Source: Gemmatimonas sp.
Lineage (GTDB): Bacteria; Gemmatimonadota; Gemmatimonadetes; Gemmatimonadales; Gemmatimonadaceae
Assembly: GCF_027531815.1 (NCBI RefSeq)
Contig: NZ_JAPZSK010000002.1
Span: 186,001 to 250,000 of the forward strand
DNA: 64,000 bases
Direction of reading: 5' to 3'
Within the stretch, counting starts at the first letter, position 1; every line of letters starts with the position of its first letter. Below are positions 1-64,000 of the stretch, in pieces. The translations under genes were made by a program, and so were the position numbers. The notes under the pieces were generated by a model. The model made no database searches. It was not told where the DNA came from and saw only the letters and a list, made by a program, of their open reading frames with translations.

Positions 1-1408
1 GCATCCCCGACCCCTCGGTGAGGCGCTGGGCCGCGCCGCCGCCCGCGAGCGGCACCCGATACAGATGCCGATCGTACGGACGCGCCGGATCACCCTGCGC
101 CAGGAAGTACACCCACCCGCGCGGCTGGTCCACGCGCACCACCGCGGTCACAGGAAAGCTGCCCTGCGTGAGGCGCGCCACCACGCGGCCATTCAGGTCG
201 TAGCGGTACAGGTGGTCCCATCCGTCGCGCTCCGAGCGCCAGAGAAACCCGGTGCCGTCGGGAAGGATCGTCCACGGAAAATCGTCGCCCCACACCACCT
301 CGTGGTGGTTGGTGAGGAAGGTGGGGGAGCGCTCGCTCATGATGACGCGGGCCTCGCCCGTGGATGGGTCCGCGGCCCATACCTCCACGCTGTGCAGCAG
401 GCGGTCGTACTTGGCCACCAGCACGCGCGATTCGTCGGGCAGCCACCCCATGACCTCGAGGTAGCTGTCGCGGGTGTCCCCGAGCTGCAACGCCACCGGA
501 CGCCCCCACACCACATCCAGAACATACAGCGAGGGCACCTGCAGCACGCCGCCCGCCCGCGTCCACCGCGTCTCCAGCGGCTCCACGAACATCTTGAGCC
601 ATTGCGCGCCGAGCATCTTCTGCATGCCGCGCACATCGTTGCGTTGCGCCACAAAGCGCGTGCCGCTGGGGGACCACGGTTCCCAGCGGCGCGTCTCCAC
701 GGTCCACAGTGAATCGGCGGTGCCGTCGGTGGTACGCATGAGGGTGCGCCCGTCGGTCGCCGAGCGCAGGGCGATGTCATGCCCCTGCACGCCGAGGTAC
801 CAGCGGCCGTCGGGCGAGCGGCGCTCGAGATTGCGCGTTTCGCCGCCGCCGGTGAAGGACTCCTGCCAGAAGGGCTGCGGCCGCTGGCGGGTCAGTTCGC
901 TGGTGGCCAGTCGATCGCCCTCGTTCGCGGTGGGGCGCGGTAGCCGCGTCAGCGCATAGGTGGCGAGCTCCAGCTGCCAGTTGTCCCCCTCCAGCTCGAA
1001 GCGCAGCTGCTGCGGCGCGGTGAACGCCACCTGGGCAAACGGCACCCCACGGCCGGCGGGCTCGTGGCCCAGCCGTTCGACGAGGGCGCGGCGCAGCCGC
1101 TCGGCATCCAGCAGCGGCGTCGTGCGTCCGGTGGCCAGCTCCACGCGCTGCAGCACCCGGTCGTTGGGGCCGCCGTCGGCGTACCAGAGACTCGTGCCCC
1201 CCGGGATCCACCCCGGCACCACCCGCCCGCCCTGAACGAGCTGATCGAAATCGAGGTAGGCGTCGTAGACCGCGCGACGCGCCGGGCTGATCGGGGCCGT
1301 CTGCGCCACCACTGGCGTGGCCAGCGATGATGCAGCCACGAGGGCGCCAACGAACACCGCGGCGGTACGCGCGCGGGGGGCTGCAGGACGATGAGGAGAC
1401 GGTGGCAC
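1..1408 (-). CDS. S9-family (DPP IV-like) peptidase, beta-propeller part, C-terminus off the left edge
   Basis: The reverse strand encodes about 469 residues and is still open at base 1, so only the N-terminal part is present. It begins at a GTG (1408) followed by a short basic stretch, a hydrophobic segment (around AAVFVGALVAASSLA) and an Ala-x-Ala-like PVVAQ cleavage region, so it should be exported. The rest reads as a DPP IV N-terminal beta-propeller: repeated blocks such as SPDGRWYLGVQGHDIAL, LYVLDVVWGRPVALQLGD and PFWQESFTGGGETRN. The Ser-Asp-His hydrolase domain expected in family S9 would lie beyond the window. It starts 47 nt after the DUF885 gene and belongs to the susC-susD-DUF885 operon, which suggests periplasmic cleavage of dipeptides from imported peptides. 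The GTG start has no strong ribosome site, so the exact start is uncertain. Confidence 0.85.
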   Translation of the reverse strand, partial: MPPSPHRPAAPRARTAAVFVGALVAASSLATPVVAQTAPISPARRAVYDAYLDFDQLVQGGRVVPGWIPGGTSLWYADGGPNDRVLQRVELATGRTTPLLDAERLRRALVERLGHEPAGRGVPFAQVAFTAPQQLRFELEGDNWQLELATYALTRLPRPTANEGDRLATSELTRQRPQPFWQESFTGGGETRNLERRSPDGRWYLGVQGHDIALRSATDGRTLMRTTDGTADSLWTVETRRWEPWSPSGTRFVAQRNDVRGMQKMLGAQWLKMFVEPLETRWTRAGGVLQVPSLYVLDVVWGRPVALQLGDTRDSYLEVMGWLPDESRVLVAKYDRLLHSVEVWAADPSTGEARVIMSERSPTFLTNHHEVVWGDDFPWTILPDGTGFLWRSERDGWDHLYRYDLNGRVVARLTQGSFPVTAVVRVDQPRGWVYFLAQGDPARPYDRHLYRVPLAGGGAAQRLTEGSGM

Positions 1409-1455
1409 GGACACGACCGGTGGTGAGGGTGAGGGCTGGCTGGGCCCCCGGGGAA

Positions 1456-3312
1456 TCAGCGCGCGCCCTGCTGCTGCGCCAGCCACGCGTCTACACGCTG
1501 TTCAAGCGCGAAGAAGGGCAGCGGACCGTCGGCCAGGATTACCCGGTGGAAGGCGCGCGGGTCGAAGCGCGGCCCCAACGCCTGCTCGGCGCGCGTCCGC
1601 AGGCGCTGGAACGTCAGCATGCCCATGCGGTAGCCCAGCGCCTGGCCGGGAATGTCGCAGCAGTAGCGCAACACCTCCGACGCCACTTCGGCGTCGGAGA
1701 TCACCGAGTTGGCGCGCAGGTAGGCCAGCCCGCGCTCGTGGCTCCATCCGAGCAGATTGAGCCCGGTATCGAGCACCAGGCGCGCGGCGCTGTAGAGTTC
1801 CATGATGCGGCGCCCATAGCGGTCGTACGGATCCCGATAGCCCCCCATCAGCTCGGCCAGCGCGGCCGCGTATTCCCCCCACCCCTCGGTGTAGGCGGTG
1901 CTGGCGTAGTTGCGGCGCAGTGGGTGCTTGTTCGCCAGCACCTCCTGCACCAGCGCGAGGTGAAAGTGATGCCCCGGGTGGATCTCGTGGTACGCCAACC
2001 CCTCGAACCACACGGTGGTTTTCTGCGCGAGCTGCCCGCCGTTGAAGAAGTACACCCCGGTCGAGTCGGCGGCCGATGGCTGGCGGTAGTAGCCGTAGGT
2101 CATCCCCGCCTCCAGCGCCGGGTCCAGCCGGCGCACGTCGTACGGGGCGCGGGCCAAGTCGGCGAACTGCTCCCCCAACCGGGGGCGCAGAGTGGCCAGA
2201 TGCCCCAGCATCTTGTCGCGCATCACGTCGGGGGAGGCGGGCACGAAGCGTGGGGCCGTGCGCAGGTACCGATGAAACGCCTCCCGGGTGCGCGTATGCT
2301 CCGCCGCCTCCCCTCCCGCATTCCCGAGCGTCTGACGGATGGAGTCCAGTTCGGCGGTGATGCGCGCGATCTCACGGAGCCCCAGCTCGTGGATCTGCTC
2401 GGGGGTCCGGTCGAAGGTGAGCGAGGCGCGCACCAGCCGACGATAGTGGGCCTCTCCCCCGGGGTACTGCGCGAGCCCCACAGTGACGGGGGCCTGCGCC
2501 AGGTACGGCCCCTCCAGCCACGATAGGAGCCGGTCGAACGCCGGGTTCACCCGCTCGACCACCTCGGCTTGCAGCTGCTCCTGAAAACGCGCCACGGCCG
2601 CGCTGTCCTGCGCGCGAAGTCCACGCAGCCGAGGCTCGGCTACGGCCAGCGGGCTGCGCGCGGGCTCGGTGCGGAACTGCCGCAGCAGCGTGACGGCCGC
2701 CGCCACCTCGGGCTTCGGCATGCGGTACCCGTGCCGCGCCTGCCCCCGCAGGTACCCGTGCACCGCGTCCACGACCCCGGCATACTGCCCGGCCAGGTCG
2801 AGGTAGCGCGTCAGGTCGTCCGGGGTCGAAAAGCGCTGGGCGCCCAGGATCGCGTGCACGCCAACGAACCCGTTGCCATAGGGGGAGACGGGGTTGCGGA
2901 ACCAGAAGGCGTCCGCCTCGTCGGCCATCTCCATGGCGCGCGCCCGCGTGACCGCCGCCAGGCTCCAGGCCTCGCTCCCCACGGGGAGCGCCCCGATGCT
3001 GTCCAGCCGCGCCAGGATGCGCCGCCCGAATGCGGCATCCTGCTCCGCTTCCTCTTGCGAGGGAATCGGCAGCTGCCGCACCGGCACCCCGGTACGCAGG
3101 CGCACGCCCGCCTCCGTGGCCACGATGCGCGCCCACAGGGCGTCGGCGATGGCGGTGACGCGGGCACTGTCCCCCATCGCCACGCCACCGGACGCACGCT
3201 CCCGACCCCGTCCCTGCGCATTGGCCCGGGTCGGCAGCAGCGCCGGCGGCAGGGTAAACGCGAGCAGGAGGATGGCGGTGGCGAGCGCCCGGGGACGTGA
3301 GTGACAGGTCAT
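1456..3312 (-). CDS. DUF885 family secreted peptidase-like protein
   Basis: 618 residues. The ATG at 3312 overlaps the TAA of the susD-like gene (TAATG), so the two are translationally coupled; longer open frame upstream is only overlap with susD. The N-terminus (ATAILLLAFTLPPALL, then RANAQ) is a signal peptide. Around residues 440-455 lies YHEIHPGHHFHLALVQ and around 475-485 EGWGEYAAALAEL. These two blocks (HE-x2-PGH and EGW-x-Y) are the hallmark of DUF885 proteins, which are viewed as zinc-dependent carboxypeptidase-like enzymes. In this operon, behind a SusC/SusD pair and before a DPP IV-like enzyme, a role in trimming peptides in the periplasm fits. Function is inferred from family and neighbourhood; substrate unknown. 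Confidence 0.9.
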   Translation of the reverse strand: MTCHSRPRALATAILLLAFTLPPALLPTRANAQGRGRERASGGVAMGDSARVTAIADALWARIVATEAGVRLRTGVPVRQLPIPSQEEAEQDAAFGRRILARLDSIGALPVGSEAWSLAAVTRARAMEMADEADAFWFRNPVSPYGNGFVGVHAILGAQRFSTPDDLTRYLDLAGQYAGVVDAVHGYLRGQARHGYRMPKPEVAAAVTLLRQFRTEPARSPLAVAEPRLRGLRAQDSAAVARFQEQLQAEVVERVNPAFDRLLSWLEGPYLAQAPVTVGLAQYPGGEAHYRRLVRASLTFDRTPEQIHELGLREIARITAELDSIRQTLGNAGGEAAEHTRTREAFHRYLRTAPRFVPASPDVMRDKMLGHLATLRPRLGEQFADLARAPYDVRRLDPALEAGMTYGYYRQPSAADSTGVYFFNGGQLAQKTTVWFEGLAYHEIHPGHHFHLALVQEVLANKHPLRRNYASTAYTEGWGEYAAALAELMGGYRDPYDRYGRRIMELYSAARLVLDTGLNLLGWSHERGLAYLRANSVISDAEVASEVLRYCCDIPGQALGYRMGMLTFQRLRTRAEQALGPRFDPRAFHRVILADGPLPFFALEQRVDAWLAQQQGAR

Positions 3313-4589
3313 TACCGGCCGTTCAGGTTGGGGTTGGTCGTGCGCTCCAGATCGGGGAGCGGGAAGCAGCGATTGGTGCCGTAGAAGCCGCCACCGAAGG
3401 GGAACGGTGCGCCCGTGGCCGGCACAAACGGAAGGGACAGGCGCTGATAGTCGCCAAGATGCTGCGACTCGAGGAACAGCTCCGCCCTGCGCTCGTAGAT
3501 GAGCTGGGCCCGCACCTCGGCCGCCGACGTGGAGGCGAACGGCGGCAGGGCGGGGGTGGTGCGAGCGTGCAGCGTGTTGATGATCGCCACGGCCGCCGCC
3601 ACGTTGCCTGCCGCCAACTCCGCTTCGGCGATGATCAGCTGCGCCTCCGCCCACTTGGCAATGGGAATGGGGGCGGCGAAGCTCGCGTACTTGGTTTGCA
3701 CGAACAGGGAGTCCGAGTTGTTTGCCCCCGTACGGTTGGCGTTGGTCACCGGCACCCGGGGGTCGCGCACGCCGGCGAAGGTCAAGGTCCGGTACACCGG
3801 TCCCACCGTGAGCCCCGCCCCTTGGTTGTTGTTGTTGAACACCGGGTTGAAGCGGCGGGGGTCCGCGCTGGAGTACGTGGCGTTCCGCACGAAGTTCGCG
3901 GGCACCTGCCGGGCGTCAGCCGCCGCCTCCGCAAGGCGCGTCAGGTTGAGGCGGGCGCGGGCGCGGCCGAGGTAGGCCATGGCGAGAATGTCCGCGGTGT
4001 TGCTGGCCTGCGCGTCGGCGATCGCCGCCGTGAAACGCTCCTCGGCCCGCGTCCACACCTGCGCCTTGGGCAGTTCCGGGCCCGTGGCGATGGTGGCGGT
4101 GCACATCTGCTCTCCCAGCAGGAGGAGCGCATAGCCGGCGTACGCCGCGTTGGTGGCCAGCAGCTGGCGGCGATTGGTGACCTGGGTATCGGTCCATGAC
4201 TCGAGCCCCTTCTGCAACTCACCGGAGAGCCAGAGCGTGACGTTGAGGGCACCGAAGGGGCCGAGCCCGCCACAGCCACCGTTGCTGATGGTGGAGCTGG
4301 TGGCGATGTCGCGGCGATCCACCTGCCAGGTGGTGTTGCCGGTGGAGGAGTTGGCGAGTTCGTCGCCCAGCGTACCGCCACTCACGACGGCGCCGCCGAA
4401 GGCGCATTCGAACTCGCCGACCACGGAGTTCATGAGGATAGCGGCGTTCGCCGGGACGATGGCGTCATCGGCGGGGACGCGGCTGGGCACGTCCACGTCC
4501 AGGAGGGAGCCGCACGCCGTAGTTGCGGCGAAGAAGGCGAGGGCGCTGGCGCGCACGGTCGCTCGCGCGGCGCGGGAACGAGGGGTCAT
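3312..4589 (-). CDS. SusD/RagB-like outer-membrane lipoprotein
   Basis: 425 residues from the ATG at 4589, which lies 20 nt downstream of the susC stop. The start is chosen because a basic n-region (TPRSRAARATVRAS), a hydrophobic stretch and a Cys (ATTACGSLL) follow directly, a plausible lipobox. The middle holds the alpha-helical repeat pattern typical of SusD (ADILAMAYLGRARARLNL, then ADARQVP), and the C-terminus has the family-type block IYERRAELFLESQHLGDYQR followed by a closing FPLPDLERTTNP. SusD proteins are surface lids that catch the nutrient and pass it to the SusC channel. The peptidases downstream suggest a peptide ligand. High confidence in family, low in ligand. Confidence 0.92.
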   Translation of the reverse strand: MTPRSRAARATVRASALAFFAATTACGSLLDVDVPSRVPADDAIVPANAAILMNSVVGEFECAFGGAVVSGGTLGDELANSSTGNTTWQVDRRDIATSSTISNGGCGGLGPFGALNVTLWLSGELQKGLESWTDTQVTNRRQLLATNAAYAGYALLLLGEQMCTATIATGPELPKAQVWTRAEERFTAAIADAQASNTADILAMAYLGRARARLNLTRLAEAAADARQVPANFVRNATYSSADPRRFNPVFNNNNQGAGLTVGPVYRTLTFAGVRDPRVPVTNANRTGANNSDSLFVQTKYASFAAPIPIAKWAEAQLIIAEAELAAGNVAAAVAIINTLHARTTPALPPFASTSAAEVRAQLIYERRAELFLESQHLGDYQRLSLPFVPATGAPFPFGGGFYGTNRCFPLPDLERTTNPNLNGR

Positions 4590-4609
4590 GGAGATAGGCA
4601 CCGGGCGCC

Positions 4610-7600
4610 TCAGAAGGTCAGGTTGAGGGAGAACCGCAGCTGCCGCGGGAGGGGCAGGTTGGCCTGCTCGCTGGCGGTGAGCTCGCCGAAGCCGCCCGGC
4701 TGTTCCGTCTCCGGGTCGAGCCCCGACCAGCGGGTCCACGTGTAGAGATTGCGGCCGGCCAGCAGCAGCGAAGCGCGCGAGGCGCGCACCTGCCGGGCGA
4801 GGGCGTCGGGGAGGTCGTAGGACACCGAGACCTCGCGCAGCTTGGCGAAGGAGGCGTCGTTGATGAATCCGCTGGTGAGCACGAGCGCACTGCCGCGCTG
4901 CGCGTACGCCACGTCACGTGGATCGAACTCCTGCGGGAAGTAGTTCTGGCGGCACAGCCGGAACACGGTGCAGCGCGCCCAGAGGTTCGTGTCGAAGCGG
5001 CGCATTCCTTCCCGGAAGTCGACCATGGTATAGAGCCGGAGCCGTTGGCCAAGGCGCACGGTGGACGTGACGGCGCCTTCGTACTTGGGGGTGGAGCGCC
5101 CCAAATAGGTGAGCGGCGCGGTGGCGCAGGGGGCAGGCCCGGTGGGGGTTTCGCACTGCAGGTTGGTGGCCTGTCCGTTGCCGTCCAGCGTGGCGCTGGT
5201 CAGCCGCTGGCCGAAGAAGGCCGCCACCGGGAACCCCACGCGGTGCTGCTGGGCGCGCGGGAAGGTGCCAACGAAGATCGGTGGCTGTCCGCCCAGATCG
5301 GTGATCTCGTTTTCGTTCGAGTTGAGCGTGGCCGTGAGATCCCAGCCGAGCCGTTCGCCCGTGAGTACGGCCACCGTGGTGCGGAGCTCGAAGCCGTCGT
5401 TGCGGATGGCGCCCAGGTTGGTGAAGCGGGTGCCAATGAACCCGCTCGAGGGGGATACCGGTGCCAGCACGATGGCGTCGCGCCGGTCCTGGCGGAACCA
5501 GGTGAACTCCAGCGCCACGCGGTCCTGGAAGAGCCCTGCATCAAAGCCCAGCTCCAGCTCGGTGCCGAGTTCCGGCTTGAGGTCGGGGTTGCCCACCGCC
5601 TGGGTGGTGAGGGCCGGTTGATCGCCGGGGCCAGTCACGGGCCCCAGCGTGCGCAGCGCTGCGAACGCATCCGGCTGCTGCCCTGCTGCGCCGTACGCGG
5701 TGCGCAGCTTGAAGGTGTTCACCACGCCCTTCTTCCACCACCCTTCCTCGCTGGCCACCCAGCTGCCGCTGATCTTCGGGTAGGTGGCCGCCTGAAAGTC
5801 GGTGCCGAAGGCGCTGTTGTTGTCCACGCGGACGGCGCCGGTCACGAAGAGCCGGTTGCGCCATCCCAGCTGCTGCTGGGCATAGGTCCCGATGGTGGTG
5901 TTCTCGATGAAGTCGTCGCCCCCGGTGCGCACCGACGTACCCAGAATGGTGCTGAGTCCCGGCGCGGGGAACTGCTGGCCGCTGACGGTGGTAAGGCGCG
6001 TGAGGCGGCCAAAGTACTGGGCGCCCACGCTGGTCTGGCTGGTCAGCCCCTCCCGGAGCGTGGCGGTGTAGGTGGCGCTGTAGTCCAGCGTGTTGGTGCG
6101 TGCGTCGCGCAGCTGCACATCCTTGCGCCCCGCCGCAACCGCCGGGCTGAAGAAGCGGGCCTGCTGCGGGGTCATGCGGCGCACAATGTTCTGGTTGTTC
6201 TCCTGCACCATGTCCGTGCCGATGTTGAGCCGCTGGGTGAGGCGGCTGCCCAACTGGTGCTGCAGCTGCGCGGAAACGGTGGTGCGCTGCAGCAGCTGGA
6301 AGACGTCGTTGACGCCGTAGAGCACCTCAGGGGGCGCGGCAAAGAAGCCGCGGCTGGGGGAGCTCGCGGTCAGCGGGTTGGCGTTGAGCGCGCTGAAGAG
6401 CGGCGCGCCGCCCCCTTCCTGCGGGGCGAAGCTGGTCTTGCCGGTCACCACGCCCAGGTCGAGACGGGCCGTCAGCGAGGGGCGCGGCAGGAACTGCAGG
6501 TTGGCGCGGAGCGACGACTGCTGCTGCCGGTTGTTGAGGTCGATGCCTTCGTCATCCTGCAGCACCCCGCCCACGCGATAGCTGACCGGCCCCGAGCCAC
6601 CATCGATGCCGAGCGCATACCGCTGGAACTGGCCGGTGCGCCAGATGCTGTTGCCCAGCGTCCGCTCATTCTCCACGGCATTGAAGGAGAGGATCTGCCC
6701 CTGCGGCGAGCGCGCATAATTGGTGGGGATGCGTCCGGCCGGGTCTGCGAACTCGTTGGTTCCCTGATCTGCCGTGAAGGTGAGCCGGGCTTTCTCGCCG
6801 GCGCGCCCGGACTTGGTGATGATCTGGATCACGCCGTTGGAGGCCTCGGTACCGTAGAGCGTGGCGGCGGCGGGACCCTTGATGATCTCGATGGACTCGA
6901 TGTCGGCCGGATTGATGTCGTTGAGGCGGGAGACGACGTTGGCCCCCTGGATCGCCGGGCCGGAGGCCTGCGCGGCGTCCATGCGAATACCGTCCACATA
7001 GACGAGCGGTGCGCCGGTGAGGGCGAGGCTGTTGCGGCCGCGGATGTTGACCTTGGTCCCCGCACCAGCCATGCCGGAGTTGGCGGTGAGGACCACGTTC
7101 GAGGCGCGACCGTTCATCAGCTGCGACACGTCGGTTACCGGCGCCCGCTCCAGGGTGCCGCGGGCATCGATCTTGGTGATCGCATTGCCCACCGCGCGGC
7201 GCTCGACGGTGCCCGCCGTGCCGGTGACCACCACCTCATCGAGATTCACCGACAGCTCGCTGAGCGTGAACGCGAGCGTGGCGCTCCCCGCGCCGATCGT
7301 TCGGGACTGTGCCTGGTAGCCGATGGCGGTGACCCGCACGGTCCGATCGGTGCCGCCGACGCCGGTCAGGCGGAAGCGCCCGCGGGGGTCGGTAAGTGCC
7401 GTGGTGCTGGTGCCCACGACGAGGACCCGCGCGCCTTGCACGGGACGGCCGCGGGTATCGGTCACGGTACCGCTGATGGAGTCGGCCTGCAGGCGCGGGA
7501 CGACCGTTGGGGAAGCCCCCGGGGCGGCCGGCGAGGCGGCGAGGGCTGGGGCCGCGGTGGCCGCGAGGACGGCCAACCCGCCGCCCCAGAGCAGGGCGGT

Positions 7601-7630
7601 GACGTGGGGGTGTGGGCTGGGACGGGGCAT
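4610..7630 (-). CDS. SusC/RagA-type TonB-linked outer-membrane transporter
   Basis: About 1006 residues from the ATG at 7630. An ATG at 7669 would add 13 residues but lies inside an inverted repeat that looks like a control site, so 7630 is preferred. Order of parts: signal peptide (ALLWGGGLAVLAATAAPALA), a carboxypeptidase-regulatory-like domain (GTVTDTRGRPVQGARVLVVG), the plug, and a long beta-barrel ending in LRFSLNLTF with a terminal Phe. The plug holds the SusC signature RLNDINPADIESIEIIKGPA followed by ATLYGTEASNGVIQI. It is first in the operon with susD, DUF885 and the DPP IV-like gene. It would import large peptides using TonB energy; the substrate is inferred only from neighbours. 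Confidence 0.95.
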   Translation of the reverse strand: MPRPSPHPHVTALLWGGGLAVLAATAAPALAASPAAPGASPTVVPRLQADSISGTVTDTRGRPVQGARVLVVGTSTTALTDPRGRFRLTGVGGTDRTVRVTAIGYQAQSRTIGAGSATLAFTLSELSVNLDEVVVTGTAGTVERRAVGNAITKIDARGTLERAPVTDVSQLMNGRASNVVLTANSGMAGAGTKVNIRGRNSLALTGAPLVYVDGIRMDAAQASGPAIQGANVVSRLNDINPADIESIEIIKGPAAATLYGTEASNGVIQIITKSGRAGEKARLTFTADQGTNEFADPAGRIPTNYARSPQGQILSFNAVENERTLGNSIWRTGQFQRYALGIDGGSGPVSYRVGGVLQDDEGIDLNNRQQQSSLRANLQFLPRPSLTARLDLGVVTGKTSFAPQEGGGAPLFSALNANPLTASSPSRGFFAAPPEVLYGVNDVFQLLQRTTVSAQLQHQLGSRLTQRLNIGTDMVQENNQNIVRRMTPQQARFFSPAVAAGRKDVQLRDARTNTLDYSATYTATLREGLTSQTSVGAQYFGRLTRLTTVSGQQFPAPGLSTILGTSVRTGGDDFIENTTIGTYAQQQLGWRNRLFVTGAVRVDNNSAFGTDFQAATYPKISGSWVASEEGWWKKGVVNTFKLRTAYGAAGQQPDAFAALRTLGPVTGPGDQPALTTQAVGNPDLKPELGTELELGFDAGLFQDRVALEFTWFRQDRRDAIVLAPVSPSSGFIGTRFTNLGAIRNDGFELRTTVAVLTGERLGWDLTATLNSNENEITDLGGQPPIFVGTFPRAQQHRVGFPVAAFFGQRLTSATLDGNGQATNLQCETPTGPAPCATAPLTYLGRSTPKYEGAVTSTVRLGQRLRLYTMVDFREGMRRFDTNLWARCTVFRLCRQNYFPQEFDPRDVAYAQRGSALVLTSGFINDASFAKLREVSVSYDLPDALARQVRASRASLLLAGRNLYTWTRWSGLDPETEQPGGFGELTASEQANLPLPRQLRFSLNLTF

Positions 7631-7663
7631 GGGGGGAATCGGTGGGGGCGCGCGACCAAAGAA

Positions 7664-7691
7664 TCTCATATATTGAGATCCAGTCTCATAT
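7664..7691. promoter_or_regulatory. Repeat cluster upstream of susC, likely operator
   Basis: The octamer TCTCATAT occurs at 7664-7671 and 7684-7691, exactly 20 bp apart (about two helical turns). The first copy is half of an inverted repeat TCTCA-N5-TGAGA (7664-7678), and GAGA-TCCAG-TCTC (7675-7687) overlaps it. The cluster sits 34 nt before the susC start and about 100 nt before the divergent P450 gene, so it could control either. No matching regulator gene is adjacent except the IclR-type gene at 9097. Confidence 0.5.
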
Positions 7692-7790
7692 CATGCACCA
7701 TATCGTACCGATGGGGACTCACTTCGGCAAGCAAGTGTCGCCGCCCTCCACTCGGCGGCCCCGCGCGGCCTCCTTCCACCCCCGCTTCCC

Positions 7791-8969
7791 ATGACCGCGT
7801 ACCCCGCGTTCCCCATTGGGGCCACTGTCACGCTCGACCAGCTGGCCGACGATCCCTACCCCATCTTCCACCGCCTGCGGGCCACTGAGCCGGTAACCTG
7901 GGCGCCAGCCATCGGGCAGTGGCTGGTCACCAGCCGCGATCTGGTCATGGAGGTGCTGCGCGACACGATGCGCTTCCGCACCGACGATCCTCTGTCGCCT
8001 ATTCGTGCGACGTTTGGGCCACAGATGCTGTCCGCCGAGGGAGCGATGCAGCGGCGCTTCAAGTCGGCGTGTGCCCCTCCGTTCAACGCCAAGGCGGTGG
8101 ACGCGCTCACACCCCTCGTGCATGAGGTGGTCGCGGCACACGTCGGGGCGCTCCCGGCCACGGGCGCAGAGCTGCGGTCCACCTATGCCGCGCCGGTGGC
8201 AGTCGCCACCGTCGCGCGCGTGTTGGGGCTGGACCCGGCGGGGGATGGGCTGTTGCGCGAGTGGTACGACACCTTCGCCGACGCGCTCATCAACTACGCG
8301 GGGGACCCGGAGACGCGCACCCGTGCCGAGGCGGCCGTGCGCGCCTTTCGCGCCACGCTGCAGCCAATTCTGCACGACCCCGACGCCGCGTCGAGCGCAC
8401 TCCTGCACACCCTCGCGCGGGCGCATCCGCGGTTGCTGGATGACGAGGAAATCGCTGCCAACGCGCTCATCGTACTCTTCGGTGGCATCGAAACCACCGA
8501 GGCCTCGATTGCCAACACCACTTGGGCGATCCTCGCGCATCCGACGGCGCAGGGGGTCGGCCACCTCGACGCCGACGCCGTGGACCGGTGCGTGGAGGAA
8601 ACCTTCCGCTGGGAACCGGCCGTGCAGACGTGCAGCCGCTATGCACCGGAGGCGGTCCTGCTTGGCGGGGTGCCACTGCCGGCAGGAGCGATCGTGCAGT
8701 GCATGCTGGGGGCGGCCAACCGCGACCCGACCTACTTTCGCGTGCCGGACCTCTGGAATCCGGCGCGTGCGGATCCCACGCCGCATCTGGCGTTCGGATT
8801 TGGCCGGCACTTCTGCCTCGGGGCGGCCTTGGCTCGCCTGGAAGCGCGCACCGCGCTCCTCGCGCTCTTCCGCCGCCATCCGCACAGTCGCCTCGACCCC
8901 GAGCGTCCGAGCCGCCCCCACGGCCACGAATTCCGCAAACCGCGTCGCCTCGACGTGCTGTGGGCGTGA
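7791..8969 (+). CDS. Cytochrome P450
   Basis: 392 residues, the usual length for a soluble bacterial P450. The oxygen-activating I-helix block is GGIETTEA (about residues 231-238), the ExxR motif is EETFRW (about 270-275), and the haem ligand loop is FGFGRHFCLGAALARLE (about 335-351) with the conserved Cys near 342. There is no signal peptide or membrane anchor, so it is cytoplasmic and needs separate ferredoxin and reductase partners, which are not in this window. An IclR-type regulator follows 127 nt downstream on the same strand. The substrate cannot be told. It is divergent from the susC operon. Confidence 0.96.
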   Translation: MTAYPAFPIGATVTLDQLADDPYPIFHRLRATEPVTWAPAIGQWLVTSRDLVMEVLRDTMRFRTDDPLSPIRATFGPQMLSAEGAMQRRFKSACAPPFNAKAVDALTPLVHEVVAAHVGALPATGAELRSTYAAPVAVATVARVLGLDPAGDGLLREWYDTFADALINYAGDPETRTRAEAAVRAFRATLQPILHDPDAASSALLHTLARAHPRLLDDEEIAANALIVLFGGIETTEASIANTTWAILAHPTAQGVGHLDADAVDRCVEETFRWEPAVQTCSRYAPEAVLLGGVPLPAGAIVQCMLGAANRDPTYFRVPDLWNPARADPTPHLAFGFGRHFCLGAALARLEARTALLALFRRHPHSRLDPERPSRPHGHEFRKPRRLDVLWA

Positions 8970-9096
8970 CGAGTGGCCGTGTCGCGTGCGCTCGCCCCCA
9001 CCGTTCCCCCGCCATTCCCCCGCCATTCCCCGCTGCTTCCCGGACCTCTAGCTTGCCTGCGCACCGCGCCTGTGCGCCGGCCTCCCATCCTCCACC

Positions 9097-9927
9097 ATGC
9101 TCGCCACCCTCAACACGGTGCTCGCGCTGTTCAGCGAGCGCACCCCCGAGCTCGCTGCGCTCGACATCGCCGAGCGACTGGGGCGGCCCCGCAGTTCGGT
9201 CTACCGGCTGCTCCGCACCTTCGAGCAGGCCGGGTTTCTCGATTATGACGAGCGCTCCGGTCGGTATCGGCTGGGGATCCGCCTGGCCGCGCTTGGCGCA
9301 CTCGCCCAGCAATCCTCGCCGCTCCAGCGGGCGTTGCATCCGGTCCTGATCCGTCTTGCCCGCGATTCGGGCGAGTGCGCCACGCTGGTTGTTCGGTCCG
9401 GTGCCATCGCGACCACGGTCGACATCGTCTACGCGCCGCAGCCGCTGGTGGTGCCGGGCGTGCTCGGGGGCCATCCGCCTTTGCACGCCTCCGCCGGTGG
9501 CAAGGTGCTCACGGCGTGGCTCGCCGGCGGGGAGCGGCGCGCGCTGCTGGGGGAGACGCTGACGCGCTACACGGCCGCGACCATCACCGACCTGCCGACG
9601 CTCATGGAGCAGCTCGACGAGGTCCGGCGGTCGGGGGTCGCCATCGCCCGCGGGGAGTGGTACGCCGACGTGTACGGTATGGGCGCGCCCGTGTGGGATC
9701 ACACCGGGGGGGCCGCCGCCGCCGTCACCATTGGCTTTCCCTCGGTGCGTGCCGGCGCCGCACGGCTGCGCCAGCTGCAGCCGCTCGTGGCGCGGGCTGG
9801 CGCCGAGGGGACGGCCGTATTGGGCGGGACGCCACGGGTGACCGATGTGGAGGAGGCGCCGGCCCCGGTTGGGGCGTTGCCGCACCGGTCCGTGGCGTCA
9901 GATCGTCGCCGTCGCCGGCGCGACTGA
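9097..9927 (+). CDS. IclR-family transcriptional regulator
   Basis: 276 residues. The N-terminal winged helix-turn-helix starts almost at the first residue (LDIAERLGRPRSSVYRLLRTF, then GFLDYDERSGRYRLG). The C-terminal effector-binding domain is recognisable by HASAGGKVLTAWL and by the late block RSGVAIARGEWYADVYGMGAPVWD. IclR proteins sense small organic acids or aromatics and control neighbouring catabolic genes; the upstream P450 is the obvious candidate target. The last 35 residues are low-complexity and Arg-rich (SDRRRRRRD), beyond the usual domain end, and the stop codon lies in a 13-bp tandem repeat, so the tail may be a recent extension. Confidence 0.93.
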   Translation: MLATLNTVLALFSERTPELAALDIAERLGRPRSSVYRLLRTFEQAGFLDYDERSGRYRLGIRLAALGALAQQSSPLQRALHPVLIRLARDSGECATLVVRSGAIATTVDIVYAPQPLVVPGVLGGHPPLHASAGGKVLTAWLAGGERRALLGETLTRYTAATITDLPTLMEQLDEVRRSGVAIARGEWYADVYGMGAPVWDHTGGAAAAVTIGFPSVRAGAARLRQLQPLVARAGAEGTAVLGGTPRVTDVEEAPAPVGALPHRSVASDRRRRRRD

Positions 9928-9964
9928 GTCGCGCACCAGAGTCGCGCATCAGAGTCGCGCGGCG
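9926..9964. repeat. 13-bp tandem repeat, three copies
   Basis: GAGTCGCGCACCA, GAGTCGCGCATCA and GAGTCGCGCGGCG follow each other without a gap, and a fourth, weaker unit begins at 9965. The array starts in the stop codon of the IclR gene. No function is evident; replication slippage is the simplest origin. Confidence 0.7.
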
Positions 9965-10376
9965 GAGTCCGACGCGGGCCGTCCCGCCCGGGAGACGCGT
10001 GCGCCGCCGCGAAAGACGACGCACGCGCGGCCCCCGGGTCGCCCGTTGCTGGGCGATGGGAGGAGGTCCCGCGTCTTGTGTTGCGGCAGTGAGTCATTGT
10101 GTTGCGTTGATGCAACTTTCGCGGTGTGCGCTGCGCCGTCGCCATAGCCCCCCCGTGGCGTCCGAATTCACCGTCGGGCAATCCATCCAGAAACGCGGCA
10201 AGCGCCAATAAATCAAGGTCTTGCGTGGGGAGTGCCATGATCAGCCGGCTGCGTGCACGCCGGCGCGTCGGCGGCGGTTGGTGTCGGGTATGGACCGGCG
10301 CGTTATTTGCGAGGGTGGAAAGTGTGGCGCTCATCCAACTGCGTCACGTGGTCCCCCCAATAACGGAGCAAGCATT
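9965..10376. other. Intergenic stretch without a convincing gene
   Basis: Open frames here have unbalanced, Arg/Pro-rich composition and no ribosome site, so none is called. A small hairpin (GTTGC-N6-GCAAC) lies near 10104-10119. The last 15 bases hold the ribosome site GGAG (10365-10368) of the next gene. Confidence 0.5.
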
Positions 10377-11123
10377 GTGAACAAGCATGTCACGAGATTG
10401 GCCGCGGCCCCCTTCGCCATCCTGGCGCTGGCCGCGTGCGCCGCAGACACCCCAGCCGCTCCGGAGATGGAGCTCGTGGGCCCGGCGTTCAGCGTTTCAA
10501 ATGATGTGGGATTCAACGCGATCACGAATACTGCCGGCTTCGGGACCGGTGACATGGCCGTGATTGGTGTCACTGGCAGGCCGAACGCGATCCAGGTGCG
10601 GTATGCCGACGGCTCGCAGTGGTGCCGTTCGAACGGCCCCGGCGACGACCCGGGCGCGGGGAGCCTGCGCGCAATCTACGAGGACGCGAACGGCAATCCC
10701 GCGGCGCTCGCCTACATGGGCTCCGCGCTCAAGGTGTACAGCCGCATCGCGACGGTCGGCAACTTCGTGTGCCAGAACCTGAACGCGAAGGTCGGGGGAG
10801 ACGATATCAAGCTTGGTCAACTGGACCTTACGGTGGAGTGGCCGTTTGTGTATGTCGTGCAGAACGAAGCGAACGGACGCGTCGAGTTCCGGAGGAACGG
10901 TATTGCCGGCCCCATCATCGGCCGTACGAACGGCAATGGCATTGGCGCAGGCGACAACGGCAAGCTCATCGCCGGATGGATCGGTTCCGATGGCAAGCCC
11001 TACGCCCTGATTGGCCGCGGCAACGCCACCAACGGCGAATATCGCGTCATCACGCCGACGTTCGTGCAGCCGCCTGGCGTTGGCTTTTTCCCCGTGAACA
11101 CGGTCGGCCGCGTCGTGCACTGA
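10377..11123 (+). CDS. Secreted lipoprotein of unknown function
   Basis: 248 residues from a GTG at 10377, chosen because GGAG lies 8 nt upstream and a lipoprotein signal (VNKHVTRLAAAPFAILALAA, then Cys) follows at once. After the lipobox (ALAAC) comes a Pro/Ala linker and a body of about 200 residues rich in Gly, Asn and Val with repeated blocks of similar tone (TGRPNAIQVRYADGSQWC, NGNGIGAGDNGKLIAGWIGS). The spacing of such blocks suggests a beta-propeller or beta-sandwich, but I do not recognise the family. A strong hairpin follows the stop, so it is probably monocistronic. Confidence 0.8.
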   Translation: MNKHVTRLAAAPFAILALAACAADTPAAPEMELVGPAFSVSNDVGFNAITNTAGFGTGDMAVIGVTGRPNAIQVRYADGSQWCRSNGPGDDPGAGSLRAIYEDANGNPAALAYMGSALKVYSRIATVGNFVCQNLNAKVGGDDIKLGQLDLTVEWPFVYVVQNEANGRVEFRRNGIAGPIIGRTNGNGIGAGDNGKLIAGWIGSDGKPYALIGRGNATNGEYRVITPTFVQPPGVGFFPVNTVGRVVH

Positions 11124-11153
11124 GCGCGCCGCGCCGGCTCACGGCGCAGGACG

Positions 11154-11180
11154 GAGGGCCGCCCTGTCGGGGCGGCCCTC
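11154..11180 (+). terminator. Perfect 11-bp stem hairpin after the lipoprotein gene
   Basis: GAGGGCCGCCC, a 5-nt loop, then GGGCGGCCCTC. The stem is perfect and very GC-rich but is not followed by a T-run, so termination would be of the hairpin-only or Rho-assisted kind. Confidence 0.6.
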
Positions 11181-11257
11181 ACCCGGTCGCCCGCCAGGGC
11201 GAGGTGGCGGGGATGAGCCGTACGCCATTCCGGTAGCGCAATACCGTCACCCCAACC

Positions 11258-11989
11258 ATGCGGACCATGCGATTGCGAATCTCTCTCCTTGTCGGCTCGT
11301 TGCTCCTGGCGTCCAGTGCGCTCGAGGCCCAGGGCGGTTTCTTCACCTCCGGCACGCCCGATCAGGGCGGCGGCTTCCGTATCCGGCGGGAAGGCTCAGA
11401 CCGCGAAGTGCTCTACGGCACCCGGACCAGCCTGGCGGATTGCCGACCGGGGAACGGCTGCCAGTCATCGGCCGATGCGTCGGGGTTCCACAGCGTCGGG
11501 TACCAGCCGTTCTCCATTGCCTACACCGCCAGCGCCGGTGGGTCCATGTCGCTGGGCTGGGACGCGTTCGGCACTGCCAGCTACGCGCTCGCCAACACGG
11601 GCAACACCTTCAGCGCCATCATGTTCAATGTGAAGGGGTTCGGCACCAGCGAGTTCGTCGGACTGCGCAACGTCCTGTTCAACGGGCTCGCAATCCCTGC
11701 GCTCGGCGATTTCACCTCCACGGGCACCGACAGCTATTTCGCCTTCTCCGGCGTAAACGCCGCGAGCGACTTCACGATCACCGGTGAACTGGCGTTCGGT
11801 ACGGCCGGGGGGAGCAACCCGGAGGGACAGCGGTTCGGGTTCTTCTACGGCAACTGCAACAACACGCAGGGAACGGCCTGCGTGCCGCTCCCCACGGCCG
11901 CCGTCCCGGAACCGGCCTCCGCGGCGCTGCTGGCCGCCGGGCTTGCCGGCCTGCTGGCCGTCGGTCGCCGTCGTCGCGTGACGGCATGA
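11258..11989 (+). CDS. PEP-CTERM sorted exported protein
   Basis: 243 residues. The N-terminal signal peptide is LRISLLVGSLLLASSALEAQ. The C-terminus is the classic PEP-CTERM tripartite signal: VPEPAS, a transmembrane stretch (AALLAAGLAGLLAVG) and a basic end (RRRRVTA). Proteins with this tail are processed by exosortase and delivered to the surface or extracellular matrix. The body is Gly/Ser/Thr-rich with two Cys pairs (CRPGNGC and CNNTQGTAC). The exosortase and its partner genes are not in this window. An in-frame ATG three codons later is an alternative start. Downstream lies a terminator-like hairpin. Confidence 0.88.
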   Translation: MRTMRLRISLLVGSLLLASSALEAQGGFFTSGTPDQGGGFRIRREGSDREVLYGTRTSLADCRPGNGCQSSADASGFHSVGYQPFSIAYTASAGGSMSLGWDAFGTASYALANTGNTFSAIMFNVKGFGTSEFVGLRNVLFNGLAIPALGDFTSTGTDSYFAFSGVNAASDFTITGELAFGTAGGSNPEGQRFGFFYGNCNNTQGTACVPLPTAAVPEPASAALLAAGLAGLLAVGRRRRVTA

Positions 11990-12040
11990 ACCGGTGGTCG
12001 GCGCGGTTCGCGCCCTGAGCACTCCGCGCTGATGCACAAA

Positions 12041-12074
12041 TCGGCGCCCCCGCCAGACTCGGTGGGGGCGCCGA
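12041..12074 (+). terminator. 11-bp stem hairpin after the PEP-CTERM gene
   Basis: TCGGCGCCCCC, a 12-nt loop, then GGGGGCGCCGA form a perfect stem. There is no T-run, but the position 50 nt past the stop suits a terminator. Confidence 0.55.
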
Positions 12075-12224
12075 CGCGTTTCCGGACGTGGCGCCCTGCG
12101 CGAGCGGTGCGCGCACCACGGGTAGGGGCACGGCGCCGGCTGCGTGTCTCCCGCATGGTCTGGCCGATCGCCGTGGCCGCGAGCCCCACACGTTGCCCTG
12201 TCCATTCGCTCCCTGGAGGTCCAA

Positions 12225-13346
12225 ATGTCGATGAGGCGCCGCGTCCCGGTGTCACGAATGCTGCGTATTGGCGGTGCCCTGCTCGGGGTGGCCCTCGTCG
12301 GTGCCGCCTGTGGCGCCTCCGGCGGTCCGGCCGCGCCCGCACCACCGGACGCCACACCACCGGCTGCCCCATCCCCGGCTGCCGGCCCCACGCCCGAGGC
12401 GATCGCCGCCGCCAAGGCGTACAGCACGTCGATGGGCGGCCAGACGTTCCTCGTGTTGCATCGTGGGCAGCTGCTCGACGAGTCGTATACGAACGGCGGA
12501 AGCGCCGACCGCATCCAACTGCTCGCCAGTGCCACCAAGGGCTTCACCGGCATGCTGGGAGCGATCGCCGCGGCCGACGGGCTGTTCGACCTCGATGAGC
12601 CAGTGGCACAACGCGCAATCACCGAATGGCGCGGTGATGCCATGAAGTCCCGCATCACCTATCGGCACTTGCTCACCATGACGAGCGGGCTCCGCGAACT
12701 GAACGATCTGTCCGGGTGGCTCGATTACCTGCCGGCACCCGTGGATTATCCGGGCGGCAGCACGTTCGTCTACAGCGGCGATCCCAACATCTTCGGCCTG
12801 GCGCTCGAGCGTCGACTCGGCGGCGAAGCCGTCGTGGACTACCTGGCGCGGCGCCTGCTGCAGCCGCTGGGCATCACCTCGCTGCGCTGGGCCTCGAACT
12901 TCACCGACGGCCGCCCCAACCTGTCGGGCAGTGCGTACGTGACCGCGCGCGACTGGGCGAAGTTCGGCGAGTTCATTCGCCTCACCATGGTTTCACGGTG
13001 GACCGGTCCCGTCATCCTGCCGCGCCCGTTCTTCGACCAGGTGTTCAGGGGTAATCCGGCGCACCCCGCCTACGGCTTCTACTGGTGGCTCAAGAAGCCG
13101 GTGCCCACGGCGCTGGCGGCGACGATCGACGCGAACAACAAGCGGCAATACTCGCTGCAGATCAAGCCGATTGTCGATCAGCCGATGATCCCGGACGACT
13201 TCGTGATGGCCAAAGGGGCCTATGGGCAGCAGTTGTACGTGATCCCCTCCCTCGAACTGACCGTCGTGCGCAACGGGCCGGCCCAGCGGAACAACTTCGA
13301 CGATGTGGAGTTCCTGACGCGGCTGCTCACGGGGTTCCGGCGTTGA
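12225..13346 (+). CDS. Beta-lactamase-fold serine hydrolase, lipoprotein
   Basis: 373 residues from the ATG at 12225; GGAGGT stands 4 nt upstream, and a second ATG at 12231 would have a more usual spacing of 10. The signal region ends in VALVGAAC, a lipobox. A Pro/Ala-rich linker precedes the hydrolase domain. The nucleophile motif is SATK in LLASATKGFTGM, the class C-type Tyr block is probably YSGDPN, and a late block is HPAYGFYWWL. This domain (family S12/beta-lactamase-related) includes D,D-peptidases, esterases and amidases; the actual substrate is unknown. The gene ends 7 nt from a convergent gene, so the two share a tight terminator region. Confidence 0.88.
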   Translation: MSMRRRVPVSRMLRIGGALLGVALVGAACGASGGPAAPAPPDATPPAAPSPAAGPTPEAIAAAKAYSTSMGGQTFLVLHRGQLLDESYTNGGSADRIQLLASATKGFTGMLGAIAAADGLFDLDEPVAQRAITEWRGDAMKSRITYRHLLTMTSGLRELNDLSGWLDYLPAPVDYPGGSTFVYSGDPNIFGLALERRLGGEAVVDYLARRLLQPLGITSLRWASNFTDGRPNLSGSAYVTARDWAKFGEFIRLTMVSRWTGPVILPRPFFDQVFRGNPAHPAYGFYWWLKKPVPTALAATIDANNKRQYSLQIKPIVDQPMIPDDFVMAKGAYGQQLYVIPSLELTVVRNGPAQRNNFDDVEFLTRLLTGFRR

Positions 13347-13353
13347 GGTCGCG

Positions 13354-14715
13354 CTACGCCCCCACGAGGTTCTTGCGCGGGTCGATGATGCGCAGCACGC
13401 CGTCGATGCCGGGCTGATTGAACCCCTTGAACCCCTCGTTGCGCTCGAGGTTCTCGAGGTGCGAGCCAATGGCCCCGTTCAGTCGGAAGTCCTCCGCCTG
13501 TTCGGCGGTCACCAGCCCCGCCCGCTCCAATGCGTCCACCCGGGCGGGATCCACGGCCCACCACTCACCTTCGGTGAGCGCCTGATACAGGTGCGGGAAG
13601 TCGGAGAATGGCGGCATAAACGACACCCCGGCCTGCTCCAGCCGCGTCTGCATGCGCACGTGGTCGTACATGCACTCGAGATGGTTGATGCCCGCCTCGA
13701 ACACCGACTCGCCATGCAGGGCACACCAGAGCCCTGCGCGACGCAGGAACGGCAATGGCGCGAGGTGGAGATGCGCGAAGTCGATATCGAGCTCCTCCGG
13801 GGCGAGGTCGATGTCGGCGAAAATCACGCTGCCGAGCGCCGGCTGCTCGAGAATCTGTGACCCCCACCCGGCCGCGTGCCCGGCGTAGAAGAGTTCGCGG
13901 CACTCGAACCCCAGCGTCTCCAGCACCCCGACGCACCGGTGGAACCACTCGCGCGTGCTGTCGTAGGTGTGATGATCCTGGTTGGCCCAGCCAATGCCAT
14001 GCGCATCCTGCCGCGCCTTCTGCACGCGCCCGGCGCGGCACCGCGTCTCCCAGTACTCGCGCTCGGCGCGCAGCCACAGCCAGCACGCCCACGACGCGCC
14101 GAGCCCGCCCACCGCGGCGCCCACCAGCGCGTCCGTGTGATCGTACCCGCGCCCCAGGTCATCGAACGCCCGACGACGCGCCCGGAAGGCCTGCAGCGCC
14201 AGCCGTGACTCGCGCAGCGTCACCGCCGACACCGCCTCCGGGGCAAAGCCGGTCGATCCGCGCCGTTCAATGGCCCAACACTCCACACCGTCGGCAGACC
14301 ACGCCAGTACACGGCGAAACGGGGCGTGCAACGCGCCGTCCACCGGCACTGCCAGCCCCTGCGCCGTCAGGAACTCGTGCACGTACTCGACCTTGAAGCC
14401 AAGCCCCGCGCGCTCGGCGCCCGTGAGCACCGCAGGAAAGAGCCCGGTCGGATTGCGCAGGACCTCGGGATGCGCGCCCTCGGCCACCCATCCGGCCGCG
14501 CGGAACGCCGCGGCTTCGGCGTGATCGACGACCGCGACGAAGTCGAGGATGTCGAGGAGGCGAACGCCGATGTCGTCGAGCAAGCGCGCCGCGAAGGCCG
14601 CACAACCGGGCACCCGGGCCAGCCGGTCGTCGAGGGCGCGCCGGACGACCGCGGCGGCGTCGGGCTGTACGGTCCACGTCCGGTCGGCGTGGGCGGGGCG
14701 GGCAGGGGCGGGCAT
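13354..14715 (-). CDS. Uncharacterised 453-aa cytosolic protein
   Basis: 453 residues with balanced composition and no signal peptide or membrane segment; I do not recognise the family. Conserved-looking blocks include DHAEAAAFRAAGW, YVHEFLTAQGL, NQDHHTYDSTREWFHRCV, FADIDLAPEELDIDFAHLH and a C-terminal FKGFNQPGIDGVLRIIDPR. The several His/Asp/Glu-containing blocks could form a metal site, but that is a guess. It is divergent from an FAD-linked 2-hydroxyacid dehydrogenase, and a near-perfect 26-bp palindrome lies between the two starts, so they are probably controlled together and may act in one pathway of hydroxy- or oxo-acid breakdown. Confidence 0.8.
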   Translation of the reverse strand: MPAPARPAHADRTWTVQPDAAAVVRRALDDRLARVPGCAAFAARLLDDIGVRLLDILDFVAVVDHAEAAAFRAAGWVAEGAHPEVLRNPTGLFPAVLTGAERAGLGFKVEYVHEFLTAQGLAVPVDGALHAPFRRVLAWSADGVECWAIERRGSTGFAPEAVSAVTLRESRLALQAFRARRRAFDDLGRGYDHTDALVGAAVGGLGASWACWLWLRAEREYWETRCRAGRVQKARQDAHGIGWANQDHHTYDSTREWFHRCVGVLETLGFECRELFYAGHAAGWGSQILEQPALGSVIFADIDLAPEELDIDFAHLHLAPLPFLRRAGLWCALHGESVFEAGINHLECMYDHVRMQTRLEQAGVSFMPPFSDFPHLYQALTEGEWWAVDPARVDALERAGLVTAEQAEDFRLNGAIGSHLENLERNEGFKGFNQPGIDGVLRIIDPRKNLVGA

Positions 14716-14760
14716 GCGGGGGTCCGGTCAGGGGCGGTTGGCGTCCGCTCGCGCGGCGGA

Positions 14761-14786
14761 GTTATCATAACAGCTGTGATGATAAC
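14761..14786. promoter_or_regulatory. Near-perfect 26-bp palindrome between divergent genes
   Basis: The left half is GTTATCATAACAG and the right half CTGTGATGATAAC; 24 of 26 positions are self-complementary, with one mismatched pair. It lies 45 nt from the start at 14715 and 27 nt from the start at 14814, and its AT-rich arms stand out from GC-rich surroundings. This is the form expected of an operator for a dimeric regulator controlling both genes. The regulator itself is not next to it. Confidence 0.75.
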
Positions 14787-14813
14787 CAGCCATCCCCACT
14801 GGCCCATCGGTCC

Positions 14814-16199
14814 ATGAGTGTCTCCCCCGCGCCGGTCGAGGCCGCGATCGCCGACCTGCGTCGCCAGCTCGGTGACCGCCTGTCCACCAGCGAGTCCGTA
14901 CGCGATCTCCACAGCCACGACGAGTCGTGGCACGCGCCCCACCGACCGGACGCGGTGGTCTTTCCGGAGTCCACCGAGGAGGTGGCCACGGTCGTGCGGG
15001 TGTGCGCCGCGCATGGCGTTCCCGTGGTCGCGTACGGCACCGGAACGGCGCTCGAAGGTGGCGTGATTCCGGAGCGCGGTGGCGTGGTCGTCAGTCTGCA
15101 ACGCCTCGACCGGGTGTTGCGGGTGAGCGCCGAGGATCTCGATGCGACGGTGCAGGCCGGCGTCACGCACGAAACGCTGAACGCGCAGCTGCGTGATCTT
15201 GGCCTGTTCTTTCCGATCGATCCGGGTGCCGACTGCTCGTTGGGCGGCATGGCGGCCACACGCGCGTCCGGTACGAACGCCGTGCGCTATGGCACGATGC
15301 GCGAGAACGTGCTCGGGCTCACGGTCGTGCTGGCCGACGGCCGCCTCGTGCGCACCGCCCGTCGCGCCCGAAAATCCTCCGCCGGCTACGATCTCACGCG
15401 CCTGTTCGTGGGCAGCGAGGGGACACTCGGCATCATCACCGAGGTCACCGTGCGCCTCTGCGGGGTGCCGGAGACGGTCGCCGCGGCGGTGTGCTCCTTC
15501 GACTCGTTGGCGGGGGCCGTCAACACGGTCATCCGCACCATCCAGCTTGGTGTCCCCATCGCGCGCGTCGAACTGCTCGATGACGTGCAGATGGACGCCG
15601 TCAACCGGTACTCGGGGCTCACGCACCCGGTGCAGGACACGCTCTTTCTCGAGTTTCACGGGTCGGCATCGTCGGTGCGGGAAGACGCCGAGGTGGTGCA
15701 GCAGATCGCCGCGGAACTGGGCGGCGGCGCGTTCGCCTGGGCCGCCGGCCACGAGGAGCGCCGGGCGCTCTGGGCGGCGCGTCATGACGCGGCCTACGCC
15801 ACCAAGGCGCTGCGCCCCGGGTGTGGCCTGTGGGCGACTGATGTGTGTGTGCCGATCTCGCGGCTGGCGGAGTGCATTCTCGAGACCAAGCAGGATTTGC
15901 GCGAAAGCTTTCTCGTGGCGCCGCTCATCGGCCACGTGGGCGACGGCAACTTCCACCTCGGCTTGCTCGTGCGGCGCGATGATCCGCGGGAAGTGGCCGA
16001 GGCGGAGCGGTTGCACGACCGGCTCGTGCAGCGCGCGCTGGCGATGGACGGCACCTGCACCGGCGAGCACGGCGTCGGCACGGGGAAGGCGCGCTACCTC
16101 GCGGCCGAGCATGGGGACGCCCTTGATGTGATGCGCGCCATCAAGCAGGCGCTCGACCCGCTCGGCATCATGAACCCGGGGAAGGTGCTGCCCCCGTAG
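14814..16199 (+). CDS. FAD-linked D-2-hydroxyacid (D-lactate/glycolate-type) dehydrogenase
   Basis: 461 residues, full length for the LDHD/GlcD family. The FAD-binding PCMH domain spans roughly residues 35-215 (PDAVVFPESTEEVATVVRVC; VAYGTGTALEGG; DPGADCSLGGMAATRASGTN; FVGSEGTLGIITEVTV). The C-terminal cap carries GHVGDGNFH and GEHGVGTGK, the His-rich blocks that hold substrate and metal. It would oxidise a D-2-hydroxyacid to the 2-oxoacid and pass electrons to an acceptor. It lacks the Fe-S domain of long dehydrogenases. It stands alone on the plus strand and faces the unknown 453-aa gene across a palindrome. D-lactate is the default guess; D-2-hydroxyglutarate or glycolate remain possible. 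Confidence 0.93.
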   Translation: MSVSPAPVEAAIADLRRQLGDRLSTSESVRDLHSHDESWHAPHRPDAVVFPESTEEVATVVRVCAAHGVPVVAYGTGTALEGGVIPERGGVVVSLQRLDRVLRVSAEDLDATVQAGVTHETLNAQLRDLGLFFPIDPGADCSLGGMAATRASGTNAVRYGTMRENVLGLTVVLADGRLVRTARRARKSSAGYDLTRLFVGSEGTLGIITEVTVRLCGVPETVAAAVCSFDSLAGAVNTVIRTIQLGVPIARVELLDDVQMDAVNRYSGLTHPVQDTLFLEFHGSASSVREDAEVVQQIAAELGGGAFAWAAGHEERRALWAARHDAAYATKALRPGCGLWATDVCVPISRLAECILETKQDLRESFLVAPLIGHVGDGNFHLGLLVRRDDPREVAEAERLHDRLVQRALAMDGTCTGEHGVGTGKARYLAAEHGDALDVMRAIKQALDPLGIMNPGKVLPP

Positions 16200-16416
16200 T
16201 CGGGCGCCACCCGTCTTGGGTCGGCACCCGTGCCAGCCGTTGTCGGGGCTGGCGACGGACCGCCGTTCGCGGACTGCCCTCCGCGCCGTCGCATGCGGCG
16301 CGGGCGGCACGCGTCTCCCTCGCGTGTCACCCTCGAGTGTCGGAACCCGGCCATATGCTTCGGGGGCAATGGTCATTGGTGCTCCCCGACGCGGCGAAAT
16401 GCCCGAGGTCCCATTC

Positions 16417-16914
16417 ATGGTGATGCGCACGCTGCTTGGCGTATTGGTGCTGCTGCTGGTGTGTGGTGTGAATCCCGTGGCCCCTTTTGAGGAGTGGCAG
16501 AGCTGCCGCATCATCCGCATCGTCGACGGCGACACCGTGGACTGCGACGCGCAGCGCATTCGGCTGCTGCTCATCGACACCCCCGAGCGCGATCTGCCCC
16601 CCTTCGGCGCCCAGACCGCGGCCGCCCTGGAGCAGCTCATCCCCGTGGGGAGCGTGGGGCGGATCGAATTCGACGTGCGCCGCTCCGACCGGTACAATCG
16701 CACGCTGGCCTACCTGCACACCAAGCGCGGCGTGTTCGTGAACGAAGCGCTCACGCGCGCCGGGTATGCCGTGCCGGCGGTCTACCCACCCAACGTGCGT
16801 CATGTGGAGCGCATCCGCGCGGCCCCCGAGCAGGCCACGGAGGTGCGCGCCGGGTTGTGGACCGTTGACGGTTTTGCCCGCCTGCCTGGGGAGGCGCGGG
16901 CGGGTCGCTGTTGA
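16417..16914 (+). CDS. Staphylococcal-nuclease-like exported nuclease, copy 1
   Basis: 165 residues. The ATG at 16417 is chosen because GAGGT lies 7 nt upstream and the same site and spacing occur in the paralogue at 28305. A short hydrophobic leader (TLLGVLVLLLVCG) ends in a possible lipobox, then the SNase domain follows: RIVDGDTVDC, RIRLLLIDTPERD, FDVRRSDRYNRTLAYL and GVFVNEALTRAGYA. The positions of Arg, Asp, Glu and the second Arg match the calcium-dependent thermonuclease active site. It would cut DNA or RNA outside the cytoplasm. The product is closely similar to the one encoded at 28305 over its whole length. A tRNA-Leu 3' relic begins 12 nt after its stop. Confidence 0.9.
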   Translation: MVMRTLLGVLVLLLVCGVNPVAPFEEWQSCRIIRIVDGDTVDCDAQRIRLLLIDTPERDLPPFGAQTAAALEQLIPVGSVGRIEFDVRRSDRYNRTLAYLHTKRGVFVNEALTRAGYAVPAVYPPNVRHVERIRAAPEQATEVRAGLWTVDGFARLPGEARAGRC

Positions 16915-16925
16915 GCCCCGTTGCA

Positions 16926-16978
16926 TGCGGGCGCCCGGACTTGAACCGGGACGGATTACCCCACAGCTCCCCGGGCTA
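16926..16978 (-). repeat. Relic of a tRNA-Leu-like 3' half (old attachment site), relic 1
   Basis: Read on the minus strand it ends in a T-arm (CCCGG-TTCAAGT-CCGGG) and an acceptor end, preceded by a degraded anticodon arm around AGCTCCCCGGGCT. The 5' half of the tRNA is missing and replaced by other DNA. It matches the relic at 32638 and the intact tRNA-Leu at 57087 in layout and orientation. It is the kind of displaced 3' half left by an integrated element. Confidence 0.6.
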
Positions 16979-17043
16979 GAACGCTGGGAAGTGCAGGGGG
17001 CTAATCAGAGGGGCGCGAGACGGCAGAAGGGGGCAGGTCAGGG

Positions 17044-17115
17044 CGGTAGGACAGTCGGTACAACAGTCGGTACAACAGTCGGCACAACAGTCGGTACAAC
17101 AGTCGGTACAACAGC
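17044..17115. repeat. 12-bp tandem repeats of the GTACAACA type, six units
   Basis: Units run CGGTAGGACAGT, then CGGTACAACAGT (twice), CGGCACAACAGT, CGGTACAACAGT and CGGTACAACAGC. The same 12-bp rhythm and the core GTACAACA recur at both ends of the 32.7-57.1 kb island. Here the array follows tRNA relic 1 by about 65 nt, as it follows relic 3 at the island's left end. Confidence 0.75.
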
Positions 17116-17211
17116 ACTCGGCGCTCCGCAGTCGGCTCGGTCATCCGCTCCCCGCCGACACCTTCCTTGTCGTGCCACTCCACCTGAAGTACGTTGATGA
17201 CCGTGCCCGCG

Positions 17212-17690
17212 CACGTCCGTCCGGCGCTGGTCGATCGGCAGATGGAGCAGGCCAAGCTGCGACATCTGGCTGATTCCCCCAGAAGGCGAGCCGTCTTTCG
17301 GCTCTAGGCAGATCTCGCGAAGGACGAGCCGCTGGTGGTGGTGCTGGACGAGCTCGAGTTCCTCATGGCGATGGAAGACGACCGCGTATCGTACCTCGTG
17401 GCCGTGTGGGACCGTGTGTCGCGCGGGCGTTCACGGAAGCTGGTGTTGCGCGGGTCCGAAGTGGACACGAAGGGAATCCGCGCGCTCGCGACGTACCGCG
17501 CCCTCCTGGCGGCAGTTGCCGGCGGCAAGGCACAGCTCGAGGAACGTGCGCATAGCACAGGCCCCGGCGATCGGGGCAGTGCGGCGCGTGGTATCGCCAA
17601 ACTTGAGTGACCCAGGCGCATCGCCCGCGAACGCTACTGCGATACGCATGAGTGGGCGGCGTGGCCACATCGCGTTGCCGACCGTGGCCG
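17212..17690 (+). pseudogene. Decayed copy of the AAA/DUF234 ATPase gene
   Basis: Several segments match the intact gene at 37491-39002 but are broken by deletions and frame changes. The start (VRPALVDRQMEQAKLRHLAD) matches residues near the N-terminus. The Walker A part is deleted, and the match resumes at the Walker B segment (VVVLDELEFLMAMEDD against VVVLDEFQYLMAKEDD), then at LLAAVAGGKAQLEE, and again near 17630-17680 at the DNA level. The upstream bases also resemble those before 37491. Together with relic 1 and the 12-bp repeats, this is the scar of an older element of the same kind as the island. Confidence 0.75.
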
Positions 17691-17839
17691 GTGCGTCGCG
17701 AAAGATGATCCAGATGGTACTGCAGGGGACGCACGCGGTACTGTTCGCGATGCCCCGGCCGGCGCCGTCGAGTTGCTCAGGTCGCAGGGGCAGTCCCGCG
17801 CCCTCGCTGAACAGCGCAGCCTGTAGTGGGAGCACATGA

Positions 17840-18304
17840 GAACAGGAGGTCGATCTTCAGACCCCTAGCCCGGATTTCTCACCACGCTGTTGCATAACGG
17901 CCGCTCCGCATGGCATAAGGTGTTTGTCGAGAGCAACCTGTGCGCACACGAGGAGACGGCCGTTGTGTCTGCAGCGTGTATCCCCAGGGCGCTGGGGTTT
18001 CACGCCGCGGCCGAGCGGCCATCGAAAGTGTCCCGGACGCCGACGCGACGTCCGCTCGGCGGGCTGCCACGACGTCGGCCGGCCGCTTTGCGTCGTTCGA
18101 GCGTGCCATCGTTGGTCGAGTTTGAGCACGGTCTACGGTCCACGAAAGTCCGGTAACTCGACCGAACTCCTGGATGCCCCACGTTACGGAAGCGCCGGAG
18201 GCCGCCTGCATGGCATGGCGCACGCCTGCGTCGCCCCACCCCGGCGGAGATGCCAATCCCGGAACGTTCGGCCACGATCGCGAGCGATGCTCCCGCGACC
18301 ACGA
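17840..18304. other. Intergenic stretch after the scar, no supported gene
   Basis: No open frame here has a ribosome site and natural composition on both counts. A minus-strand stretch around 18220-18310 reads as one hydrophobic segment (ALALIVVAGASLAIVAE) but has no start and may be chance or a remnant. The end of the TPR gene follows at 18305. Confidence 0.4.
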
Positions 18305-20014
18305 TCAGGGCGAGCGCGGCGTCACCGGTCCCCCCGGCCGGAATCGCGGCCCCGGCAGCCAGCTGTCGGAGCGCGCCCACGCGGCCTCGAACTCCCGTTG
18401 CACGCGCGCCGCGTCCGGGACCTTGCCTTGCGTCGCGAGCGCCTGCTGCAGCCCGCGCAGCGCCCAGCCGTTGCGCGGACGCCGGGCGAGATCGGCGTGC
18501 AGGACACGCTCGGCGTCGGGCGCACGTCCTGCGTCGAGCAGCACGCCCGCCAGAACGTGGCGCGGCGGCAGCAGCCACCGGTCGTGCTCCTCATACTCCA
18601 GGGAGTCCTCGCTGGCGACCGCCGCCTCGAGTGCTGCCACGGCGCTGTCCACTTGCCCCCGCGCCGCCAGGAGTTCACCCGCCAGCACGCCCCGCGCGAT
18701 AGCGATCGTGTGCCGATCCTGCGCCGCGAACCGGATCGCCCATGGATCACGCCCGCTGATCACCGGTGGCGGCGCGCGTCGTGCAGCCTCCAGCGTTGCC
18801 TCGATCAGCTCAAGCTGACGGCGCGCCGGTCCCGCCTCGGCCGCGTCGAGCAGCGCCAGACCGTAGGCGGCTGCTGACATGGCCGTAGTGACGGGCGTGT
18901 CCGTGCGGGGGCGCATCGCGCGGATCTCCGTCCACCGGCCGAAGCGGGCGAGCGCGACCATCACCATCGCCTCCTCCGACGGCGCGGCCCGCGCCAGCCT
19001 CTGCAAGGCATCGATGGCGACGGCACGCTGCCCGTCCATGACGGCACCGCCGGTCAGCATCGCCACGTTGTGGAACGGATACACGCCCGGGACCCCGCCC
19101 GCCCGACCGTGCTGGTCGGCGATGATCGCGCGCTGGTTCGCCCGCACCGCATCCCCCCAGCGGCCGATCCGGTGATAGACGTGCGACGGCATGTGCAGCA
19201 TGTGGCTGGCACCCGGCATCATGTCGGCGAGTTGATCGGCGCACGCCTCCGACTTGGCCGGTTCGGGGCCGGCCTCGGTCGCGTGGATGTACAGGTGACA
19301 GGCGCCCGGGTGCCGCAGGTTCCGCGCCAGCACCGTCTCGAGCGGCGCCAGCGTCGCGGCCGCGCGCGGGAGCGGGCGTCGGTCGCGGGTGTACAAGTCG
19401 TCCCATCCGGCGAGGATCAGCCGCGCCTCGCCAAGCAGGGTCTGCACCTCGTCGTCGTTGGGGAACCGGGCGGCGACCGCCGCCATCGCCAGCGCATAGG
19501 CCGTGTCGAGCGCACGTCGGCGCGCGGGATCCGGCACGGGCGCATACCGGGTCGCCATCGCGTCAATGAGGGCGCGATCGGCAGGGCGCGCCGATGCGGC
19601 GAGCTCCTGTGCCCGTCGGATCGCCACGTGCGCCGCGGCCAGGCGTGTGCTGTCGGAGGCGGGGTCATTCAGGTACGGGCCACTGGCCCACGCCACCCCC
19701 CACCAGCACATCGCACAGGTCGAGTCGGCGGCGATCCCCATCGTGAAGCTCTGGACCGCCTCGCCGTGCCCGAAGGCCCACGTCAACCGCAACCCCTGGT
19801 CGAACCACCGCTGCGCCGCAGCCGTGACGTTCCCCAACGGGCGGCTGTGGGCGCCCAGGTTGTCGAACAGGGCGATGGACGGCGCCGCCGGCGGCGGGGT
19901 GACGGCAGCCCGTGTGGTGGTCTGCGGGGCGGCGTGCTCGTGCGCCTGCGACCGAAGGTCCGCAGGCATGACGGAGAGCGAGGAGACGAGGAGCAGGAGC
20001 CGAAGGGTGCGCAC
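18305..20014 (-). CDS. Exported TPR-repeat protein of unknown role
   Basis: 569 residues from a GTG at 20014, taken because RTLRLLLLVSSLSVMPADLR gives a signal peptide; the open frame reaches further back to 20185 without one. After a His/Thr-rich linker the body opens with FDNLGAHSRPLGNVTAAAQR and WFDQGLRLTWAFGHGEAVQS, then WWGVAWASGPYLND. This arrangement belongs to a family of periplasmic helical-repeat proteins in which TPR-like helices follow. Later blocks include HMPSHVYHRIGRWGDAVRAN and HRHVLAG-like repeats. TPR folds bind other proteins; no enzyme motif is visible. It precedes a terminator-free gap to the decayed ATPase copy and follows a DUF5916 barrel gene on the same strand at about 290 nt. 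Confidence 0.82.
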   Translation of the reverse strand: MRTLRLLLLVSSLSVMPADLRSQAHEHAAPQTTTRAAVTPPPAAPSIALFDNLGAHSRPLGNVTAAAQRWFDQGLRLTWAFGHGEAVQSFTMGIAADSTCAMCWWGVAWASGPYLNDPASDSTRLAAAHVAIRRAQELAASARPADRALIDAMATRYAPVPDPARRRALDTAYALAMAAVAARFPNDDEVQTLLGEARLILAGWDDLYTRDRRPLPRAAATLAPLETVLARNLRHPGACHLYIHATEAGPEPAKSEACADQLADMMPGASHMLHMPSHVYHRIGRWGDAVRANQRAIIADQHGRAGGVPGVYPFHNVAMLTGGAVMDGQRAVAIDALQRLARAAPSEEAMVMVALARFGRWTEIRAMRPRTDTPVTTAMSAAAYGLALLDAAEAGPARRQLELIEATLEAARRAPPPVISGRDPWAIRFAAQDRHTIAIARGVLAGELLAARGQVDSAVAALEAAVASEDSLEYEEHDRWLLPPRHVLAGVLLDAGRAPDAERVLHADLARRPRNGWALRGLQQALATQGKVPDAARVQREFEAAWARSDSWLPGPRFRPGGPVTPRSP

Positions 20015-20305
20015 GGGAGGGAACGGTTGAGGATGCGAAAGGCGGCCATGGGTGGCGCAATGGCGAAGGTGCCACGACGCGCCGCTGAACGGACACGGCT
20101 CCGCGCTTGGTGGTCGAAGGTGTCGACAGGCGGCGCGCTCGGCCGACGAACGGATTGCTGGCGTGCGTCTCTTCCTTCGGGTCACTGCGCTGCCGCCTCC
20201 AAGGCCCCACCGCGGGAGGCGGGTGCCCCGGGCGGCGGGTGGTCAGCTGTCTTCCGAGCCTCCGGGGTGTTCCCGGAGGACGCGAGGGTCCCGCAGTGCC
20301 CGGCC

Positions 20306-22459
20306 TCAGCGCCGCAGAAGGTACGCGAACTTGACCGAGATCTGATCGCCCCCGACTGGACGGCGCACGGCAGGCAGTCCCTGCACGGCGCGCTCCCCGT
20401 TCCAGATGACGTACAGGAAGCTCAGGGGCGCGAGCTCCCACGCGAAGCGCAGATTCATGCTGCCCCGACGCGCGGCGGTGTTGAATTGGTAGAACGTGGC
20501 CAGCTGCACGCGTGGATTGAGCGCCAGGCGCAGTTCAGGCACGAGGAGGTGGGTGGTCACCGCCGCAGCGAGGCTGTCGAATCCGCTGAGGCGGTTGGCC
20601 GAATAGCGCGCCGCGATCGCTATGCGGGGATCCGGCGTCCAGTTGAAGCGCCCGTCGAGACTCGCCAAACGCCCGTTGAAGTAGCCCCCGAGGCCACCGT
20701 CAACGCCCCACGAGACCTCGGCGGCCGGATTGCTCGCCAGGCCGGCCGTCACGCGGGGAAAGACGGTCGAGCCCGCCGAGGTGGTGGCCCCGGGCACCAG
20801 CTGGAACGGCTCGTCGAGCTGCTGCCAGTTGACCTCAAGCCCGATGTCGGCCGACGCCGCCGTCTGCGACCGGAACGACAACGGACTGACCCGCACGCGG
20901 GCCTCGAGGAAGTCGAAACGCGAGGCCGTGCGGATGACGGACACATCGAGATTGGGCTGGTAGCTGCGAACGCCCCGCGGGAGCCAGCGCGGCCGGAGGT
21001 CGAGGATCCCGCCGCCCGACATTTCGACGTAGTTCTGCCTGGCGATGAATCCCGCCTCCGGCGCAAAGCCGTCGTCGACGAACTCCACCGACATACCGCC
21101 CATCAGGGAGGAGGTGCTCTGCTGAAGGGAGACATGCCCGGCCAGCCCGTCCCCACCAACGGTCGAGCGGCGCGTGGCCGCCAGCGAGCCGTCGAGCGCC
21201 AGTGTTGGCGTCAGTTGGCTGAACCCGTCCAGCGCCATGGTCCCGTGCCACTGTGCCGCGTCGCCGACCCGCCGATCGTGACGACCAACGAGCATCGCGC
21301 CCACGCGGGAGCGCTCGCCGAGGTTGCGCGTACTTCGCGCGACGCCGATCTCCGAGCTGGCCAACGCCTCCGACGCGCCCTGTCGCACGACGAGCACCCC
21401 CGAGCTGCTCGTCGCCGTGCGCCGGATGACGCGACCCCCGAATTCGAGCGGGACGGGGACCCCATCGCTCCCCAACCCGACACGCCGAGAGAAGAACGGC
21501 TGCAGTCGGCCATCGACCCCGGTGGAGAAAAGGGCCCGGTTCTCGAGGAAGAACGGCCGACGTTCGGGAAAGAAGGGGGAGAATCGGGACAGGTTCACGA
21601 CCTGACGGTCGACCTCGGCCTGCGCGAAGTCCGTGTTGACCGTGACATCGACGACCGTGCTCGCCGACGGCTGCCATTTGACCTCTCCGCCGATCGCCTG
21701 GGTCGTCCGGTTGCCTCCGGAGGCCCGCAGCCGGCCACTTTGGGCCAGCAGATAGGGTTGCAGCTGTACGGGCGAAGCCGCACGCGGCGGCTCCAGGCCA
21801 TCGACGATGCCGGCGTAGTCCGTGCGCATGGTAGGAATGGCGCGCGGGACCGGCGACCACGAGCTGACCTCGTCGCGCCGACGCAGACCACGATAGAAGT
21901 TCACGCGCCACGACCGTGGTCCGTCGGGGTAGCGCAGGGCGCTCCAGGGGATGGCCAGTTCGGCCGTCCACCCGCTGTCGGTAACCACGGTCCGGGCCCG
22001 CCAGGGAGCGTCCCAGTCCTCGTCGAGCCCCTGTCCGTTGAGAAACAGCGCGTCGCGCTGGTTGCCGGCCGCTGTCACCTGGAAGAGGAAACCGGTGCGC
22101 TGATCGTCGAACGGGTCGAAGACCACGGCCACGACGTCGTTCTCGTCGAAGCGGAAGTCCCGCCGGAGGTTCCGCACGCTGGGTGCCGGCGCGCCGGCAC
22201 TGTCGCGGGCGACGAACGCCACGTAGATGTGCCGGGCGTCGAACGTGATGCGGGCGTCGGTGCCGACCGTGGCCGCGGCGCCCTGGTCCGGATCGACCTG
22301 GCGCCATCCGCCGGCCACCGGCGCCGACTGCCATGCCGCCTCATCGAGCTTCCCATCCACCACCAGCGGCGTCGGGGTGCGCACCGCGGTCGTGCGAGGC
22401 GGTGCCGCCGGCGGCGGAAACACGGGGACGCTCTGGAGCAGCAGCAGGGGCCACATCAC
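20306..22459 (-). CDS. CBM9-like plus DUF5916 outer-membrane beta-barrel protein
   Basis: 717 residues from a GTG at 22459, which overlaps the doxX stop (GTGA). A short leader (MMWPLLLLQSVPVF) is followed by a family-9 carbohydrate-binding-like module at about residues 30-205 (VDGKLDEAAWQSA; TDARITFDARHIYVAFVARD; GWTAELAIPWSALRYPD). The remaining 500 residues are a DUF5916 barrel: VNTDFAQAEVDRQVVNL, SPFFPERRPFFLENRALFS, repeated amphipathic strands, ending FAYLLRR. Such proteins are common in Gemmatimonadota and Bacteroidota, with unknown ligand. It forms a unit with the DoxX gene and probably with the two-component genes upstream. Confidence 0.88.
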   Translation of the reverse strand: MMWPLLLLQSVPVFPPPAAPPRTTAVRTPTPLVVDGKLDEAAWQSAPVAGGWRQVDPDQGAAATVGTDARITFDARHIYVAFVARDSAGAPAPSVRNLRRDFRFDENDVVAVVFDPFDDQRTGFLFQVTAAGNQRDALFLNGQGLDEDWDAPWRARTVVTDSGWTAELAIPWSALRYPDGPRSWRVNFYRGLRRRDEVSSWSPVPRAIPTMRTDYAGIVDGLEPPRAASPVQLQPYLLAQSGRLRASGGNRTTQAIGGEVKWQPSASTVVDVTVNTDFAQAEVDRQVVNLSRFSPFFPERRPFFLENRALFSTGVDGRLQPFFSRRVGLGSDGVPVPLEFGGRVIRRTATSSSGVLVVRQGASEALASSEIGVARSTRNLGERSRVGAMLVGRHDRRVGDAAQWHGTMALDGFSQLTPTLALDGSLAATRRSTVGGDGLAGHVSLQQSTSSLMGGMSVEFVDDGFAPEAGFIARQNYVEMSGGGILDLRPRWLPRGVRSYQPNLDVSVIRTASRFDFLEARVRVSPLSFRSQTAASADIGLEVNWQQLDEPFQLVPGATTSAGSTVFPRVTAGLASNPAAEVSWGVDGGLGGYFNGRLASLDGRFNWTPDPRIAIAARYSANRLSGFDSLAAAVTTHLLVPELRLALNPRVQLATFYQFNTAARRGSMNLRFAWELAPLSFLYVIWNGERAVQGLPAVRRPVGGDQISVKFAYLLRR

Positions 22460-22914
22460 CGGCGATCAATCCCCGCATCCAACCCCAGGCGACCGCCTCC
22501 GGTGATGGTCAGAACGAGAAACCCGATCAGGTACAGGAAAGCCAGTTCGCCGCTCTCCTCGCCGGTCAGCGCCGCGCCGTGCACGAAGAAAAAGGCCACG
22601 GCCATCGTCGCGGTGGCTGCGGCGGCGGCCCATCGGGTGGCAATCCCGGCCATCACCAGCACCGGCGCGACCCCCTCGGTGAGTACCGCCAGCACCAGGG
22701 TGGGCAATTCACCCAGCTGCAGGGGATCCGCGAAACGCACCGGGCCGGGCTCGAAGAGCTGGAGCGCCTTGGACCATCCGTGCAGCAGGAGGAGTGATCC
22801 CGCCAGCAGGACGCGGAGCACGAGCAACCCCCAATCGATGCGCTGTGCCAACCGCACCGTGGGGGGGGCGGCCGCGGTGGCCGCCAGAACGTCGGAACCA
22901 GATGGAGAATTCAT
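22456..22914 (-). CDS. DoxX-family membrane protein
   Basis: 152 residues from the ATG at 22914. Four hydrophobic segments are visible: LLVLRVLLAGSLLLLHGW, LVLAVLTEGVAPVLVMAG, AAAATATMAVAFFFVHG and LAFLYLIGFLVLTITGG. The first has the LLHGWSK-type turn seen in DoxX proteins, small inner-membrane proteins often linked to redox stress. Its stop overlaps the next start by four bases (GTGA), so it is coupled to the DUF5916 gene. No catalytic motif can be assigned. Confidence 0.85.
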   Translation of the reverse strand: MNSPSGSDVLAATAAAPPTVRLAQRIDWGLLVLRVLLAGSLLLLHGWSKALQLFEPGPVRFADPLQLGELPTLVLAVLTEGVAPVLVMAGIATRWAAAAATATMAVAFFFVHGAALTGEESGELAFLYLIGFLVLTITGGGRLGLDAGIDRR

Positions 22915-23059
22915 GGGAGTGAGGGTTGAGGTCCACCGTCGCGACGCCATGCGCGACGGATGAACCCAACCTCTCGGGGGGCGGCACCACGCCGTGAGAG
23001 CAGCCCGGCGACCGGTCGCCAACTCCGGCAAACGGTCGACAGCGCCGATCAGGGGTGTG

Positions 23060-23818
23060 TTACCCGAGTTGCGCCCGCACCCGCGTGGCGAACCGGCGGC
23101 TCATGACCAGCGGCGTGCTCTCCTGCCGCAGGTACACGTGAAAGCTGCCGTGACTCCACTCCTCGACCCGCTGAACCTCGTGGAGATTGACGAGTGCACC
23201 ACGATGAATCTGCAGGAAATGCTGGTTCGGCAGGCGCGCCACCCACTCGCGCAGCGGCTTGCGCACGCGCCGGCGCCGACCATCGACCGTCAGGACAACG
23301 GCCTGATCCCCGTCCGCGAACACCGCACGGATCTGCGCCACCGCCAGGAACCCCATGTGATCGTCCAGCCGCAGGAATAACCGTCCCGTCCATGCGAGTG
23401 GCTCAACAGCGCTCTCCGGCTCCACGTCGCCGCGCGCCGCCGGCGCCGCCGTCCCCGACGGCCCCGGGCGCCGGCCAAGGCGCTCCAGGGCCGCCGCGAG
23501 GCGCGCCGGGGAGACCGGCTTGAGCAGGTAGTCCAGCGCATGGACCTCGAACGCCTGCACGGCAAAGCGGTCATAGGCCGTGACGAAGACCACCGCGATG
23601 TCCTCCGGCAGCCGTGGCAGGAGGTCGAACCCGCTCTCCCCCTTCAGCATGATGTCGAGGAACACGAGCGTGGCGCCCGTCAGGCGCACCTGCTCGGCGG
23701 CGGCGGCCACGGTCGACGCCTCACCCACAATCTCGACCCCGTCGTGCGCCCCCAGCAGCGTCCGCAGTTCCGCGCGCGCCAACCGTTCATCGTCCACGAG
23801 GATGGCCTGCCATGTCAT
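23060..23818 (-). CDS. LytTR-type response regulator
   Basis: 252 residues. The receiver domain (about 1-120) has acidic residues at 9-10 (LVDDERLAR), the phospho-acceptor Asp55 (VFLDIM), the conserved Thr/Ala region (VFVTAYD) and Lys in YLLKPVSP. The LytTR DNA-binding domain fills about 150-250 (IRAVFADGDQAVVLTVDGRR; HFLQIHRGALVNL; MSRRFATRVRAQLG). Its ATG overlaps the kinase stop by four bases (ATGA), so both form one unit. LytTR regulators bind repeated sites in target promoters. Likely targets are nearby outer-membrane genes, but none was verified. Confidence 0.94.
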   Translation of the reverse strand: MTWQAILVDDERLARAELRTLLGAHDGVEIVGEASTVAAAAEQVRLTGATLVFLDIMLKGESGFDLLPRLPEDIAVVFVTAYDRFAVQAFEVHALDYLLKPVSPARLAAALERLGRRPGPSGTAAPAARGDVEPESAVEPLAWTGRLFLRLDDHMGFLAVAQIRAVFADGDQAVVLTVDGRRRRVRKPLREWVARLPNQHFLQIHRGALVNLHEVQRVEEWSHGSFHVYLRQESTPLVMSRRFATRVRAQLG

Positions 23819-24909
23819 GACCCGGACTCCGGAAGGTCGATCGGCAGGACGAGGCGCGCCACGACGGCATCCTGCTCCGTCGTCAACACCAACGATGCCC
23901 GATCGGCATGGAGATGCGCGAGGCGCTCGCGTACGTTCTGCAGACCGAGGCCCATCCCGGAGGGAGTGGCCGATGGCAGCGTCCCGCTATTCGTCACCTC
24001 GATGACGAGTTCCTGCCCGCGACGGTGGGCCCGCAGCGTCAGGCGCAGCGGCAGGGACGATACGGTGAAGCCGTGCGTAATGGCGTTCTCGACGAGGGGC
24101 ATCAGCAGGAAGGCTGGCACACGGGCTGACAGCACCTCCGGCGCCACGTCGAAGGTCACCTGCAGCGCCTCCTCGTGGCGGACCTGCTCGATGTCCAGAT
24201 AGGCGCGCACGGTGTCCACCTCCGCACCCAGCGGCACGACATCCACCGGCCGATGGATCAGCGTGTGTCGCAGAAAGGCCGACAGCTGCGTAATCATCTC
24301 TCTCGCGCGCGCCGCGTCCTCCGTCGCCAGAGCACGCACCGAGTTGAGCGCGTTGAACAGGAAGTGCGGGTTGACCTGGTACGCCAGCATCTGATACCGG
24401 GCCTCGCTGGCCAGGCGCTCGGCGCGCAGGCGTGCCTGCTCCTGCTCGGCCGCTCGCTGCAGTTCCGTCACGGCCAGAAACAGCATGCTCCACGTCAGCA
24501 TCGGCCACATGTGATCGAGCAGGCACCCGACGAGGCAATCGGTGGAGAACACTTCGCGGCCAGGGTCACGCCACGGATGACTGGCGATGCGGTACAGCGG
24601 GAACCACAGACTTCCCGCGACCGCAGCCGCCAGCACGGTCAGCACACCCACGCGCCTCGCGTGGGTCCGCGCGCTGGGAAGACGCTGCAGCCGCAACGCA
24701 AGTCCACTGCTGATAACGAAACCCAGCGCGATCCGGACCGCCCGAAAGGGGATCGTCGAGAGCATGGTCGGATCCCCGACCTCCCACGCCGCAAAGTCCG
24801 AGAGGAACGATCCCGTGGCATAGAGCAGCCACCCGATCACCTGGGCCTTCCAGAACCACGCATGATGCCATGGCTCAGGGATCCGTCGGAAAGCGCGTGC
24901 CGTTTGCAT
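23815..24909 (-). CDS. LytS/YehU-type sensor histidine kinase
   Basis: 364 residues from the ATG at 24909; the open frame extends further back but that part has no membrane or domain sense. The N-terminal half has four likely membrane segments (AQVIGWLLYATGSFLSDFA; IALGFVISSGLALRL; VLTVLAAAVAGSLWFPLY; MLTWSMLFLAVTEL). The His-kinase domain has YQVNPHFLFNALNSVRAL with the phospho-accepting His near residue 175, followed by the ATPase blocks LLMPLVENAITHGF and GMGLGLQNVRERL. There is no extracytoplasmic sensor domain, so the signal is probably sensed in the membrane. It works with the adjoining LytTR regulator. Confidence 0.93.
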   Translation of the reverse strand: MQTARAFRRIPEPWHHAWFWKAQVIGWLLYATGSFLSDFAAWEVGDPTMLSTIPFRAVRIALGFVISSGLALRLQRLPSARTHARRVGVLTVLAAAVAGSLWFPLYRIASHPWRDPGREVFSTDCLVGCLLDHMWPMLTWSMLFLAVTELQRAAEQEQARLRAERLASEARYQMLAYQVNPHFLFNALNSVRALATEDAARAREMITQLSAFLRHTLIHRPVDVVPLGAEVDTVRAYLDIEQVRHEEALQVTFDVAPEVLSARVPAFLLMPLVENAITHGFTVSSLPLRLTLRAHRRGQELVIEVTNSGTLPSATPSGMGLGLQNVRERLAHLHADRASLVLTTEQDAVVARLVLPIDLPESGS

Positions 24910-25093
24910 CCCGCAACGATGACACTTGCGGTCGCTCGCTGACAATCCGAAACGACGAGCGGCGGGCGGTGACGCTGAGCGGCGCGTATCGGCGATGAGC
25001 GGTCCGCGGGACGGCTCAGGCACGCCCTGGGTACCGCTGCGCAGCTCGCTGCGCCGTGACGCCGGTCGTCTGGACGCCGCGCCCCCGCGCGCC

Positions 25094-27329
25094 TCAGAAC
25101 TTGAGGTTGAGGCCCAGCACCGGCAGCAACCCGGCCTGCTCGGCCATGGCCAGGCGATTCGTTTTCGGATTCCAGTCCACACCGGCCACGTTCCGGCGAT
25201 TCGTGACGTTCTGCAGGTCGAGGTAGACCGCCAGCGGGCGGCCGCCGACGGTGAAGCGGCGTTCGCCGCGCACGTCGAACCGGTGGTAGCTGGCGGCCCG
25301 GTCGGTGTAGAGCCGCTCGGCGTCGAGGACCAGCCGGCGCTGGGCGGTCGACAGGTCGGTACGGACCGGCGTCGTGGGCCGCCCCGAGGCGACGGAACCG
25401 CGCATCGACAGGTCCCACCGTGTGCCAAACCGGCGACCGGCGATCACGGTGGCGGAGAACGGGGCATCGTACGCCCCACGGCGCCAGAGCCCGTCGCCGG
25501 CCACATGGCGCACCCGGGTGTGGCTGAGCGCCACCTGCCAGTACAGCCCCTCGAACAGCTGCCGCTGCGCAAACAGCTCGATCCCGCGTACCCGACCTCG
25601 CCCCAGGCTCCGCATCGGCACGAGGGCACTCACCACATCGTAGCTGTCGCCGGCGTTGGCCAGCGTGAGTTGCGGGATCCCGGTGGCCACCGGATAGGCC
25701 GCATACCGCTTCTCGTACCCCTCCAGGGTGATCTTCAGCGCCGGGGCCGGCGTCCAGCTGACTCCCACAATCGCATGATCGGCGCGCATCGGGGATAGCG
25801 AGCGGTTGCCGTCGATGGCGGCGAGATACACGAGCGGCACCTGCTGGTGATAGCGCCCCACCGCCGCCGTCAGGTCGAGGACCGGCGACAGGCGAATGGC
25901 CGCCGCCAATCGGGGGGATACCCGAATCGCCTCGGCGAGGTCGAACCGGTCGGCGCGCACCCCCGCCGTGAGCTGGGCCGGTCCGGCATCGCGACTGATC
26001 TGCAGGTGCACCCCCTCAATGCCTGACGGCATCGTGGAGTCGATCCGGAACGGCTGCACCCGGCCACTGGGCACCAGCGGCAGGTAGCTGCCGAATGGCG
26101 CCTCCATGCGGGTCCGCGTTCCGAGCCTCCGGACGACCGCGCCGGCCGTCAGTTCCCCGAGCGCGCCCAGTTGCGCCGTCAGGTCGTACCGCACCGTCAG
26201 CTCGGCTTCACGCGATCGATTGAACCACACCCGCGCGCCGTTCAGGCGGGCTTCGGTCACATCCTCGCCGTAGCCGAGGCTCGCCCGACTGACGGTGAAC
26301 CGGCCGGCCCCCTGGACACCAATGGGATGCTGCCAGCCCAGCCCCACCATGTGACGATCGCCGCGGACGCGCTCGGTGCCGGTCGGATCGATGTTGCCGA
26401 CATCGTCGGGCAGGCTGACGAAGTCGATGGCGTCCCGTCCGCCAAGGGCCGAGAGCCACAGCCGATGGCCCGACCCGGATTCCCAGGCCGCGCGCAGCTG
26501 GCCGTTCGTGGTACGCGGAATGGCCGTGAGCCCGAATGGCCCTGCGAGGAGGCCGAAGTAGCCTTCGCGAGCCGACGCGATCACGGAGGCGCGACGCCCC
26601 AACGGCCCCTCGACAATGGCGCCCACGCCGGCCAGGCTCATGTCGGCCTGTGTGCGCCAGCAGTTCGTTGTGGATCATGCCGATGCCGCCACCCGACGTC
26701 CCCTGGGCGCCGAAGTGATTGATGTTCGGGACCTCGAAGCCATCGAGCAGAAAGAGATTCTCGCTCGGTGCGCCCCCCCGGACGATGATGTCGTTCCGCT
26801 GGTCATTGCCGGCGGCGACCCCGGGCAGGGCCTGCACCAGGCGACTCACGTCGGCCAGCGCCCCCGGGGCGCGGCGCACCAGGTCGGACGTCAGTGTCGT
26901 GACCGACACCGGCGCGTCGTTCGGGGGCGCGAGGGCGGCCGCATCGCGCGCCACCCGGACCGCCGTCAGCATGGCTTCGAGCCGGGCCAGTTCGAAGCGC
27001 AACACGGTCGGATATCCGGCGCTGACCGCCACGTCGGGCGCGACCCCAGGGCGGAAGCCCACTCGACTCGCCTGCACCCGGTAGCTCCCGGCCGGCACCC
27101 CGCCGATGGCGAAGGCCCCCTCGCCATCGGTCCGCGTGGCCAGTCCGGCACCGATCAGCGTAACCGTCACATCGACCACCGGACGCTGGGACAGGCGATC
27201 GACGATCCGTCCGCGGATCATCCGGTGGTGTCCGCCGGGGACACGCGTGGCGATTGGGCGGCGATCGCCGCCAGCGGCGCCCCCTCCAGGACGCCAAGGA
27301 ACAGCACGAGATGGTACGGGAAGCGCATG
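25094..27329 (-). pseudogene. TonB-dependent receptor broken by two frame disruptions
   Basis: Three pieces in different frames make up one receptor. The signal peptide (MRFPYHLVLFLGVLEGAPLA, from 27329) runs into a stop at about 27222. The carboxypeptidase-regulatory domain and plug start (MIRGRIVDRLSQRPVVDVTV; RLVQALPGVAAGNDQRNDII; LFLLDGFEVPNINHFG) are in a second frame. After GIGMIHNELLA (near 26670) the reading resumes in a third frame with QADMSLAGVGAIVEGPLG and a complete barrel ending LPVLGLNLKF. The segment normally found between these two points, with the ARYGDRLSSVLDV-type strand, is missing, so about 100 nt seem deleted. Either a true pseudogene or, less likely, assembly errors. 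A TetR gene is divergent from it. Confidence 0.8.
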
Positions 27330-27397
27330 GTCAGGCGGGTTGGGGGCGGGGGCGATTCCCGACCTGGGATTGCGCTCCGCCCGACGCGGGCAATATT

Positions 27398-27426
27398 TGC
27401 GAGTGATTACTCGCATACCACTCGCA
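27398..27426. promoter_or_regulatory. Likely TetR operator between the receptor and tetR
   Basis: TGCGAGT-GATT-ACTCGCA (27398-27415) is a perfect inverted repeat with 7-bp arms, and a further half-site ACTCGCA lies at 27420-27426. It stands 10 nt before the tetR start and 70 nt before the receptor start, as expected for a self-controlling TetR regulator that also represses the divergent gene. Confidence 0.75.
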
Positions 27427-27435
27427 TCCTCACTC

Positions 27436-28071
27436 ATGCGCGGCCGCCGCCGATCCCCTCCGGTCTCCCCTCGGAAAGCCCCGCAACAGGACCGCTCCCG
27501 GGCCCTCGTGGAGTGGATCGTCGAGGGCGCTACTCGCATTCTCGCCGCGGACGGACTCACTGGGCTGACCACGAATCGGGTCGCCGAGGTCGCTGGGATC
27601 AGCGTCGGTTCGCTGTACCAGTATTTCCCGAACAAGGACGCCATCGTGGTCGCGATCATCGAACGCGCCCAGCGCGAGACGGTCGCGGCGGTGGAGGCGG
27701 TCGCCGCGCAGGTGCAGGGCGCGCCGCTGGCCGACAGCGTGGCGGCGCTCGTGGACCTGGCGATCGCGGCGCAATACGATCGCAGCCGACTGGCCGCCGC
27801 CCTGGATCACGAGGAGCAGCGCCTCGAACTCGGGGCCGCGCTGGCGCCCGGGCACGAGCGCGTACGCGCGGCCATTGCCAGCGTGATCGGCGGGCACCTG
27901 CCCCCCGAGACACCCGACCTGGTGCTCGAGGCCGCGGATGACCTCTTCCTGCTCGTGCGGTCGATGGTCGACCATGCCGGTGCCGCGGGGCTGCCGCGCG
28001 ACCAGACACGGCGACGTGTCCTGCGGGCGGCGCTCGGCTACCTCGAGGCCTGTCGCCGCACCGACCGCTGA
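27436..28071 (+). CDS. TetR-family transcriptional regulator
   Basis: 211 residues from the ATG at 27436, placed directly after the operator. The helix-turn-helix is LTTNRVAEVAGISVGSLYQYFPNKDAIVVAI, preceded by a helix with ALVEWIVEGATRILAADG; both are standard for the TetR N-terminus. The C-terminal half is a helical ligand-binding domain of the usual length (SVAALVDLAIAAQYD; DLFLLVRSMVDHAG). It probably represses itself and the divergent TonB receptor, which is now disrupted, so its remaining target may be only itself or unlinked genes. The ligand is unknown. Confidence 0.93.
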   Translation: MRGRRRSPPVSPRKAPQQDRSRALVEWIVEGATRILAADGLTGLTTNRVAEVAGISVGSLYQYFPNKDAIVVAIIERAQRETVAAVEAVAAQVQGAPLADSVAALVDLAIAAQYDRSRLAAALDHEEQRLELGAALAPGHERVRAAIASVIGGHLPPETPDLVLEAADDLFLLVRSMVDHAGAAGLPRDQTRRRVLRAALGYLEACRRTDR

Positions 28072-28304
28072 CCGCGGCAGCCGCTCTGCGGGTCAGCGCA
28101 CCGGCCGCGCCAGGCAGTCGGCCCCGGCCAGGTTGGTGCTGTCCCCCCCACCGTTGGAGGTACGGGGGGAGGAGCGCTCATGCCGGGAGGCAACCATTTG
28201 CCATTGAGCGCCCATCCTCGGCGATTGTCGGACCCCTGCCGTAAGCTGGGGGATCGAGAGTTCCTGGTGACCCACGACGCGGCGATGTGCCCGAGGTTCG
28301 ACCA

Positions 28305-28799
28305 ATGACGATGCGTGCCTTGCTTGGAGTATTGCTGTTGCTGGCGTGTAGTGCCAATCCCGTGTCCTCGCTCGAGGAGCGGCAGAGCTGCCGCATTACC
28401 CGCATCGTCGACGGCGACACCGTCGACTGCGATGAGCAGCGCATTCGGCTCTTGCTCATCGACACCCCCGAGCGCAATCAGCCCCCCTTTGGCGCCCAGG
28501 CCGCGGCTGCCCTGGCGCAACTCATCCCCGTGGGGAGCGTGGTGCGGCTCGAATTCGACGTGCGCCGCACCGACCGGTACGGCCGCACCCTGGCCTATCT
28601 CCATACCGAGCGCGGCGTGTTCGTGAACGAAGCGCTCACGCGCGCCGGGTACGCCGTGCCGCTGGTGTACCCGCCCAACGTGCGCCATGTGGAGCGCATC
28701 CGCGCCGCCGCCGAACAGGCCAGGGTCGCGCGCGCCGGCCTGTGGTCGGTCGACGGCTTCGCGTGCCTGCCGGCGGATGCGCGCGCGGGTCGGTGTTGA
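28305..28799 (+). CDS. Staphylococcal-nuclease-like exported nuclease, copy 2
   Basis: 164 residues. The ATG at 28305 has GAGGT 7 nt upstream, the same arrangement as copy 1 at 16417; a GTG at 28287 would give six more residues. Leader: ALLGVLLLLACSANP, with a possible lipobox Cys. Domain blocks: RIVDGDTVDC, RIRLLLIDTPERN, FDVRRTDRYGRTLAYL, GVFVNEALTRAGYA. It is a close paralogue of copy 1, and the similarity reaches about 40 nt upstream of the start codon, pointing to a duplication of gene plus control region. Unlike copy 1 it is not followed by a tRNA relic. Confidence 0.9.
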   Translation: MTMRALLGVLLLLACSANPVSSLEERQSCRITRIVDGDTVDCDEQRIRLLLIDTPERNQPPFGAQAAAALAQLIPVGSVVRLEFDVRRTDRYGRTLAYLHTERGVFVNEALTRAGYAVPLVYPPNVRHVERIRAAAEQARVARAGLWSVDGFACLPADARAGRC

Positions 28800-28884
28800 G
28801 CCCTGCCGTCATGAAGCGAGCGTTCTTCGCGACGAGCGATAGGGACGGCCGTTCATAATCACACGTACCGGCTGCCTCGCCGCA

Positions 28885-29853
28885 TCACGGGCCGCGGTAG
28901 AAGCTCCAGTTCCGTTCCCCGAGCGCCGCGAACAGCGCCATGGTATCGTGGTCCACGTTGGGGAGCAGAATGTACTCGTGCGCCACACCGAGCCCGCGAA
29001 GCAGCGTGCTGAATGCCGCGCTGGCCGGCGCCGTGTTGTCGGCATCGCCCACGACGATGCGGAGTCGTACGCGGGCCCCCGCGCGCTGCGCAAACGACTC
29101 CGCCACAGTGAGCGGGCTCTGCGCGCGATAGTAGGCCAGATCGTCACTGTACACCTCGCGAAAGATGCGGGCCCGCTCGGCGGGGTTGGCGCGCGCGCGC
29201 GGGCCGTCGAAGTCAAGGTCCAACGGACCGGCAGCGAGCATCGAGATGGCGCCGAAGCGTTCGGGGTAGCGCAGCCCGATGCGCGCCACGCCGTACCCGC
29301 CCATGCTGAACCCCTCGAGGATCCGCCCCTCGCGGGTGGCCACCGTGCGGAAGCGCGCGTCCACCTCGGCGACCAGGTCACGCGCCACCACCGTCTCCAT
29401 GGGCGTGCGGCCGTCCTTGGAGTCGGCCCACATGCTCGACGTCATGCCGTTGGCGAACACCACCAGCATGGGCGGGATGCGTCCCGACCGGATGGCCGCG
29501 TCGAAGTGCGCGGCGACCGGCGCGATACCACCCAGCCCGCCGCCGGATCCGTGCAGCCAGTACAGCACCGGGAAACGCCGCGCCGGCTCGGCGTCATACT
29601 GCGGCGGCTGGTAGATGTGGTACGACACCGCGGTCCGCGCCGCTTCGCTCTGGAAGATGCGGTACACTACGCCAGGCGCATTGACCGTCGTCGTGACCCA
29701 GCCCGGTGTTGGCGTTGGCGGTTCGGGAGCCGGTTCCGCAGGGAGCGGCGCACTGCGCCCGCTGCACGCGATGCTCGAGGCGAGCAGTGTCGCTGCCCCG
29801 ATGGTCCGGAGCGATGGCCAGAGGCCGCTGCGGCGGTGACGGTTGGGCGTCAT
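28885..29853 (-). CDS. Alpha/beta-hydrolase esterase, lipoprotein
   Basis: 322 residues. The leader ends in LLASSIAC, a lipobox, followed by a Pro-rich linker. The esterase (PF00756-like) domain shows FPVLYWLHGSGGG (oxyanion region), the nucleophile elbow GFSMGGYG, the acid in IVVGDADNT and the His in LPNVDHDTMAL. The family includes feruloyl and acetyl-xylan esterases, enterochelin esterase and mycolyl transferases; here the product looks like a surface carboxylesterase. Its start overlaps the preceding gene's stop by four bases (ATGA), so it belongs to a three-gene unit with the two secreted proteins upstream. Confidence 0.9.
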   Translation of the reverse strand: MTPNRHRRSGLWPSLRTIGAATLLASSIACSGRSAPLPAEPAPEPPTPTPGWVTTTVNAPGVVYRIFQSEAARTAVSYHIYQPPQYDAEPARRFPVLYWLHGSGGGLGGIAPVAAHFDAAIRSGRIPPMLVVFANGMTSSMWADSKDGRTPMETVVARDLVAEVDARFRTVATREGRILEGFSMGGYGVARIGLRYPERFGAISMLAAGPLDLDFDGPRARANPAERARIFREVYSDDLAYYRAQSPLTVAESFAQRAGARVRLRIVVGDADNTAPASAAFSTLLRGLGVAHEYILLPNVDHDTMALFAALGERNWSFYRGP

Positions 29854-30836
29854 TGTGGCCTGCCGTGCTTGCGGCGGCGGCCCTGTTCGGTGGTGCTGGC
29901 CTGCATGCCTTTCAGGCGGTCCCGCAGCGTTTCCACCAGACGCCGTTCGCCGGGACGCAGTTCGACCAGGATGGCGTCGGCCGCCTGTTCCCAGCGGTCA
30001 CGATCTGCCACCCGCGCCGCCGAGTCGAGCGTCGTGAGGTGCGGCGTGATCCGACGGGCGAGGGCATCGGCCGCGTTCAGCACCGCAGGCCATGCCCGTT
30101 GCGCACCCGGGCGTCCACGTGCCAACCCGCGCCCTTCGCGACCTGTTGTCGAGTCCGTGCGTCGATGCAGCACATCGACGAGGGTGGCCACCAGCTCGAA
30201 GCGGGTCACCTCCGCCTCCGTCTGAATCCAGCAGGGATTGGGAAGCGCCCGCCCCGCGGCCATGAGCGGGAGGAAGAAGTTGTTGCCCGCGAACGGACCG
30301 TACGGCGACGGCACGAACCACACGTGCAGCATGTGCAGCGTGTTGCCGCTCCCGCCCCCGAGCCCGGGGTGGTCGTGCCATGCCGCCAGCGGGCTCTCGA
30401 AGAGCGCCGGCATCGTTGCGTCGGTCGGACCGCGAAAGGCAAAGGCCACGCCCACCAGGCTGTCCCGTCCCGCGATGCGCGTGAACAGCAGGTGATCGGG
30501 CGCGTCGGCTTGCACCGCGTCCTGCATGCGGTTCCGGCTGATCCAGTGCACGCCCATGGTGGGGATGTCACCGAATTGCGGGGTGAATCCGGCGGCCGAT
30601 GCGGCATCCGTGCGGTTCAGCGTACCGGCCGAACGCACGAGCCGATCGATCATGGCGCGGTCGGATGCGGGCAGCCCCGTCCACGGTGGCGCGGCCAGCG
30701 CGCGGCAGTCGACCGGGGTGCTGGCGTGGCCCTGATGGCCGGCGTGGTCGTGCTGGGCGCGGAGTGACGCCGGCGAGGCCAGGAGGCCGACGCCGAAGAC
30801 GGCAGGCAGAAGGCGTTGGAGGGACAAATCACGCAT
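29850..30836 (-). CDS. Secreted His-rich protein of unknown function
   Basis: 328 residues with a signal peptide (LLPAVFGVGLLASPASLRAQ) and then a short His-rich start (HDHAGHQGH). Conserved-looking blocks are MGVHWISRNRMQDAV, DHLLFTRIAGRDSLVGVAFA, AAWHDHPGLGGGSGN and LHMLHVWFVPSPYGPFAGNN. The His/Asp clusters make a metal-binding role plausible, but I do not recognise a named family. The C-terminal 40 residues are basic. It lies between a small beta-barrel gene (14 nt upstream) and the esterase (4-nt overlap), all on the minus strand. Confidence 0.8.
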   Translation of the reverse strand: MRDLSLQRLLPAVFGVGLLASPASLRAQHDHAGHQGHASTPVDCRALAAPPWTGLPASDRAMIDRLVRSAGTLNRTDAASAAGFTPQFGDIPTMGVHWISRNRMQDAVQADAPDHLLFTRIAGRDSLVGVAFAFRGPTDATMPALFESPLAAWHDHPGLGGGSGNTLHMLHVWFVPSPYGPFAGNNFFLPLMAAGRALPNPCWIQTEAEVTRFELVATLVDVLHRRTDSTTGREGRGLARGRPGAQRAWPAVLNAADALARRITPHLTTLDSAARVADRDRWEQAADAILVELRPGERRLVETLRDRLKGMQASTTEQGRRRKHGRPQ

Positions 30837-30850
30837 GGTGCAGGTTCCGG

Positions 30851-31405
30851 TCAGCGTCGCCGCGGTGTGTTGCCCCCGATCGGGACATTCGCGCCGGCGA
30901 CCAGGCGAAAGCGGGCGCCGTCACGCACGAAGGTCCAGCGCCCCTCCACAAATGGCCGCACCGCGAGGCCGAGCGCCCGCGGTTCGATCCCCACCAGCAG
31001 GTTGGGCGCCGCGCGCGTCTCGCGTACGCCCGTGTCGCGGTCGTCGGTGCGCAGCAGCCCCACGCCACCGCCAACGTACACGCCGCGCAGTGGCACGGTG
31101 AGGTCCGCGTTGAGCTGCCAGTCGGTGGCGCTATCCCCAAGGAAGACGTCGCCACTTGGCACGAACGCGAGTCGTCGCGCCACGGGCAGCCGCAGTTGGG
31201 CCCCCGCGCTCCAGCGCTCGGCGACGAAATCATGGCCACCGCGAATACCAAGGGCGGCGGTGGGGGCGCCGAGGGCGCCGACCGGTAGTCGAGCCCCGCG
31301 ACCGCCCTGCGTGGGGCCGCGTCGGGGACCGCGCTGCGCGTCGGCGACGTGCGGCAGCAGCGGGATCAGGCAGGCAATCACGGTCGCGTACAGTCGAATA
31401 CGCAT
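30851..31405 (-). CDS. Small outer-membrane beta-barrel protein
   Basis: 184 residues from the ATG at 31405 (GGAG six nt upstream; an ATG 24 nt earlier lacks one). After a signal peptide (LYATVIACLIPLLPHVADAQ) comes a Gly/Arg-rich linker and then alternating strands: GGHDFVAERWSAGAQLRLPV, VYVGGGVGLLRTDDRD, RPFVEGRWTFVRDGARFRLV. The length and strand number fit an 8-stranded OmpX/OmpA-like barrel. It is the first gene of the three-gene unit with the His-rich protein and the esterase. Function unknown. Confidence 0.75.
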   Translation of the reverse strand: MRIRLYATVIACLIPLLPHVADAQRGPRRGPTQGGRGARLPVGALGAPTAALGIRGGHDFVAERWSAGAQLRLPVARRLAFVPSGDVFLGDSATDWQLNADLTVPLRGVYVGGGVGLLRTDDRDTGVRETRAAPNLLVGIEPRALGLAVRPFVEGRWTFVRDGARFRLVAGANVPIGGNTPRRR

Positions 31406-31872
31406 GAGGGCTCCAGAGGGGACACGCATGGGGCGAGCGTTGCCCCTGTCTCAGCGGGTTCGACGACCTGGCCGTCTGATTCGTTAACCGGTGGGAGCGG
31501 GGCCGTCGGTCGCCGGGCTGTTCAACCACGAGGACCCGGTGGCGCAGCGGAGATGCAGCATACGCACTACATACTTCACATGTGACATCGCTCGACGCGC
31601 ATCGCCCGTACGACGTGCGACCGGCAGGAACGCATTGGCCCTGCCAATGCGAACGCCCGGACTCGAACCGGGATGGAGTGCCTCGCCGGCGGCCTGGACG
31701 GCATCCCGACAGGCAACGCCGCCACTCTTGCTGCGTGCGCGAACGCTTCCGCCACGGAGCGCGGGCTATGCGCGCGGTGGGACGCGAGGGCGTTGCCGTA
31801 CACCGCCTGCCTGATGCGGGCGTACCCCCCGTTGCGACGGGCTCCATCCTTGATGGTTAGCCGTACATGCGG
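31406..31872. other. Intergenic stretch holding the first copy of a vapBC-flanking repeat
   Basis: No gene is supported. The stretch contains repeat copy 1 (31597-31676, with tRNA-Leu-like relic 2 from 31648) and ends at the vapB operator. Sequence between 31680 and 31860 continues the relic only weakly. Confidence 0.5.
31597..31676. repeat. Direct repeat copy 1, containing tRNA-Leu 3' relic 2
   Basis: An 80-bp stretch that recurs at 32585-32667. Thirty-four bases (31643-31676 and 32633-32666) are identical and comprise the acceptor 3' end and T-arm of a tRNA read on the minus strand (CCCGG-TTCGAGT-CCGGG-CGTTCGCA); a 13-bp block (GTACGACGTGCGA at 31608 and 32597) is also identical. The copies are 990 bp apart and bracket vapBC. 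Confidence 0.75.
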
Positions 31873-31886
31873 TATGGTTATCCATA
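31873..31886. promoter_or_regulatory. vapB operator palindrome
   Basis: TATGG-TTAT-CCATA is a perfect inverted repeat ending at the first base of the vapB ATG. VapB-type ribbon-helix-helix antitoxins usually bind such sites at their own promoter. Confidence 0.55.
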
Positions 31887-32113
31887 TGAAGACAACCCTG
31901 AACATCGACGACACGGTCATGGCCAGTTTGCGTCGCGAGGCCGCGCGCACTGGGCGCACCATGTCCGAATTGGTGGAGACGGCGCTGCGACAGCTGCTGC
32001 GACGGGCGCCGGCGGCCGCGGAGCTGCCGCCCCTGCCCAGCTTCCAGTCCGGCGGGGCGTTGGTGGATGTGTCCGACCGCGAGGCGCTGTACCGCCAGAT
32101 GGAGGGGCGGTAG
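31886..32113 (+). CDS. vapB: VapB-type ribbon-helix-helix antitoxin
   Basis: 75 residues from the ATG at 31886 (an in-frame ATG at 31874 is less likely because it lies in the palindrome). The N-terminus MKTTLNIDDTVMASLRREA, followed by RTGRTMSELVETALRQLLRR, is a ribbon-helix-helix DNA-binding domain; the C-terminal tail (GGALVDVSDREALYRQMEGR) is the toxin-wrapping part. The vapC start follows its stop with no gap. It should neutralise VapC and repress the operon. Confidence 0.9.
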   Translation: MKTTLNIDDTVMASLRREAARTGRTMSELVETALRQLLRRAPAAAELPPLPSFQSGGALVDVSDREALYRQMEGR

Positions 32114-32557
32114 GTGTTCGTGGTCGACACCAACGTGCTGGTGTATGCCGCCGATGCCAACGCGCCCGAGCACCTGCGCTGCCGAGCACTGCTGGAGCGG
32201 TGGCGGCGTCAGGCCGGTGCCTGGTACCTCACATGGGGCAACTGCTACGAGTTCCTGCGCATCGTGACGCACCCGCGCGTCTTTCGGCAGCCGTGGAGCA
32301 GCGAGGCGGCGAACGAGTTCCTGACGGCGATCCAGCGGTCTCCGGGGCTGTCCATGCTGGTGCCTACCGAGCGCCATGCGGCCGTACTGGCAGAAGCGGT
32401 GGCCGAGGTCCCCGTGATTGGTGGCAATCTGTGGCACGACGCCGAAACAGCGGTGCTGATGCGTGAGCACGGCATTCGTCGGATCTGCACCCGCGATACG
32501 GACTTTGCCCGCTTTCCGTGGGTGGAGATGGTGGACCCGCTCACGGGGGAGCCGTAG
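32114..32557 (+). CDS. vapC: VapC-type PIN-domain toxin ribonuclease
   Basis: 147 residues from a GTG directly after the vapB stop. The PIN acidic residues are visible: Asp in VVDTNVLVYAAD (residue 5), Glu in CYEFLRI (about 46), Asp in LWHDAETAVLMREHGI and Asp in TRDTDFARF. This set binds magnesium for RNA cleavage. The protein fits the VapC family in length. The pair is bracketed by 80-bp direct repeats with tRNA relics, so it looks like a cassette that arrived by integration at the tRNA-Leu site. Confidence 0.92.
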   Translation: MFVVDTNVLVYAADANAPEHLRCRALLERWRRQAGAWYLTWGNCYEFLRIVTHPRVFRQPWSSEAANEFLTAIQRSPGLSMLVPTERHAAVLAEAVAEVPVIGGNLWHDAETAVLMREHGIRRICTRDTDFARFPWVEMVDPLTGEP

Positions 32558-32584
32558 GGCGGCGCCGCGTATCGCATTGCGGCA

Positions 32585-32667
32585 CGCCCATCGCCAGTAC
32601 GACGTGCGAACGCCCAGGAGCGCGCTGGTGCCGCCAATGCGAACGCCCGGACTCGAACCGGGATGGG
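32585..32667. repeat. Direct repeat copy 2 around tRNA-Leu relic 3
   Basis: Partner of 31597-31676; the 34-bp block 32633-32666 is identical to 31643-31676. It runs into relic 3, whose anticodon arm is still intact. Confidence 0.75.
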
Positions 32668-32691
32668 TTGCCCCGCCAGCTCCTAAGGCTG
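32638..32691 (-). repeat. tRNA-Leu 3' half, relic 3: left attachment site of the island
   Basis: On the minus strand it holds the anticodon loop CTTAGGA with its 3' stem, a variable arm, a T-arm (CCCGG-TTCGAGT-CCGGG) and an acceptor end. The 16-bp block CCAGCTCCTAAGGCTG (32676-32691, plus strand) is identical to 57127-57142 in the intact tRNA-Leu(UAG). Beyond 32691 the tRNA 5' half is absent. The rest of the T-arm differs from the intact gene, so the displaced half came from a different allele or donor. Confidence 0.75.
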
Positions 32692-32761
32692 AATCCGTAG
32701 GGAAGGCGGGGGATCCACCAGAGGGGCGTGAGCGGGCAGAACGGGTCAGGACAGGGCAGGG

Positions 32762-32785
32762 TGGTACGACAGTTTGTACTACATC
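32762..32785. repeat. Two 12-bp GTACAACA-type units at the island's left end
   Basis: TGGTACGACAGT and TTGTACTACATC stand end to end, 70 bp inside the left core. They match the 12-bp period and core of the arrays at 17044 and 57009, though less exactly. Possible integrase or excisionase arm sites. Confidence 0.55.
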
Positions 32786-32916
32786 CTGCTTCGACAAGCG
32801 GCGGTTTGGTTGATAAATCGTAGAGCCGTTGTGCTGCCGATTGTCACATGCGTCCGGATCCTCAAGACTCGTCTACAAGTTGTTCGGTTCCTGGGCATTC
32901 AGCTGGCCCTCACGAG

Positions 32917-32970
32917 CTGAGAGTAATCGCCCCAGCTCGTTGGTTCACGAGCTGGGGCGATTACTCTCAG
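32917..32970. terminator. Perfect 24-bp inverted repeat abutting the secB-like stop
   Basis: Arms 32917-32940 and 32947-32970 are fully complementary with a 6-nt loop (TGGTTC). Arm 1 starts CTGAGAGTAATCGCC and arm 2 ends GGCGATTACTCTCAG. The hairpin ends at the base before the stop codon of the secB-like gene, so it is its transcript end and may also protect the mRNA 3' end. No T-run follows. Confidence 0.7.
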
Positions 32971-33423
32971 TTAGTCATTTGCCTTCGGATCTCCGGAGTC
33001 CACAAGCTCCGGAAGTGCGATCTGATTTGGATCGAAGACCGATCGAAAGTTCACCACGGGCGGAAGTAACGGCGGTAACCCCGCCTTTACCACGGTGCTG
33101 ACGACCGTCTCACGAATGAACGGATAGAGAATAGAAGGGCCGACCTGCGCGGCGACAAATCGAAGCTGCTGATCAGTGTCGTTCGGGTCGACGCTATCTT
33201 CGAGCTCAAAGACCGCGCGGTAGCTGGCACGGAGTGTAAGTGGCTTGAAGTCTTTGATCTCGATGCTGAGTTCAACGCCAAGAGAATGAGAAGTGATGCG
33301 GTTGAGGCCAAGGCCAAAAAGCAGTGGAGGAAACTCCGTGCTGAATGCCTCGCTCAATTCATGGCGGGTAAAGCTGAGCTGCCACAGCTCAGGGGGTGAA
33401 ACCTTCAACCCTGCGCTGTGCAT
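32971..33423 (-). CDS. SecB-like chaperone of a toxin-antitoxin-chaperone locus
   Basis: 150 residues from the ATG at 33423, which lies 13 nt after the hicB stop; an in-frame ATG at 33486 would overlap hicB by 50 nt. The SecB fold is shown by the opening LKVSPPELWQLSF and above all by the C-terminal helix and loop YPFIRETVVSTVVKAGLPPL then LPPVVNFRSVFD, which parallels the YPFARE-type helix and APVNFDALF ending of classical SecB. The length is that of SecB. Lying behind hicA and hicB, it is best read as an antitoxin-specific chaperone that folds HicB, not as the general export chaperone. Confidence 0.85.
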   Translation of the reverse strand: MHSAGLKVSPPELWQLSFTRHELSEAFSTEFPPLLFGLGLNRITSHSLGVELSIEIKDFKPLTLRASYRAVFELEDSVDPNDTDQQLRFVAAQVGPSILYPFIRETVVSTVVKAGLPPLLPPVVNFRSVFDPNQIALPELVDSGDPKAND

Positions 33424-33436
33424 GTCTTTCGAGGCG

Positions 33437-34000
33437 TCACGAGACACTGGAGTACTCCCGTCCACGAAACGCAGTGGGCTCCTCATGTTCGGCAGCCATC
33501 AGCTGGTTAACCAACGTGAAGTTGTTTTGGCGGAACTGGTTTGGATTGCGCCCCCTCGAGCAATCAGTCCAACGCACAGCGTCGAAAGACAAGCTGCGGG
33601 GAATCTCTCGCTGATAGAACGTTTTCGCAGAGTGCCGGTCCACGATGGCAACAGTGACACGATTGACCGTCGGCTGAGGATCTATCTGCCGCTGAAAACA
33701 CTGTGCCACCCAAGTGTTCAAGCTCTCGCCTGCCAGTGAAGCGGCTGTGGCAACCCGACGGTGCAGCTCAGGATCGATTCGAACGAGAAACTTTCCTGAG
33801 AACGGCTTCTCTGGGAGCTCGTTACGTGAGGCGCAAAAGTCGAGGTAATCGTCGATAGACTCCCTGAATGCAGTCCTGAGCTCATCGACGGATGTACCCT
33901 GAAAAGTGATGACATCGCGAGTGTGAAGAACCTGGCCGTGGAAAAGGCCTGCCTCGTCGTCAAACTCGACCTTCGCGATGTATCCCTTGTATTCCATCAT
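33437..34000 (-). CDS. hicB: HicB-family antitoxin with long C-terminal extension
   Basis: 187 residues; the ATG at 34000 overlaps the hicA stop (ATGA). The first 110 residues are a normal HicB: partial RNase H-like fold (MEYKGYIAKVEFDDEAGLFH; TFQGTSVDELRTAFRESIDD) and a ribbon-helix-helix tail (FLVRIDPELHRRVATAASLA, then GESLNTWVAQCFQR). Another 75-80 residues follow with no known domain (VNRVTVAIVDRHSAKTFYQR ... TLVNQLMAAEHEEPTAF). In SecB-dependent systems the antitoxin carries a C-terminal chaperone-addiction segment; this extension fits that role and ends just before the SecB-like gene. It should block HicA and repress the operon. Confidence 0.88.
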   Translation of the reverse strand: MMEYKGYIAKVEFDDEAGLFHGQVLHTRDVITFQGTSVDELRTAFRESIDDYLDFCASRNELPEKPFSGKFLVRIDPELHRRVATAASLAGESLNTWVAQCFQRQIDPQPTVNRVTVAIVDRHSAKTFYQREIPRSLSFDAVRWTDCSRGRNPNQFRQNNFTLVNQLMAAEHEEPTAFRGREYSSVS

Positions 34001-34251
34001 GGGTTGACTCCTGCTGAGGAGAGAAATTGGCGGACTGACTTCACTGCGCCTTTGTCCGTCTCTTTCTCTGGATGCGGTCGGTGGAAGACCGCTCGAACGC
34101 CGTTTAGGGCAACGCGGACTCGTGATCCGTTTCCCTGCGAGATCGCTGCGCCAAGCGCTATGAAAAGACTCTCGATCTGAGTCCACTCGATGTTGGAGCG
34201 TACCGGATCTTCAAAAACGGCCTTGAGGGTGGTCCGCTGTCGATTGTTCAT
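33997..34251 (-). CDS. hicA: HicA-family toxin
   Basis: 84 residues from the ATG at 34251 (MNNRQRTTLKAVFEDPV). HicA features are the helix IEWTQIESLFIALGA, the GSRVRVALNGVRAVFHRPHP block with the catalytic His, and the ending KGAVKSVRQFLSSAGV. HicA is a double-stranded-RNA-binding-fold mRNA interferase. ATGs at 34269 and 34284 could give longer forms, but neither has a clear ribosome site. An inverted repeat lies upstream at 34288. Confidence 0.9.
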   Translation of the reverse strand: MNNRQRTTLKAVFEDPVRSNIEWTQIESLFIALGAAISQGNGSRVRVALNGVRAVFHRPHPEKETDKGAVKSVRQFLSSAGVNP

Positions 34252-34287
34252 GTCGTCGGGGCAAGTCATTACGCTCACCAGCAACGC

Positions 34288-34310
34288 ATGATACTACTAC
34301 ATGGTATCAT
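34288..34310. promoter_or_regulatory. Inverted repeat in the hicA promoter, likely HicB operator
   Basis: ATGATAC-N9-GTATCAT, perfect 7-bp arms, 37 nt upstream of the hicA start, in an AT-rich patch. The spacing fits binding by the HicB ribbon-helix-helix domain. Confidence 0.65.
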
Positions 34311-34698
34311 CGGCAAGAGTTCCGAAAACATTAGGCAGCTTCAGGTTTCCACGGGCGCCTGGTGTTTTAAATGATTGTCGGATAATCGTTTAGCCGTCGA
34401 TTGTGGCTTTGGGGTGGCCGTGGATCGTGAAGGTCGTCTTGCGAGAGTCGATCTGGCACCAAAGGGACTTGGCCACCAAGTCGAAGGTAGAGGACAACGG
34501 GATACCGATCGGGTTGGTGGGGCGCGTCTATTTGGTCTGGCCGCGACCTTAGGTAAATAAGTCCACTCTGAGGGGCCCGCGTCATGACGGCTGAGTTCCG
34601 AAGTCGCCAACCAAGACACCGACGCCCCCCCCGGATTTTCGGTGAGGCGTCGTCGGAGATGAACGAGCCTCGACCGACCACAGAGCGTCGCGTGCGGG
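34311..34698. other. Intergenic stretch between hicA and the coiled-coil gene
   Basis: No complete gene is seen. On the minus strand, 34395-34540 reads as 45 residues of natural composition (NPIGIPLSSTFDLVAKSLW; TTFTIHGHPKATIDG) ending in a stop, but it has an upstream stop and no start, so it is probably a gene remnant. Confidence 0.45.
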
Positions 34699-36465
34699 TC
34701 AATCGAAGTTGATGTGGGCCCCGCAGTGGCCAATCACGATCACGCGGGCCTCAGCGTCCCACATGAAGTGGATGCGCAGCGTCTCATATTCGCTGTCTTT
34801 GACCCCGATCTTGAGATGCGGCAGCATCTCCACCGGCTGGCCCTTGTAATTGAACGTTCGAAGCTTCCGACCACGCTTGTTGTTGGCCACCGTGTCGGAT
34901 TCATCGGGGGCGAATTCATTCTTCGTGAACACCTCCTTGGCCTGCGAATCAGGCTTGCCAGACGCCAGGTTCGCCCAGTAATCGCTCCCAAGGCGGCGGA
35001 GCAGATCGAAGGCCTTGCGGACCTTTCGAAATCCTTTGGCCGCATCGGCGGACTTCCACGCCGAATCGAGCACGACAAGACGATCGCCGTACAAACACGC
35101 CGCTGCCCGAAGCGCATCCACGATCGTTCCAGCGTCTCCCGCAATCGCGACGATGGAATCACGTGTCACCTCGTCCAACACCTGAGCCCCGTCACGGGGG
35201 CGATCGCGCAACTGGCTCATGCTCCCCTCAAGTCCGCGCGCCTTACTCTGGGCGGTACTGAGCTGCTCGCGCAGCTCGTCGCGCTCGAATTCCAATTGCT
35301 CGAGCTCTGAGTTCTTCTGAGCGATCTCCTGGTCTCGTTCCTCCAGGATGACCTCGAAATCCCTCACATCGGCTTGGAGTTCGTTGATGCTTGCCGTTAG
35401 GTCGGCCATCTCCGCCTGCGCGGCGGAGAATGCGGTACGATTTGCCAATGCCTGATGGCGGTCGCGCTCCTTGGCCACGCGCCGCCGAATCTGCTCCTCT
35501 CGAACCGCCTCGATGGTAATGTGACGACTGGCGTTCGTACGCGCGGTGCGGGCGGCTACACTCGCGAAGAGCCGACGCGTAGGGTCATCTCCCTCCACAC
35601 GCCAATCATCGAGATCGACAGGGCGGAACGTCTGCGCCGGCACCTGATCCGCATAGGGACCGCTGGAGGCGGGGTAAAGAATTCGTACACCGCCGCCCCA
35701 CGGGATCACATCGCGCCCGGCACGGTCCGCGAGCGTGTGCGTATCGACCGTGCCGGCGATTGCATATACGTCGGCAATGCCGCAGGCCAGCACACGAAGC
35801 TGTTGGACATCGACGAGCGGGACCCCGCCGGGCGGTGCGCTGATGACGACCAACGGCGCGGTGCGGCGTGGGTCGCGCAGGTGGGCAAGAAAGCTCTCGA
35901 CGTTGCTGAGGTCGAGCGAGCGGGTCTCGAGACCAGGCGTCCCGACGAGCGGGGCATTCGCCGCCAACAGTCGGCCGACAACGCGTGGGCGGGTCGCGGC
36001 GACCTGAGGCAGGGCACTGCTGGCAATGTCCTGGGTGGCCAGCACCACAGTCGCCTGAATCGCGGTCGCCCCCTCTTCTGCCCTGATGCCTATTTCTGTG
36101 ATCCACAGGCGCCCCGGGATCTTGGCATCAGGATGAGCATACCGAACTGCGTGCAGGTAAGGCGACTGTGAGTCGGTGTAGAGCACGTCGACCACAGCCC
36201 CGCTCGGGAGCGGGTACTTGCCGTTATGGGTGAGCGCCTCGGCCGGGATCGCTTCCCGGCGATCTGTCGCGATCCAGTTCGCAATCGAGCGCAGGATGCC
36301 AGTTGCCCCGCGGGAGGCGTCGAGGGCTAGACTGACGGCATAAGTGACGCGCAGGTGGCTGTGCGTGAGGGGCGGTTGCCGTGTACCCAACGGGCGTGGA
36401 AGGGCGGTCGATGCAGCCGAGGTGCTGGCGACAGCACGAAATGAACGCGGGGTAGGAGTCGTCAT
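34699..36465 (-). CDS. Unknown 588-aa coiled-coil protein, possible defence gene
   Basis: 588 residues, not recognised. Residues 1-310 form a globular part (LRVTYAVSLALDASRGATGI; IPGRLWITEIGIRAEEGATA; VVGRLLAANAPLVG; RDVIPWGGGVRILYPASSG). Residues about 320-420 are a coiled coil (EMADLTASINELQADVRDFE; QLEFERDELREQLSTAQSKA). The C-terminal 150 residues are a separate domain ending LRIHFMWDAEARVIVIGHCG, which resembles a RelE-like strand pattern, but this is a weak impression. The start has a GATAAT box 8 nt upstream (minus strand), so the message may be leaderless. It lies among defence genes in the island. Function cannot be assigned. Confidence 0.85.
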   Translation of the reverse strand: MTTPTPRSFRAVASTSAASTALPRPLGTRQPPLTHSHLRVTYAVSLALDASRGATGILRSIANWIATDRREAIPAEALTHNGKYPLPSGAVVDVLYTDSQSPYLHAVRYAHPDAKIPGRLWITEIGIRAEEGATAIQATVVLATQDIASSALPQVAATRPRVVGRLLAANAPLVGTPGLETRSLDLSNVESFLAHLRDPRRTAPLVVISAPPGGVPLVDVQQLRVLACGIADVYAIAGTVDTHTLADRAGRDVIPWGGGVRILYPASSGPYADQVPAQTFRPVDLDDWRVEGDDPTRRLFASVAARTARTNASRHITIEAVREEQIRRRVAKERDRHQALANRTAFSAAQAEMADLTASINELQADVRDFEVILEERDQEIAQKNSELEQLEFERDELREQLSTAQSKARGLEGSMSQLRDRPRDGAQVLDEVTRDSIVAIAGDAGTIVDALRAAACLYGDRLVVLDSAWKSADAAKGFRKVRKAFDLLRRLGSDYWANLASGKPDSQAKEVFTKNEFAPDESDTVANNKRGRKLRTFNYKGQPVEMLPHLKIGVKDSEYETLRIHFMWDAEARVIVIGHCGAHINFD

Positions 36466-36537
36466 TGATTATCGGACGGTTTCAAGGGTCAGAAGGCTGG
36501 CGCCGAGGCTGCGGAGGCGCTCCCGCTCATGATGCAC

Positions 36538-36568
36538 CCGCCCCCTGACAGTTCTGCCAGGGGGGCGG
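36538..36568. terminator. GC-rich hairpin in the gap after the coiled-coil gene start
   Basis: CCGCCCCCTG and CAGGGGGGCGG pair with one bulged G around an 11-nt loop. It lies between divergent units and has no T-run; it may insulate the two sides. Confidence 0.4.
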
Positions 36569-36609
36569 TCATGGACTACGGCAACTCACGCGGCATTGCA
36601 CCCCTGACC

Positions 36610-37014
36610 TCAGCGCGCCAGAGAAACGTGCACGTGGGCGTCAACCTGATCGAGTACGATTTGCAACAGCGAAAGCGCGACTGCCGACGGAGCCACGAAT
36701 AGGGGCTCGTCCACGGCCGAAAGCGACCCGTAATCGCCGTATAGGTCCGACGGCGGGCCGGATCCCTCCAGCCACCAGAGTGCGTCTCGGACCTCGGCCC
36801 GGAACTGCGGATCCGGCTCACGTGCTCCACCTCCCCGGGTATGTCCACCGGCCCGCCGACCGTTGGCTTGAGCTATACGAGCTGCTGCATCGACTCCCCC
36901 CTCAGGAACGGCCCTCACGGGGGCTATTCGCCAAGAACCGCGGTCAGACACTATGGGACTGGGCGTGTGGTCGGCGCGGTCTCTTCCCACCGCCTGGCCG
37001 ACAGCCATGGGCAA
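36610..37014 (-). CDS. Possible small hypothetical protein (doubtful)
   Basis: The last 70 residues look protein-like (FRAEVRDALWWLEGSGPPSD; PLFVAPSAVALSLLQIVLDQ), while the first 60 are Gly/Arg-rich and overlap the opposite-strand gene at 36780. A shorter form starting at an unseen non-ATG codon, or a truncated remnant, is as likely. No family recognised. Confidence 0.3.
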   Translation of the reverse strand: MPMAVGQAVGRDRADHTPSPIVSDRGSWRIAPVRAVPEGGVDAAARIAQANGRRAGGHTRGGGAREPDPQFRAEVRDALWWLEGSGPPSDLYGDYGSLSAVDEPLFVAPSAVALSLLQIVLDQVDAHVHVSLAR

Positions 37015-37283
37015 CCTTTATTGGCGGATTGCCGGTAGCGATCGTCGCGCGCCTGTTGCCCACCTGGGCGGGCATGGTCGGCTGCGCCCCCGTCGACGCT
37101 CGAACGCTGGAGGGGGCCCTCGGGCGGATCGGGATGGCGGCGGTGATCGAGGAACTCGATGCGGCTTGGCTAGACGCGCTGTCGAGCGGTGCCAAGTCCG
37201 TCCCCTTCACCCCGTTCACGTGGGTACCAGCGCAGGGGACGTGGTATGCCTTCATGAACGAGCTCGACCGATTGCAGCCGTAG
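36780..37283 (+). CDS. Hypothetical protein, 167 aa
   Basis: The body has natural composition and secondary-structure rhythm: PADRWLELYELLHRLPPQER, SRGLFAKNRGQTLWDWACG, ATFIGGLPVAIVARLLPTW, TPFTWVPAQGTWYAFMNELD. No signal peptide; one hydrophobic helix. I do not recognise it. The first 20 residues overlap the doubtful opposite frame, so the true start may be later. The ATPase gene follows about 200 nt downstream. Confidence 0.55.
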   Translation: MRLGPRPGTADPAHVLHLPGYVHRPADRWLELYELLHRLPPQERPSRGLFAKNRGQTLWDWACGRRGLFPPPGRQPWATFIGGLPVAIVARLLPTWAGMVGCAPVDARTLEGALGRIGMAAVIEELDAAWLDALSSGAKSVPFTPFTWVPAQGTWYAFMNELDRLQP

Positions 37284-37414
37284 CCCGAGAGGTGCTCCTC
37301 GGGCGGTGAGGGATCCGCGGCGAACGCCCGTGAGTGGTAGGGAGGTGGGTGCCCGGCGAGCCGGCGGGCTGGCAAGGCGGTAGGTTAGGGAGTCAGTCGC
37401 CCTGTGGCGTCTGG

Positions 37415-37457
37415 AGTATGATACGCGTGTAGCATATACTGTACGTGTTTCATATCT
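37415..37457 (+). promoter_or_regulatory. AT-rich promoter region with two similar repeats before the ATPase gene
   Basis: TACGCGTGTAGCATAT is followed 19 bp on by the related TACGTGTTTCATAT, and TATACT (37435-37440) would serve as a -10 box about 50 nt before the TTG start. The repeats may be regulator sites. Confidence 0.4.
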
Positions 37458-37490
37458 GCTTCGGCCAACCTTTCCCCGCCGACATCTCTC

Positions 37491-39002
37491 TTGCCCGCCC
37501 GCCCCACCAAGAGGCGCTCCACTGCCGGCGCCCCCGCAAGCGCCGCGCCGCCCGTCCGGCCAGAGCTGGTCGATCGTGAAACGGAGCTGGCCGAGCTGCG
37601 CCGTCTGGCCGATGAGCGCCGGCCGGTTCTTGCGCTGCTGTACGGGCGTCGGCGCGTGGGGAAGACCTTCTTGCTCGACCACGCCTGGCGGGGCCACCGG
37701 CATTTCTATTTTCTGGCCGCGGACACCACCGCCGAGCTGAACCGGCAGGAGCTGTTGCGGGAGCTGCGCGCGCAGGTGGGTGAGGGCGTCGATACCGATC
37801 CGGCCAACTACCCTAGCTGGCGGACGGTCTTTCGGCTGCTGGCCGACCTCGCCACGGACGAGCCGCTGGTGGTGGTGCTGGACGAGTTCCAGTACCTCAT
37901 GGCCAAGGAAGACGACATCGTGTCGCATCTCGTGGCCGTGTGGGACCGTGAGCTGCGGGGGCGCCCGCTCATGCTGGTGTTGTGCGGCTCCGAGGTGGCC
38001 ACGATGGAACGTCTCGAAGCCGGTGACGGCCCGCTCTACGGTCGGTGGACCTGGGCGGCTCGGCTGCGCCCCTTCAACTACTACGACGCCGCGGCCATGG
38101 TGCCGGACCGGTCGCCCCGCGAGGCCGCGCAGGTGTACGGCATCTTCGGGGGGACCCCGCGCTTCCTGGCGACCATCAAGCCGGGGGAATCGCTGGCCGA
38201 TCGGGTTGTCGAGTCGGTACTCTCGCCGCGGGGCGAGGTGCACTTGCAGCTCGATCGCATCATCGAGCAGGAGAAGGGCATCCGCGAGCCCGCCGAGTAT
38301 CGCGCCCTGTTGGCGGCGATTGCCGGCGGCAAGACGCAGCTCGAGGAGATCGTGCAGGCCACGGGGCTTGGCGATCGAGCCAATGCGGTGCGTCGTGTGG
38401 CCATTCTCGAAGGGCTTGAGCTCATCGCCCGCGAGCGCAATTTCGACGCGCATGAGAAGGCGGCGTGGCAGCATCGCATCGCAGACCCCGCCGTACGCTT
38501 CTGGTATCGCTTCGTGCAGCCGAATCGCAGCCGGCTGGAGACGGGGGGCGCCCGCCAGGTGTGGACAAAGCGCGTCGAACCACTGCTCAACGACTACATG
38601 GGGAAGGTCTTCGAAGGAATCTGTCGCGAGGCCTACACGCGCCACCACGAAACGTGGGGACTGCCCGGCGCTGTCGATTGGGCGCGATGGGAGGGAAAGG
38701 ATCGCAACCGCCGCCCCATCGAGATCGACATTGTGGCACGGTTGGACGACGGCCGCATCCTGACCGGGGAGGTGAAATGGTCATCCAAGCCGGTGGACGC
38801 CGCAGTGCATACGGATCTGATGCGCGACCTCGAAGACCTTGCCGCGTCAGGGCAGGGATGGGCGAAGGATGCGCTCGCTGCTACGAAATCCGCTGGGTAC
38901 ATCTACTTCTCGGCGGCAGGCTTTACCGAGGACTTCACTTCGCGTGCAAGCGAGGATGCCCGGATACGATTGATCACCCTCGATGCTATGTACGAACGCT
39001 GA
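37491..39002 (+). CDS. AAA ATPase with C-terminal DUF234 nuclease-like domain
   Basis: 503 residues from a TTG. The P-loop is LLYGRRRVGKTFLLDHAW (about residues 48-65), Walker B is LVVVLDEFQYLM, and the sensor segment is MLVLCGSEVATMERL. Residues 220-340 are a winged-helix part (YRALLAAIAGGKTQLEEIVQ), then the DUF234 block DPAVRFWYRFVQPNRSRLE and an endonuclease-like core with EIDIVARLDDGRILTGEVKW (Asp...Glu-x-Lys). This family is common in archaea and island DNA, with unknown role. A decayed copy sits at 17212 beside another tRNA relic, so the gene seems to travel with this type of island. It stands 64 nt before the restriction operon and could be part of it. Confidence 0.88.
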   Translation: MPARPTKRRSTAGAPASAAPPVRPELVDRETELAELRRLADERRPVLALLYGRRRVGKTFLLDHAWRGHRHFYFLAADTTAELNRQELLRELRAQVGEGVDTDPANYPSWRTVFRLLADLATDEPLVVVLDEFQYLMAKEDDIVSHLVAVWDRELRGRPLMLVLCGSEVATMERLEAGDGPLYGRWTWAARLRPFNYYDAAAMVPDRSPREAAQVYGIFGGTPRFLATIKPGESLADRVVESVLSPRGEVHLQLDRIIEQEKGIREPAEYRALLAAIAGGKTQLEEIVQATGLGDRANAVRRVAILEGLELIARERNFDAHEKAAWQHRIADPAVRFWYRFVQPNRSRLETGGARQVWTKRVEPLLNDYMGKVFEGICREAYTRHHETWGLPGAVDWARWEGKDRNRRPIEIDIVARLDDGRILTGEVKWSSKPVDAAVHTDLMRDLEDLAASGQGWAKDALAATKSAGYIYFSAAGFTEDFTSRASEDARIRLITLDAMYER

Positions 39003-39066
39003 CAAAGCGAAGTGATCACGCCACAACGTTTACGACCGCCATGCCCAATAGGGGAGTAATCCGACA

Positions 39067-42000
39067 TTGAGACTTGTTCCGAACACGGGCAATGATCGCG
39101 TGATCGACCTCGTTCGACCGTTGATCAGCGGTGGCCATCAGCTCGACGTGGTCTCTGGGGCCTTGTCGATCTTTGCGTGCGGTGAGCTACTTGGAAGCGA
39201 CGCCCTACCACCGACTTGCCGGTTGGTCCTCCCTCGCGATCTGGATGGGCACGCGCTGGTAGGGGCAAGCGAAGATCGTGCTGCGAGGAATCGCCTCGGG
39301 GGCCGCTGGCTCGCCGCCAAGCTGCGCTCCGTGATCGAGCGGCATGCCGAGGTACGCCTCGCCAAGAACGGTGTCCCGCAGGGGACGGTGGTCCTCAGGG
39401 ATGCATCGGGCTCGCCGGTGCAATCGCTGATGGGGGCAGTCGCGCTGTCCTCGGACGGCCTTGGGCTTGCGCCCGGAAACCCGCTCGGCCTGATCCAGGC
39501 GACAGAGAACGCGGCGGAGGCCGGTGCACTCGCCCAATGGTTCGATACCCAGTGGGCCGCGCTACCAGATACGCCAGAGTCAAAAGCGTCGCTCTTGGCG
39601 TTGCTCGAGGAGATTGCTCGGCATCGCGACCCGCACCTTGTCTATACGACGGTGCTGCACCACCTGCTTTCGGCGCGCGGCGACGAGCTCGACGAAGAGC
39701 AGGTCATCAAGTCCGCGACCGGTATTCGGAACACGCAGGTGTGGAAGAAGCTATTCAAGTTCCAGCGCGACGGTGTCGTGGGGGCCATCGACAAGCTCAA
39801 TCGCTTTGGGGGCTGCATCATCGCCGACAGTGTTGGGCTCGGAAAGACGTTTGAGGCACTCGCCATCATCAAGTACCACGAACTGCGCAACGATCGGGTC
39901 CTTGTGTTGTGCCCCAAGCGACTGCGGGACAACTGGACGCTGTACAAGGCGAACGACCGTCGTAATGTGCTCGCGGGCGACCGCTTCAACTACGATGTGC
40001 TCAACCACACGGACCTGTCGCGTGACGGGGGGCTCTCCGGCGACATCGATCTGTCGCACGTGAACTGGGGCAACTACGACCTGGTCGTCATCGACGAGTC
40101 CCACAACTTCCGGAACAAGAAGACCCCACAAGCGGGCGGAGAGACACGCTACGATCGTCTGATGCGCAAGATCATCCGCGAGGGGGTGAAGACGCGCGTA
40201 TTGATGCTGTCCGCGACCCCGGTCAATAACCGCATGGCGGACCTTCGGAATCAGATCGTGTTCGCGACCGAGGGCAACGATGCTGCGTTCCTAGAGCATG
40301 GTATTGGCAGTATTGATAGCACCACGCGGCTGGCGCAAAAGCAGTTCAACCGCTGGTTGGACTTGGATGAGTCTGAGCGGACGCCCACGCGGTTAATTGA
40401 GATGTTGGGCTTCGACTATTTCACGCTCCTCGATCTCCTGACGATCGCCCGTTCGCGCCGGCATATCGAGAAGTACTACGGGCTTTCCGAAACCGGCCGG
40501 TTCCCCGACCGCATGAAGCCCATCAACATCAAGGCCGATGTGGACCGGGACCGAACATTCCCGGCTATCCACGATATCAATCTGGAGATTCGCCGCCTCA
40601 AGCTCGCGGCGTACGCCCCGCTGCGGTACGTCCTCCCGCACAAGCAGGAAGCCTACGACCGGAAGTACAGTACGCAGGTGAAGGGTGGCACCGGCTTCTT
40701 CCGACAGGTAGACCGCGAGGAGAGTCTGATTCACCTGCTCCGCGTCAATCTGCTGAAGCGCATGGAAAGCTCAGTCTTCGCGTTCGCGTTGACCGTTGAG
40801 CGCCAGCTCCAGGACGTCCAGGCGACGCTTCGTCGCATCGAAGGAGAGTCGATCGAGCTGGAAGAGATCGATATCGACGACGTTGATGTCGATGACCCGG
40901 CCTTCGAGAGCCTGATGGTGGGCCGCAAGGTCAAAGTGCTACTGCAGGACATGGACCTCGTGCGTTGGAAGCAGGACCTGATCGAGGACCGCAATCGGCT
41001 CGCTACTCTTGTTGCCGCCGCGCGTGACGTGACGGCCGAGCGCGACGCCAAGCTTGCGGCGCTGCGCGAGGTGATCGCACACAAGCATCGTAGGCCGCTC
41101 AACGAAGGGAACCGAAAGGTCCTTGTCTTCACGGCCTTCGCCGATACCGCCCGCTATCTCTACGAGCAGCTGGCGCCGTGGGCGAAGGCGCAGCTGGGTG
41201 TGGACACCGCGTTGGTCACGGGGACCGGCAGCAATCAAGCCACCTTGCCGGGGCTGCGCCGGGACTTGGCGTCCATTCTGACCGCGTTCGCGCCCCGCGC
41301 GAAGGAAAGACCAGAGGACCTTGCAGCCGAGGGTGAAATTGAACTCCTCATTGCTACCGACTGCATCTCTGAAGGGCAAAACCTCCAGGACTGCGATTGG
41401 CTCATCAACTACGACATCCACTGGAACCCGGTTCGCATCATTCAGCGATTCGGGCGCATCGATCGCATTGGCTCTCCCAACGCTCGTATCCAGCTGGTGA
41501 ACTTCTGGCCCAACATGGAGCTGGAGGAATACATCAACCTGGAGCAGCGGGTCAGCGGGCGCATGGTACTCCTCGATATCTCGGCGACTGGCGAGGAGAA
41601 CCTGATCGAGCAGCAGTCCGGTAACCAGATGAACGATCTGGAGTATCGCAAGAAGCAGCTGCTGAAGCTGCAGGACGCCGTGATCGACCTCGAGGACCTT
41701 TCTACGGGGGTTTCCATTGCTGATCTGACCCTGACGGACTTCCGCATCGATCTGGCCGAGTTCCGGAAGGCGAATCCGGACGTACTGGCGTCGGTCCCCA
41801 TCGGGGTGTCTGCGGTGACGACGACCAGCGACGTCGAGGTCCCACCAGGGATAATTTATTGCTTGCGAGCCGAAGGCGAGGCGGCGGCACGGCTCCCAGA
41901 AGGGGGATATCCGTTGGCCCCGCACTACTTGGTGCACGTGGGGGAAGATGGCGCTGTGCTTCTGCCCTATACGCAGGCAAAACAGATCCTCGACCGACTC

Positions 42001-42264
42001 AAGCGCGTCTCACATGGCCGAGATCTACCTGATGCGGGGGCGTGCGCACGCCTCGATCGGGAGACGAAAGGCGGCGCTGACATGCGCCACGCCCAGCGGC
42101 TGCTTTCCGCGGCCGTCGCCTCCGTTGTGGGAAAGAGCGAAGAGCGTGCGGTTGCGAGCCTGTTCAGCCCAGGGGGGACGCACGCGCTGGCTGGGGAGTT
42201 CGCGGGCGCCGATGATTTCGAGGTGTTGGCTTATCTGGTGATCCTTCCCGAGGGCGCGACGTGA
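39067..42264 (+). CDS. SNF2-type helicase with N-terminal PLD-like region, first gene of a type III-like restriction operon
   Basis: 1065 residues from a TTG with a G-rich ribosome site upstream. The N-terminal 200 residues begin LVPNTGNDRVIDLVRPLISG, the phospholipase-D-like module seen in this helicase group. The helicase core has FQRDGVVGAIDKL (Q-motif region), SVGLGKTFEALAIIKY (motif I, about 255-270), LVVIDESHNFRNKK (motif II), LMLSATPVNNR (III), and in the second half ATDCISEGQNLQDCDWLINY and IIQRFGRIDRIGS (VI). Such helicases occur with DUF4391, a beta-class methylase and a Res protein as one conserved defence operon. The stop overlaps the DUF4391 start (GTGA). Confidence 0.92.
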   Translation: MRLVPNTGNDRVIDLVRPLISGGHQLDVVSGALSIFACGELLGSDALPPTCRLVLPRDLDGHALVGASEDRAARNRLGGRWLAAKLRSVIERHAEVRLAKNGVPQGTVVLRDASGSPVQSLMGAVALSSDGLGLAPGNPLGLIQATENAAEAGALAQWFDTQWAALPDTPESKASLLALLEEIARHRDPHLVYTTVLHHLLSARGDELDEEQVIKSATGIRNTQVWKKLFKFQRDGVVGAIDKLNRFGGCIIADSVGLGKTFEALAIIKYHELRNDRVLVLCPKRLRDNWTLYKANDRRNVLAGDRFNYDVLNHTDLSRDGGLSGDIDLSHVNWGNYDLVVIDESHNFRNKKTPQAGGETRYDRLMRKIIREGVKTRVLMLSATPVNNRMADLRNQIVFATEGNDAAFLEHGIGSIDSTTRLAQKQFNRWLDLDESERTPTRLIEMLGFDYFTLLDLLTIARSRRHIEKYYGLSETGRFPDRMKPINIKADVDRDRTFPAIHDINLEIRRLKLAAYAPLRYVLPHKQEAYDRKYSTQVKGGTGFFRQVDREESLIHLLRVNLLKRMESSVFAFALTVERQLQDVQATLRRIEGESIELEEIDIDDVDVDDPAFESLMVGRKVKVLLQDMDLVRWKQDLIEDRNRLATLVAAARDVTAERDAKLAALREVIAHKHRRPLNEGNRKVLVFTAFADTARYLYEQLAPWAKAQLGVDTALVTGTGSNQATLPGLRRDLASILTAFAPRAKERPEDLAAEGEIELLIATDCISEGQNLQDCDWLINYDIHWNPVRIIQRFGRIDRIGSPNARIQLVNFWPNMELEEYINLEQRVSGRMVLLDISATGEENLIEQQSGNQMNDLEYRKKQLLKLQDAVIDLEDLSTGVSIADLTLTDFRIDLAEFRKANPDVLASVPIGVSAVTTTSDVEVPPGIIYCLRAEGEAAARLPEGGYPLAPHYLVHVGEDGAVLLPYTQAKQILDRLKRVSHGRDLPDAGACARLDRETKGGADMRHAQRLLSAAVASVVGKSEERAVASLFSPGGTHALAGEFAGADDFEVLAYLVILPEGAT

Positions 42265-43016
42265 CAGGCGATGAGGTGGTCGCCGCGCTGGAACTGCCAG
42301 CCGCGGCACGAGTGGATCGTCGCATCCCGAAGACGCTGCTTGGGGAGCATGGCGCCCCCACGGCCGCAGATAAGCGTCGGATCAATGAGGGGATCGAGCA
42401 GATTCAGTGGGTGGCCGCGCTCAAGCCGACCACCATCGGCGTGGGGGCCTACCACGATGCGGCGCGTGAGTACCTTGAGATAGCGGTCATCCGGGTCACG
42501 TTCCGGGGCGAAGGAAAGGCAGACCGGTTGCTCGAGCTGCTCCATCGTGCCATCCCGTACCCAGTACTCGCGGTAGCAGACGCCGACGGGCGGACCCAGG
42601 TATCGGTGGCGCATAAGCGCTGGTCGCAGAGCGAAGCGGGTAAGACGGTGCTCGACGGCGACCCCATCACGGTAGACGCACCGCGGGAGAGCGCCGCGCA
42701 TCGGAGTGACTTCGCTGCTGCGCTGGCCGTAAGCCGGCAGCCGCGGACCTCCCTCCTCGCGCTCTATCACGGCTGGTTGGATGCGTTGCTGGCGCTGGAC
42801 GCCGCCCGACTGTCAGGGCGCTACTCCATATTGCCCACACAAGAGGGCCGGCAGGCGCGTTGGACTGCCCTTCACGAGATCCTCCGACTCGATGCTGAGA
42901 TCGCGAGGCTGCGGGCGGCGGCGGCCAAAGAGAAGCAGATGGCGCGGCAGGTGGCGCTGAATCTAGAACTCAAGCGCGCTGAGGCCGAACGGGCCGAGGC
43001 GCTCGGAAGACTTTGA
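42261..43016 (+). CDS. DUF4391 protein of the restriction operon
   Basis: 251 residues, starting at a GTG that overlaps the helicase stop. The family is recognised from RVDRRIPKTLLGEHGAPTA, the middle segment KADRLLELLHRAIPYPVLAV and YHGWLDALLALDAARLSGRY, and the C-terminal helix EIARLRAAAAKEKQMARQVA. DUF4391 proteins are found almost only between a SNF2 helicase and a type III-like methylase; their biochemical role is unknown. The end is a charged coiled coil that could bind a partner. The methylase start follows 11 nt after the stop. Confidence 0.88.
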   Translation: MTGDEVVAALELPAAARVDRRIPKTLLGEHGAPTAADKRRINEGIEQIQWVAALKPTTIGVGAYHDAAREYLEIAVIRVTFRGEGKADRLLELLHRAIPYPVLAVADADGRTQVSVAHKRWSQSEAGKTVLDGDPITVDAPRESAAHRSDFAAALAVSRQPRTSLLALYHGWLDALLALDAARLSGRYSILPTQEGRQARWTALHEILRLDAEIARLRAAAAKEKQMARQVALNLELKRAEAERAEALGRL

Positions 43017-43027
43017 CGAGGGTTACG

Positions 43028-45019
43028 ATGACGATGGAGAAGCTGACGGCGGCCGACCCCGCGACCCGGTCTCCTGATCTGGTGGCCGAAAACATTGAGC
43101 GCCTGAAGGCCATGTTTCCTGAGCTGGTGACGGAAGGCCCGAATGGCGCGGCCGTCAACGTGGATGTGCTCAAGACGCTTGTGGGCGACAAGACCGTGAC
43201 GGATGCGGAGGAGAAGTTTGGCATCAACTGGCATGGTAAGCGCCGCGCACGGCAGCTGGCGCTCACCCCGTCAACCGGCACGCTGCGGCCGTGCCCAGAG
43301 GACAGCGTGGACTGGGATACCACGCAGAACCTGATGATCGAGGGCGACAACCTCGAGGTGCTCAAGCTTCTGCAGAAGAGCTATGCAGGGAAAGTGAAGC
43401 TGATCTACATCGATCCGCCCTACAACACGGGCAAGGATTTCGTGTACCCCGACAATTTCCAGGAAAGCATCAAGAACTACCTGGAGCTAACGGGACAGCT
43501 GGAGGGAGGAGCGAGAATCAGCAGCAATACGGAGGCCAGCGGGCGTTTTCATACTGACTGGTTGAACATGATGTATCCGAGGCTGAAGCTCGCACAGAGC
43601 CTGTTGTCACCCTCAGGTATCATCTTTATCTCAATCGACTCTTCTGAGGCTGCAAACCTTCGCTCTGTGATGGATGACCTCTTCGGTGCGGAGAACTTCA
43701 TCGGACTCTTGCCGACGATAATGAACTTGAAGGGAAACAACGATGCATTTGCATTCGCAGATACCCACGAGTTCACGGTTGTATACTCGCGAGATAGAAG
43801 CAGTTGCTGTGTCCATGAATTGCCTGTTCCCGAAGACTCCCTTGACGACTGGCTCGAGGACGAGCGTGGTCTCTACAAGCGAGCCGACACTCTTAGGCGG
43901 ACGGGGCAGGATGCCTCGCGCGAACGCCGGCCGAACGGTTGGTTCCCGGTGTTCATCGCTGCCGAGGGGAGCGTATACGCAACCGAAGATGATAAGCCCC
44001 GCTCAAAGGCTGACATTGAGCTGTGGCCGCGTAATGAGGCAGGCGAAGAGCTCTCGTGGACGTGGAGCAAGAGGAAGATTAACGAAGAGCCGTATAATCT
44101 CATCGTGGTAGACGGTCGAGGCGGGAAGACCATCTACAAGAAGCAGCGCGCATCATTAGGTGATCTTCCGACGAGCAAACCAAAGTCAGTTCTATACAAG
44201 CCGGAGTATAGTAGCAGCAATGGTACAGCGGAGCTTTCGTCTCTTCTGGGAAGCAACGTCTTTGATAGCCCTCCTAAACCTCGCTCGCTGATCCGCGACC
44301 TTGTGTTGATCGGAGCGGATCCGGATGCAGTCGTCGTCGATTTTTTTGCAGGCACAGGCACCACTGCACACGCCGTTCTCGCCCAGAACGTCGTAGATGG
44401 CGGTACGCGACGATTCATATTAGTTCAGCTTCCTCAGCCACTTGATGTAGCGAACAGAGATCAAAAGGCGGCAGCTGAATTCTGCGATAGGCTGGGGAAG
44501 CCGCGCACTATTGCGGAGATCACAAAAGAGAGGATCCGGCGCGCTGCCGCGAAGATCAAGGCGGAAAACCCGATGTTCGCTGGCGATCTTGGATTTCGCG
44601 TGTTCAAGCTTGATTCCAGCAACATTCGTTCTTGGGCGCCGGATCGCGGCGACCTTGATGGGACACTGCTCGACGCGGTGGAGCACCTCAAGCCAGGACG
44701 GACGGAGTCTGACGTCCTTTACGAATTGCTATTGAAGCTGGGCCTTGATCTCTGCGTACCGATCGATTCGAAGGCCCTGGGCGGCCATACCATCCATTCG
44801 GTTGGGGGCGGCGTGCTGATGGCTTGCCTGTCTGCACAGATCGGTCGTGAACACGTCGACCACTTGGCGCAGGCCATGGTGGAGTGGCGAGCGGCGTTGA
44901 GGCCCGCTGGCGACACCACGTGTGTCTTCAGGGACAGTGCCTTCGCGGATGACGTGGCGAAGACCAACATGGCGGCGATACTGGAGCAACACGGAATCGC
45001 AACCGTACGGAGCCTCTGA
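43028..45019 (+). CDS. mod: Type III Mod, beta-class adenine-N6 DNA methyltransferase
   Basis: 663 residues from the ATG at 43028 (GAGGG five nt upstream; a TTG at 43013 overlaps the previous gene). The catalytic motif DPPYNTGKDF is at about residues 129-138, before the S-adenosylmethionine motif VVDFFAGTGTTAHAVL at about 436-451; this order defines the beta class used by type III Mod proteins. Between them lies the target recognition region (about 200-400). Its DNA (roughly 43.6-44.5 kb) is clearly more AT-rich than the flanks, a sign that specificity was swapped in by recombination. It should protect the host sequence and give specificity to Res. Confidence 0.95.
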   Translation: MTMEKLTAADPATRSPDLVAENIERLKAMFPELVTEGPNGAAVNVDVLKTLVGDKTVTDAEEKFGINWHGKRRARQLALTPSTGTLRPCPEDSVDWDTTQNLMIEGDNLEVLKLLQKSYAGKVKLIYIDPPYNTGKDFVYPDNFQESIKNYLELTGQLEGGARISSNTEASGRFHTDWLNMMYPRLKLAQSLLSPSGIIFISIDSSEAANLRSVMDDLFGAENFIGLLPTIMNLKGNNDAFAFADTHEFTVVYSRDRSSCCVHELPVPEDSLDDWLEDERGLYKRADTLRRTGQDASRERRPNGWFPVFIAAEGSVYATEDDKPRSKADIELWPRNEAGEELSWTWSKRKINEEPYNLIVVDGRGGKTIYKKQRASLGDLPTSKPKSVLYKPEYSSSNGTAELSSLLGSNVFDSPPKPRSLIRDLVLIGADPDAVVVDFFAGTGTTAHAVLAQNVVDGGTRRFILVQLPQPLDVANRDQKAAAEFCDRLGKPRTIAEITKERIRRAAAKIKAENPMFAGDLGFRVFKLDSSNIRSWAPDRGDLDGTLLDAVEHLKPGRTESDVLYELLLKLGLDLCVPIDSKALGGHTIHSVGGGVLMACLSAQIGREHVDHLAQAMVEWRAALRPAGDTTCVFRDSAFADDVAKTNMAAILEQHGIATVRSL

Positions 45020-45032
45020 CGGTGGCTTTTCG

Positions 45033-48005
45033 ATGAAACTGCATTTTGAATCGGACCTGGATTACCAGCTCCACGCGATCGAGTCTGTTTGCGACCTGTT
45101 CCGTGGGCAGGAGATCTGCCGCACGGAGTTCACCGTCACGCGTGATCCCCATGACGCCCAGATGCGGTTGGGGTTCGCCCACACCGATCTCGGCGTAGGT
45201 AATCGGCTCACGCTGCTCGACGACGAGCTGCTGAGAAACCTGAATGTGGTGCAGATTCGAAACGGTCTGGCCCCGTCGGGGACGCTCGCCTCGGGCGACT
45301 TCACGGTCGAGATGGAGACGGGGACGGGCAAGACCTACGTGTACCTGCGCACGATCTTTGAGCTCAACAGACGGTTTGGGTTCACCAAGTTCGTGATTGT
45401 GGTGCCGTCTATTGCGATCAAGGAGGGCGTATACAAGTCGCTCCAGATCATGGAGGATCACTTCAAGGCGCTCTACTCTGGAGTGCCATTTGAGTTTTTC
45501 CTCTACGATTCAGCAAAGCTCGGTCAGGTTCGCAATTTCGCGACAAGTGCGCACATCCAGATCATGGTGGTCACCGTTGGTGCCATCAACAAGCAGGACG
45601 TCAACAACCTCTATAAGGACAGCGAGAAGACCGGCGGCGAAAAGCCCATTGATCTGATCAAGGCGACGAGCCCGGTCGTGATCGTCGACGAGCCGCAGAG
45701 CGTAGACGGTGGCCTCAAGGGAGCCGGAAAGCAGGCGCTTGGTGCCATGAGCCCGCTGTGCACGCTTCGCTACTCGGCCACGCACGCCGACAAGCACCAC
45801 ATGGTCTACCGGCTCGATGCGGTGGACGCGTATGAGCGTCGGCTGGTGAAGCAGATCGAGGTGGCTGCTGCGACTGTCGAAGATGGGCACAATCGGCCGT
45901 ATGTCAGACTCGTATCGGTCGGCGGTCGCCGCGGGTCGATCAGCGCGGTAGTTGAACTGGACGTGCAGGGCAGGAGCGGGGTGCAGCGCCGCGAGGTCAC
46001 CGTCTTTGATGGCGACGATCTCGAGCAGACCTCCGGGCGCGCTGTCTATCGGGACTGCCGCATCGGAGAAATCCGTGCGGGGCGTGGGGAGCAGTTTGTG
46101 GAGCTGCGTGTCCCCGGCGGTGAAGTGTATCTGAAGCCCGGTGAAGCCTGGGGTGACGTCGATGGGCTGTCGGTGCATCGAGAGATGATCCGGCGCACCA
46201 TCAAGGAGCATTTGGACAAGGAAAAGCGCCTGCGCCCTCAGGGGATCAAGGTGTTGTCGCTGTTCTTCATCGATGAGGTAGCCCGGTACCGGCAGTACGA
46301 CGCTGACGGCAATGCGGTCAAGGGCGAGTATGCCCGGATCTTCGAAGAAGAGTACCGGCGCCTGGGCAACCACCCAGACTATCGCACGCTGTTCGCAGAA
46401 GTCGATCTGAGTCGTGCCGCGCAGGAGGTGCACGAAGGCTACTTCTCCGTGGACAAGCGATCGAAGCAGCTGGTGGACACGTCTGAGAGCAATCAGGGCG
46501 GGCGCGAGGCCGCGGAGCAGGCGTACAACCTCATCATGAAGGACAAGGAGCGGCTGCTGTCATTCGAGACACCGCTCAAGTTCATCTTCTCCCATTCTGC
46601 GCTGCGTGAAGGATGGGACAACCCCAACGTCTTCCAGATCTGTTCGCTGCGGGACATGCGAACCGAGCGCGAGCGGCGGCAGACGATCGGTCGTGGATTG
46701 CGCTTGTGCGTCAATCAGGACGGGCAGCGTTTGCGCGGGTTCGATGTCAATACATTGACCGTGATCGCGACGGAGAGCTACGAGCAGTTCGCGGCGAATC
46801 TGCAGAAGGAGATCGAGGAGGACACCGGTATCCGCTTTGGCGTTGTCGAACCGCACCAGTTTGCCTCGGTCATCGTGGTGGCGGGCGACGGCAGCACGTC
46901 CGCCTTGGGCATGGAACCGTCGAAGGCCATTTGGGAGCACTTCAAGGCTCAGGGCTACATAGACGCGAGGGGTAACGTGCAGGATGCCTTGCGAGTCGCG
47001 TTGAAGGCTGGCGCGGTGAGCATCCCGGCGGAGTACGCGACCCAGGCGGCCCAGATCGAGCACATCGTGCGCAAGCTGGCGGGGCGCCTCGAAGTCAAGA
47101 ACGCCGATGAACGCCGCCAGGTGCGGCCGCGGCAGGCCGTGCTCCAAAGTGCGGAGTTCAAGGCGCTCTGGGATCGCATTAAGCACAAGACGACGTACCG
47201 GGTGGAGTTTGACAACGAGAAGCTGGTGGAGGACTGCACCCGCGCGTTGCGCGACGCCCCCGCGATTCCCAAGACCCGCCTCCAGTGGCGTAAGGCCGAT
47301 ATCGCGATCGGGAAAGCCGGCATCGAGGCGACAGAGCGTGCTGGGGCCCAGACGGTTGTTCTGGACGAGTCCGACATCGAGTTGCCCGATCTCCTCACGC
47401 AGCTACAGGACCGCACGCAGCTCACACGTCGGACCATCTACCGCGTGCTGACGGGCAGTGGGCGGCTGGATGATTTCAAGCGAAATCCCCAGGCGTTCAT
47501 CGAGCTGGCTGCCGAAGCGATCAACCGGCGTAAGCGATTAGCGATCGTGGACGGCATCAAGTACGAGCGGTTGGGCGATGCCCACTACTACGCCCAGGAA
47601 CTGTTCGAGCAGGAGGAGCTGACTGGCTACCTGAAGAACATGATCGAGAGCACCACCAAGTCCGTGTATGAGCAGGTCGTGTACGACTCGGGGACTGAGG
47701 CGGCCTTCGCCAACGACCTCGAACGGAACGAAGCAATCAAGCTCTATGCGAAGCTGCCGGGCTGGTTCCGCGTCCCTACCCCCCTCGGTAGCTACAACCC
47801 CGATTGGGCGGTGCTCGTGGAGAAGGACGGTGCGGAGCGGCTGTACCTGGTGGTTGAGACGAAGAGCAGCCTGTTCGCCGAGGATCTGCGCGATAAAGAG
47901 AGCGCCAAGATCGAGTGCGGTAAGGCGCACTTCAATGCGCTGCGGGTTGGTGAAGCGCCCGCGGTGTACAAGGTCGCCCGGTCGGTCGAGGAGCTCGTGA
48001 CCTGA
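45033..48005 (+). CDS. res: Type III Res, helicase-endonuclease subunit
   Basis: 990 residues from the ATG at 45033, 13 nt after mod. Motif I is VEMETGTGKTYVYLRTI (about 92-108), motif II IVDEPQSVDGG (DEPQ, about 217-227), motif III LRYSATH, and motif VI ERRQTIGRGLRLCV. The C-terminal nuclease has GTEAAFANDLERNEAIKLYA, YNPDWAVLVEKD and YLVVETKSSL: the Asp...Glu-x-Lys core of a PD-(D/E)xK fold (about 915-945). Together with Mod it would translocate on and cut unmodified DNA. A hairpin with a T-run follows the stop. Confidence 0.95.
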   Translation: MKLHFESDLDYQLHAIESVCDLFRGQEICRTEFTVTRDPHDAQMRLGFAHTDLGVGNRLTLLDDELLRNLNVVQIRNGLAPSGTLASGDFTVEMETGTGKTYVYLRTIFELNRRFGFTKFVIVVPSIAIKEGVYKSLQIMEDHFKALYSGVPFEFFLYDSAKLGQVRNFATSAHIQIMVVTVGAINKQDVNNLYKDSEKTGGEKPIDLIKATSPVVIVDEPQSVDGGLKGAGKQALGAMSPLCTLRYSATHADKHHMVYRLDAVDAYERRLVKQIEVAAATVEDGHNRPYVRLVSVGGRRGSISAVVELDVQGRSGVQRREVTVFDGDDLEQTSGRAVYRDCRIGEIRAGRGEQFVELRVPGGEVYLKPGEAWGDVDGLSVHREMIRRTIKEHLDKEKRLRPQGIKVLSLFFIDEVARYRQYDADGNAVKGEYARIFEEEYRRLGNHPDYRTLFAEVDLSRAAQEVHEGYFSVDKRSKQLVDTSESNQGGREAAEQAYNLIMKDKERLLSFETPLKFIFSHSALREGWDNPNVFQICSLRDMRTERERRQTIGRGLRLCVNQDGQRLRGFDVNTLTVIATESYEQFAANLQKEIEEDTGIRFGVVEPHQFASVIVVAGDGSTSALGMEPSKAIWEHFKAQGYIDARGNVQDALRVALKAGAVSIPAEYATQAAQIEHIVRKLAGRLEVKNADERRQVRPRQAVLQSAEFKALWDRIKHKTTYRVEFDNEKLVEDCTRALRDAPAIPKTRLQWRKADIAIGKAGIEATERAGAQTVVLDESDIELPDLLTQLQDRTQLTRRTIYRVLTGSGRLDDFKRNPQAFIELAAEAINRRKRLAIVDGIKYERLGDAHYYAQELFEQEELTGYLKNMIESTTKSVYEQVVYDSGTEAAFANDLERNEAIKLYAKLPGWFRVPTPLGSYNPDWAVLVEKDGAERLYLVVETKSSLFAEDLRDKESAKIECGKAHFNALRVGEAPAVYKVARSVEELVT

Positions 48006-48049
48006 CCAGCAGTGTGGTCGAGGGCGGCGTAAAGTGCCGCCGCCAGCGT

Positions 48050-48082
48050 GGGGCTCCCTCAACCGGAGCCCCATGTCTTTTT
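48050..48082 (+). terminator. Terminator of the restriction operon
   Basis: GGGGCTCC-N7-GGAGCCCC, perfect 8-bp stem, followed after three bases by TCTTTTTC. It is the best intrinsic terminator in the window and lies 45 nt after the res stop. The same stem-loop recurs at 48430. Confidence 0.75.
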
Positions 48083-48240
48083 CAACTGTTTGCTTGGCTC
48101 GCCCACTCGAACGGGGGCCAGCTGCCCGCACGTGGTTCGCTGGCGCTCGACTCCCCCTGTTCGGCATGCGCCCGGCCCCCGCCGCGCCAGATGGCTAGCC
48201 ACTGTGACCTCGCACGCTGCTGTGCTGGCCTACGCCCTGA
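48050..48240 (+). pseudogene. Decayed duplicate of the start of the membrane-protein gene at 48455
   Basis: After the hairpin, the DNA matches 48430-48610: the stretch reading ARTWFAGARLPLFGMRPAPA here corresponds to ARAWFAGALLAVFGLRPTPR in the intact gene, and the next bases (CCAGATGGCTAGCCACTGTGA here) to its ARWLATVT codons, now with stops. The match stops near 48230. The unit hairpin plus 5' coding end was therefore duplicated or is the scar of an earlier copy of the operon. Confidence 0.7.
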
Positions 48241-48429
48241 ATCCTGAACCGGCGCGACTCACATTCTGGCGGTAGGGTTGAGGCTGGCCCAAGCCCCCCA
48301 CGGCAGTACGTGAATGCTGAGATCCAGTATGCCGGGGCCGCTCGGCTTCCATGGCCCTCGCCCCGCGGATCCCTCACCGGTGCGCCGGGGGAGGGTGTCG
48401 TGGCGTGGCCGGGCGGCACCGCTAGGCTA

Positions 48430-48450
48430 GGGCTCCCCAAACCGGAGCCC
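48430..48450 (+). promoter_or_regulatory. Stem-loop just before the membrane-protein gene
   Basis: GGGCTCC-N7-GGAGCCC ends 4 nt before the ATG at 48455, so it covers the place of the ribosome site and would hinder translation unless opened. It is a second copy of the terminator stem at 48050. It may be a translational control hairpin or only a leftover of the duplication. Confidence 0.5.
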
Positions 48451-48454
48451 CTCG

Positions 48455-49459
48455 ATGTTGGCCGTTGCTTCCCCCACACGCCGTACTTCGCCGTCGCTTT
48501 CCGCTCGTGCGTGGTTTGCCGGCGCTCTGCTCGCAGTGTTCGGCCTGCGCCCGACCCCCCGCCGCGCCCGGTGGCTGGCCACCGTCACCGCGCATGCCGC
48601 TGCGCGGCAGGAGGGGACGGCCGTCGCGGAACCCGCCCGCCGCCGTCTTGCTAGCGTCACCGATGGCGCGCTGCTGAGCCATCGCGCTGGGCGCGAGAGT
48701 TCACCGCGGATCCCTCGCCTCCGCGCGGCCCTCCCCACGCTCGCGCAGCGCGCCCAAGATGCCGCTGCGCAGGTGACCCGCCTCGAGGCCATGGTGCCGC
48801 CCGGGGCCGTCGAAGAGGCGCCGAGCTGGGTGCTCCGACTGCTGCTCGTTGCGGCGTTGATAGCGGAGGCGTTCCTGGTCTTTGGTAGCCTGGGAGCCAC
48901 AAGTCTCTCCGAGACGCCAATTGCGCTGTTTTGCTCCAGCCTGGCCGCGGCGCCGATCGCGGCAGCGTTGTTGTCGCGCGCCGGGTCTACGGTCCGGCGG
49001 GCTGTCGTCTGGCGTCGCCGATGGGAGGCTAGCGACGCCGCGCTGGTGCTCCTTGCGCTCGGTGTTGCCATCGTGCTCGGGGTTGGGCTCACTCTGAGCC
49101 GCGTCGCCGATGTCCAGGAGGGCCGAACGGCCGCCCTGCTCACATCGGCCGGTTTACAGGCGGTGATTCTCACCCTCCCCCTGATCGACGGCTACCTGCA
49201 CGCTTCGCCGGTGCCAGGTCTCCCGAAGGCGCGACGTCTGCGCGATCGCACCATCCGCCAGTACGACGCGGCCGTCGCCGAGCTGCGCCGGCTCGAGGCC
49301 GCGCACGCCCAGCGTGAGGTGGAGCTGGTCGCAAACGCCGAGGCGACCCACGCCGAATTCGAGCGCACCTTCGTGCGCCTGGGCGGCTCAGCGCTTGCCC
49401 CGCGAGCGACGACCGGGTGTTCTGCGGCGTACCCACCGCTGATCGGGGGGCACCGCTGA
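48455..49459 (+). CDS. Membrane protein with C-terminal coiled coil, operon gene 1 of 4 (unknown system)
   Basis: 334 residues. The first 120 are basic and Ala-rich with a helix (LRAALPTLAQRAQDAAAQVT). Four hydrophobic segments follow at about 127-245: VLRLLLVAALIAEAFLVFG, TPIALFCSSLAAAPIAAALL, ALVLLALGVAIVLGVGLTL and AALLTSAGLQAVILTLPLI. The end (about 255-312) is a charged coiled coil (LRDRTIRQYDAAVAELRRLE). No family recognised. The stop overlaps the next ATG (TGATG). The layout, membrane anchor with soluble coiled ends, suits a scaffold for the ATPase encoded three genes on. Confidence 0.8.
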   Translation: MLAVASPTRRTSPSLSARAWFAGALLAVFGLRPTPRRARWLATVTAHAAARQEGTAVAEPARRRLASVTDGALLSHRAGRESSPRIPRLRAALPTLAQRAQDAAAQVTRLEAMVPPGAVEEAPSWVLRLLLVAALIAEAFLVFGSLGATSLSETPIALFCSSLAAAPIAAALLSRAGSTVRRAVVWRRRWEASDAALVLLALGVAIVLGVGLTLSRVADVQEGRTAALLTSAGLQAVILTLPLIDGYLHASPVPGLPKARRLRDRTIRQYDAAVAELRRLEAAHAQREVELVANAEATHAEFERTFVRLGGSALAPRATTGCSAAYPPLIGGHR

Positions 49460-50319
49460 TGCCGCGCTGTTGGCGTGCCCTCGCCCTCGTACTGCTGCTG
49501 CCCCTTGGGCTCGCTGCCTGCAACTCCGCCGGCGTGGAAGGAGTGCACCAGCGCCTTGCCGCCGGCATGGAGGCCATCGGCCCTCGGGTCGTCCTCCTGT
49601 ACACGGACGTTTCCGCCTCGGTCCCCGATACCGCCTGGCACCAATCGCTCCGCCGGCTTTCCTGGGAGCTTCGCCCTGGGGACCGTTTGACGCTCTACGC
49701 ACTTGGCGGGCGGGCGCCGGATGCCCCGGTGCTCGATACGGTCGTGCCAGGTGGCGTCGCCGAACGCCTGTCGAGCGGGCTGGGGCTTTCCACGAGGATG
49801 AGTCGCAAGGAGCACGACCAGGTCGCCCGCGGGCTGTCGGATGCCCTGATCGCGGCCACCGGCAGGGCCCGGGCGTCCGATCCCGGCTCCCGTACCGCCG
49901 TGGTGGACGCGGTGTGCCACGCGGTGGCCACGAGCCAGACCATCCCCGATGGGCAGACGGTGGTGGTGCTGTTCACCGACGGGCAAGAGGAGAGCCCCCT
50001 CGCGAATGTGGCCCGTAAGCGCCCGACCGCCGCTCACGCCCGCCAGCTGGCGGTGGCGATCCGGCGGGACGGCCGCTGCCCCACAGGTGGCGCGTGGCCA
50101 CTACTCCGGCTCGTCGGGCTCCGACACCCGACCGATCCCCAGGCGCTCCGTCGCTGGTGGGAGACGCTGCTCAACGACCTAGGGGCGCCGCCCACGCGCA
50201 CCGATGTCACCACGCATTCGCTCACCGCGCTGCTCGACGCGCCCGTCCGCATGCCCCCCGCGGTGAGGGATCCGCGGGGAACGTCCTCGTCACGCTCGAT
50301 ACAGGAGGCCGCGCCATGA
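49459..50319 (+). CDS. von Willebrand factor A-like lipoprotein, operon gene 2 of 4
   Basis: 286 residues. Leader ALALVLLLPLGLAAC with lipobox Cys21. The vWA fold is shown by strand VVLLYTDVSAS, whose Asp50-x-Ser52-x-Ser54 is the metal-ion-dependent adhesion site start, and by TVVVLFTDGQEESP near residue 170, the second half of that site. Between them is a helix-rich segment (KEHDQVARGLSDALIAATGR). Such domains bind protein ligands through a metal ion. It would sit in the periplasm or on the surface, held by lipid, next to a membrane protein and a TraG-like ATPase. The stop overlaps gene 3 by four bases. Confidence 0.85.
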   Translation: MPRCWRALALVLLLPLGLAACNSAGVEGVHQRLAAGMEAIGPRVVLLYTDVSASVPDTAWHQSLRRLSWELRPGDRLTLYALGGRAPDAPVLDTVVPGGVAERLSSGLGLSTRMSRKEHDQVARGLSDALIAATGRARASDPGSRTAVVDAVCHAVATSQTIPDGQTVVVLFTDGQEESPLANVARKRPTAAHARQLAVAIRRDGRCPTGGAWPLLRLVGLRHPTDPQALRRWWETLLNDLGAPPTRTDVTTHSLTALLDAPVRMPPAVRDPRGTSSSRSIQEAAP

Positions 50320-50645
50320 ATACGACCATCATTCCGCGATTCAACGCGCGTTCGCTCGACCTTGTGGTGACCGGCCTCGTCGATCTTCCGACCGCAGTGC
50401 ACCTCGTCGAATACCTCGATGCCGCCTGCCACTATTACTGTTACTCGCGGGTGACACTCGACGCCTCGTACGCACGCTGGCGTTCGCGCGCTGCTCAACA
50501 TGTCGGGGCGGTGCTCCGTGCGGCACAGCAGGGTGGCGTGGAGGTCGATCTCAAGGCCCCGGAACCCATACGTCAGCGTCTGTTGGTCGGCGAGCCGCCG
50601 CGAGGCGGCGTGGTCCGCCCTCGGCGCGTGGGGTTCCACGGATGA
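50316..50645 (+). CDS. Small cytosolic protein, operon gene 3 of 4
   Basis: 109 residues; AGGAGG lies 9 nt before the ATG and both ends overlap their neighbours by four bases (ATGA). Blocks: FNARSLDLVVTGLVDLPTAV, HLVEYLDAACHYYCYSRVTL, QHVGAVLRAAQQGGVEVDL. The alternation of strand and helix recalls a STAS-like or Toprim-sized fold, but I cannot name a family. Its tight coupling suggests it works in a fixed ratio with the ATPase. Confidence 0.8.
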   Translation: MNTTIIPRFNARSLDLVVTGLVDLPTAVHLVEYLDAACHYYCYSRVTLDASYARWRSRAAQHVGAVLRAAQQGGVEVDLKAPEPIRQRLLVGEPPRGGVVRPRRVGFHG

Positions 50646-52129
50646 CCAAGCCCCTCGACCTGACAACGCCGGTCGATGTGCCCGAGCTCGCGAGTATTGG
50701 GCTCACGGTTGACCGTGCGGCTCTTACACGCGGAATCCTCGTGCTCGGTTCGACAGGCAGCGGCAAGACCGCTTCCGTGCTGGCCCCGCTGCTTTTCGGG
50801 TTGCTCCGGGAGCGAGAGGCCGCACCTCTTGAGCATCGCAGTGCCGTCGTCGTGATCGACCCCAAGCGAGAGCTCGCATCGCCGGTACTGGCGTCGTGCG
50901 CGGGCGTGCATGTGATCGCCGCTGAAGGGACACCCCCAATCGATGCGTTCGGCTCCATCGACCGTGACCGAGCCGACGCCGGGGTCTACACCGATCATCT
51001 GCTCGCGCTGGCGGGCGAGTCGTGGGAGGGTGTGCGCGATCCGTTTTGGCGGACCTCGGGTCGCGAAGTCCTTCGCGACTGCGTGGCGCTCGATCTTGAG
51101 TTTGCCGTGATCGGGGGCGGGGTAGCCGATGGTCACATCCGGCGAGCACTCTTCTGGCGTGATCTGGCCCAAACCTGCGTGAATGCCGGCCGCCTCACGG
51201 CGCCAGAGGCGCGGCTGCTCCAATCCTCGCAGCTGCCCATCAGCCGCTATCTCTGCCTACTGCGCCTGCTCGCCAGGGAACCCGGAGCGGGGCCGTTGCC
51301 AGTCAAGCCAAGTGGCGCCGATCTGGTACTCACGACGCTGACGGCGCACCTGCCGTCGTTCGCCCCCCAGGCGCTCTGGCGATTGCCGGAGCTGGCCAAT
51401 GAGACGGCGACTTCAGTTGTGGCGACTGCAGCGAGTCTTGTCGGGGCGCTGTCGAGCGCGCGGGTCCAGCGTGCGGTGCGGTTGGACGTGCTGCCAGCGG
51501 TGCGGCCGACTCAGCGTTTGTCGCTGTTCGAGACCATCCGGCGCGGCGAGGTGGTGATCTACCAGCCTGCCGATTCCAGCGACGAGAGCGCAGCGATCGG
51601 CCGCGCCCTCAAGTCGGCAGTGTACAACGCCGTGTTGTACGGTGCTGCGTGCCTCCCCGACGGTCGACCGCAGCGGCTGGCCGCATTGGTGATCGACGAG
51701 TGGCCCGTCGTAGTGACCGCGGGCGGCGTGGCGGATCACGAGTACCTCGCGCTCTGCCGCGGTTTCGGGGGGGCCACCATTCTCGGCGCCCAGTCGCTGG
51801 CGGCGATTCGCGAGCGGCTACCGGGCCGGTCCACCGACGCGGTACGGGCGGCGATTACGAACACCGCGACGCGTGTGCAGCTGGCCACCACCTGTCCGGA
51901 CACCGTCCAAGAGCTTCGCCATCTGGTAGGCCCCCCGCCCGTTCCGGGGCCGCACCTTTTGGACGTCCGCTCCCCCGCGCATTTCCTACCCGGTGAAGCC
52001 GTGTGGGTCGCGCCTGGCGCCTGGGGGATTGGGCGGGTAAAGCTTTGCAGTTCCTTGCCTCGATGGAACGCTCCCATGCGTCAGGAACTGACTCCGCTCC
52101 AGAGCGCCCAGCTCACCATTGAGCTCTGA
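50642..52129 (+). CDS. TraG/VirD4-like P-loop ATPase without membrane anchor, operon gene 4 of 4
   Basis: 495 residues. Walker A is LVLGSTGSGKTASVLAPLLF with Lys42; VVVIDPKRELASPVL follows the first strand as in TraG/TraD coupling proteins; Walker B is LAALVIDEWPVV (about 346-357); then GGATILGAQSLAAIRER and NTATRVQLATTCPDTVQELR, typical of the coupling-protein C-terminal motifs. There is no N-terminal membrane segment, unlike VirD4; gene 1 may supply it. No relaxase or pilus genes are nearby. It may move DNA or protein for the island, or be the motor of a defence system. The stop is followed by the AT-rich promoter of the next gene. Confidence 0.88.
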   Translation: MTKPLDLTTPVDVPELASIGLTVDRAALTRGILVLGSTGSGKTASVLAPLLFGLLREREAAPLEHRSAVVVIDPKRELASPVLASCAGVHVIAAEGTPPIDAFGSIDRDRADAGVYTDHLLALAGESWEGVRDPFWRTSGREVLRDCVALDLEFAVIGGGVADGHIRRALFWRDLAQTCVNAGRLTAPEARLLQSSQLPISRYLCLLRLLAREPGAGPLPVKPSGADLVLTTLTAHLPSFAPQALWRLPELANETATSVVATAASLVGALSSARVQRAVRLDVLPAVRPTQRLSLFETIRRGEVVIYQPADSSDESAAIGRALKSAVYNAVLYGAACLPDGRPQRLAALVIDEWPVVVTAGGVADHEYLALCRGFGGATILGAQSLAAIRERLPGRSTDAVRAAITNTATRVQLATTCPDTVQELRHLVGPPPVPGPHLLDVRSPAHFLPGEAVWVAPGAWGIGRVKLCSSLPRWNAPMRQELTPLQSAQLTIEL

Positions 52130-52188
52130 ATCGAGCCTGCGAAACGAAAAGATGGGACCGCATGATCCACCTCGGCGAAGTGGATTAT

Positions 52189-52204
52189 TATAATGCTACA
52201 AATA
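52189..52204 (+). promoter_or_regulatory. TATAAT box just before the regulator gene, leaderless start likely
   Basis: TATAAT at 52189-52194 is only 9 nt from the ATG at 52204, so transcription should begin at or next to the start codon. The surrounding bases (GATTATTATAATGCTACAAAT) are far richer in A and T than their neighbours. Confidence 0.6.
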
Positions 52205-52956
52205 TGCCGCGCCGTTCAACGACAAAACAGTCGCAGCTACGCCAGCTCGACGAACTGGTCGTCGAGATCAAACCGTCGGCGGCCGATTGGCCGGTGCCCG
52301 ACGGGGGCTGGATCGCAAGCATACGCGACGCGCTCGGGATGACCGGCGAACAGCTCGGCCGCCGTCTTGGGATCACTCGGTCATCGGTTAGAGCGCTCGA
52401 GCTTCGCGAGCGTGATGGGGGGGCCACGCTTGAGGCGCTCCGAGCCACTGCCGCTGTCTTGGGCTGTGATTTCGTGTACGCGCTTATTCCGAAAACGGGA
52501 AGCTTTGAGGCCACGCTACGTATGCAGGCCGAGCTTGCCGAGGCTGGCGGATCGGGGACCGAAACCAAGGCCCAAGATCGCGAAGAGCGCATAAGAGAGC
52601 TGATGCAGCGGCGCCCCCGCGTTCTTTGGGAGCCAACTGCCGTTGGAGATACCGATGTGGAGGCACCTCGTCGGAAGGGGAAGAAGCCTGGCCGCCCGAA
52701 GGGCAGCAAGGCAGTGGACCGCCCTGAGAGTGTGCTCCGCGAGACCGACGGTGGCCCCTCCGTGCGCCGGAGCACTCCCAAGGGGGTGGAGGAGGTCCCA
52801 GAGACGTCGGGTCGTTCTGGGGTGAATGGCGCGCCGTCGTCGCGAACTCCCCGCTCGCAACCCGTCGCGGAGGATGCGGCGGCGAAGGCCAGCCGGCGCA
52901 ATCCTCGACGGATTCGACCCGCGGCGGACGCGGAGCAGTTGGATGCCTTTGGGTAG
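52204..52956 (+). CDS. Mobile-mystery-protein-A-like HTH regulator with AT-hook tail
   Basis: 250 residues from the ATG at 52204. The N-terminal 105 residues match the mobile mystery protein A pattern: QLRQLDELVVEIKPS, GGWIASIRDALGMTGEQLGR, RLGITRSSVRALELRERDGG, ATLEALRATAAVLGCDFVYA. That is an XRE-type helix-turn-helix. The remainder is charged and disordered with KKPGRPKGSKA (about 155-165), an AT-hook. In other islands this protein pairs with a Fic-domain partner (mystery protein B), which is absent here. Placed just before excisionase and integrase, it probably controls the island's mobility genes. Confidence 0.82.
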   Translation: MPRRSTTKQSQLRQLDELVVEIKPSAADWPVPDGGWIASIRDALGMTGEQLGRRLGITRSSVRALELRERDGGATLEALRATAAVLGCDFVYALIPKTGSFEATLRMQAELAEAGGSGTETKAQDREERIRELMQRRPRVLWEPTAVGDTDVEAPRRKGKKPGRPKGSKAVDRPESVLRETDGGPSVRRSTPKGVEEVPETSGRSGVNGAPSSRTPRSQPVAEDAAAKASRRNPRRIRPAADAEQLDAFG

Positions 52957-53065
52957 GACCGGCGGACGCCACATGATGGCGTCCGCAGCGCCCTCGTTGA
53001 TGCATCGGCTTGTGTTCTGTGGCGTGGAATCTTCTCGGTCACGAAGAATTCGATGTAAATTATTG

Positions 53066-53084
53066 TTCGATTATAATCGTCGAA
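53066..53084 (+). promoter_or_regulatory. Palindromic promoter element before excisionase and integrase
   Basis: CGATTATAATCG (53068-53079) is a perfect 12-bp palindrome containing a TATAAT box, and outer TTCGA/TCGAA arms extend it to 53066-53084. The 52957-53262 gap is otherwise AT-rich and without a gene. A regulator bound here would block transcription toward the excisionase gene 180 nt downstream. Confidence 0.6.
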
Positions 53085-53262
53085 GATTCAGTATCTCGTT
53101 TCGCTCGCTAGCGCAAATTGTTGATTGACAATGCTTTTCGGTGCTTCAAGCAAAAAATCTGTCGCGGCCAGTAAAGGCCAGGACGGGGCGGGAGGGGTGC
53201 GTTGGCGCGGCGCGCCAAAGCCGTAAGAGTCTGCACGTACCCTTCAACCCTTGGAGGTTTTC

Positions 53263-53574
53263 GTGGCAGTAAACTCGAAGCGCCGTACGTCCAGCACCCC
53301 CGCGATCACCAGCGACGCCGGTCGCATCATCGCCAAAGCGACCCGCGAGCGGGTGGCGGAACTGGTGCGCCCAGCGCGCCGCTCCCCGAAGTCCAAGGGA
53401 GGAGATTTCCGAGTTCGCAAGCTGCTCACGCCCGTCCAGGTCCAGGAGCAGCTCGAAGTATCCGAGTCGTGGCTCAAGCGCTCCGATATCCCCTTCATCA
53501 AGCTGGGCCGCCTTCGCCGGTACGACGCCGCCGTGATCGACGCGTACCTCACCGCCCGCGACACCGCAGCCTGA
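53263..53574 (+). CDS. Excisionase-like helix-turn-helix protein
   Basis: 103 residues from a GTG with GGAGG five nt upstream. The C-terminal half is a MerR-type winged helix used by excisionases: LLTPVQVQEQLEVSESWLKR then IPFIKLGRLRRYDAAVIDAY. The basic N-terminus (SKRRTSST) is typical of DNA-bending proteins. The integrase starts 11 nt after its stop, so the two are one unit. It should direct the integrase toward excision. Confidence 0.85.
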   Translation: MAVNSKRRTSSTPAITSDAGRIIAKATRERVAELVRPARRSPKSKGGDFRVRKLLTPVQVQEQLEVSESWLKRSDIPFIKLGRLRRYDAAVIDAYLTARDTAA

Positions 53575-53584
53575 GGACCTCGCA

Positions 53585-54817
53585 ATGTCGATCAAGCTCC
53601 AGCAGCGCGGCGGTACGTTCTCGATCTACGTCCCCAACACGGTCGGCAAGGGGCGCCCCGTGCTCCGCGCCACCGGGTATGCCAACCGGACGACGGCCCT
53701 GAAGGTGGCCACCATGGTGGCCAACCTCCGCGACCGCGGCGAGTTCGAGCTCCTCAACGCGGTCGCTGAAGGGAAGACAACGCTGTTCGACCTGTACCAG
53801 GCGCAGGTGCAGAACAAACAGCAGGTGCTCAAGAAGCTGCTCAAGCGGGTCGCGATCTCCCCCTTCCTCGAGCCTTGGTTGAAGAGCTGTGCGGCCAACG
53901 GACTGTCCGACGCCAGCGTCTCGCTATACCGGAGCCGCATGGAGAAGCTGTTCGCCCCCGCGACGTTGGCGCCGATCGTGTACGTGGATCAGCTGACCGA
54001 GGGCACGATCATCAACCTGATCGCTGCCCTCGGAGTCTCCAGCGGTACGGCCCGACAGTACCTGCATGAGCTCCAGAGCCTCTGCCGCTTCCTGGTGGCG
54101 CAGGGGGTACTGAGTCACAACCCAGCCGCGAATCGGGACCTGATCCGCGTCCCAAAGAAGAACAAGGCGCGCCGCCGTTGGGTCCGGGACAATGTGGACC
54201 GCGCGATCGTGGAAGCGGCGGACCCGGAGTATCAGGGGGTGTTCGCGTTCCTGCACGGAACCAGCGCCGATCGCGGAGACGTGCCCCGCCTGCGCCGCCG
54301 GGATGTGAACCTCGATCAGCAGTACGTCGACATCGACGGCAACAACAAGGCTGCTACGCGCCGCCGCATGCGTGTTCCAGTGGAACCATGGGCGCTGCCG
54401 TACCTAGTGCGGGCGTGTGAGGGATTGGAGCCGGAGGACCTCGTGTTCGATGGGCTGTCGCTCGACGCGATCAGCCGCGCCCACAAACGGGCAACCAAGA
54501 AGGCCAAGGTGAAGAACTACTGGCTGCGCGACAGCCGGCACAGCTACGCCATTCGGGCGATTTTGCGGGGGGCTGCCATCGCCGACGTGTCGGCATGGCT
54601 CGGGCACTCTTCGCTCGCGACCACCTACGAGACATACGTGCACTTCGACGGGGAAGTGAAGCAGATCCTCGTGGCGGGCAGCGGCATTCGGGAGGGCGAA
54701 GGCGGGACGCCCTCCGCACCGTCGGCCCCGGTGTCAGCACGTCGCCGCCGCAGCCACGCCAATTCGCCGGTCGCGCCGCAGGCGACCGGCCGCCGCCGCT
54801 CACCCAAGGAGGCATGA
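53585..54817 (+). CDS. int: Tyrosine recombinase (integrase) of the island
   Basis: 410 residues. A SAM-like core-binding domain lies at about 90-190 (FLEPWLKSCAANGLSDASVS; YRSRMEKLFAPATL). The catalytic domain has the first Arg in GTSADRGDVPRLRRRDV (about 225), then WLRDSRHSYAIRAILR with His-x-x-Arg (about 318-326), AWLGHSSLATTYETYVHF with His and the nucleophilic Tyr (about 352). The last 45 residues are a basic low-complexity tail. Its place 2.3 kb from the intact tRNA-Leu fits an integrase acting at that gene. Confidence 0.93.
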   Translation: MSIKLQQRGGTFSIYVPNTVGKGRPVLRATGYANRTTALKVATMVANLRDRGEFELLNAVAEGKTTLFDLYQAQVQNKQQVLKKLLKRVAISPFLEPWLKSCAANGLSDASVSLYRSRMEKLFAPATLAPIVYVDQLTEGTIINLIAALGVSSGTARQYLHELQSLCRFLVAQGVLSHNPAANRDLIRVPKKNKARRRWVRDNVDRAIVEAADPEYQGVFAFLHGTSADRGDVPRLRRRDVNLDQQYVDIDGNNKAATRRRMRVPVEPWALPYLVRACEGLEPEDLVFDGLSLDAISRAHKRATKKAKVKNYWLRDSRHSYAIRAILRGAAIADVSAWLGHSSLATTYETYVHFDGEVKQILVAGSGIREGEGGTPSAPSAPVSARRRRSHANSPVAPQATGRRRSPKEA

Positions 54818-54821
54818 CCGC

Positions 54822-55055
54822 ATGGAACTCTCGAACGCCCCCGATCAAGTGCTTGAGGCTCTCGCCAAGGCTGCTATGGTCCGTAATCCGCTCGGCCCCG
54901 TTTATGCGGCCATGGCACTGTCGGTCAACGCGGAGGAAAATCTCCCTCCGGAGGAAGCGGAGCGGTGGAATCGGGCCATCGAGCGGGCGTGGACGTCGCT
55001 GAGCGACGCACGGGAGTCCGGCGCGTCCGGCCACCAAGATGAAGCCGGGCCTTAG
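54822..55055 (+). CDS. Small hypothetical protein, 77 aa
   Basis: The ATG at 54822 has AAGGAGG about 9 nt upstream and follows int by 4 nt. Sequence is acidic and helical (NAPDQVLEALAKAAMVRNP; PPEEAERWNRAIERAWTSLS). No family recognised; it is the last gene of the xis-int unit. Confidence 0.7.
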   Translation: MELSNAPDQVLEALAKAAMVRNPLGPVYAAMALSVNAEENLPPEEAERWNRAIERAWTSLSDARESGASGHQDEAGP

Positions 55056-55120
55056 GTCGCTCGTCCATCGTAGAAGGGCGCGGGGCCGCTCACGAACAGT
55101 TCAGACGAGCTGCGGCAGGT

Positions 55121-55609
55121 TCAGAATTTCGCTCCGAGCTCTTCGAGCAAGGCGTAGGGATCGATCCATCTCACGCCCATCGCACTGCACGCATCCGGGA
55201 TCTTAACCTTGCCGATCCTCTGTGGTTCTGGCTTCTCGTGAGTAACGACTGTGTGCTCGTGCGCGAGCGCATGGGCGACCAAAACGGAATCCGCGACGTT
55301 CAGGAACTCCGCTCGTGCGGCCGGCGTGTACTTGCGCTGTGGGTCCATCGTCCAGATCCCCAATCGCGAGAGCGCAACGCCCGTCGCTCCGTCGGGTGCT
55401 TCGAACATCACCTTAGGGCAAGCGCTTTCCACCCACTGGCTCAGATCATCTTCCTTGTTGAGGAGCTCCTTGCGAACCGAATCGACGCTGCGAAGCGCGC
55501 CGTCATTGGCACGCTGCAGCAGGTAGTCCCAGTAGCACGGGAAAGTCTTAAACCGATAATGGTCGCGCTTTGCCGCGATGAGCACATTCGCATCCAATAG
55601 GTACGCCAT
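55121..55609 (-). CDS. PIN-domain toxin of the DUF4411 group
   Basis: 162 residues; its ATG shares a base with the preceding stop (TGATG). PIN acidic residues: Asp in LLDANVLIAAK (residue 6), Glu in SVRKELLNKEDD, Asp in FLNVADSVLVAHALAHEH, then VVTHEKPE and the ending VRWIDPYALLEELGAKF typical of DUF4411. It is the toxin partner of the HTH-peptidase protein encoded just upstream. Confidence 0.88.
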   Translation of the reverse strand: MAYLLDANVLIAAKRDHYRFKTFPCYWDYLLQRANDGALRSVDSVRKELLNKEDDLSQWVESACPKVMFEAPDGATGVALSRLGIWTMDPQRKYTPAARAEFLNVADSVLVAHALAHEHTVVTHEKPEPQRIGKVKIPDACSAMGVRWIDPYALLEELGAKF

Positions 55610-56763
55610 CAGGGCAAAATCCCAAGCTTGCGCGCGTACTCGTCAAATGTTGCGGTGCTCTTGAAGCCAAGCAGGCGAAACGCCTCGGTGTAGGGCGTGC
55701 GGCCCTCAAGAGCACTAGAAATCACAGCCGCGGCAAACCGTCCGCCAAGCCGCGCGTTCTGGGTGTTGTAGAAGTCGCCCCCATCGCCGCCACCTCTCGC
55801 GTCGATCTCTCCTACGCGATCACGTTCGGCAGCGTAGACAGCCTCGAACACGTCGTCTGCCAAGAGCCCGGCCTCACGTGCCCGAATGAGCACAACCAGC
55901 GTGCTCACTTTGAAGAGGCGCGCCAGGCGCGCCGTCAACTCTGGCAACGGAAAGGCTGGGTCCCATGCCGCACGGAACTCACTGGCTGGCGCAAGCGTCT
56001 CGGCGGCCACGGCGTTACAGAATCGCTCGGTGGCCACGTTGGTGGTGGGGTCGCCGTCGGACACGGCGGACTGCCCAAGCCACAGATGACAGAGCTCATG
56101 CACAAGCGTGAACATCTGCGCGGCCTTGCTGTCGACCGCGTTAATGAACACCAGAGGTGCATATCGATCGCTGAGTGCGAATCCCCGAAACTCCTCGATG
56201 CGCAACTTACGATGCGTGTTATTTCCCACGACCCCGTTTCGCACGACGAGCACTCCCAACTCCTCCGCGCGTTGGTAGAGGCTCCTGACGGCCTCGGTCC
56301 AATTCATGCTGAGCGGGCGGCGATCGAGCTCCAGCGCCGCCCGAATCGCGAGTGCGATCGACACGGGGGCGGTGTCCAAGTTTGCACTACCAACCCAGGT
56401 CAGGGGCTCAGCACCCTCGGCAATCAGGTGCTCACGGAACCACTGCTGGCGGAGCTGACACTGATTGACGGTATCGATCAATTCGGGGCTAGGGGGCTGG
56501 GGGCCCTCGCCCGCGACGCGACGAAAGTCGCTTATCGTAAGCTCGGTGGCCGGCGGCTCGGGAAGGAAGAAATACCCGACCGGAGTGTGTGTCTTCTCTG
56601 CCAGTCGCTCGAGGTGCTCGAACTTTAGTTCGCCGGTCTCCTCCCACGCCTCAACGCGACGCACCACCAGGCCAACCCGCTTGGCAAGCTCCGCTGGGGC
56701 CAGCGAGGCGCGCTCGCGGGCCCAGCGCAACATGCGAGGGGCAACTTGGACTAAGGTCGGCAC
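55609..56763 (-). CDS. XRE-ImmA/IrrE antitoxin-like protein
   Basis: 384 residues. The N-terminal XRE helix-turn-helix is RASLAPAELAKRVGLVVRRV and EAWEETGELKFEHLERLAEK. The middle has the ImmA/IrrE zinc-peptidase motif MFTLVHELCHLWLG (HExxH, about residues 222-226), with a downstream helix ERFCNAVAAETLAP giving the third ligand. Such fusions accompany PIN (DUF4411) toxins as their antitoxin and repressor. The peptidase may degrade a regulator under stress. Its gene begins the pair, reading away from the tRNA end of the island. Confidence 0.9.
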   Translation of the reverse strand: MPTLVQVAPRMLRWARERASLAPAELAKRVGLVVRRVEAWEETGELKFEHLERLAEKTHTPVGYFFLPEPPATELTISDFRRVAGEGPQPPSPELIDTVNQCQLRQQWFREHLIAEGAEPLTWVGSANLDTAPVSIALAIRAALELDRRPLSMNWTEAVRSLYQRAEELGVLVVRNGVVGNNTHRKLRIEEFRGFALSDRYAPLVFINAVDSKAAQMFTLVHELCHLWLGQSAVSDGDPTTNVATERFCNAVAAETLAPASEFRAAWDPAFPLPELTARLARLFKVSTLVVLIRAREAGLLADDVFEAVYAAERDRVGEIDARGGGDGGDFYNTQNARLGGRFAAAVISSALEGRTPYTEAFRLLGFKSTATFDEYARKLGILP

Positions 56764-57086
56764 AGAAGGTCAGCTTGGGGCGAATGCCCGATTCGGGCGC
56801 GGGCAGGGGAAATATAGGGTTGGATTTGGCGCACGGCGTGCTGTAACAATCGCGAGCAGCAGCGCCAAGAGCATCAGAACGACGATGGCGGCTGCAGCGC
56901 GTTTCGTCAGGATCGCTCAATGGTACCCCAGACCACTGGCAAAAGCGGTTGAACCGATCTAGGTGTGCGGCGGGAGGCAAAATGAATGAACGTCTGCCAG
57001 CCCGGCATTAGTACAACATTCTGTACAACATTGCCTTTTTCGGAGGCTGTGCGGCGACCCCAGATTGGGGGCCAGTTTCCCTCTGA
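56764..57086. other. Island right-end gap
   Basis: No gene is supported. It carries the promoter of the XRE-ImmA gene, the 12-bp repeats at 57009-57032, and the 3' flank of the tRNA. Confidence 0.5.
57009..57032. repeat. Two 12-bp GTACAACA units at the island's right end
   Basis: TAGTACAACATT and CTGTACAACATT stand end to end, 95 bp inside the right core. They match the repeats at 32762 and 17044 in unit length and core, and could be integrase arm sites. Confidence 0.7.
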
Positions 57087-57170
57087 TGCGGACGGCCGGA
57101 GTCGAACCGACACGGGGGTTAGCCCACCAGCTCCTAAGGCTGGTGCGTCTACCAATTTCGCCACGTCCGC
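57087..57170 (-). tRNA. tRNA-Leu (anticodon UAG)
   Basis: 84 nt. Acceptor GCGGACG pairs with CGTCCGC, discriminator A, and CCA is not encoded. The D-arm follows as TGGCGAAATTGGTAGACGCA. The anticodon arm is CCAGC-CTTAGGA-GCTGG with anticodon TAG. A long class II variable arm and a T-arm with loop TTCGACT complete it. This is the intact target gene for the island and the likely source of the three relics at 16.93, 31.65 and 32.64 kb. Confidence 0.93.
57127..57142. repeat. Right attachment core in the tRNA anticodon arm
   Basis: CCAGCTCCTAAGGCTG is identical to 32676-32691. It spans the anticodon loop and stem, a common crossover place for tyrosine integrases. Confidence 0.7.
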
Positions 57171-57236
57171 GCACTGCTCAACCAATCTAATCCGACATCG
57201 GGCACTACCAACGGTCTGACGCCCACGGCCTGACGC

Positions 57237-58178
57237 CTACGGCATGACCGCCACCGGCACGTCGTACTGCTGCGCCAGCGCCGCCACCTCGCGGCAGCTC
57301 CGGCCGGCAAAGTAGTCCGTCAACCAGGCAAACGCCGCCGGCTCCTGCAGCCGATCGGCCTGCTCCTCCGTCAATCCGGTCGCACGGCACAGCGCTCGCG
57401 CAAACCGCGGCTCCAGCGCCGCAACCGCCACGCGGCCATCACGGCAGGCATACAGGCGGTACCCGGCGTGAGCGCCGCCAATGGGCGAGGTGCCCTGCAT
57501 CAGCCCCCACGACCGCGGCAGCGCCAGGAAGCGCGCCGCGTCGCCCAGCGCCACCTCCTCGAAGAGCAGGGCACCCGGGTCACGCTGCCGCGCCAGCACC
57601 ACGCGCAGCACCGCTTCCACCACCAGCAGCGCACCGGCCATGTCGGCAAAGGGCACCACCGGCAACGCCAAATCAGGGAGCAGCCCCGCCTCGGCTTCGT
57701 ACGTGAGGTCGTGCCCCGGGTGCTCGGCCTCCGCTCCGTGCTCCCCCACGATCGTCACGATGCTCAGGGCAGGGAAGCGGCGATGCAGCTCGGCGCGATC
57801 CACGCCGAGCCGCTGCAGCGCCGACGGACGGAACGAGGTGACCAGCACGTCGGCCGTGCCGAGCCGGGCGTACAGCGTCGCGCGCCCGGATTCGCTCTTG
57901 AGATCGAGCACGTCGCGGGTGACCCGACAATGCATGGCTTCGTACCCCGTTGGCGCATAGGCGGCCATGGGATCGCCGGGGGCACCGTTGGCCGACGGCG
58001 GCTCCACCTTCACGCACGTCGCACCCATGTCGGCCAGTCGCATGAGCGCGGCCGGCCCGGGCAGGTTGAGCGCCAGGCTGACGATGCGCACGCCAGTCAG
58101 CACGCCATGGGGTGGGGAAGGCACCAAAGGATCAGACTGCACACGCGGAAGATACCGCTGGTGCGCATCGCTGCCCAC
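57237..58178 (-). CDS. Class III CoA-transferase (CaiB/BaiF family), short form
   Basis: 313 residues against about 400 in most relatives. Family blocks: LTGVRIVSLALNLPGPAALM, MGATCVKVEPPSANGAPGDP, RDVLDLKSESGRATLYARLG and LVTSFRPSALQRLGVDRAEL. The catalytic Asp is probably in HPGHDLTYEAEAGLLP. The C-terminal part ends LAQQYDVPVAVMP, so the final helical segment of longer members is missing. The enzyme would move CoA between carboxylic acids, or act as an acyl-CoA racemase. It is followed by a decarboxylase gene on the same strand, but no pathway is evident. Confidence 0.88.
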   Translation of the reverse strand: MGSDAHQRYLPRVQSDPLVPSPPHGVLTGVRIVSLALNLPGPAALMRLADMGATCVKVEPPSANGAPGDPMAAYAPTGYEAMHCRVTRDVLDLKSESGRATLYARLGTADVLVTSFRPSALQRLGVDRAELHRRFPALSIVTIVGEHGAEAEHPGHDLTYEAEAGLLPDLALPVVPFADMAGALLVVEAVLRVVLARQRDPGALLFEEVALGDAARFLALPRSWGLMQGTSPIGGAHAGYRLYACRDGRVAVAALEPRFARALCRATGLTEEQADRLQEPAAFAWLTDYFAGRSCREVAALAQQYDVPVAVMP

Positions 58179-58185
58179 GGTGCCG

Positions 58186-59658
58186 CTACGCCGTGGCGGA
58201 TTCCTCCAGCGCGAACTGCGTGATCCGTTCGAGCGTCGTCGCCATCTCGCCGGTGGTGGCGTCCCAGTGGATGGGGCAGAGCCGCAGCGCCGGTCGACCG
58301 CGCAGCAACGTGCTCATGACCGTGGCGTAGCCATCGGCGCGCAACCGGTCCACCACGCGCCCCGTGAGCGCGTCGACCGCCGAGTCATCCAGCCCCGCGC
58401 CACGCCAGCGGAAGGTCACGATCCCCATCTGCGACGGCGTCACGATCTCCCAGTGCCCACTCGCCTCCAGCCACCGCTGCGCGAAATCGGCCACGTCGAA
58501 CCCCACCTGAATCGCGTCCCGAAACGCGGCCAGCCCGAAGGTGCGCAGCGACAGCCACAGCTTGAGCGCCTTGAACGAACGCGTGAGCTGAATGCCGCGC
58601 TCGAAGAAGTTCACGTCCTCCTGAATGTGCCGCGTGATATCGGCCAGGTAGTCGGGGTGATCGTCATCCTCCACGCGAAAGGCATCTTGCATGAGCCGGG
58701 CATCGCGCACCAGCAGGCACCCGATCTCGAAGGGCTGGAAGAGCCACTTGTGCGGATCGAGAGTGATGGAGTCGGCGCGCCCCAGCCCCTCCAGCGCCGC
58801 CGCTCCCCGCGGATGCAGCGCCGCCGCCGCGCCGTAGGCGCCGTCGATGTGCAGCCACAGCCCCTCGCGCGCGCAGAGGTCGGCGAGCGCGTGCAACGGG
58901 TCCACCGCCCCGGTGTTGGTCGTCCCGGCGTTGGCCACCACGCAAAAGGGGCGCATGCCGTTGTCGCGGTCCGCCCGAATGGCCTCCGCCAGCGCCGTCA
59001 GCGACAGTCGGAACTCGGCATCCGTGGCCACCATGCGCCGCTGCGCCGTGCCGAAGCCCAGCACCCGCAGCCCCTTCGACATGGACGAATGCGTCTGGTC
59101 GGAGTAGTACACGACGGCTCGTGGATCGTGACCGCCCAGCCGTGTTTCGCGCGCCACCACGATGGCCGACAGATTGGCCATGGAGCCGCCACTCACGAAG
59201 ATGCCACCCGCCTCGGGCGGCAGGCCGCAGGCGCGCTGCAGCCAATCGAGCACCGTCAGCTCGATCTGCGACGCGCCACTCGAGGCCAGCCAGTGTCCGC
59301 TGAACACATTGTGCCCGCTCGTGAGGAAGTCCCCCACGGCGCTCACGAAGTTGGACGGACTCGGCACGAACGCATAGAAGCGCGGATGATCGGCGCGGAA
59401 CGCGTTGGGGAACACATCGCGCGCCAGCTGCGCCAGCAACTCGGCCGGCGGCGTGGGCGCCTCGGGGAGCGGGGTGTACAGCCGCGCTGCCGCCTCCGCG
59501 CGCGAGATCGTGGTGGTGGTGGGCTGCTCGCGGATCCCCTCATGGTGGGCAATGACCATCGCGAGGGCCTGGTCACCCAGCGCCTGCATGTCGGCGCGCG
59601 AGAGCTGGAGCGGGGCACGGGGGGGCGACGGCAGGTCGTTGCTCATGGCATGGCTCAT
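58186..59658 (-). CDS. PLP-dependent decarboxylase (aromatic-L-amino-acid/glutamate type)
   Basis: 490 residues from the ATG at 59658, with ATG 59646 an alternative (neither has a ribosome site). Group II decarboxylase blocks: HPRFYAFVPSPSNFVSAVGD, LASSGASQIELTVLDWL, GIFVSGGSMANLSAIVVARE, the Asp region HIDGAYGAAAAL and the PLP-Lys block TLDPHKWLFQPFEIG. The open frame extends far upstream to 61416, antisense to two real genes; that part is rejected. It could act on tyrosine, DOPA, tryptophan or phenylalanine; the residues cannot fix it. The CoA-transferase gene starts 8 nt beyond its stop. Confidence 0.9.
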   Translation of the reverse strand: MSHAMSNDLPSPPRAPLQLSRADMQALGDQALAMVIAHHEGIREQPTTTTISRAEAAARLYTPLPEAPTPPAELLAQLARDVFPNAFRADHPRFYAFVPSPSNFVSAVGDFLTSGHNVFSGHWLASSGASQIELTVLDWLQRACGLPPEAGGIFVSGGSMANLSAIVVARETRLGGHDPRAVVYYSDQTHSSMSKGLRVLGFGTAQRRMVATDAEFRLSLTALAEAIRADRDNGMRPFCVVANAGTTNTGAVDPLHALADLCAREGLWLHIDGAYGAAAALHPRGAAALEGLGRADSITLDPHKWLFQPFEIGCLLVRDARLMQDAFRVEDDDHPDYLADITRHIQEDVNFFERGIQLTRSFKALKLWLSLRTFGLAAFRDAIQVGFDVADFAQRWLEASGHWEIVTPSQMGIVTFRWRGAGLDDSAVDALTGRVVDRLRADGYATVMSTLLRGRPALRLCPIHWDATTGEMATTLERITQFALEESATA

Positions 59659-59703
59659 GGCGCGCAAGGTAGCAGCGGGGCACACGCGGCGGTAACGTAG
59701 CCC

Positions 59704-61293
59704 ATGCCACACGCTCCCTCGTTTGCCTTGGCCGCCCTCGTGGCGAGCGCCTCCGTTGCGGCGGCGCAACGCACGCCCACCGTGACCTTCGTCTCTGGTG
59801 TTCCGGCGGGGAGCGCGGCGGCGGAGCAACCGCGTCACGGCATGGCCAATGGCATCCGCCTCGTCCGGCAATTCGACGGCCTGGGCGAGGGCTTCACGGG
59901 CCCGCACGGGGCAGTCACGCTGCGTAACCCATCGGACAATTCGCTCGCCGTGGGCCCCCGGCATGTGGTCCAGACGGTCAACTCGCAGTGGGCGGTGTTC
60001 CGGCGCGATGGCACGCCGGTGTACGGTCCGCTCCCCACCAATGCGGTGTTCGCGGGATTCGGTGGCCCCTGCGAAACAATGCTGAGCGGCGACGCGGTGG
60101 TGCGTTACGACCAGTTGGCGGAGCGATGGCTCCTGGTGCTGCCCATCTTCCGCCGTGTGCCAGGCGGCCACACGGCCAACGGCCCGCGCACGGCCCTGCT
60201 TCGCATACCGCCGCCGTCGGCCGATCGTGTGCCACGGCCTCTCCCGCCGCGGGCTGCCCCCGATTCCGCCACCGGCGGCTACGCCATGTGCTATGCCGTG
60301 AGTGCCACGAGCGACCCGTTGGGCGCTTGGCATCGCTACGAGTTTGCCCGCCCCCTCTTTCCCGATTACCCGCGCCCTGCCGTGTGGCCAGACGGCTACT
60401 ACGTGCCCACGAGTACCGGCGACGACGTGGTGGAGAAGCATCTGTGCGTTACCGAACGGGCGCGCATGCTGCGCGGCGAGCCCGCGCGTGAGCTGTGCCG
60501 CATCGTGCCCGGGGTCAACTTCCTCAATACCGCCGATCTCGACGGACGGCGGTTGCCCCCGGCCGGAACGCCCAATCTGGTACTCGCGACCGGGGGGACA
60601 CAGCTGGCGGGCATCGTGGACAGCGACGAGCTGCAGCTGTGGCGCTTCGCGGTCAATTGGCAGGACACCGCCCGTACACGGCTCACCGGTCCCGAGCGCA
60701 TTCCCGTCGCGCCGTACCGCTATCTGTGCGGTGGTCAGCTCACCAGTTGCGTGCCGCAGCCGGGCACCGACCGCCGGCTCGATGCGCAGGGCGACAAGCT
60801 CATGCCGCGGCTCGTGTACCGGCAGTTCGCTAATCACGCGTCGCTCGTGGCTGCCCACAGCATCAACAGCAGTCGCGGCACGGGTGGCGTGCGCTGGTAT
60901 GAGCTGCGATACGCGGCGAGTGGCACCATGACCGTGCATCAGCAGGGCACCTTCACTCCCGACAGCCTGTACCGATGGCTCCCCAGTGCGGCGATCGACC
61001 GGGTGGGCAACATCGGCATCGGGTACTCCGCCGGCGATGCCCACACGTTCCCCGGGCAGCGATTCGCCGGGCGCACACCACGGCATCCCCTTGGCACGCT
61101 CGGCTTCCGTGAGGTCGTGCTGGCCGACGGTGCCGCCGCACAGCAGACCACGTTGCGGTGGGAGGACTACACGCAGACGGCCATCGATCCCGTGGACGAC
61201 TGCACCATCTGGTACGTGGGTGACTATCTGCGCGCCGGTACCACCAGCTACGCCACGCGCATCGGCGCCTTCCGCATGCCCGGTTGCCGCTGA
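59704..61293 (+). CDS. Secreted 529-aa protein of unknown function
   Basis: Signal peptide SFALAALVASASVAAAQ. The mature part has blocks spaced like a beta-propeller: NPSDNSLAVGPRHVVQTVNS, DAVVRYDQLAERWLLVLPIF, ATSDPLGAWHRYEF, DYPRPAVWPDGYYVPTST and SAAIDRVGNIGIGYSAGDAH. Related proteins occur in secreted and surface sets of many phyla without known function. Cys residues occur in pairs, as in exported proteins. It is divergent from the decarboxylase and followed by a D-aminopeptidase gene 43 nt on. Confidence 0.82.
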   Translation: MPHAPSFALAALVASASVAAAQRTPTVTFVSGVPAGSAAAEQPRHGMANGIRLVRQFDGLGEGFTGPHGAVTLRNPSDNSLAVGPRHVVQTVNSQWAVFRRDGTPVYGPLPTNAVFAGFGGPCETMLSGDAVVRYDQLAERWLLVLPIFRRVPGGHTANGPRTALLRIPPPSADRVPRPLPPRAAPDSATGGYAMCYAVSATSDPLGAWHRYEFARPLFPDYPRPAVWPDGYYVPTSTGDDVVEKHLCVTERARMLRGEPARELCRIVPGVNFLNTADLDGRRLPPAGTPNLVLATGGTQLAGIVDSDELQLWRFAVNWQDTARTRLTGPERIPVAPYRYLCGGQLTSCVPQPGTDRRLDAQGDKLMPRLVYRQFANHASLVAAHSINSSRGTGGVRWYELRYAASGTMTVHQQGTFTPDSLYRWLPSAAIDRVGNIGIGYSAGDAHTFPGQRFAGRTPRHPLGTLGFREVVLADGAAAQQTTLRWEDYTQTAIDPVDDCTIWYVGDYLRAGTTSYATRIGAFRMPGCR

Positions 61294-61336
61294 ACGATTT
61301 TCGCCCTGCATCCTGACCACCTTCACCCTGCTCCCC

Positions 61337-62224
61337 ATGCGATCACTGTGCATCGCGCTGTCTGCGCTCATCGCCATGACGGTCTTGCCGGATACGGCGT
61401 CTTCCCAGGCACGCAAGGTCTACATCTCGGTGGACATGGAAGGCATCAGCGGCATCAACGGCGACAACCAGACGTCTGCCGCCGGCGCCGAGTACGGGCG
61501 TGCCCGCAAGCTGATGGCGGAGGATGCCAACGCGGCCATTCGCGGGGCCTTCGATGGCGGGGCCACCGAGGTGGTCGTGAACGACTCGCACGGCAGCCAA
61601 CGCAACATCCTGCCGGAGGATCTCGATCCGCGGGTGCGCCTCATCAGTCACAGCTTCAAGCGCCACGGCATGATGGAGGGGCTCGACTCCACCTTCGATG
61701 CGGTCATCTTCGTGGGATACCACGCCAAGGCTGGGTCGCCACGTGGCGTCTTCGCGCACACGGGGTCGGGGGTGCTGCGCGACCTGCAGATCAACGGGCT
61801 CTCGGTTGGCGAGGGGGGCATGAATGCCTTTCTCGCGCGCTGGTACGGCGTGCCGGTGATCCTCGTCACAGGCGACGATGTGGCGGTTGAGGAACAGCAG
61901 GCTACCGTGCCCGCAGTGCGCGGCGTGGTGGTGAAGCGCGCCATCAACTCGCGGGCGGTGGAGTTGCGTCCGCTCGCCGCCGCGCGTCGGGACATTCAGG
62001 ACGCGGCCAAGGCGGCGGTGGCGACGGCACGGAAGGCGCCGCCGGAACGTCTGGCCCGCTATACCGTACGTATGGAAATGCGCGACCCGACGATTCCGGA
62101 AGTGGCCGCAGCCTTCCGGGAGATTCGCCTGGTGAACGCCACGACCGTGGAATTCACCCGCGAGTCCATGCCGGACGCGTACCGTCTCATCCGCGTACTC
62201 TACCGCTTCATCAACACCGACTGA
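61337..62224 (+). CDS. DppA-like D-aminopeptidase (family M55), exported
   Basis: 295 residues from the ATG at 61337; a longer frame upstream overlaps the previous gene. After a signal peptide (LCIALSALIAMTVLPDTASS) comes the DppA domain: YISVDMEGISGINGD with the zinc ligands Asp and Glu, VVVNDSHGSQRNI with a His ligand, IFVGYHAKAGSPRG with another, and NGLSVGEGGMNAFLARWYGV with the Glu. The fold forms decameric, zinc-dependent D-aminopeptidases that free D-amino acids from short peptides. An export signal is unusual for this mostly cytosolic family and suggests periplasmic processing of cell-wall or environmental D-peptides. Confidence 0.93.
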   Translation: MRSLCIALSALIAMTVLPDTASSQARKVYISVDMEGISGINGDNQTSAAGAEYGRARKLMAEDANAAIRGAFDGGATEVVVNDSHGSQRNILPEDLDPRVRLISHSFKRHGMMEGLDSTFDAVIFVGYHAKAGSPRGVFAHTGSGVLRDLQINGLSVGEGGMNAFLARWYGVPVILVTGDDVAVEEQQATVPAVRGVVVKRAINSRAVELRPLAAARRDIQDAAKAAVATARKAPPERLARYTVRMEMRDPTIPEVAAAFREIRLVNATTVEFTRESMPDAYRLIRVLYRFINTD

Positions 62225-62238
62225 CAGAAGGAGACATC

Positions 62239-62811
62239 ATGACCCGTATGCTGCGCGCGGCTCTCGCGGCCGCCGCCCTGTCCACCGCAGCGGCCGCGTC
62301 GGCCGAGGCACAGTCCGGCAAGGGGCTGTTCGTGGGCATCCAGTACGCCGGCGCGTCCGTGAACGTGAAGGACGCCGCCGACGATCTCGAATTCGGCAGC
62401 GGCTTCGGCGTGCACGCCGGGCTGGGGCTGAGCGAGCGCTGGAGTGTCCTGGGCAACTTCGACCGCAGTGTCCTGACCGGGAACAGCGCCGACGTGCGAC
62501 TCACGCAGTACGATGCGTTGCTGCGCCTGCAGCTCATCGGGGCGGCGTCGCCGGTGAAGCTCTTTGTGACGGGCGGCGCCACTGCGCGCAGCGCCAACGC
62601 GGGTCGGGACTTCGAAGGCATCGCGCCCACCGGCGGCGGCGGTGTGCAACTGTTCCTGTCGTCGGGGCTGGCGGTGCACGGTACCGCCCTGTGGACCTTC
62701 GGCAACCTGACGCGTGCCAACCAGCTGTCGGGCAACACGATCGACCAGCAGCTCACGTCGACGGGAACGCGCGTGCAGGCAGGCGCGTCGCTCTACCTCT
62801 TCGGGCGTTGA
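62239..62811 (+). CDS. Small outer-membrane beta-barrel protein
   Basis: 190 residues with a good ribosome site (AGAAGGAG). The signal peptide ends AEAQ. The mature part alternates strands and turns (KGLFVGIQYAGASVNV; GVHAGLGLSERWSVLGNFDR; PVKLFVTGGATARS) and ends in QAGASLYLFGR, as in 8-stranded OmpX-like barrels. It lies 14 nt after the D-aminopeptidase and is probably co-transcribed. Function unknown. Confidence 0.8.
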   Translation: MTRMLRAALAAAALSTAAAASAEAQSGKGLFVGIQYAGASVNVKDAADDLEFGSGFGVHAGLGLSERWSVLGNFDRSVLTGNSADVRLTQYDALLRLQLIGAASPVKLFVTGGATARSANAGRDFEGIAPTGGGGVQLFLSSGLAVHGTALWTFGNLTRANQLSGNTIDQQLTSTGTRVQAGASLYLFGR

Positions 62812-62857
62812 CCAGCGAGAGGTAGAGCGGAAGCAGGAGAGCGTCGGTCGACAGCAT

Positions 62858-62972
62858 GAATTGAGCCCGGAGCGCGGTGAGAACGGCGTTGTCCCGTGGT
62901 GAGAGTCGAGCGTACTTCCCTCAACTCTCACTGCGAGAACCCTCAATTCTCACGGCGATCCGGGCTCAATTC
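62858..62972. repeat. Long inverted repeat and CTCAATTCTCAC repeats between convergent genes
   Basis: GAATTGAGCCCGGA (62858-62871) and TCCGGGCTCAATTC (62959-62972) are a perfect inverted pair. Between and beside them CTCAACTCTCAC, CTCAATTCTCAC and CTCAATTCTCAC recur. The stretch separates two convergent genes and may act as a bidirectional transcript end. Confidence 0.6.
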
Positions 62973-63025
62973 TCACTCGGGCAGCTCAACTCGAACCGCT
63001 CGCGCCTCAGCCCTCATGTCTCCCG

Positions 63026-64000
63026 TCACCCGCCGATACGCAGGTTCACGACGCGCTGTCCCAGCCGCGGATCGATGGACTGTACGAGCAGGCTCACGTA
63101 GTCCCCTTCCTTGAGCGTGGCAATAGCCGCCTGCAGGTCGGCCACGGTGCGCACGTCGCGGCGAGGCGTGGGATAGAGCACGGCCAGCACCACATCGCTG
63201 CCCCCGGCAATCTTGTCGCGCGCGGGCCCGTCTTCCGACACCTCGGTGACCCGCACGCCACGGCCGTTGGTGCGCAGCCGCGCCGCCAGATCGGCGGGCA
63301 ATGCCTCCACCGTGAAGCCCAGCTTGCCGGCGGCGGGATTGGCGGCAGCGTCGGGGGCGTTGGGGTTGGACGCCAGGCGGGTCATGCTTTCGGCTTCCAC
63401 AAGGCGCACCTCCAGTCGCTTCTTGGTACCGAAACGCATCAGCTCCACGGGAATGCGGTCACCCACACGCCGCTGGCGCACGATGCGCTGCAGTGAGCTG
63501 ACGCGCTCCACCGGCTTGCCGTCAACCGTGATGATCACATCCCCCACCTCGATGCCCGCCTCCTTTGCGGGACCACCATCGGCGGGGTTGAAGCCCAGCA
63601 CCTTGACGCCCGCCACACGGGAGAGGCCGTTGATGCCGGCATCCTCGGGTTCGACTCGCGTTACCGACACGCCCATCACGGGGAGCCGCACGCGCCCTTC
63701 CTTGATCAGCGCGTCGGTGACGTTCTTGACGAGCGTAATGGGAATGGCGAATCCGTACCCCGAGTAGAAGCCGGTCTGACTGGCGATCGCGCTGTTCAGG
63801 CCGATCACCTCGCCGCGCAGGTTGATGAGCGGGCCCCCCGAGTTGCCCGGGTTGATCGCCGCATCGGTCTGGATGAAATCGGAAATCGTGAAGTTGCCGG
63901 AGTTCGGCAGGTTGATCTCCTGCCCGCGCCCCTTGGCGGAGATGATCCCCGCCGTCACGGTGAAGTCGAGGCCCAGCGGGTTGCCCACGGCCAGTACCCA
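63026..64000 (-). CDS. HtrA/DegP-type serine protease, N-terminus off the right edge
   Basis: 325 residues are visible, still open at base 64000. The start of the visible part, [20 protein letters not shown], and the nucleophile block [20 protein letters not shown] with the catalytic Ser belong to the trypsin-like domain, whose His and Asp lie beyond the window. [17 protein letters not shown] ends that domain. Two PDZ domains follow ([34 protein letters not shown]). HtrA proteases degrade or refold damaged periplasmic proteins. The gene is convergent with the beta-barrel gene. Confidence 0.95.

Follow-up and report, generated by a model that had tools for sequence, protein, structure and literature searches.

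A conserved four-gene operon with a VirD4-type ATPase and a dedicated 16-nt repeat in tRNA-targeting islands of Gemmatimonas

Parts of the four-gene operon P1-P2-P3-P4 of Gemmatimonas sp. resemble several described systems. The VirD4/TraG/TrwB coupling proteins carry an N-terminal membrane anchor and belong to systems with relaxase, VirB4 and pilus genes. Pairs of a HerA-type ATPase and an effector are a known theme in defence. A further system for comparison is the FtsK-like TraB of Streptomyces with its clt sites. tRNA-targeting integrative elements and defence islands combine a tyrosine integrase, an Xis protein and att sites in a tRNA gene with defence cargo. The operon occupies positions 48455-52129 on the + strand of the window, i.e., the whole stretch of 64,000 nucleotides that was analysed, and lies inside a 24.5-kb integrative element in a tRNA-Leu gene (see table). 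This element shares the tyrosine integrase, probable Xis, att site in tRNA and defence cargo of the known elements, but differs from them by a backbone operon and a repeat of its own, neither of which was found described.

The element is delimited. A 16-nt att core in the anticodon arm of the tRNA-Leu gene occurs again at 32676. Over 55 nt the left tRNA-Leu fragment matches the intact tRNA-Leu of the relative G158 with 100% identity. The tRNA-Leu of the window is only 83% identical to that of G158, which indicates that integration replaced the 3' half of the window's gene. The 24.5 kb are missing from G158, which thus represents the empty site. With an integrase, att repeats and an empty site in a relative, the structure is a site-specific integrative element.

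Table. Features of the integrative element and the P1-P4 operon (positions in the window)
Feature	Position	Strand	Description
Displaced original tRNA-Leu 3' half, distal end	32637..32691	+	16-nt att core at 32676-32691
G5-family protein	36780..37283	+	family adjoining the module in relatives
Repeat CGGTGAGGGATCCGCGG	37304..37320	+	170 nt upstream of first cargo gene
Cargo	37491..48005	+	DUF234 ATPase, SNF2/HKD helicase, DUF4391, type III mod and res
Degenerate copy of P1 leader and P1 5' end	48040..48225	+	upstream tandem duplication, spacing about 380
Repeat, inverted copy of CGGTGAGGGATCCGCGG	48363..48379	-	between cargo end and P1
Hairpin GGGCTCC-GGAGCCC	48430..48451	+	directly before P1; 3' arm with GGAG ribosome-site-like sequence
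P1	48455..49459	+	4-TM membrane protein, Arg-rich N-terminal region, C-terminal coiled-coil-like tail
Repeat variant inside P1	48704..48720	-	matches GGYGAGGGATCCGSGG
P2	49459..50319	+	predicted lipoprotein, vWA fold, invariant DxSAS and DGxEES; ATG 49459, stop 50319; 1-base overlap with P1 (TGATG)
Repeat, end of P2	50261..50277	+	about 55 nt before the start of P3, a position shared with L012 and L010
P3	50316..50645	+	109-aa STAS-like protein; ATG 50316, stop 50645; 4-base overlap with P2 (ATGA)
P4	50642..52129	+	VirD4/TraG-superfamily ATPase lacking a membrane anchor; Walker A GSTGSGKT, Walker B VIDE; ATG 50642, stop 52129; 4-base overlap with P3 (ATGA)
XRE-type HTH regulator	52162..52956	+	downstream of P4; HTH_3 1.5e-6
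HTH_17-like small protein, probable excisionase	53251..53574	+	weak match to Pfam (E 7.6e-4), under the cut-off
Tyrosine recombinase (element integrase)	53585..54817	+	Phage_integrase 3.8e-7
tRNA-Leu, proximal end	57087..57170	-	carries the att core CCAGCTCCTAAGGCTG (57127-57142); its present 3' half comes from the element

An earlier note on this DNA had described four genes joined by overlaps of 1-4 bases and made together as one operon. All four ORFs are present, every junction overlaps as described, and the 4-base overlaps are seen again in the relative locus L012. The gene order, which the note had proposed to look for elsewhere, is repeated in four other genomes of the genus, at several loci that adjoin other tRNAs or an integrase; it is identical in L011, L012, L013 and L014, and in L010 up to the contig edge. 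As this conserved order is accompanied by purifying selection on P4 (dN/dS 0.14-0.25), P1-P4 are not chance ORFs, nor is the order unique to this genome with only broken copies elsewhere. Several copies are nevertheless decayed, such as by a deletion in L029 and a P1 frameshift in L012, and the module is therefore dispensable. Short and weak P2-like matches in G166 and in contig C3 of G156 were not counted as members. At every locus where this is visible, the 3' end of P4 faces a tRNA or integrase within 1.3-5 kb; L012 and L013 yielded no integrase.

P4 resembles the VirD4/TraG/TrwB coupling proteins in its Walker A and B motifs and in Pfam matches above cut-off to TrwB_AAD_bind (E 2.7e-8) and T4SS-DNA_transf (7.1e-5). 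Unlike these proteins, it contains no hydrophobic segment that could serve as an N-terminal anchor, in agreement with the anchorless VirD4-like motor that had been proposed. The match to FtsK_SpoIIIE (E 0.1; 12.4 bits vs a cut-off of 24) does not place P4 with the FtsK/TraB motors of AICE type, and no FtsK gamma-type DNA-reading domain was recognised. The statement that relaxase, pilus and secretion-channel genes are missing also held: no relaxase, VirB4, pilus or channel gene was recognised by Pfam among the larger island genes other than mod and res. In tblastn searches of 72,556 plasmids, no match was obtained with P4, P2 or the Burkholderiales relatives described below, so that a conjugative plasmid module was rejected; there is likewise no sign of the known conjugation module that the earlier note had allowed for. 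A phage origin was also rejected, given the absence of P4 matches in 50,697 phage records and of relatives in three scans of viral-contig proteins. The similarity of P4 to the HerA and MADS mad8 defence ATPases consists of weak matches (mad8 9.8e-5, HerA 9e-3) restricted to a short P-loop stretch, with the partner genes unmatched; literature on MADS gave only unrelated papers among the matches listed. Against the PADLOC models P4 matches at superfamily level only, P1 has one weak match (MTase_III, E 0.025), and P2 and P3 have none.

P1 contains four hydrophobic helices (residues 126-144, 156-174, 196-214 and 226-244) followed by a charged, coiled-coil-like tail, just as its earlier description as a four-helix membrane protein with a coiled tail had it. 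It belongs to no Pfam, PHROG or NCBIfam family and gives only weak matches at chance level, but relatives occur in L010-L014. Its N-terminus aligns with these relatives, which rules out that it is repeat junk. For P2, described before as a metal-binding vWA lipoprotein, the N-terminal hydrophobic stretch ends in a lipobox (LAAC). Pfam does not support the vWA assignment (E 0.3, below cut-off). The predicted structure (pLDDT 73), however, retrieves almost exclusively vWA and integrin I domains with Foldseek, and the metal-site motifs D-x-S-A-S and DG-x-EES are invariant across five relatives. P2 is thus predicted to have a vWA fold with a putative metal site (MIDAS) around the invariant DxSxS.

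The third product, previously noted simply as a small protein, is indeed small, but its model (pLDDT 84) also reveals a beta-alpha STAS fold, with STAS proteins among the top-ranking groups in Foldseek and VIA-align (Foldseek E 7e-5, Z about 10). The predicted likeness to STAS proteins such as SpoIIAA and RsbS is one of fold only: P3 has no convincing sequence match to solved chains, and no sigma-factor partner genes were seen with it. In sequence, P3 is related to the N-terminal half of a ClpP-like protein in Burkholderiales, whose gene is paired with that of a VirD4-like ATPase at four loci (L019, L040, L041, L042). These ATPases are the nearest relatives of P4 and align with it in hhalign (100%, E 2.7e-48), and the small ClpP-like partner shares a YYxY region with P3. 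The ClpP-like protein retains SPGG, Ser and His, whereas P3 stops short of the catalytic half and has neither SPGG nor the catalytic Ser/His, which rules out an active protease. In addition, the ClpP-like gene follows the ATPase gene while P3 precedes P4, and relatives of P1 or P2 were not noticed there. This pairing with an apparently intact protease, with no envelope partner in sight, suggests an ancestral role inside the cell. Two of the four Burkholderiales loci are near integrases, one of these also near an E1-E2-type candidate defence gene; no literature description of a VirD4-like and ClpP-like pairing in defence was found. P4 relatives beyond the genus are rare: in the phylum sample a single genome from another genus has one, in the Burkholderiales family three of 201 genomes do (including the query), and the 369 genomes of the wider class gave no others.

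Whereas the module is constant, the cargo beside it changes; in most cases, though not in all, it is a known defence system. It comprises a type III R-M system with SNF2 in the window, Hma or DISARM in relative islands and, as read from sequence, a CusCBA-like efflux set in G157. Close to the module and at the cargo edges lies a 16-nt repeat, GGYGAGGGATCCGSGG. Its 23 copies are all in five module-bearing genomes, where about one is expected, with none in four module-less genomes of the genus or in G213; the exact form occurs eight times in 288 genomes, always in three module-bearing islands. The distribution indicates a tight link between the P1-P4 operon and a dedicated repeat. In the window, in G156 and in G159, copies precede both P1 and the leading cargo gene; in L011 they stand after the integrase and inside a 625-aa gene. 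The core is non-palindromic and the orientation of the copies is mixed. Eight viral contigs also contain the repeat; these copies are taken as chance, because the surrounding 3-13 kb encode none of the island proteins.

The delimited island with its integrase and empty site, the conserved operon beside changing cargo, and the repeats near module and cargo edges together point, tentatively, to P1-P4 as the unvarying core machinery of rare, related integrative islands that target tRNA genes and have a slot for interchangeable cargo. In this reading the operon would probably encode a DNA motor, anchored in the envelope, that moves the island or keeps it in place. P4 may form a VirD4/HerA-type ring motor working on island DNA, held at the inner membrane by P1 with its cytoplasmic coiled coil; P3 would act as a non-catalytic STAS-like adaptor and P2 as an outward-facing, metal-dependent module contacting another envelope or partner protein, while the repeat would be bound by one of the module proteins or by the module's regulator. 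The most likely role would be island persistence or spread, by DNA pumping or exclusion, rather than service to one cargo. Several observations argue against this backbone role: no transfer partner, relaxase or origin was recognised, two loci yielded no integrase, decayed copies exist, the repeat may instead be a selfish palindromic element or serve as an operator, the Burkholderiales pairs point to the cell interior, and the cargo is mostly defence. The defence cargo, the pairing of ATPase and ClpP-like protease in Burkholderiales with integrases and a candidate defence gene nearby, and the HerA-effector theme would also suit a stand-alone envelope-anchored anti-phage system, in which P1 and P2 sense phage at the envelope and P4, with the STAS/ClpP-related P3, blocks incoming DNA or sets off a response. 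We consider such a system unlikely, though not negligibly so, since the operon stays constant and adjoins an integrase or tRNA while the cargo changes, even to metal efflux, since P3 lacks protease residues, and since PADLOC offers no convincing match for P1-P3.

A minimal DNA-transfer device, in which P4 pumps the island along an envelope path of P1 and P2, with no relaxase and with the repeats as loading sites, would explain the membrane and lipoprotein partners of a VirD4-superfamily motor, the element-specific repeat with its non-palindromic core and the mobility of the island. The mixed repeat orientation, the missing gamma-type domain, the absence from plasmids and the lack of an outer-membrane channel gene make it improbable. 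We give an equally low probability to the more specific proposal that a relaxase-free, pilus-free DNA translocation machine, built from the VirD4-type motor, the STAS/ClpP-related adaptor and the membrane and vWA lipoprotein parts, moves the island family and recognises the 16-nt repeat bracketing the cargo slot. Very improbable is that the repeats are shared operators through which a module regulator co-controls P1-P4 and the cargo operons, P1-P4 being accessory to the cargo; the upstream copies and the adjoining XRE regulator in the window fit this, but other copies lie at gene ends, as they do for P2 in both the window and L012, and at the L011 positions.

The backbone interpretation would define a Gemmatimonadota island family, of which no description was found, with an envelope-linked motor as its constant part and a cargo slot that can take whole defence systems of different kinds, or metal efflux. 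The link between operon and repeat provides a concrete handle on cargo exchange or movement of such islands, and the partnership of the ATPase with ClpP/STAS proteins ties the module to the equally unstudied Burkholderiales pair.

The hairpin before P1 is conserved in sequence in relatives. Its covariation is weak, and it was not upheld as a proven RNA switch. Just upstream of the hairpin lies the sequence TAGGCT.

The operon encodes a membrane protein (P1), a vWA lipoprotein (P2), a protein of 109 residues (P3) and P4, a VirD4/TraG-superfamily ATPase with no membrane segments. The four reading frames proposed in an earlier note are genuine, with exactly the coordinates given there, and are joined by TGATG at the P1/P2 junction and by ATGA at P2/P3 and P3/P4. 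Judged from its sequence and hydropathy, P1 would contain four hydrophobic helices and a charged, coiled-coil-like tail. P2 has a lipobox-type signal, its predicted model (moderate confidence) structurally matches vWA/I domains, and the DxSxS metal motif is invariant among its relatives. No Pfam, PHROG or NCBIfam model scored above cut-off for P1 or P3, and P2 gave a weak match below cut-off; PADLOC returned a single weak match for P1 and none for P2 or P3. This absence and those below are limited to what the searches named could detect. The leader hairpin and 5′ end of P1 are tandemly duplicated (∼380 nt), the upstream copy being degenerate.

The nearest relatives of P4 found outside the phylum come from Burkholderiales: four ATPases (hhalign E 2.7e-48), each with a ClpP-like protein encoded after it. 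P3 aligns without gaps to the N-terminal half of these ClpP-like proteins over 70 columns (probability 77%, E 2e-5), shares their YYxY region, lacks SPGG and ends ahead of the catalytic Ser and His. Since its predicted model (pLDDT 84, confident) also has a STAS fold, the most fitting description of P3 is a STAS-like protein without catalytic function, possibly derived from the ClpP-like partner or from an ancestor common to both. The Burkholderiales pair of VirD4-like ATPase and ClpP-like protease genes is rare, with an integrase nearby in two of four loci.

The operon resides in an integrative element of 24.5 kb, bounded by a 16-nt core in the anticodon arm of tRNA-Leu and a second copy, at which the GC content falls. 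The 55 nt ending with this second copy are identical to the intact tRNA-Leu of G158, a relative without the island, and that tRNA is 83% identical to the one in the window. This identity pattern and the absence of the island from G158 indicate that the element swapped the 3′ half of the tRNA and pushed the original half away. A further tRNA 3′-end fragment next to an antitoxin/PIN toxin pair looks like the trace of an earlier and smaller element at the same tRNA-Leu site. Adjacent SecB-like and HicB-like proteins at the island's distal end resemble a chaperone-linked toxin-antitoxin layout.

Features of the element and of related loci
Feature	Sequence	Position
tRNA-Leu core	window	57127-57142
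Second core copy	window	32676-32691
Segment identical to G158 tRNA-Leu	window	32637-32691
Integrase	window	53585
Probable excisionase	window	53251
XRE regulator	window	52162
P1-P4 operon	window	48455-52129
P1 leader duplication	window	48040-48605
Defence-type cargo operon	window	37491-48005
SecB-like and HicB-like proteins	window	32974-34186
Extra tRNA fragment and toxin pair	window	31640-32560
tRNA 3′-end fragment	window	31645-31690
Antitoxin/PIN toxin pair	window	31673-32557
625-residue protein	L011	5143-7020
Deletion at tRNA-Ser site	L029	9100-10200
P4 relative and DGR-like genes	L030	1-3550

Relatives were sought in 288 genomes of the order for P2 and in 395 genomes of the phylum for P4. 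P2 relatives accompanied by the remaining operon genes occur in four genomes of the same genus (G150, G156, G157 and G159), and a genome of another genus (G213) has a solitary P4 at a contig end. The gene order, which the earlier note had proposed to seek elsewhere, is indeed kept in loci L011, L012, L013 and L014, and in L010 up to the contig limit; most relatives are draft genomes, some ending at contig boundaries, and the P4 cut off in L014 continues in L031. Identities range from ∼32% to 64%, and P4 is under purifying selection (dN/dS 0.14 for L010 versus L012, 0.19 and 0.25 for wider pairs). Decay is also seen: L012 has a frameshift in P1, and in L029 P1-P3 are missing together with the start of P4. 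L029 shares its tRNA-Ser site with L012, with ∼99% identical neighbours, and has also lost G5a. In another genus (L030), a P4 relative adjoins genes that, on reading the sequence, appear to resemble a diversity-generating retroelement (DGR; FGE-like target, reverse transcriptase).

On the P4 3′ side of the module lie a tRNA-Ser at 1.4 kb (L012), a tRNA cluster at 2 kb (L013, with which L031 is syntenic) and an integrase at 3.2 kb (L011). The cargo differs between loci: it comprises the anti-phage systems Hma in G156 (C19) and DISARM in G159, and a stretch of G157 holds a putative CusCBA-like efflux set, assigned by inspection. Two small protein families recur at fixed positions, G5 near the module and G7 beyond the cargo.

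Two 19-nt stretches of the window that match exactly in inverted orientation led to the motif GGTGAGGGATCCGCGG, of which the 288 genomes contain eight copies, all within three module-carrying islands (about 3 expected from composition alone in all this sequence; backwards control, 1). The wider form GGYGAGGGATCCGSGG has 23 copies in ten genomes (about 1 expected), all in five module-bearing genomes, near the module or at the syntenic cargo edge beside G7; four module-less genomes of the same genus and G213 have none. The firm finding is the tight linkage between repeat and module. Copies lie 5′ of P1 and of the gene that opens the cargo; the window, L012 and L010 also have copies at the P2 end, directly ahead of P3. 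Their orientation is mixed, and some form dyads with 17-nt arms. The repeat may serve as an operator or as a site for a motor or recombinase, or it may be a palindromic repeat that the element carries.

Taken together, the ring-motor-type ATPase, coiled-coil membrane protein, outward-facing vWA lipoprotein and adaptor suggest a motor anchored in the envelope that would act on the DNA of the island. Among the readings of P1-P4 we tentatively rank first that they form the backbone of the element, a little short of an even chance. That they constitute a defence system ranks second and appears rather unlikely. A minimal DNA-transfer device, for which the VirD4/TraG-like ATPase would be the motor, is improbable. 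Conjugation proper is disfavoured, because no relaxase, VirB4 or channel gene was recognised among the larger island genes in Pfam or, for part of the mod, res and small-ORF set, in PADLOC, and neither P4 nor P2 matched any plasmid record searched. Least probable of all is a cargo accessory. In L011, the interval from G5 to the excisionase/integrase genes holds a gene for a 625-residue protein without a known family; element repeats lie 5′ of this gene and inside it.
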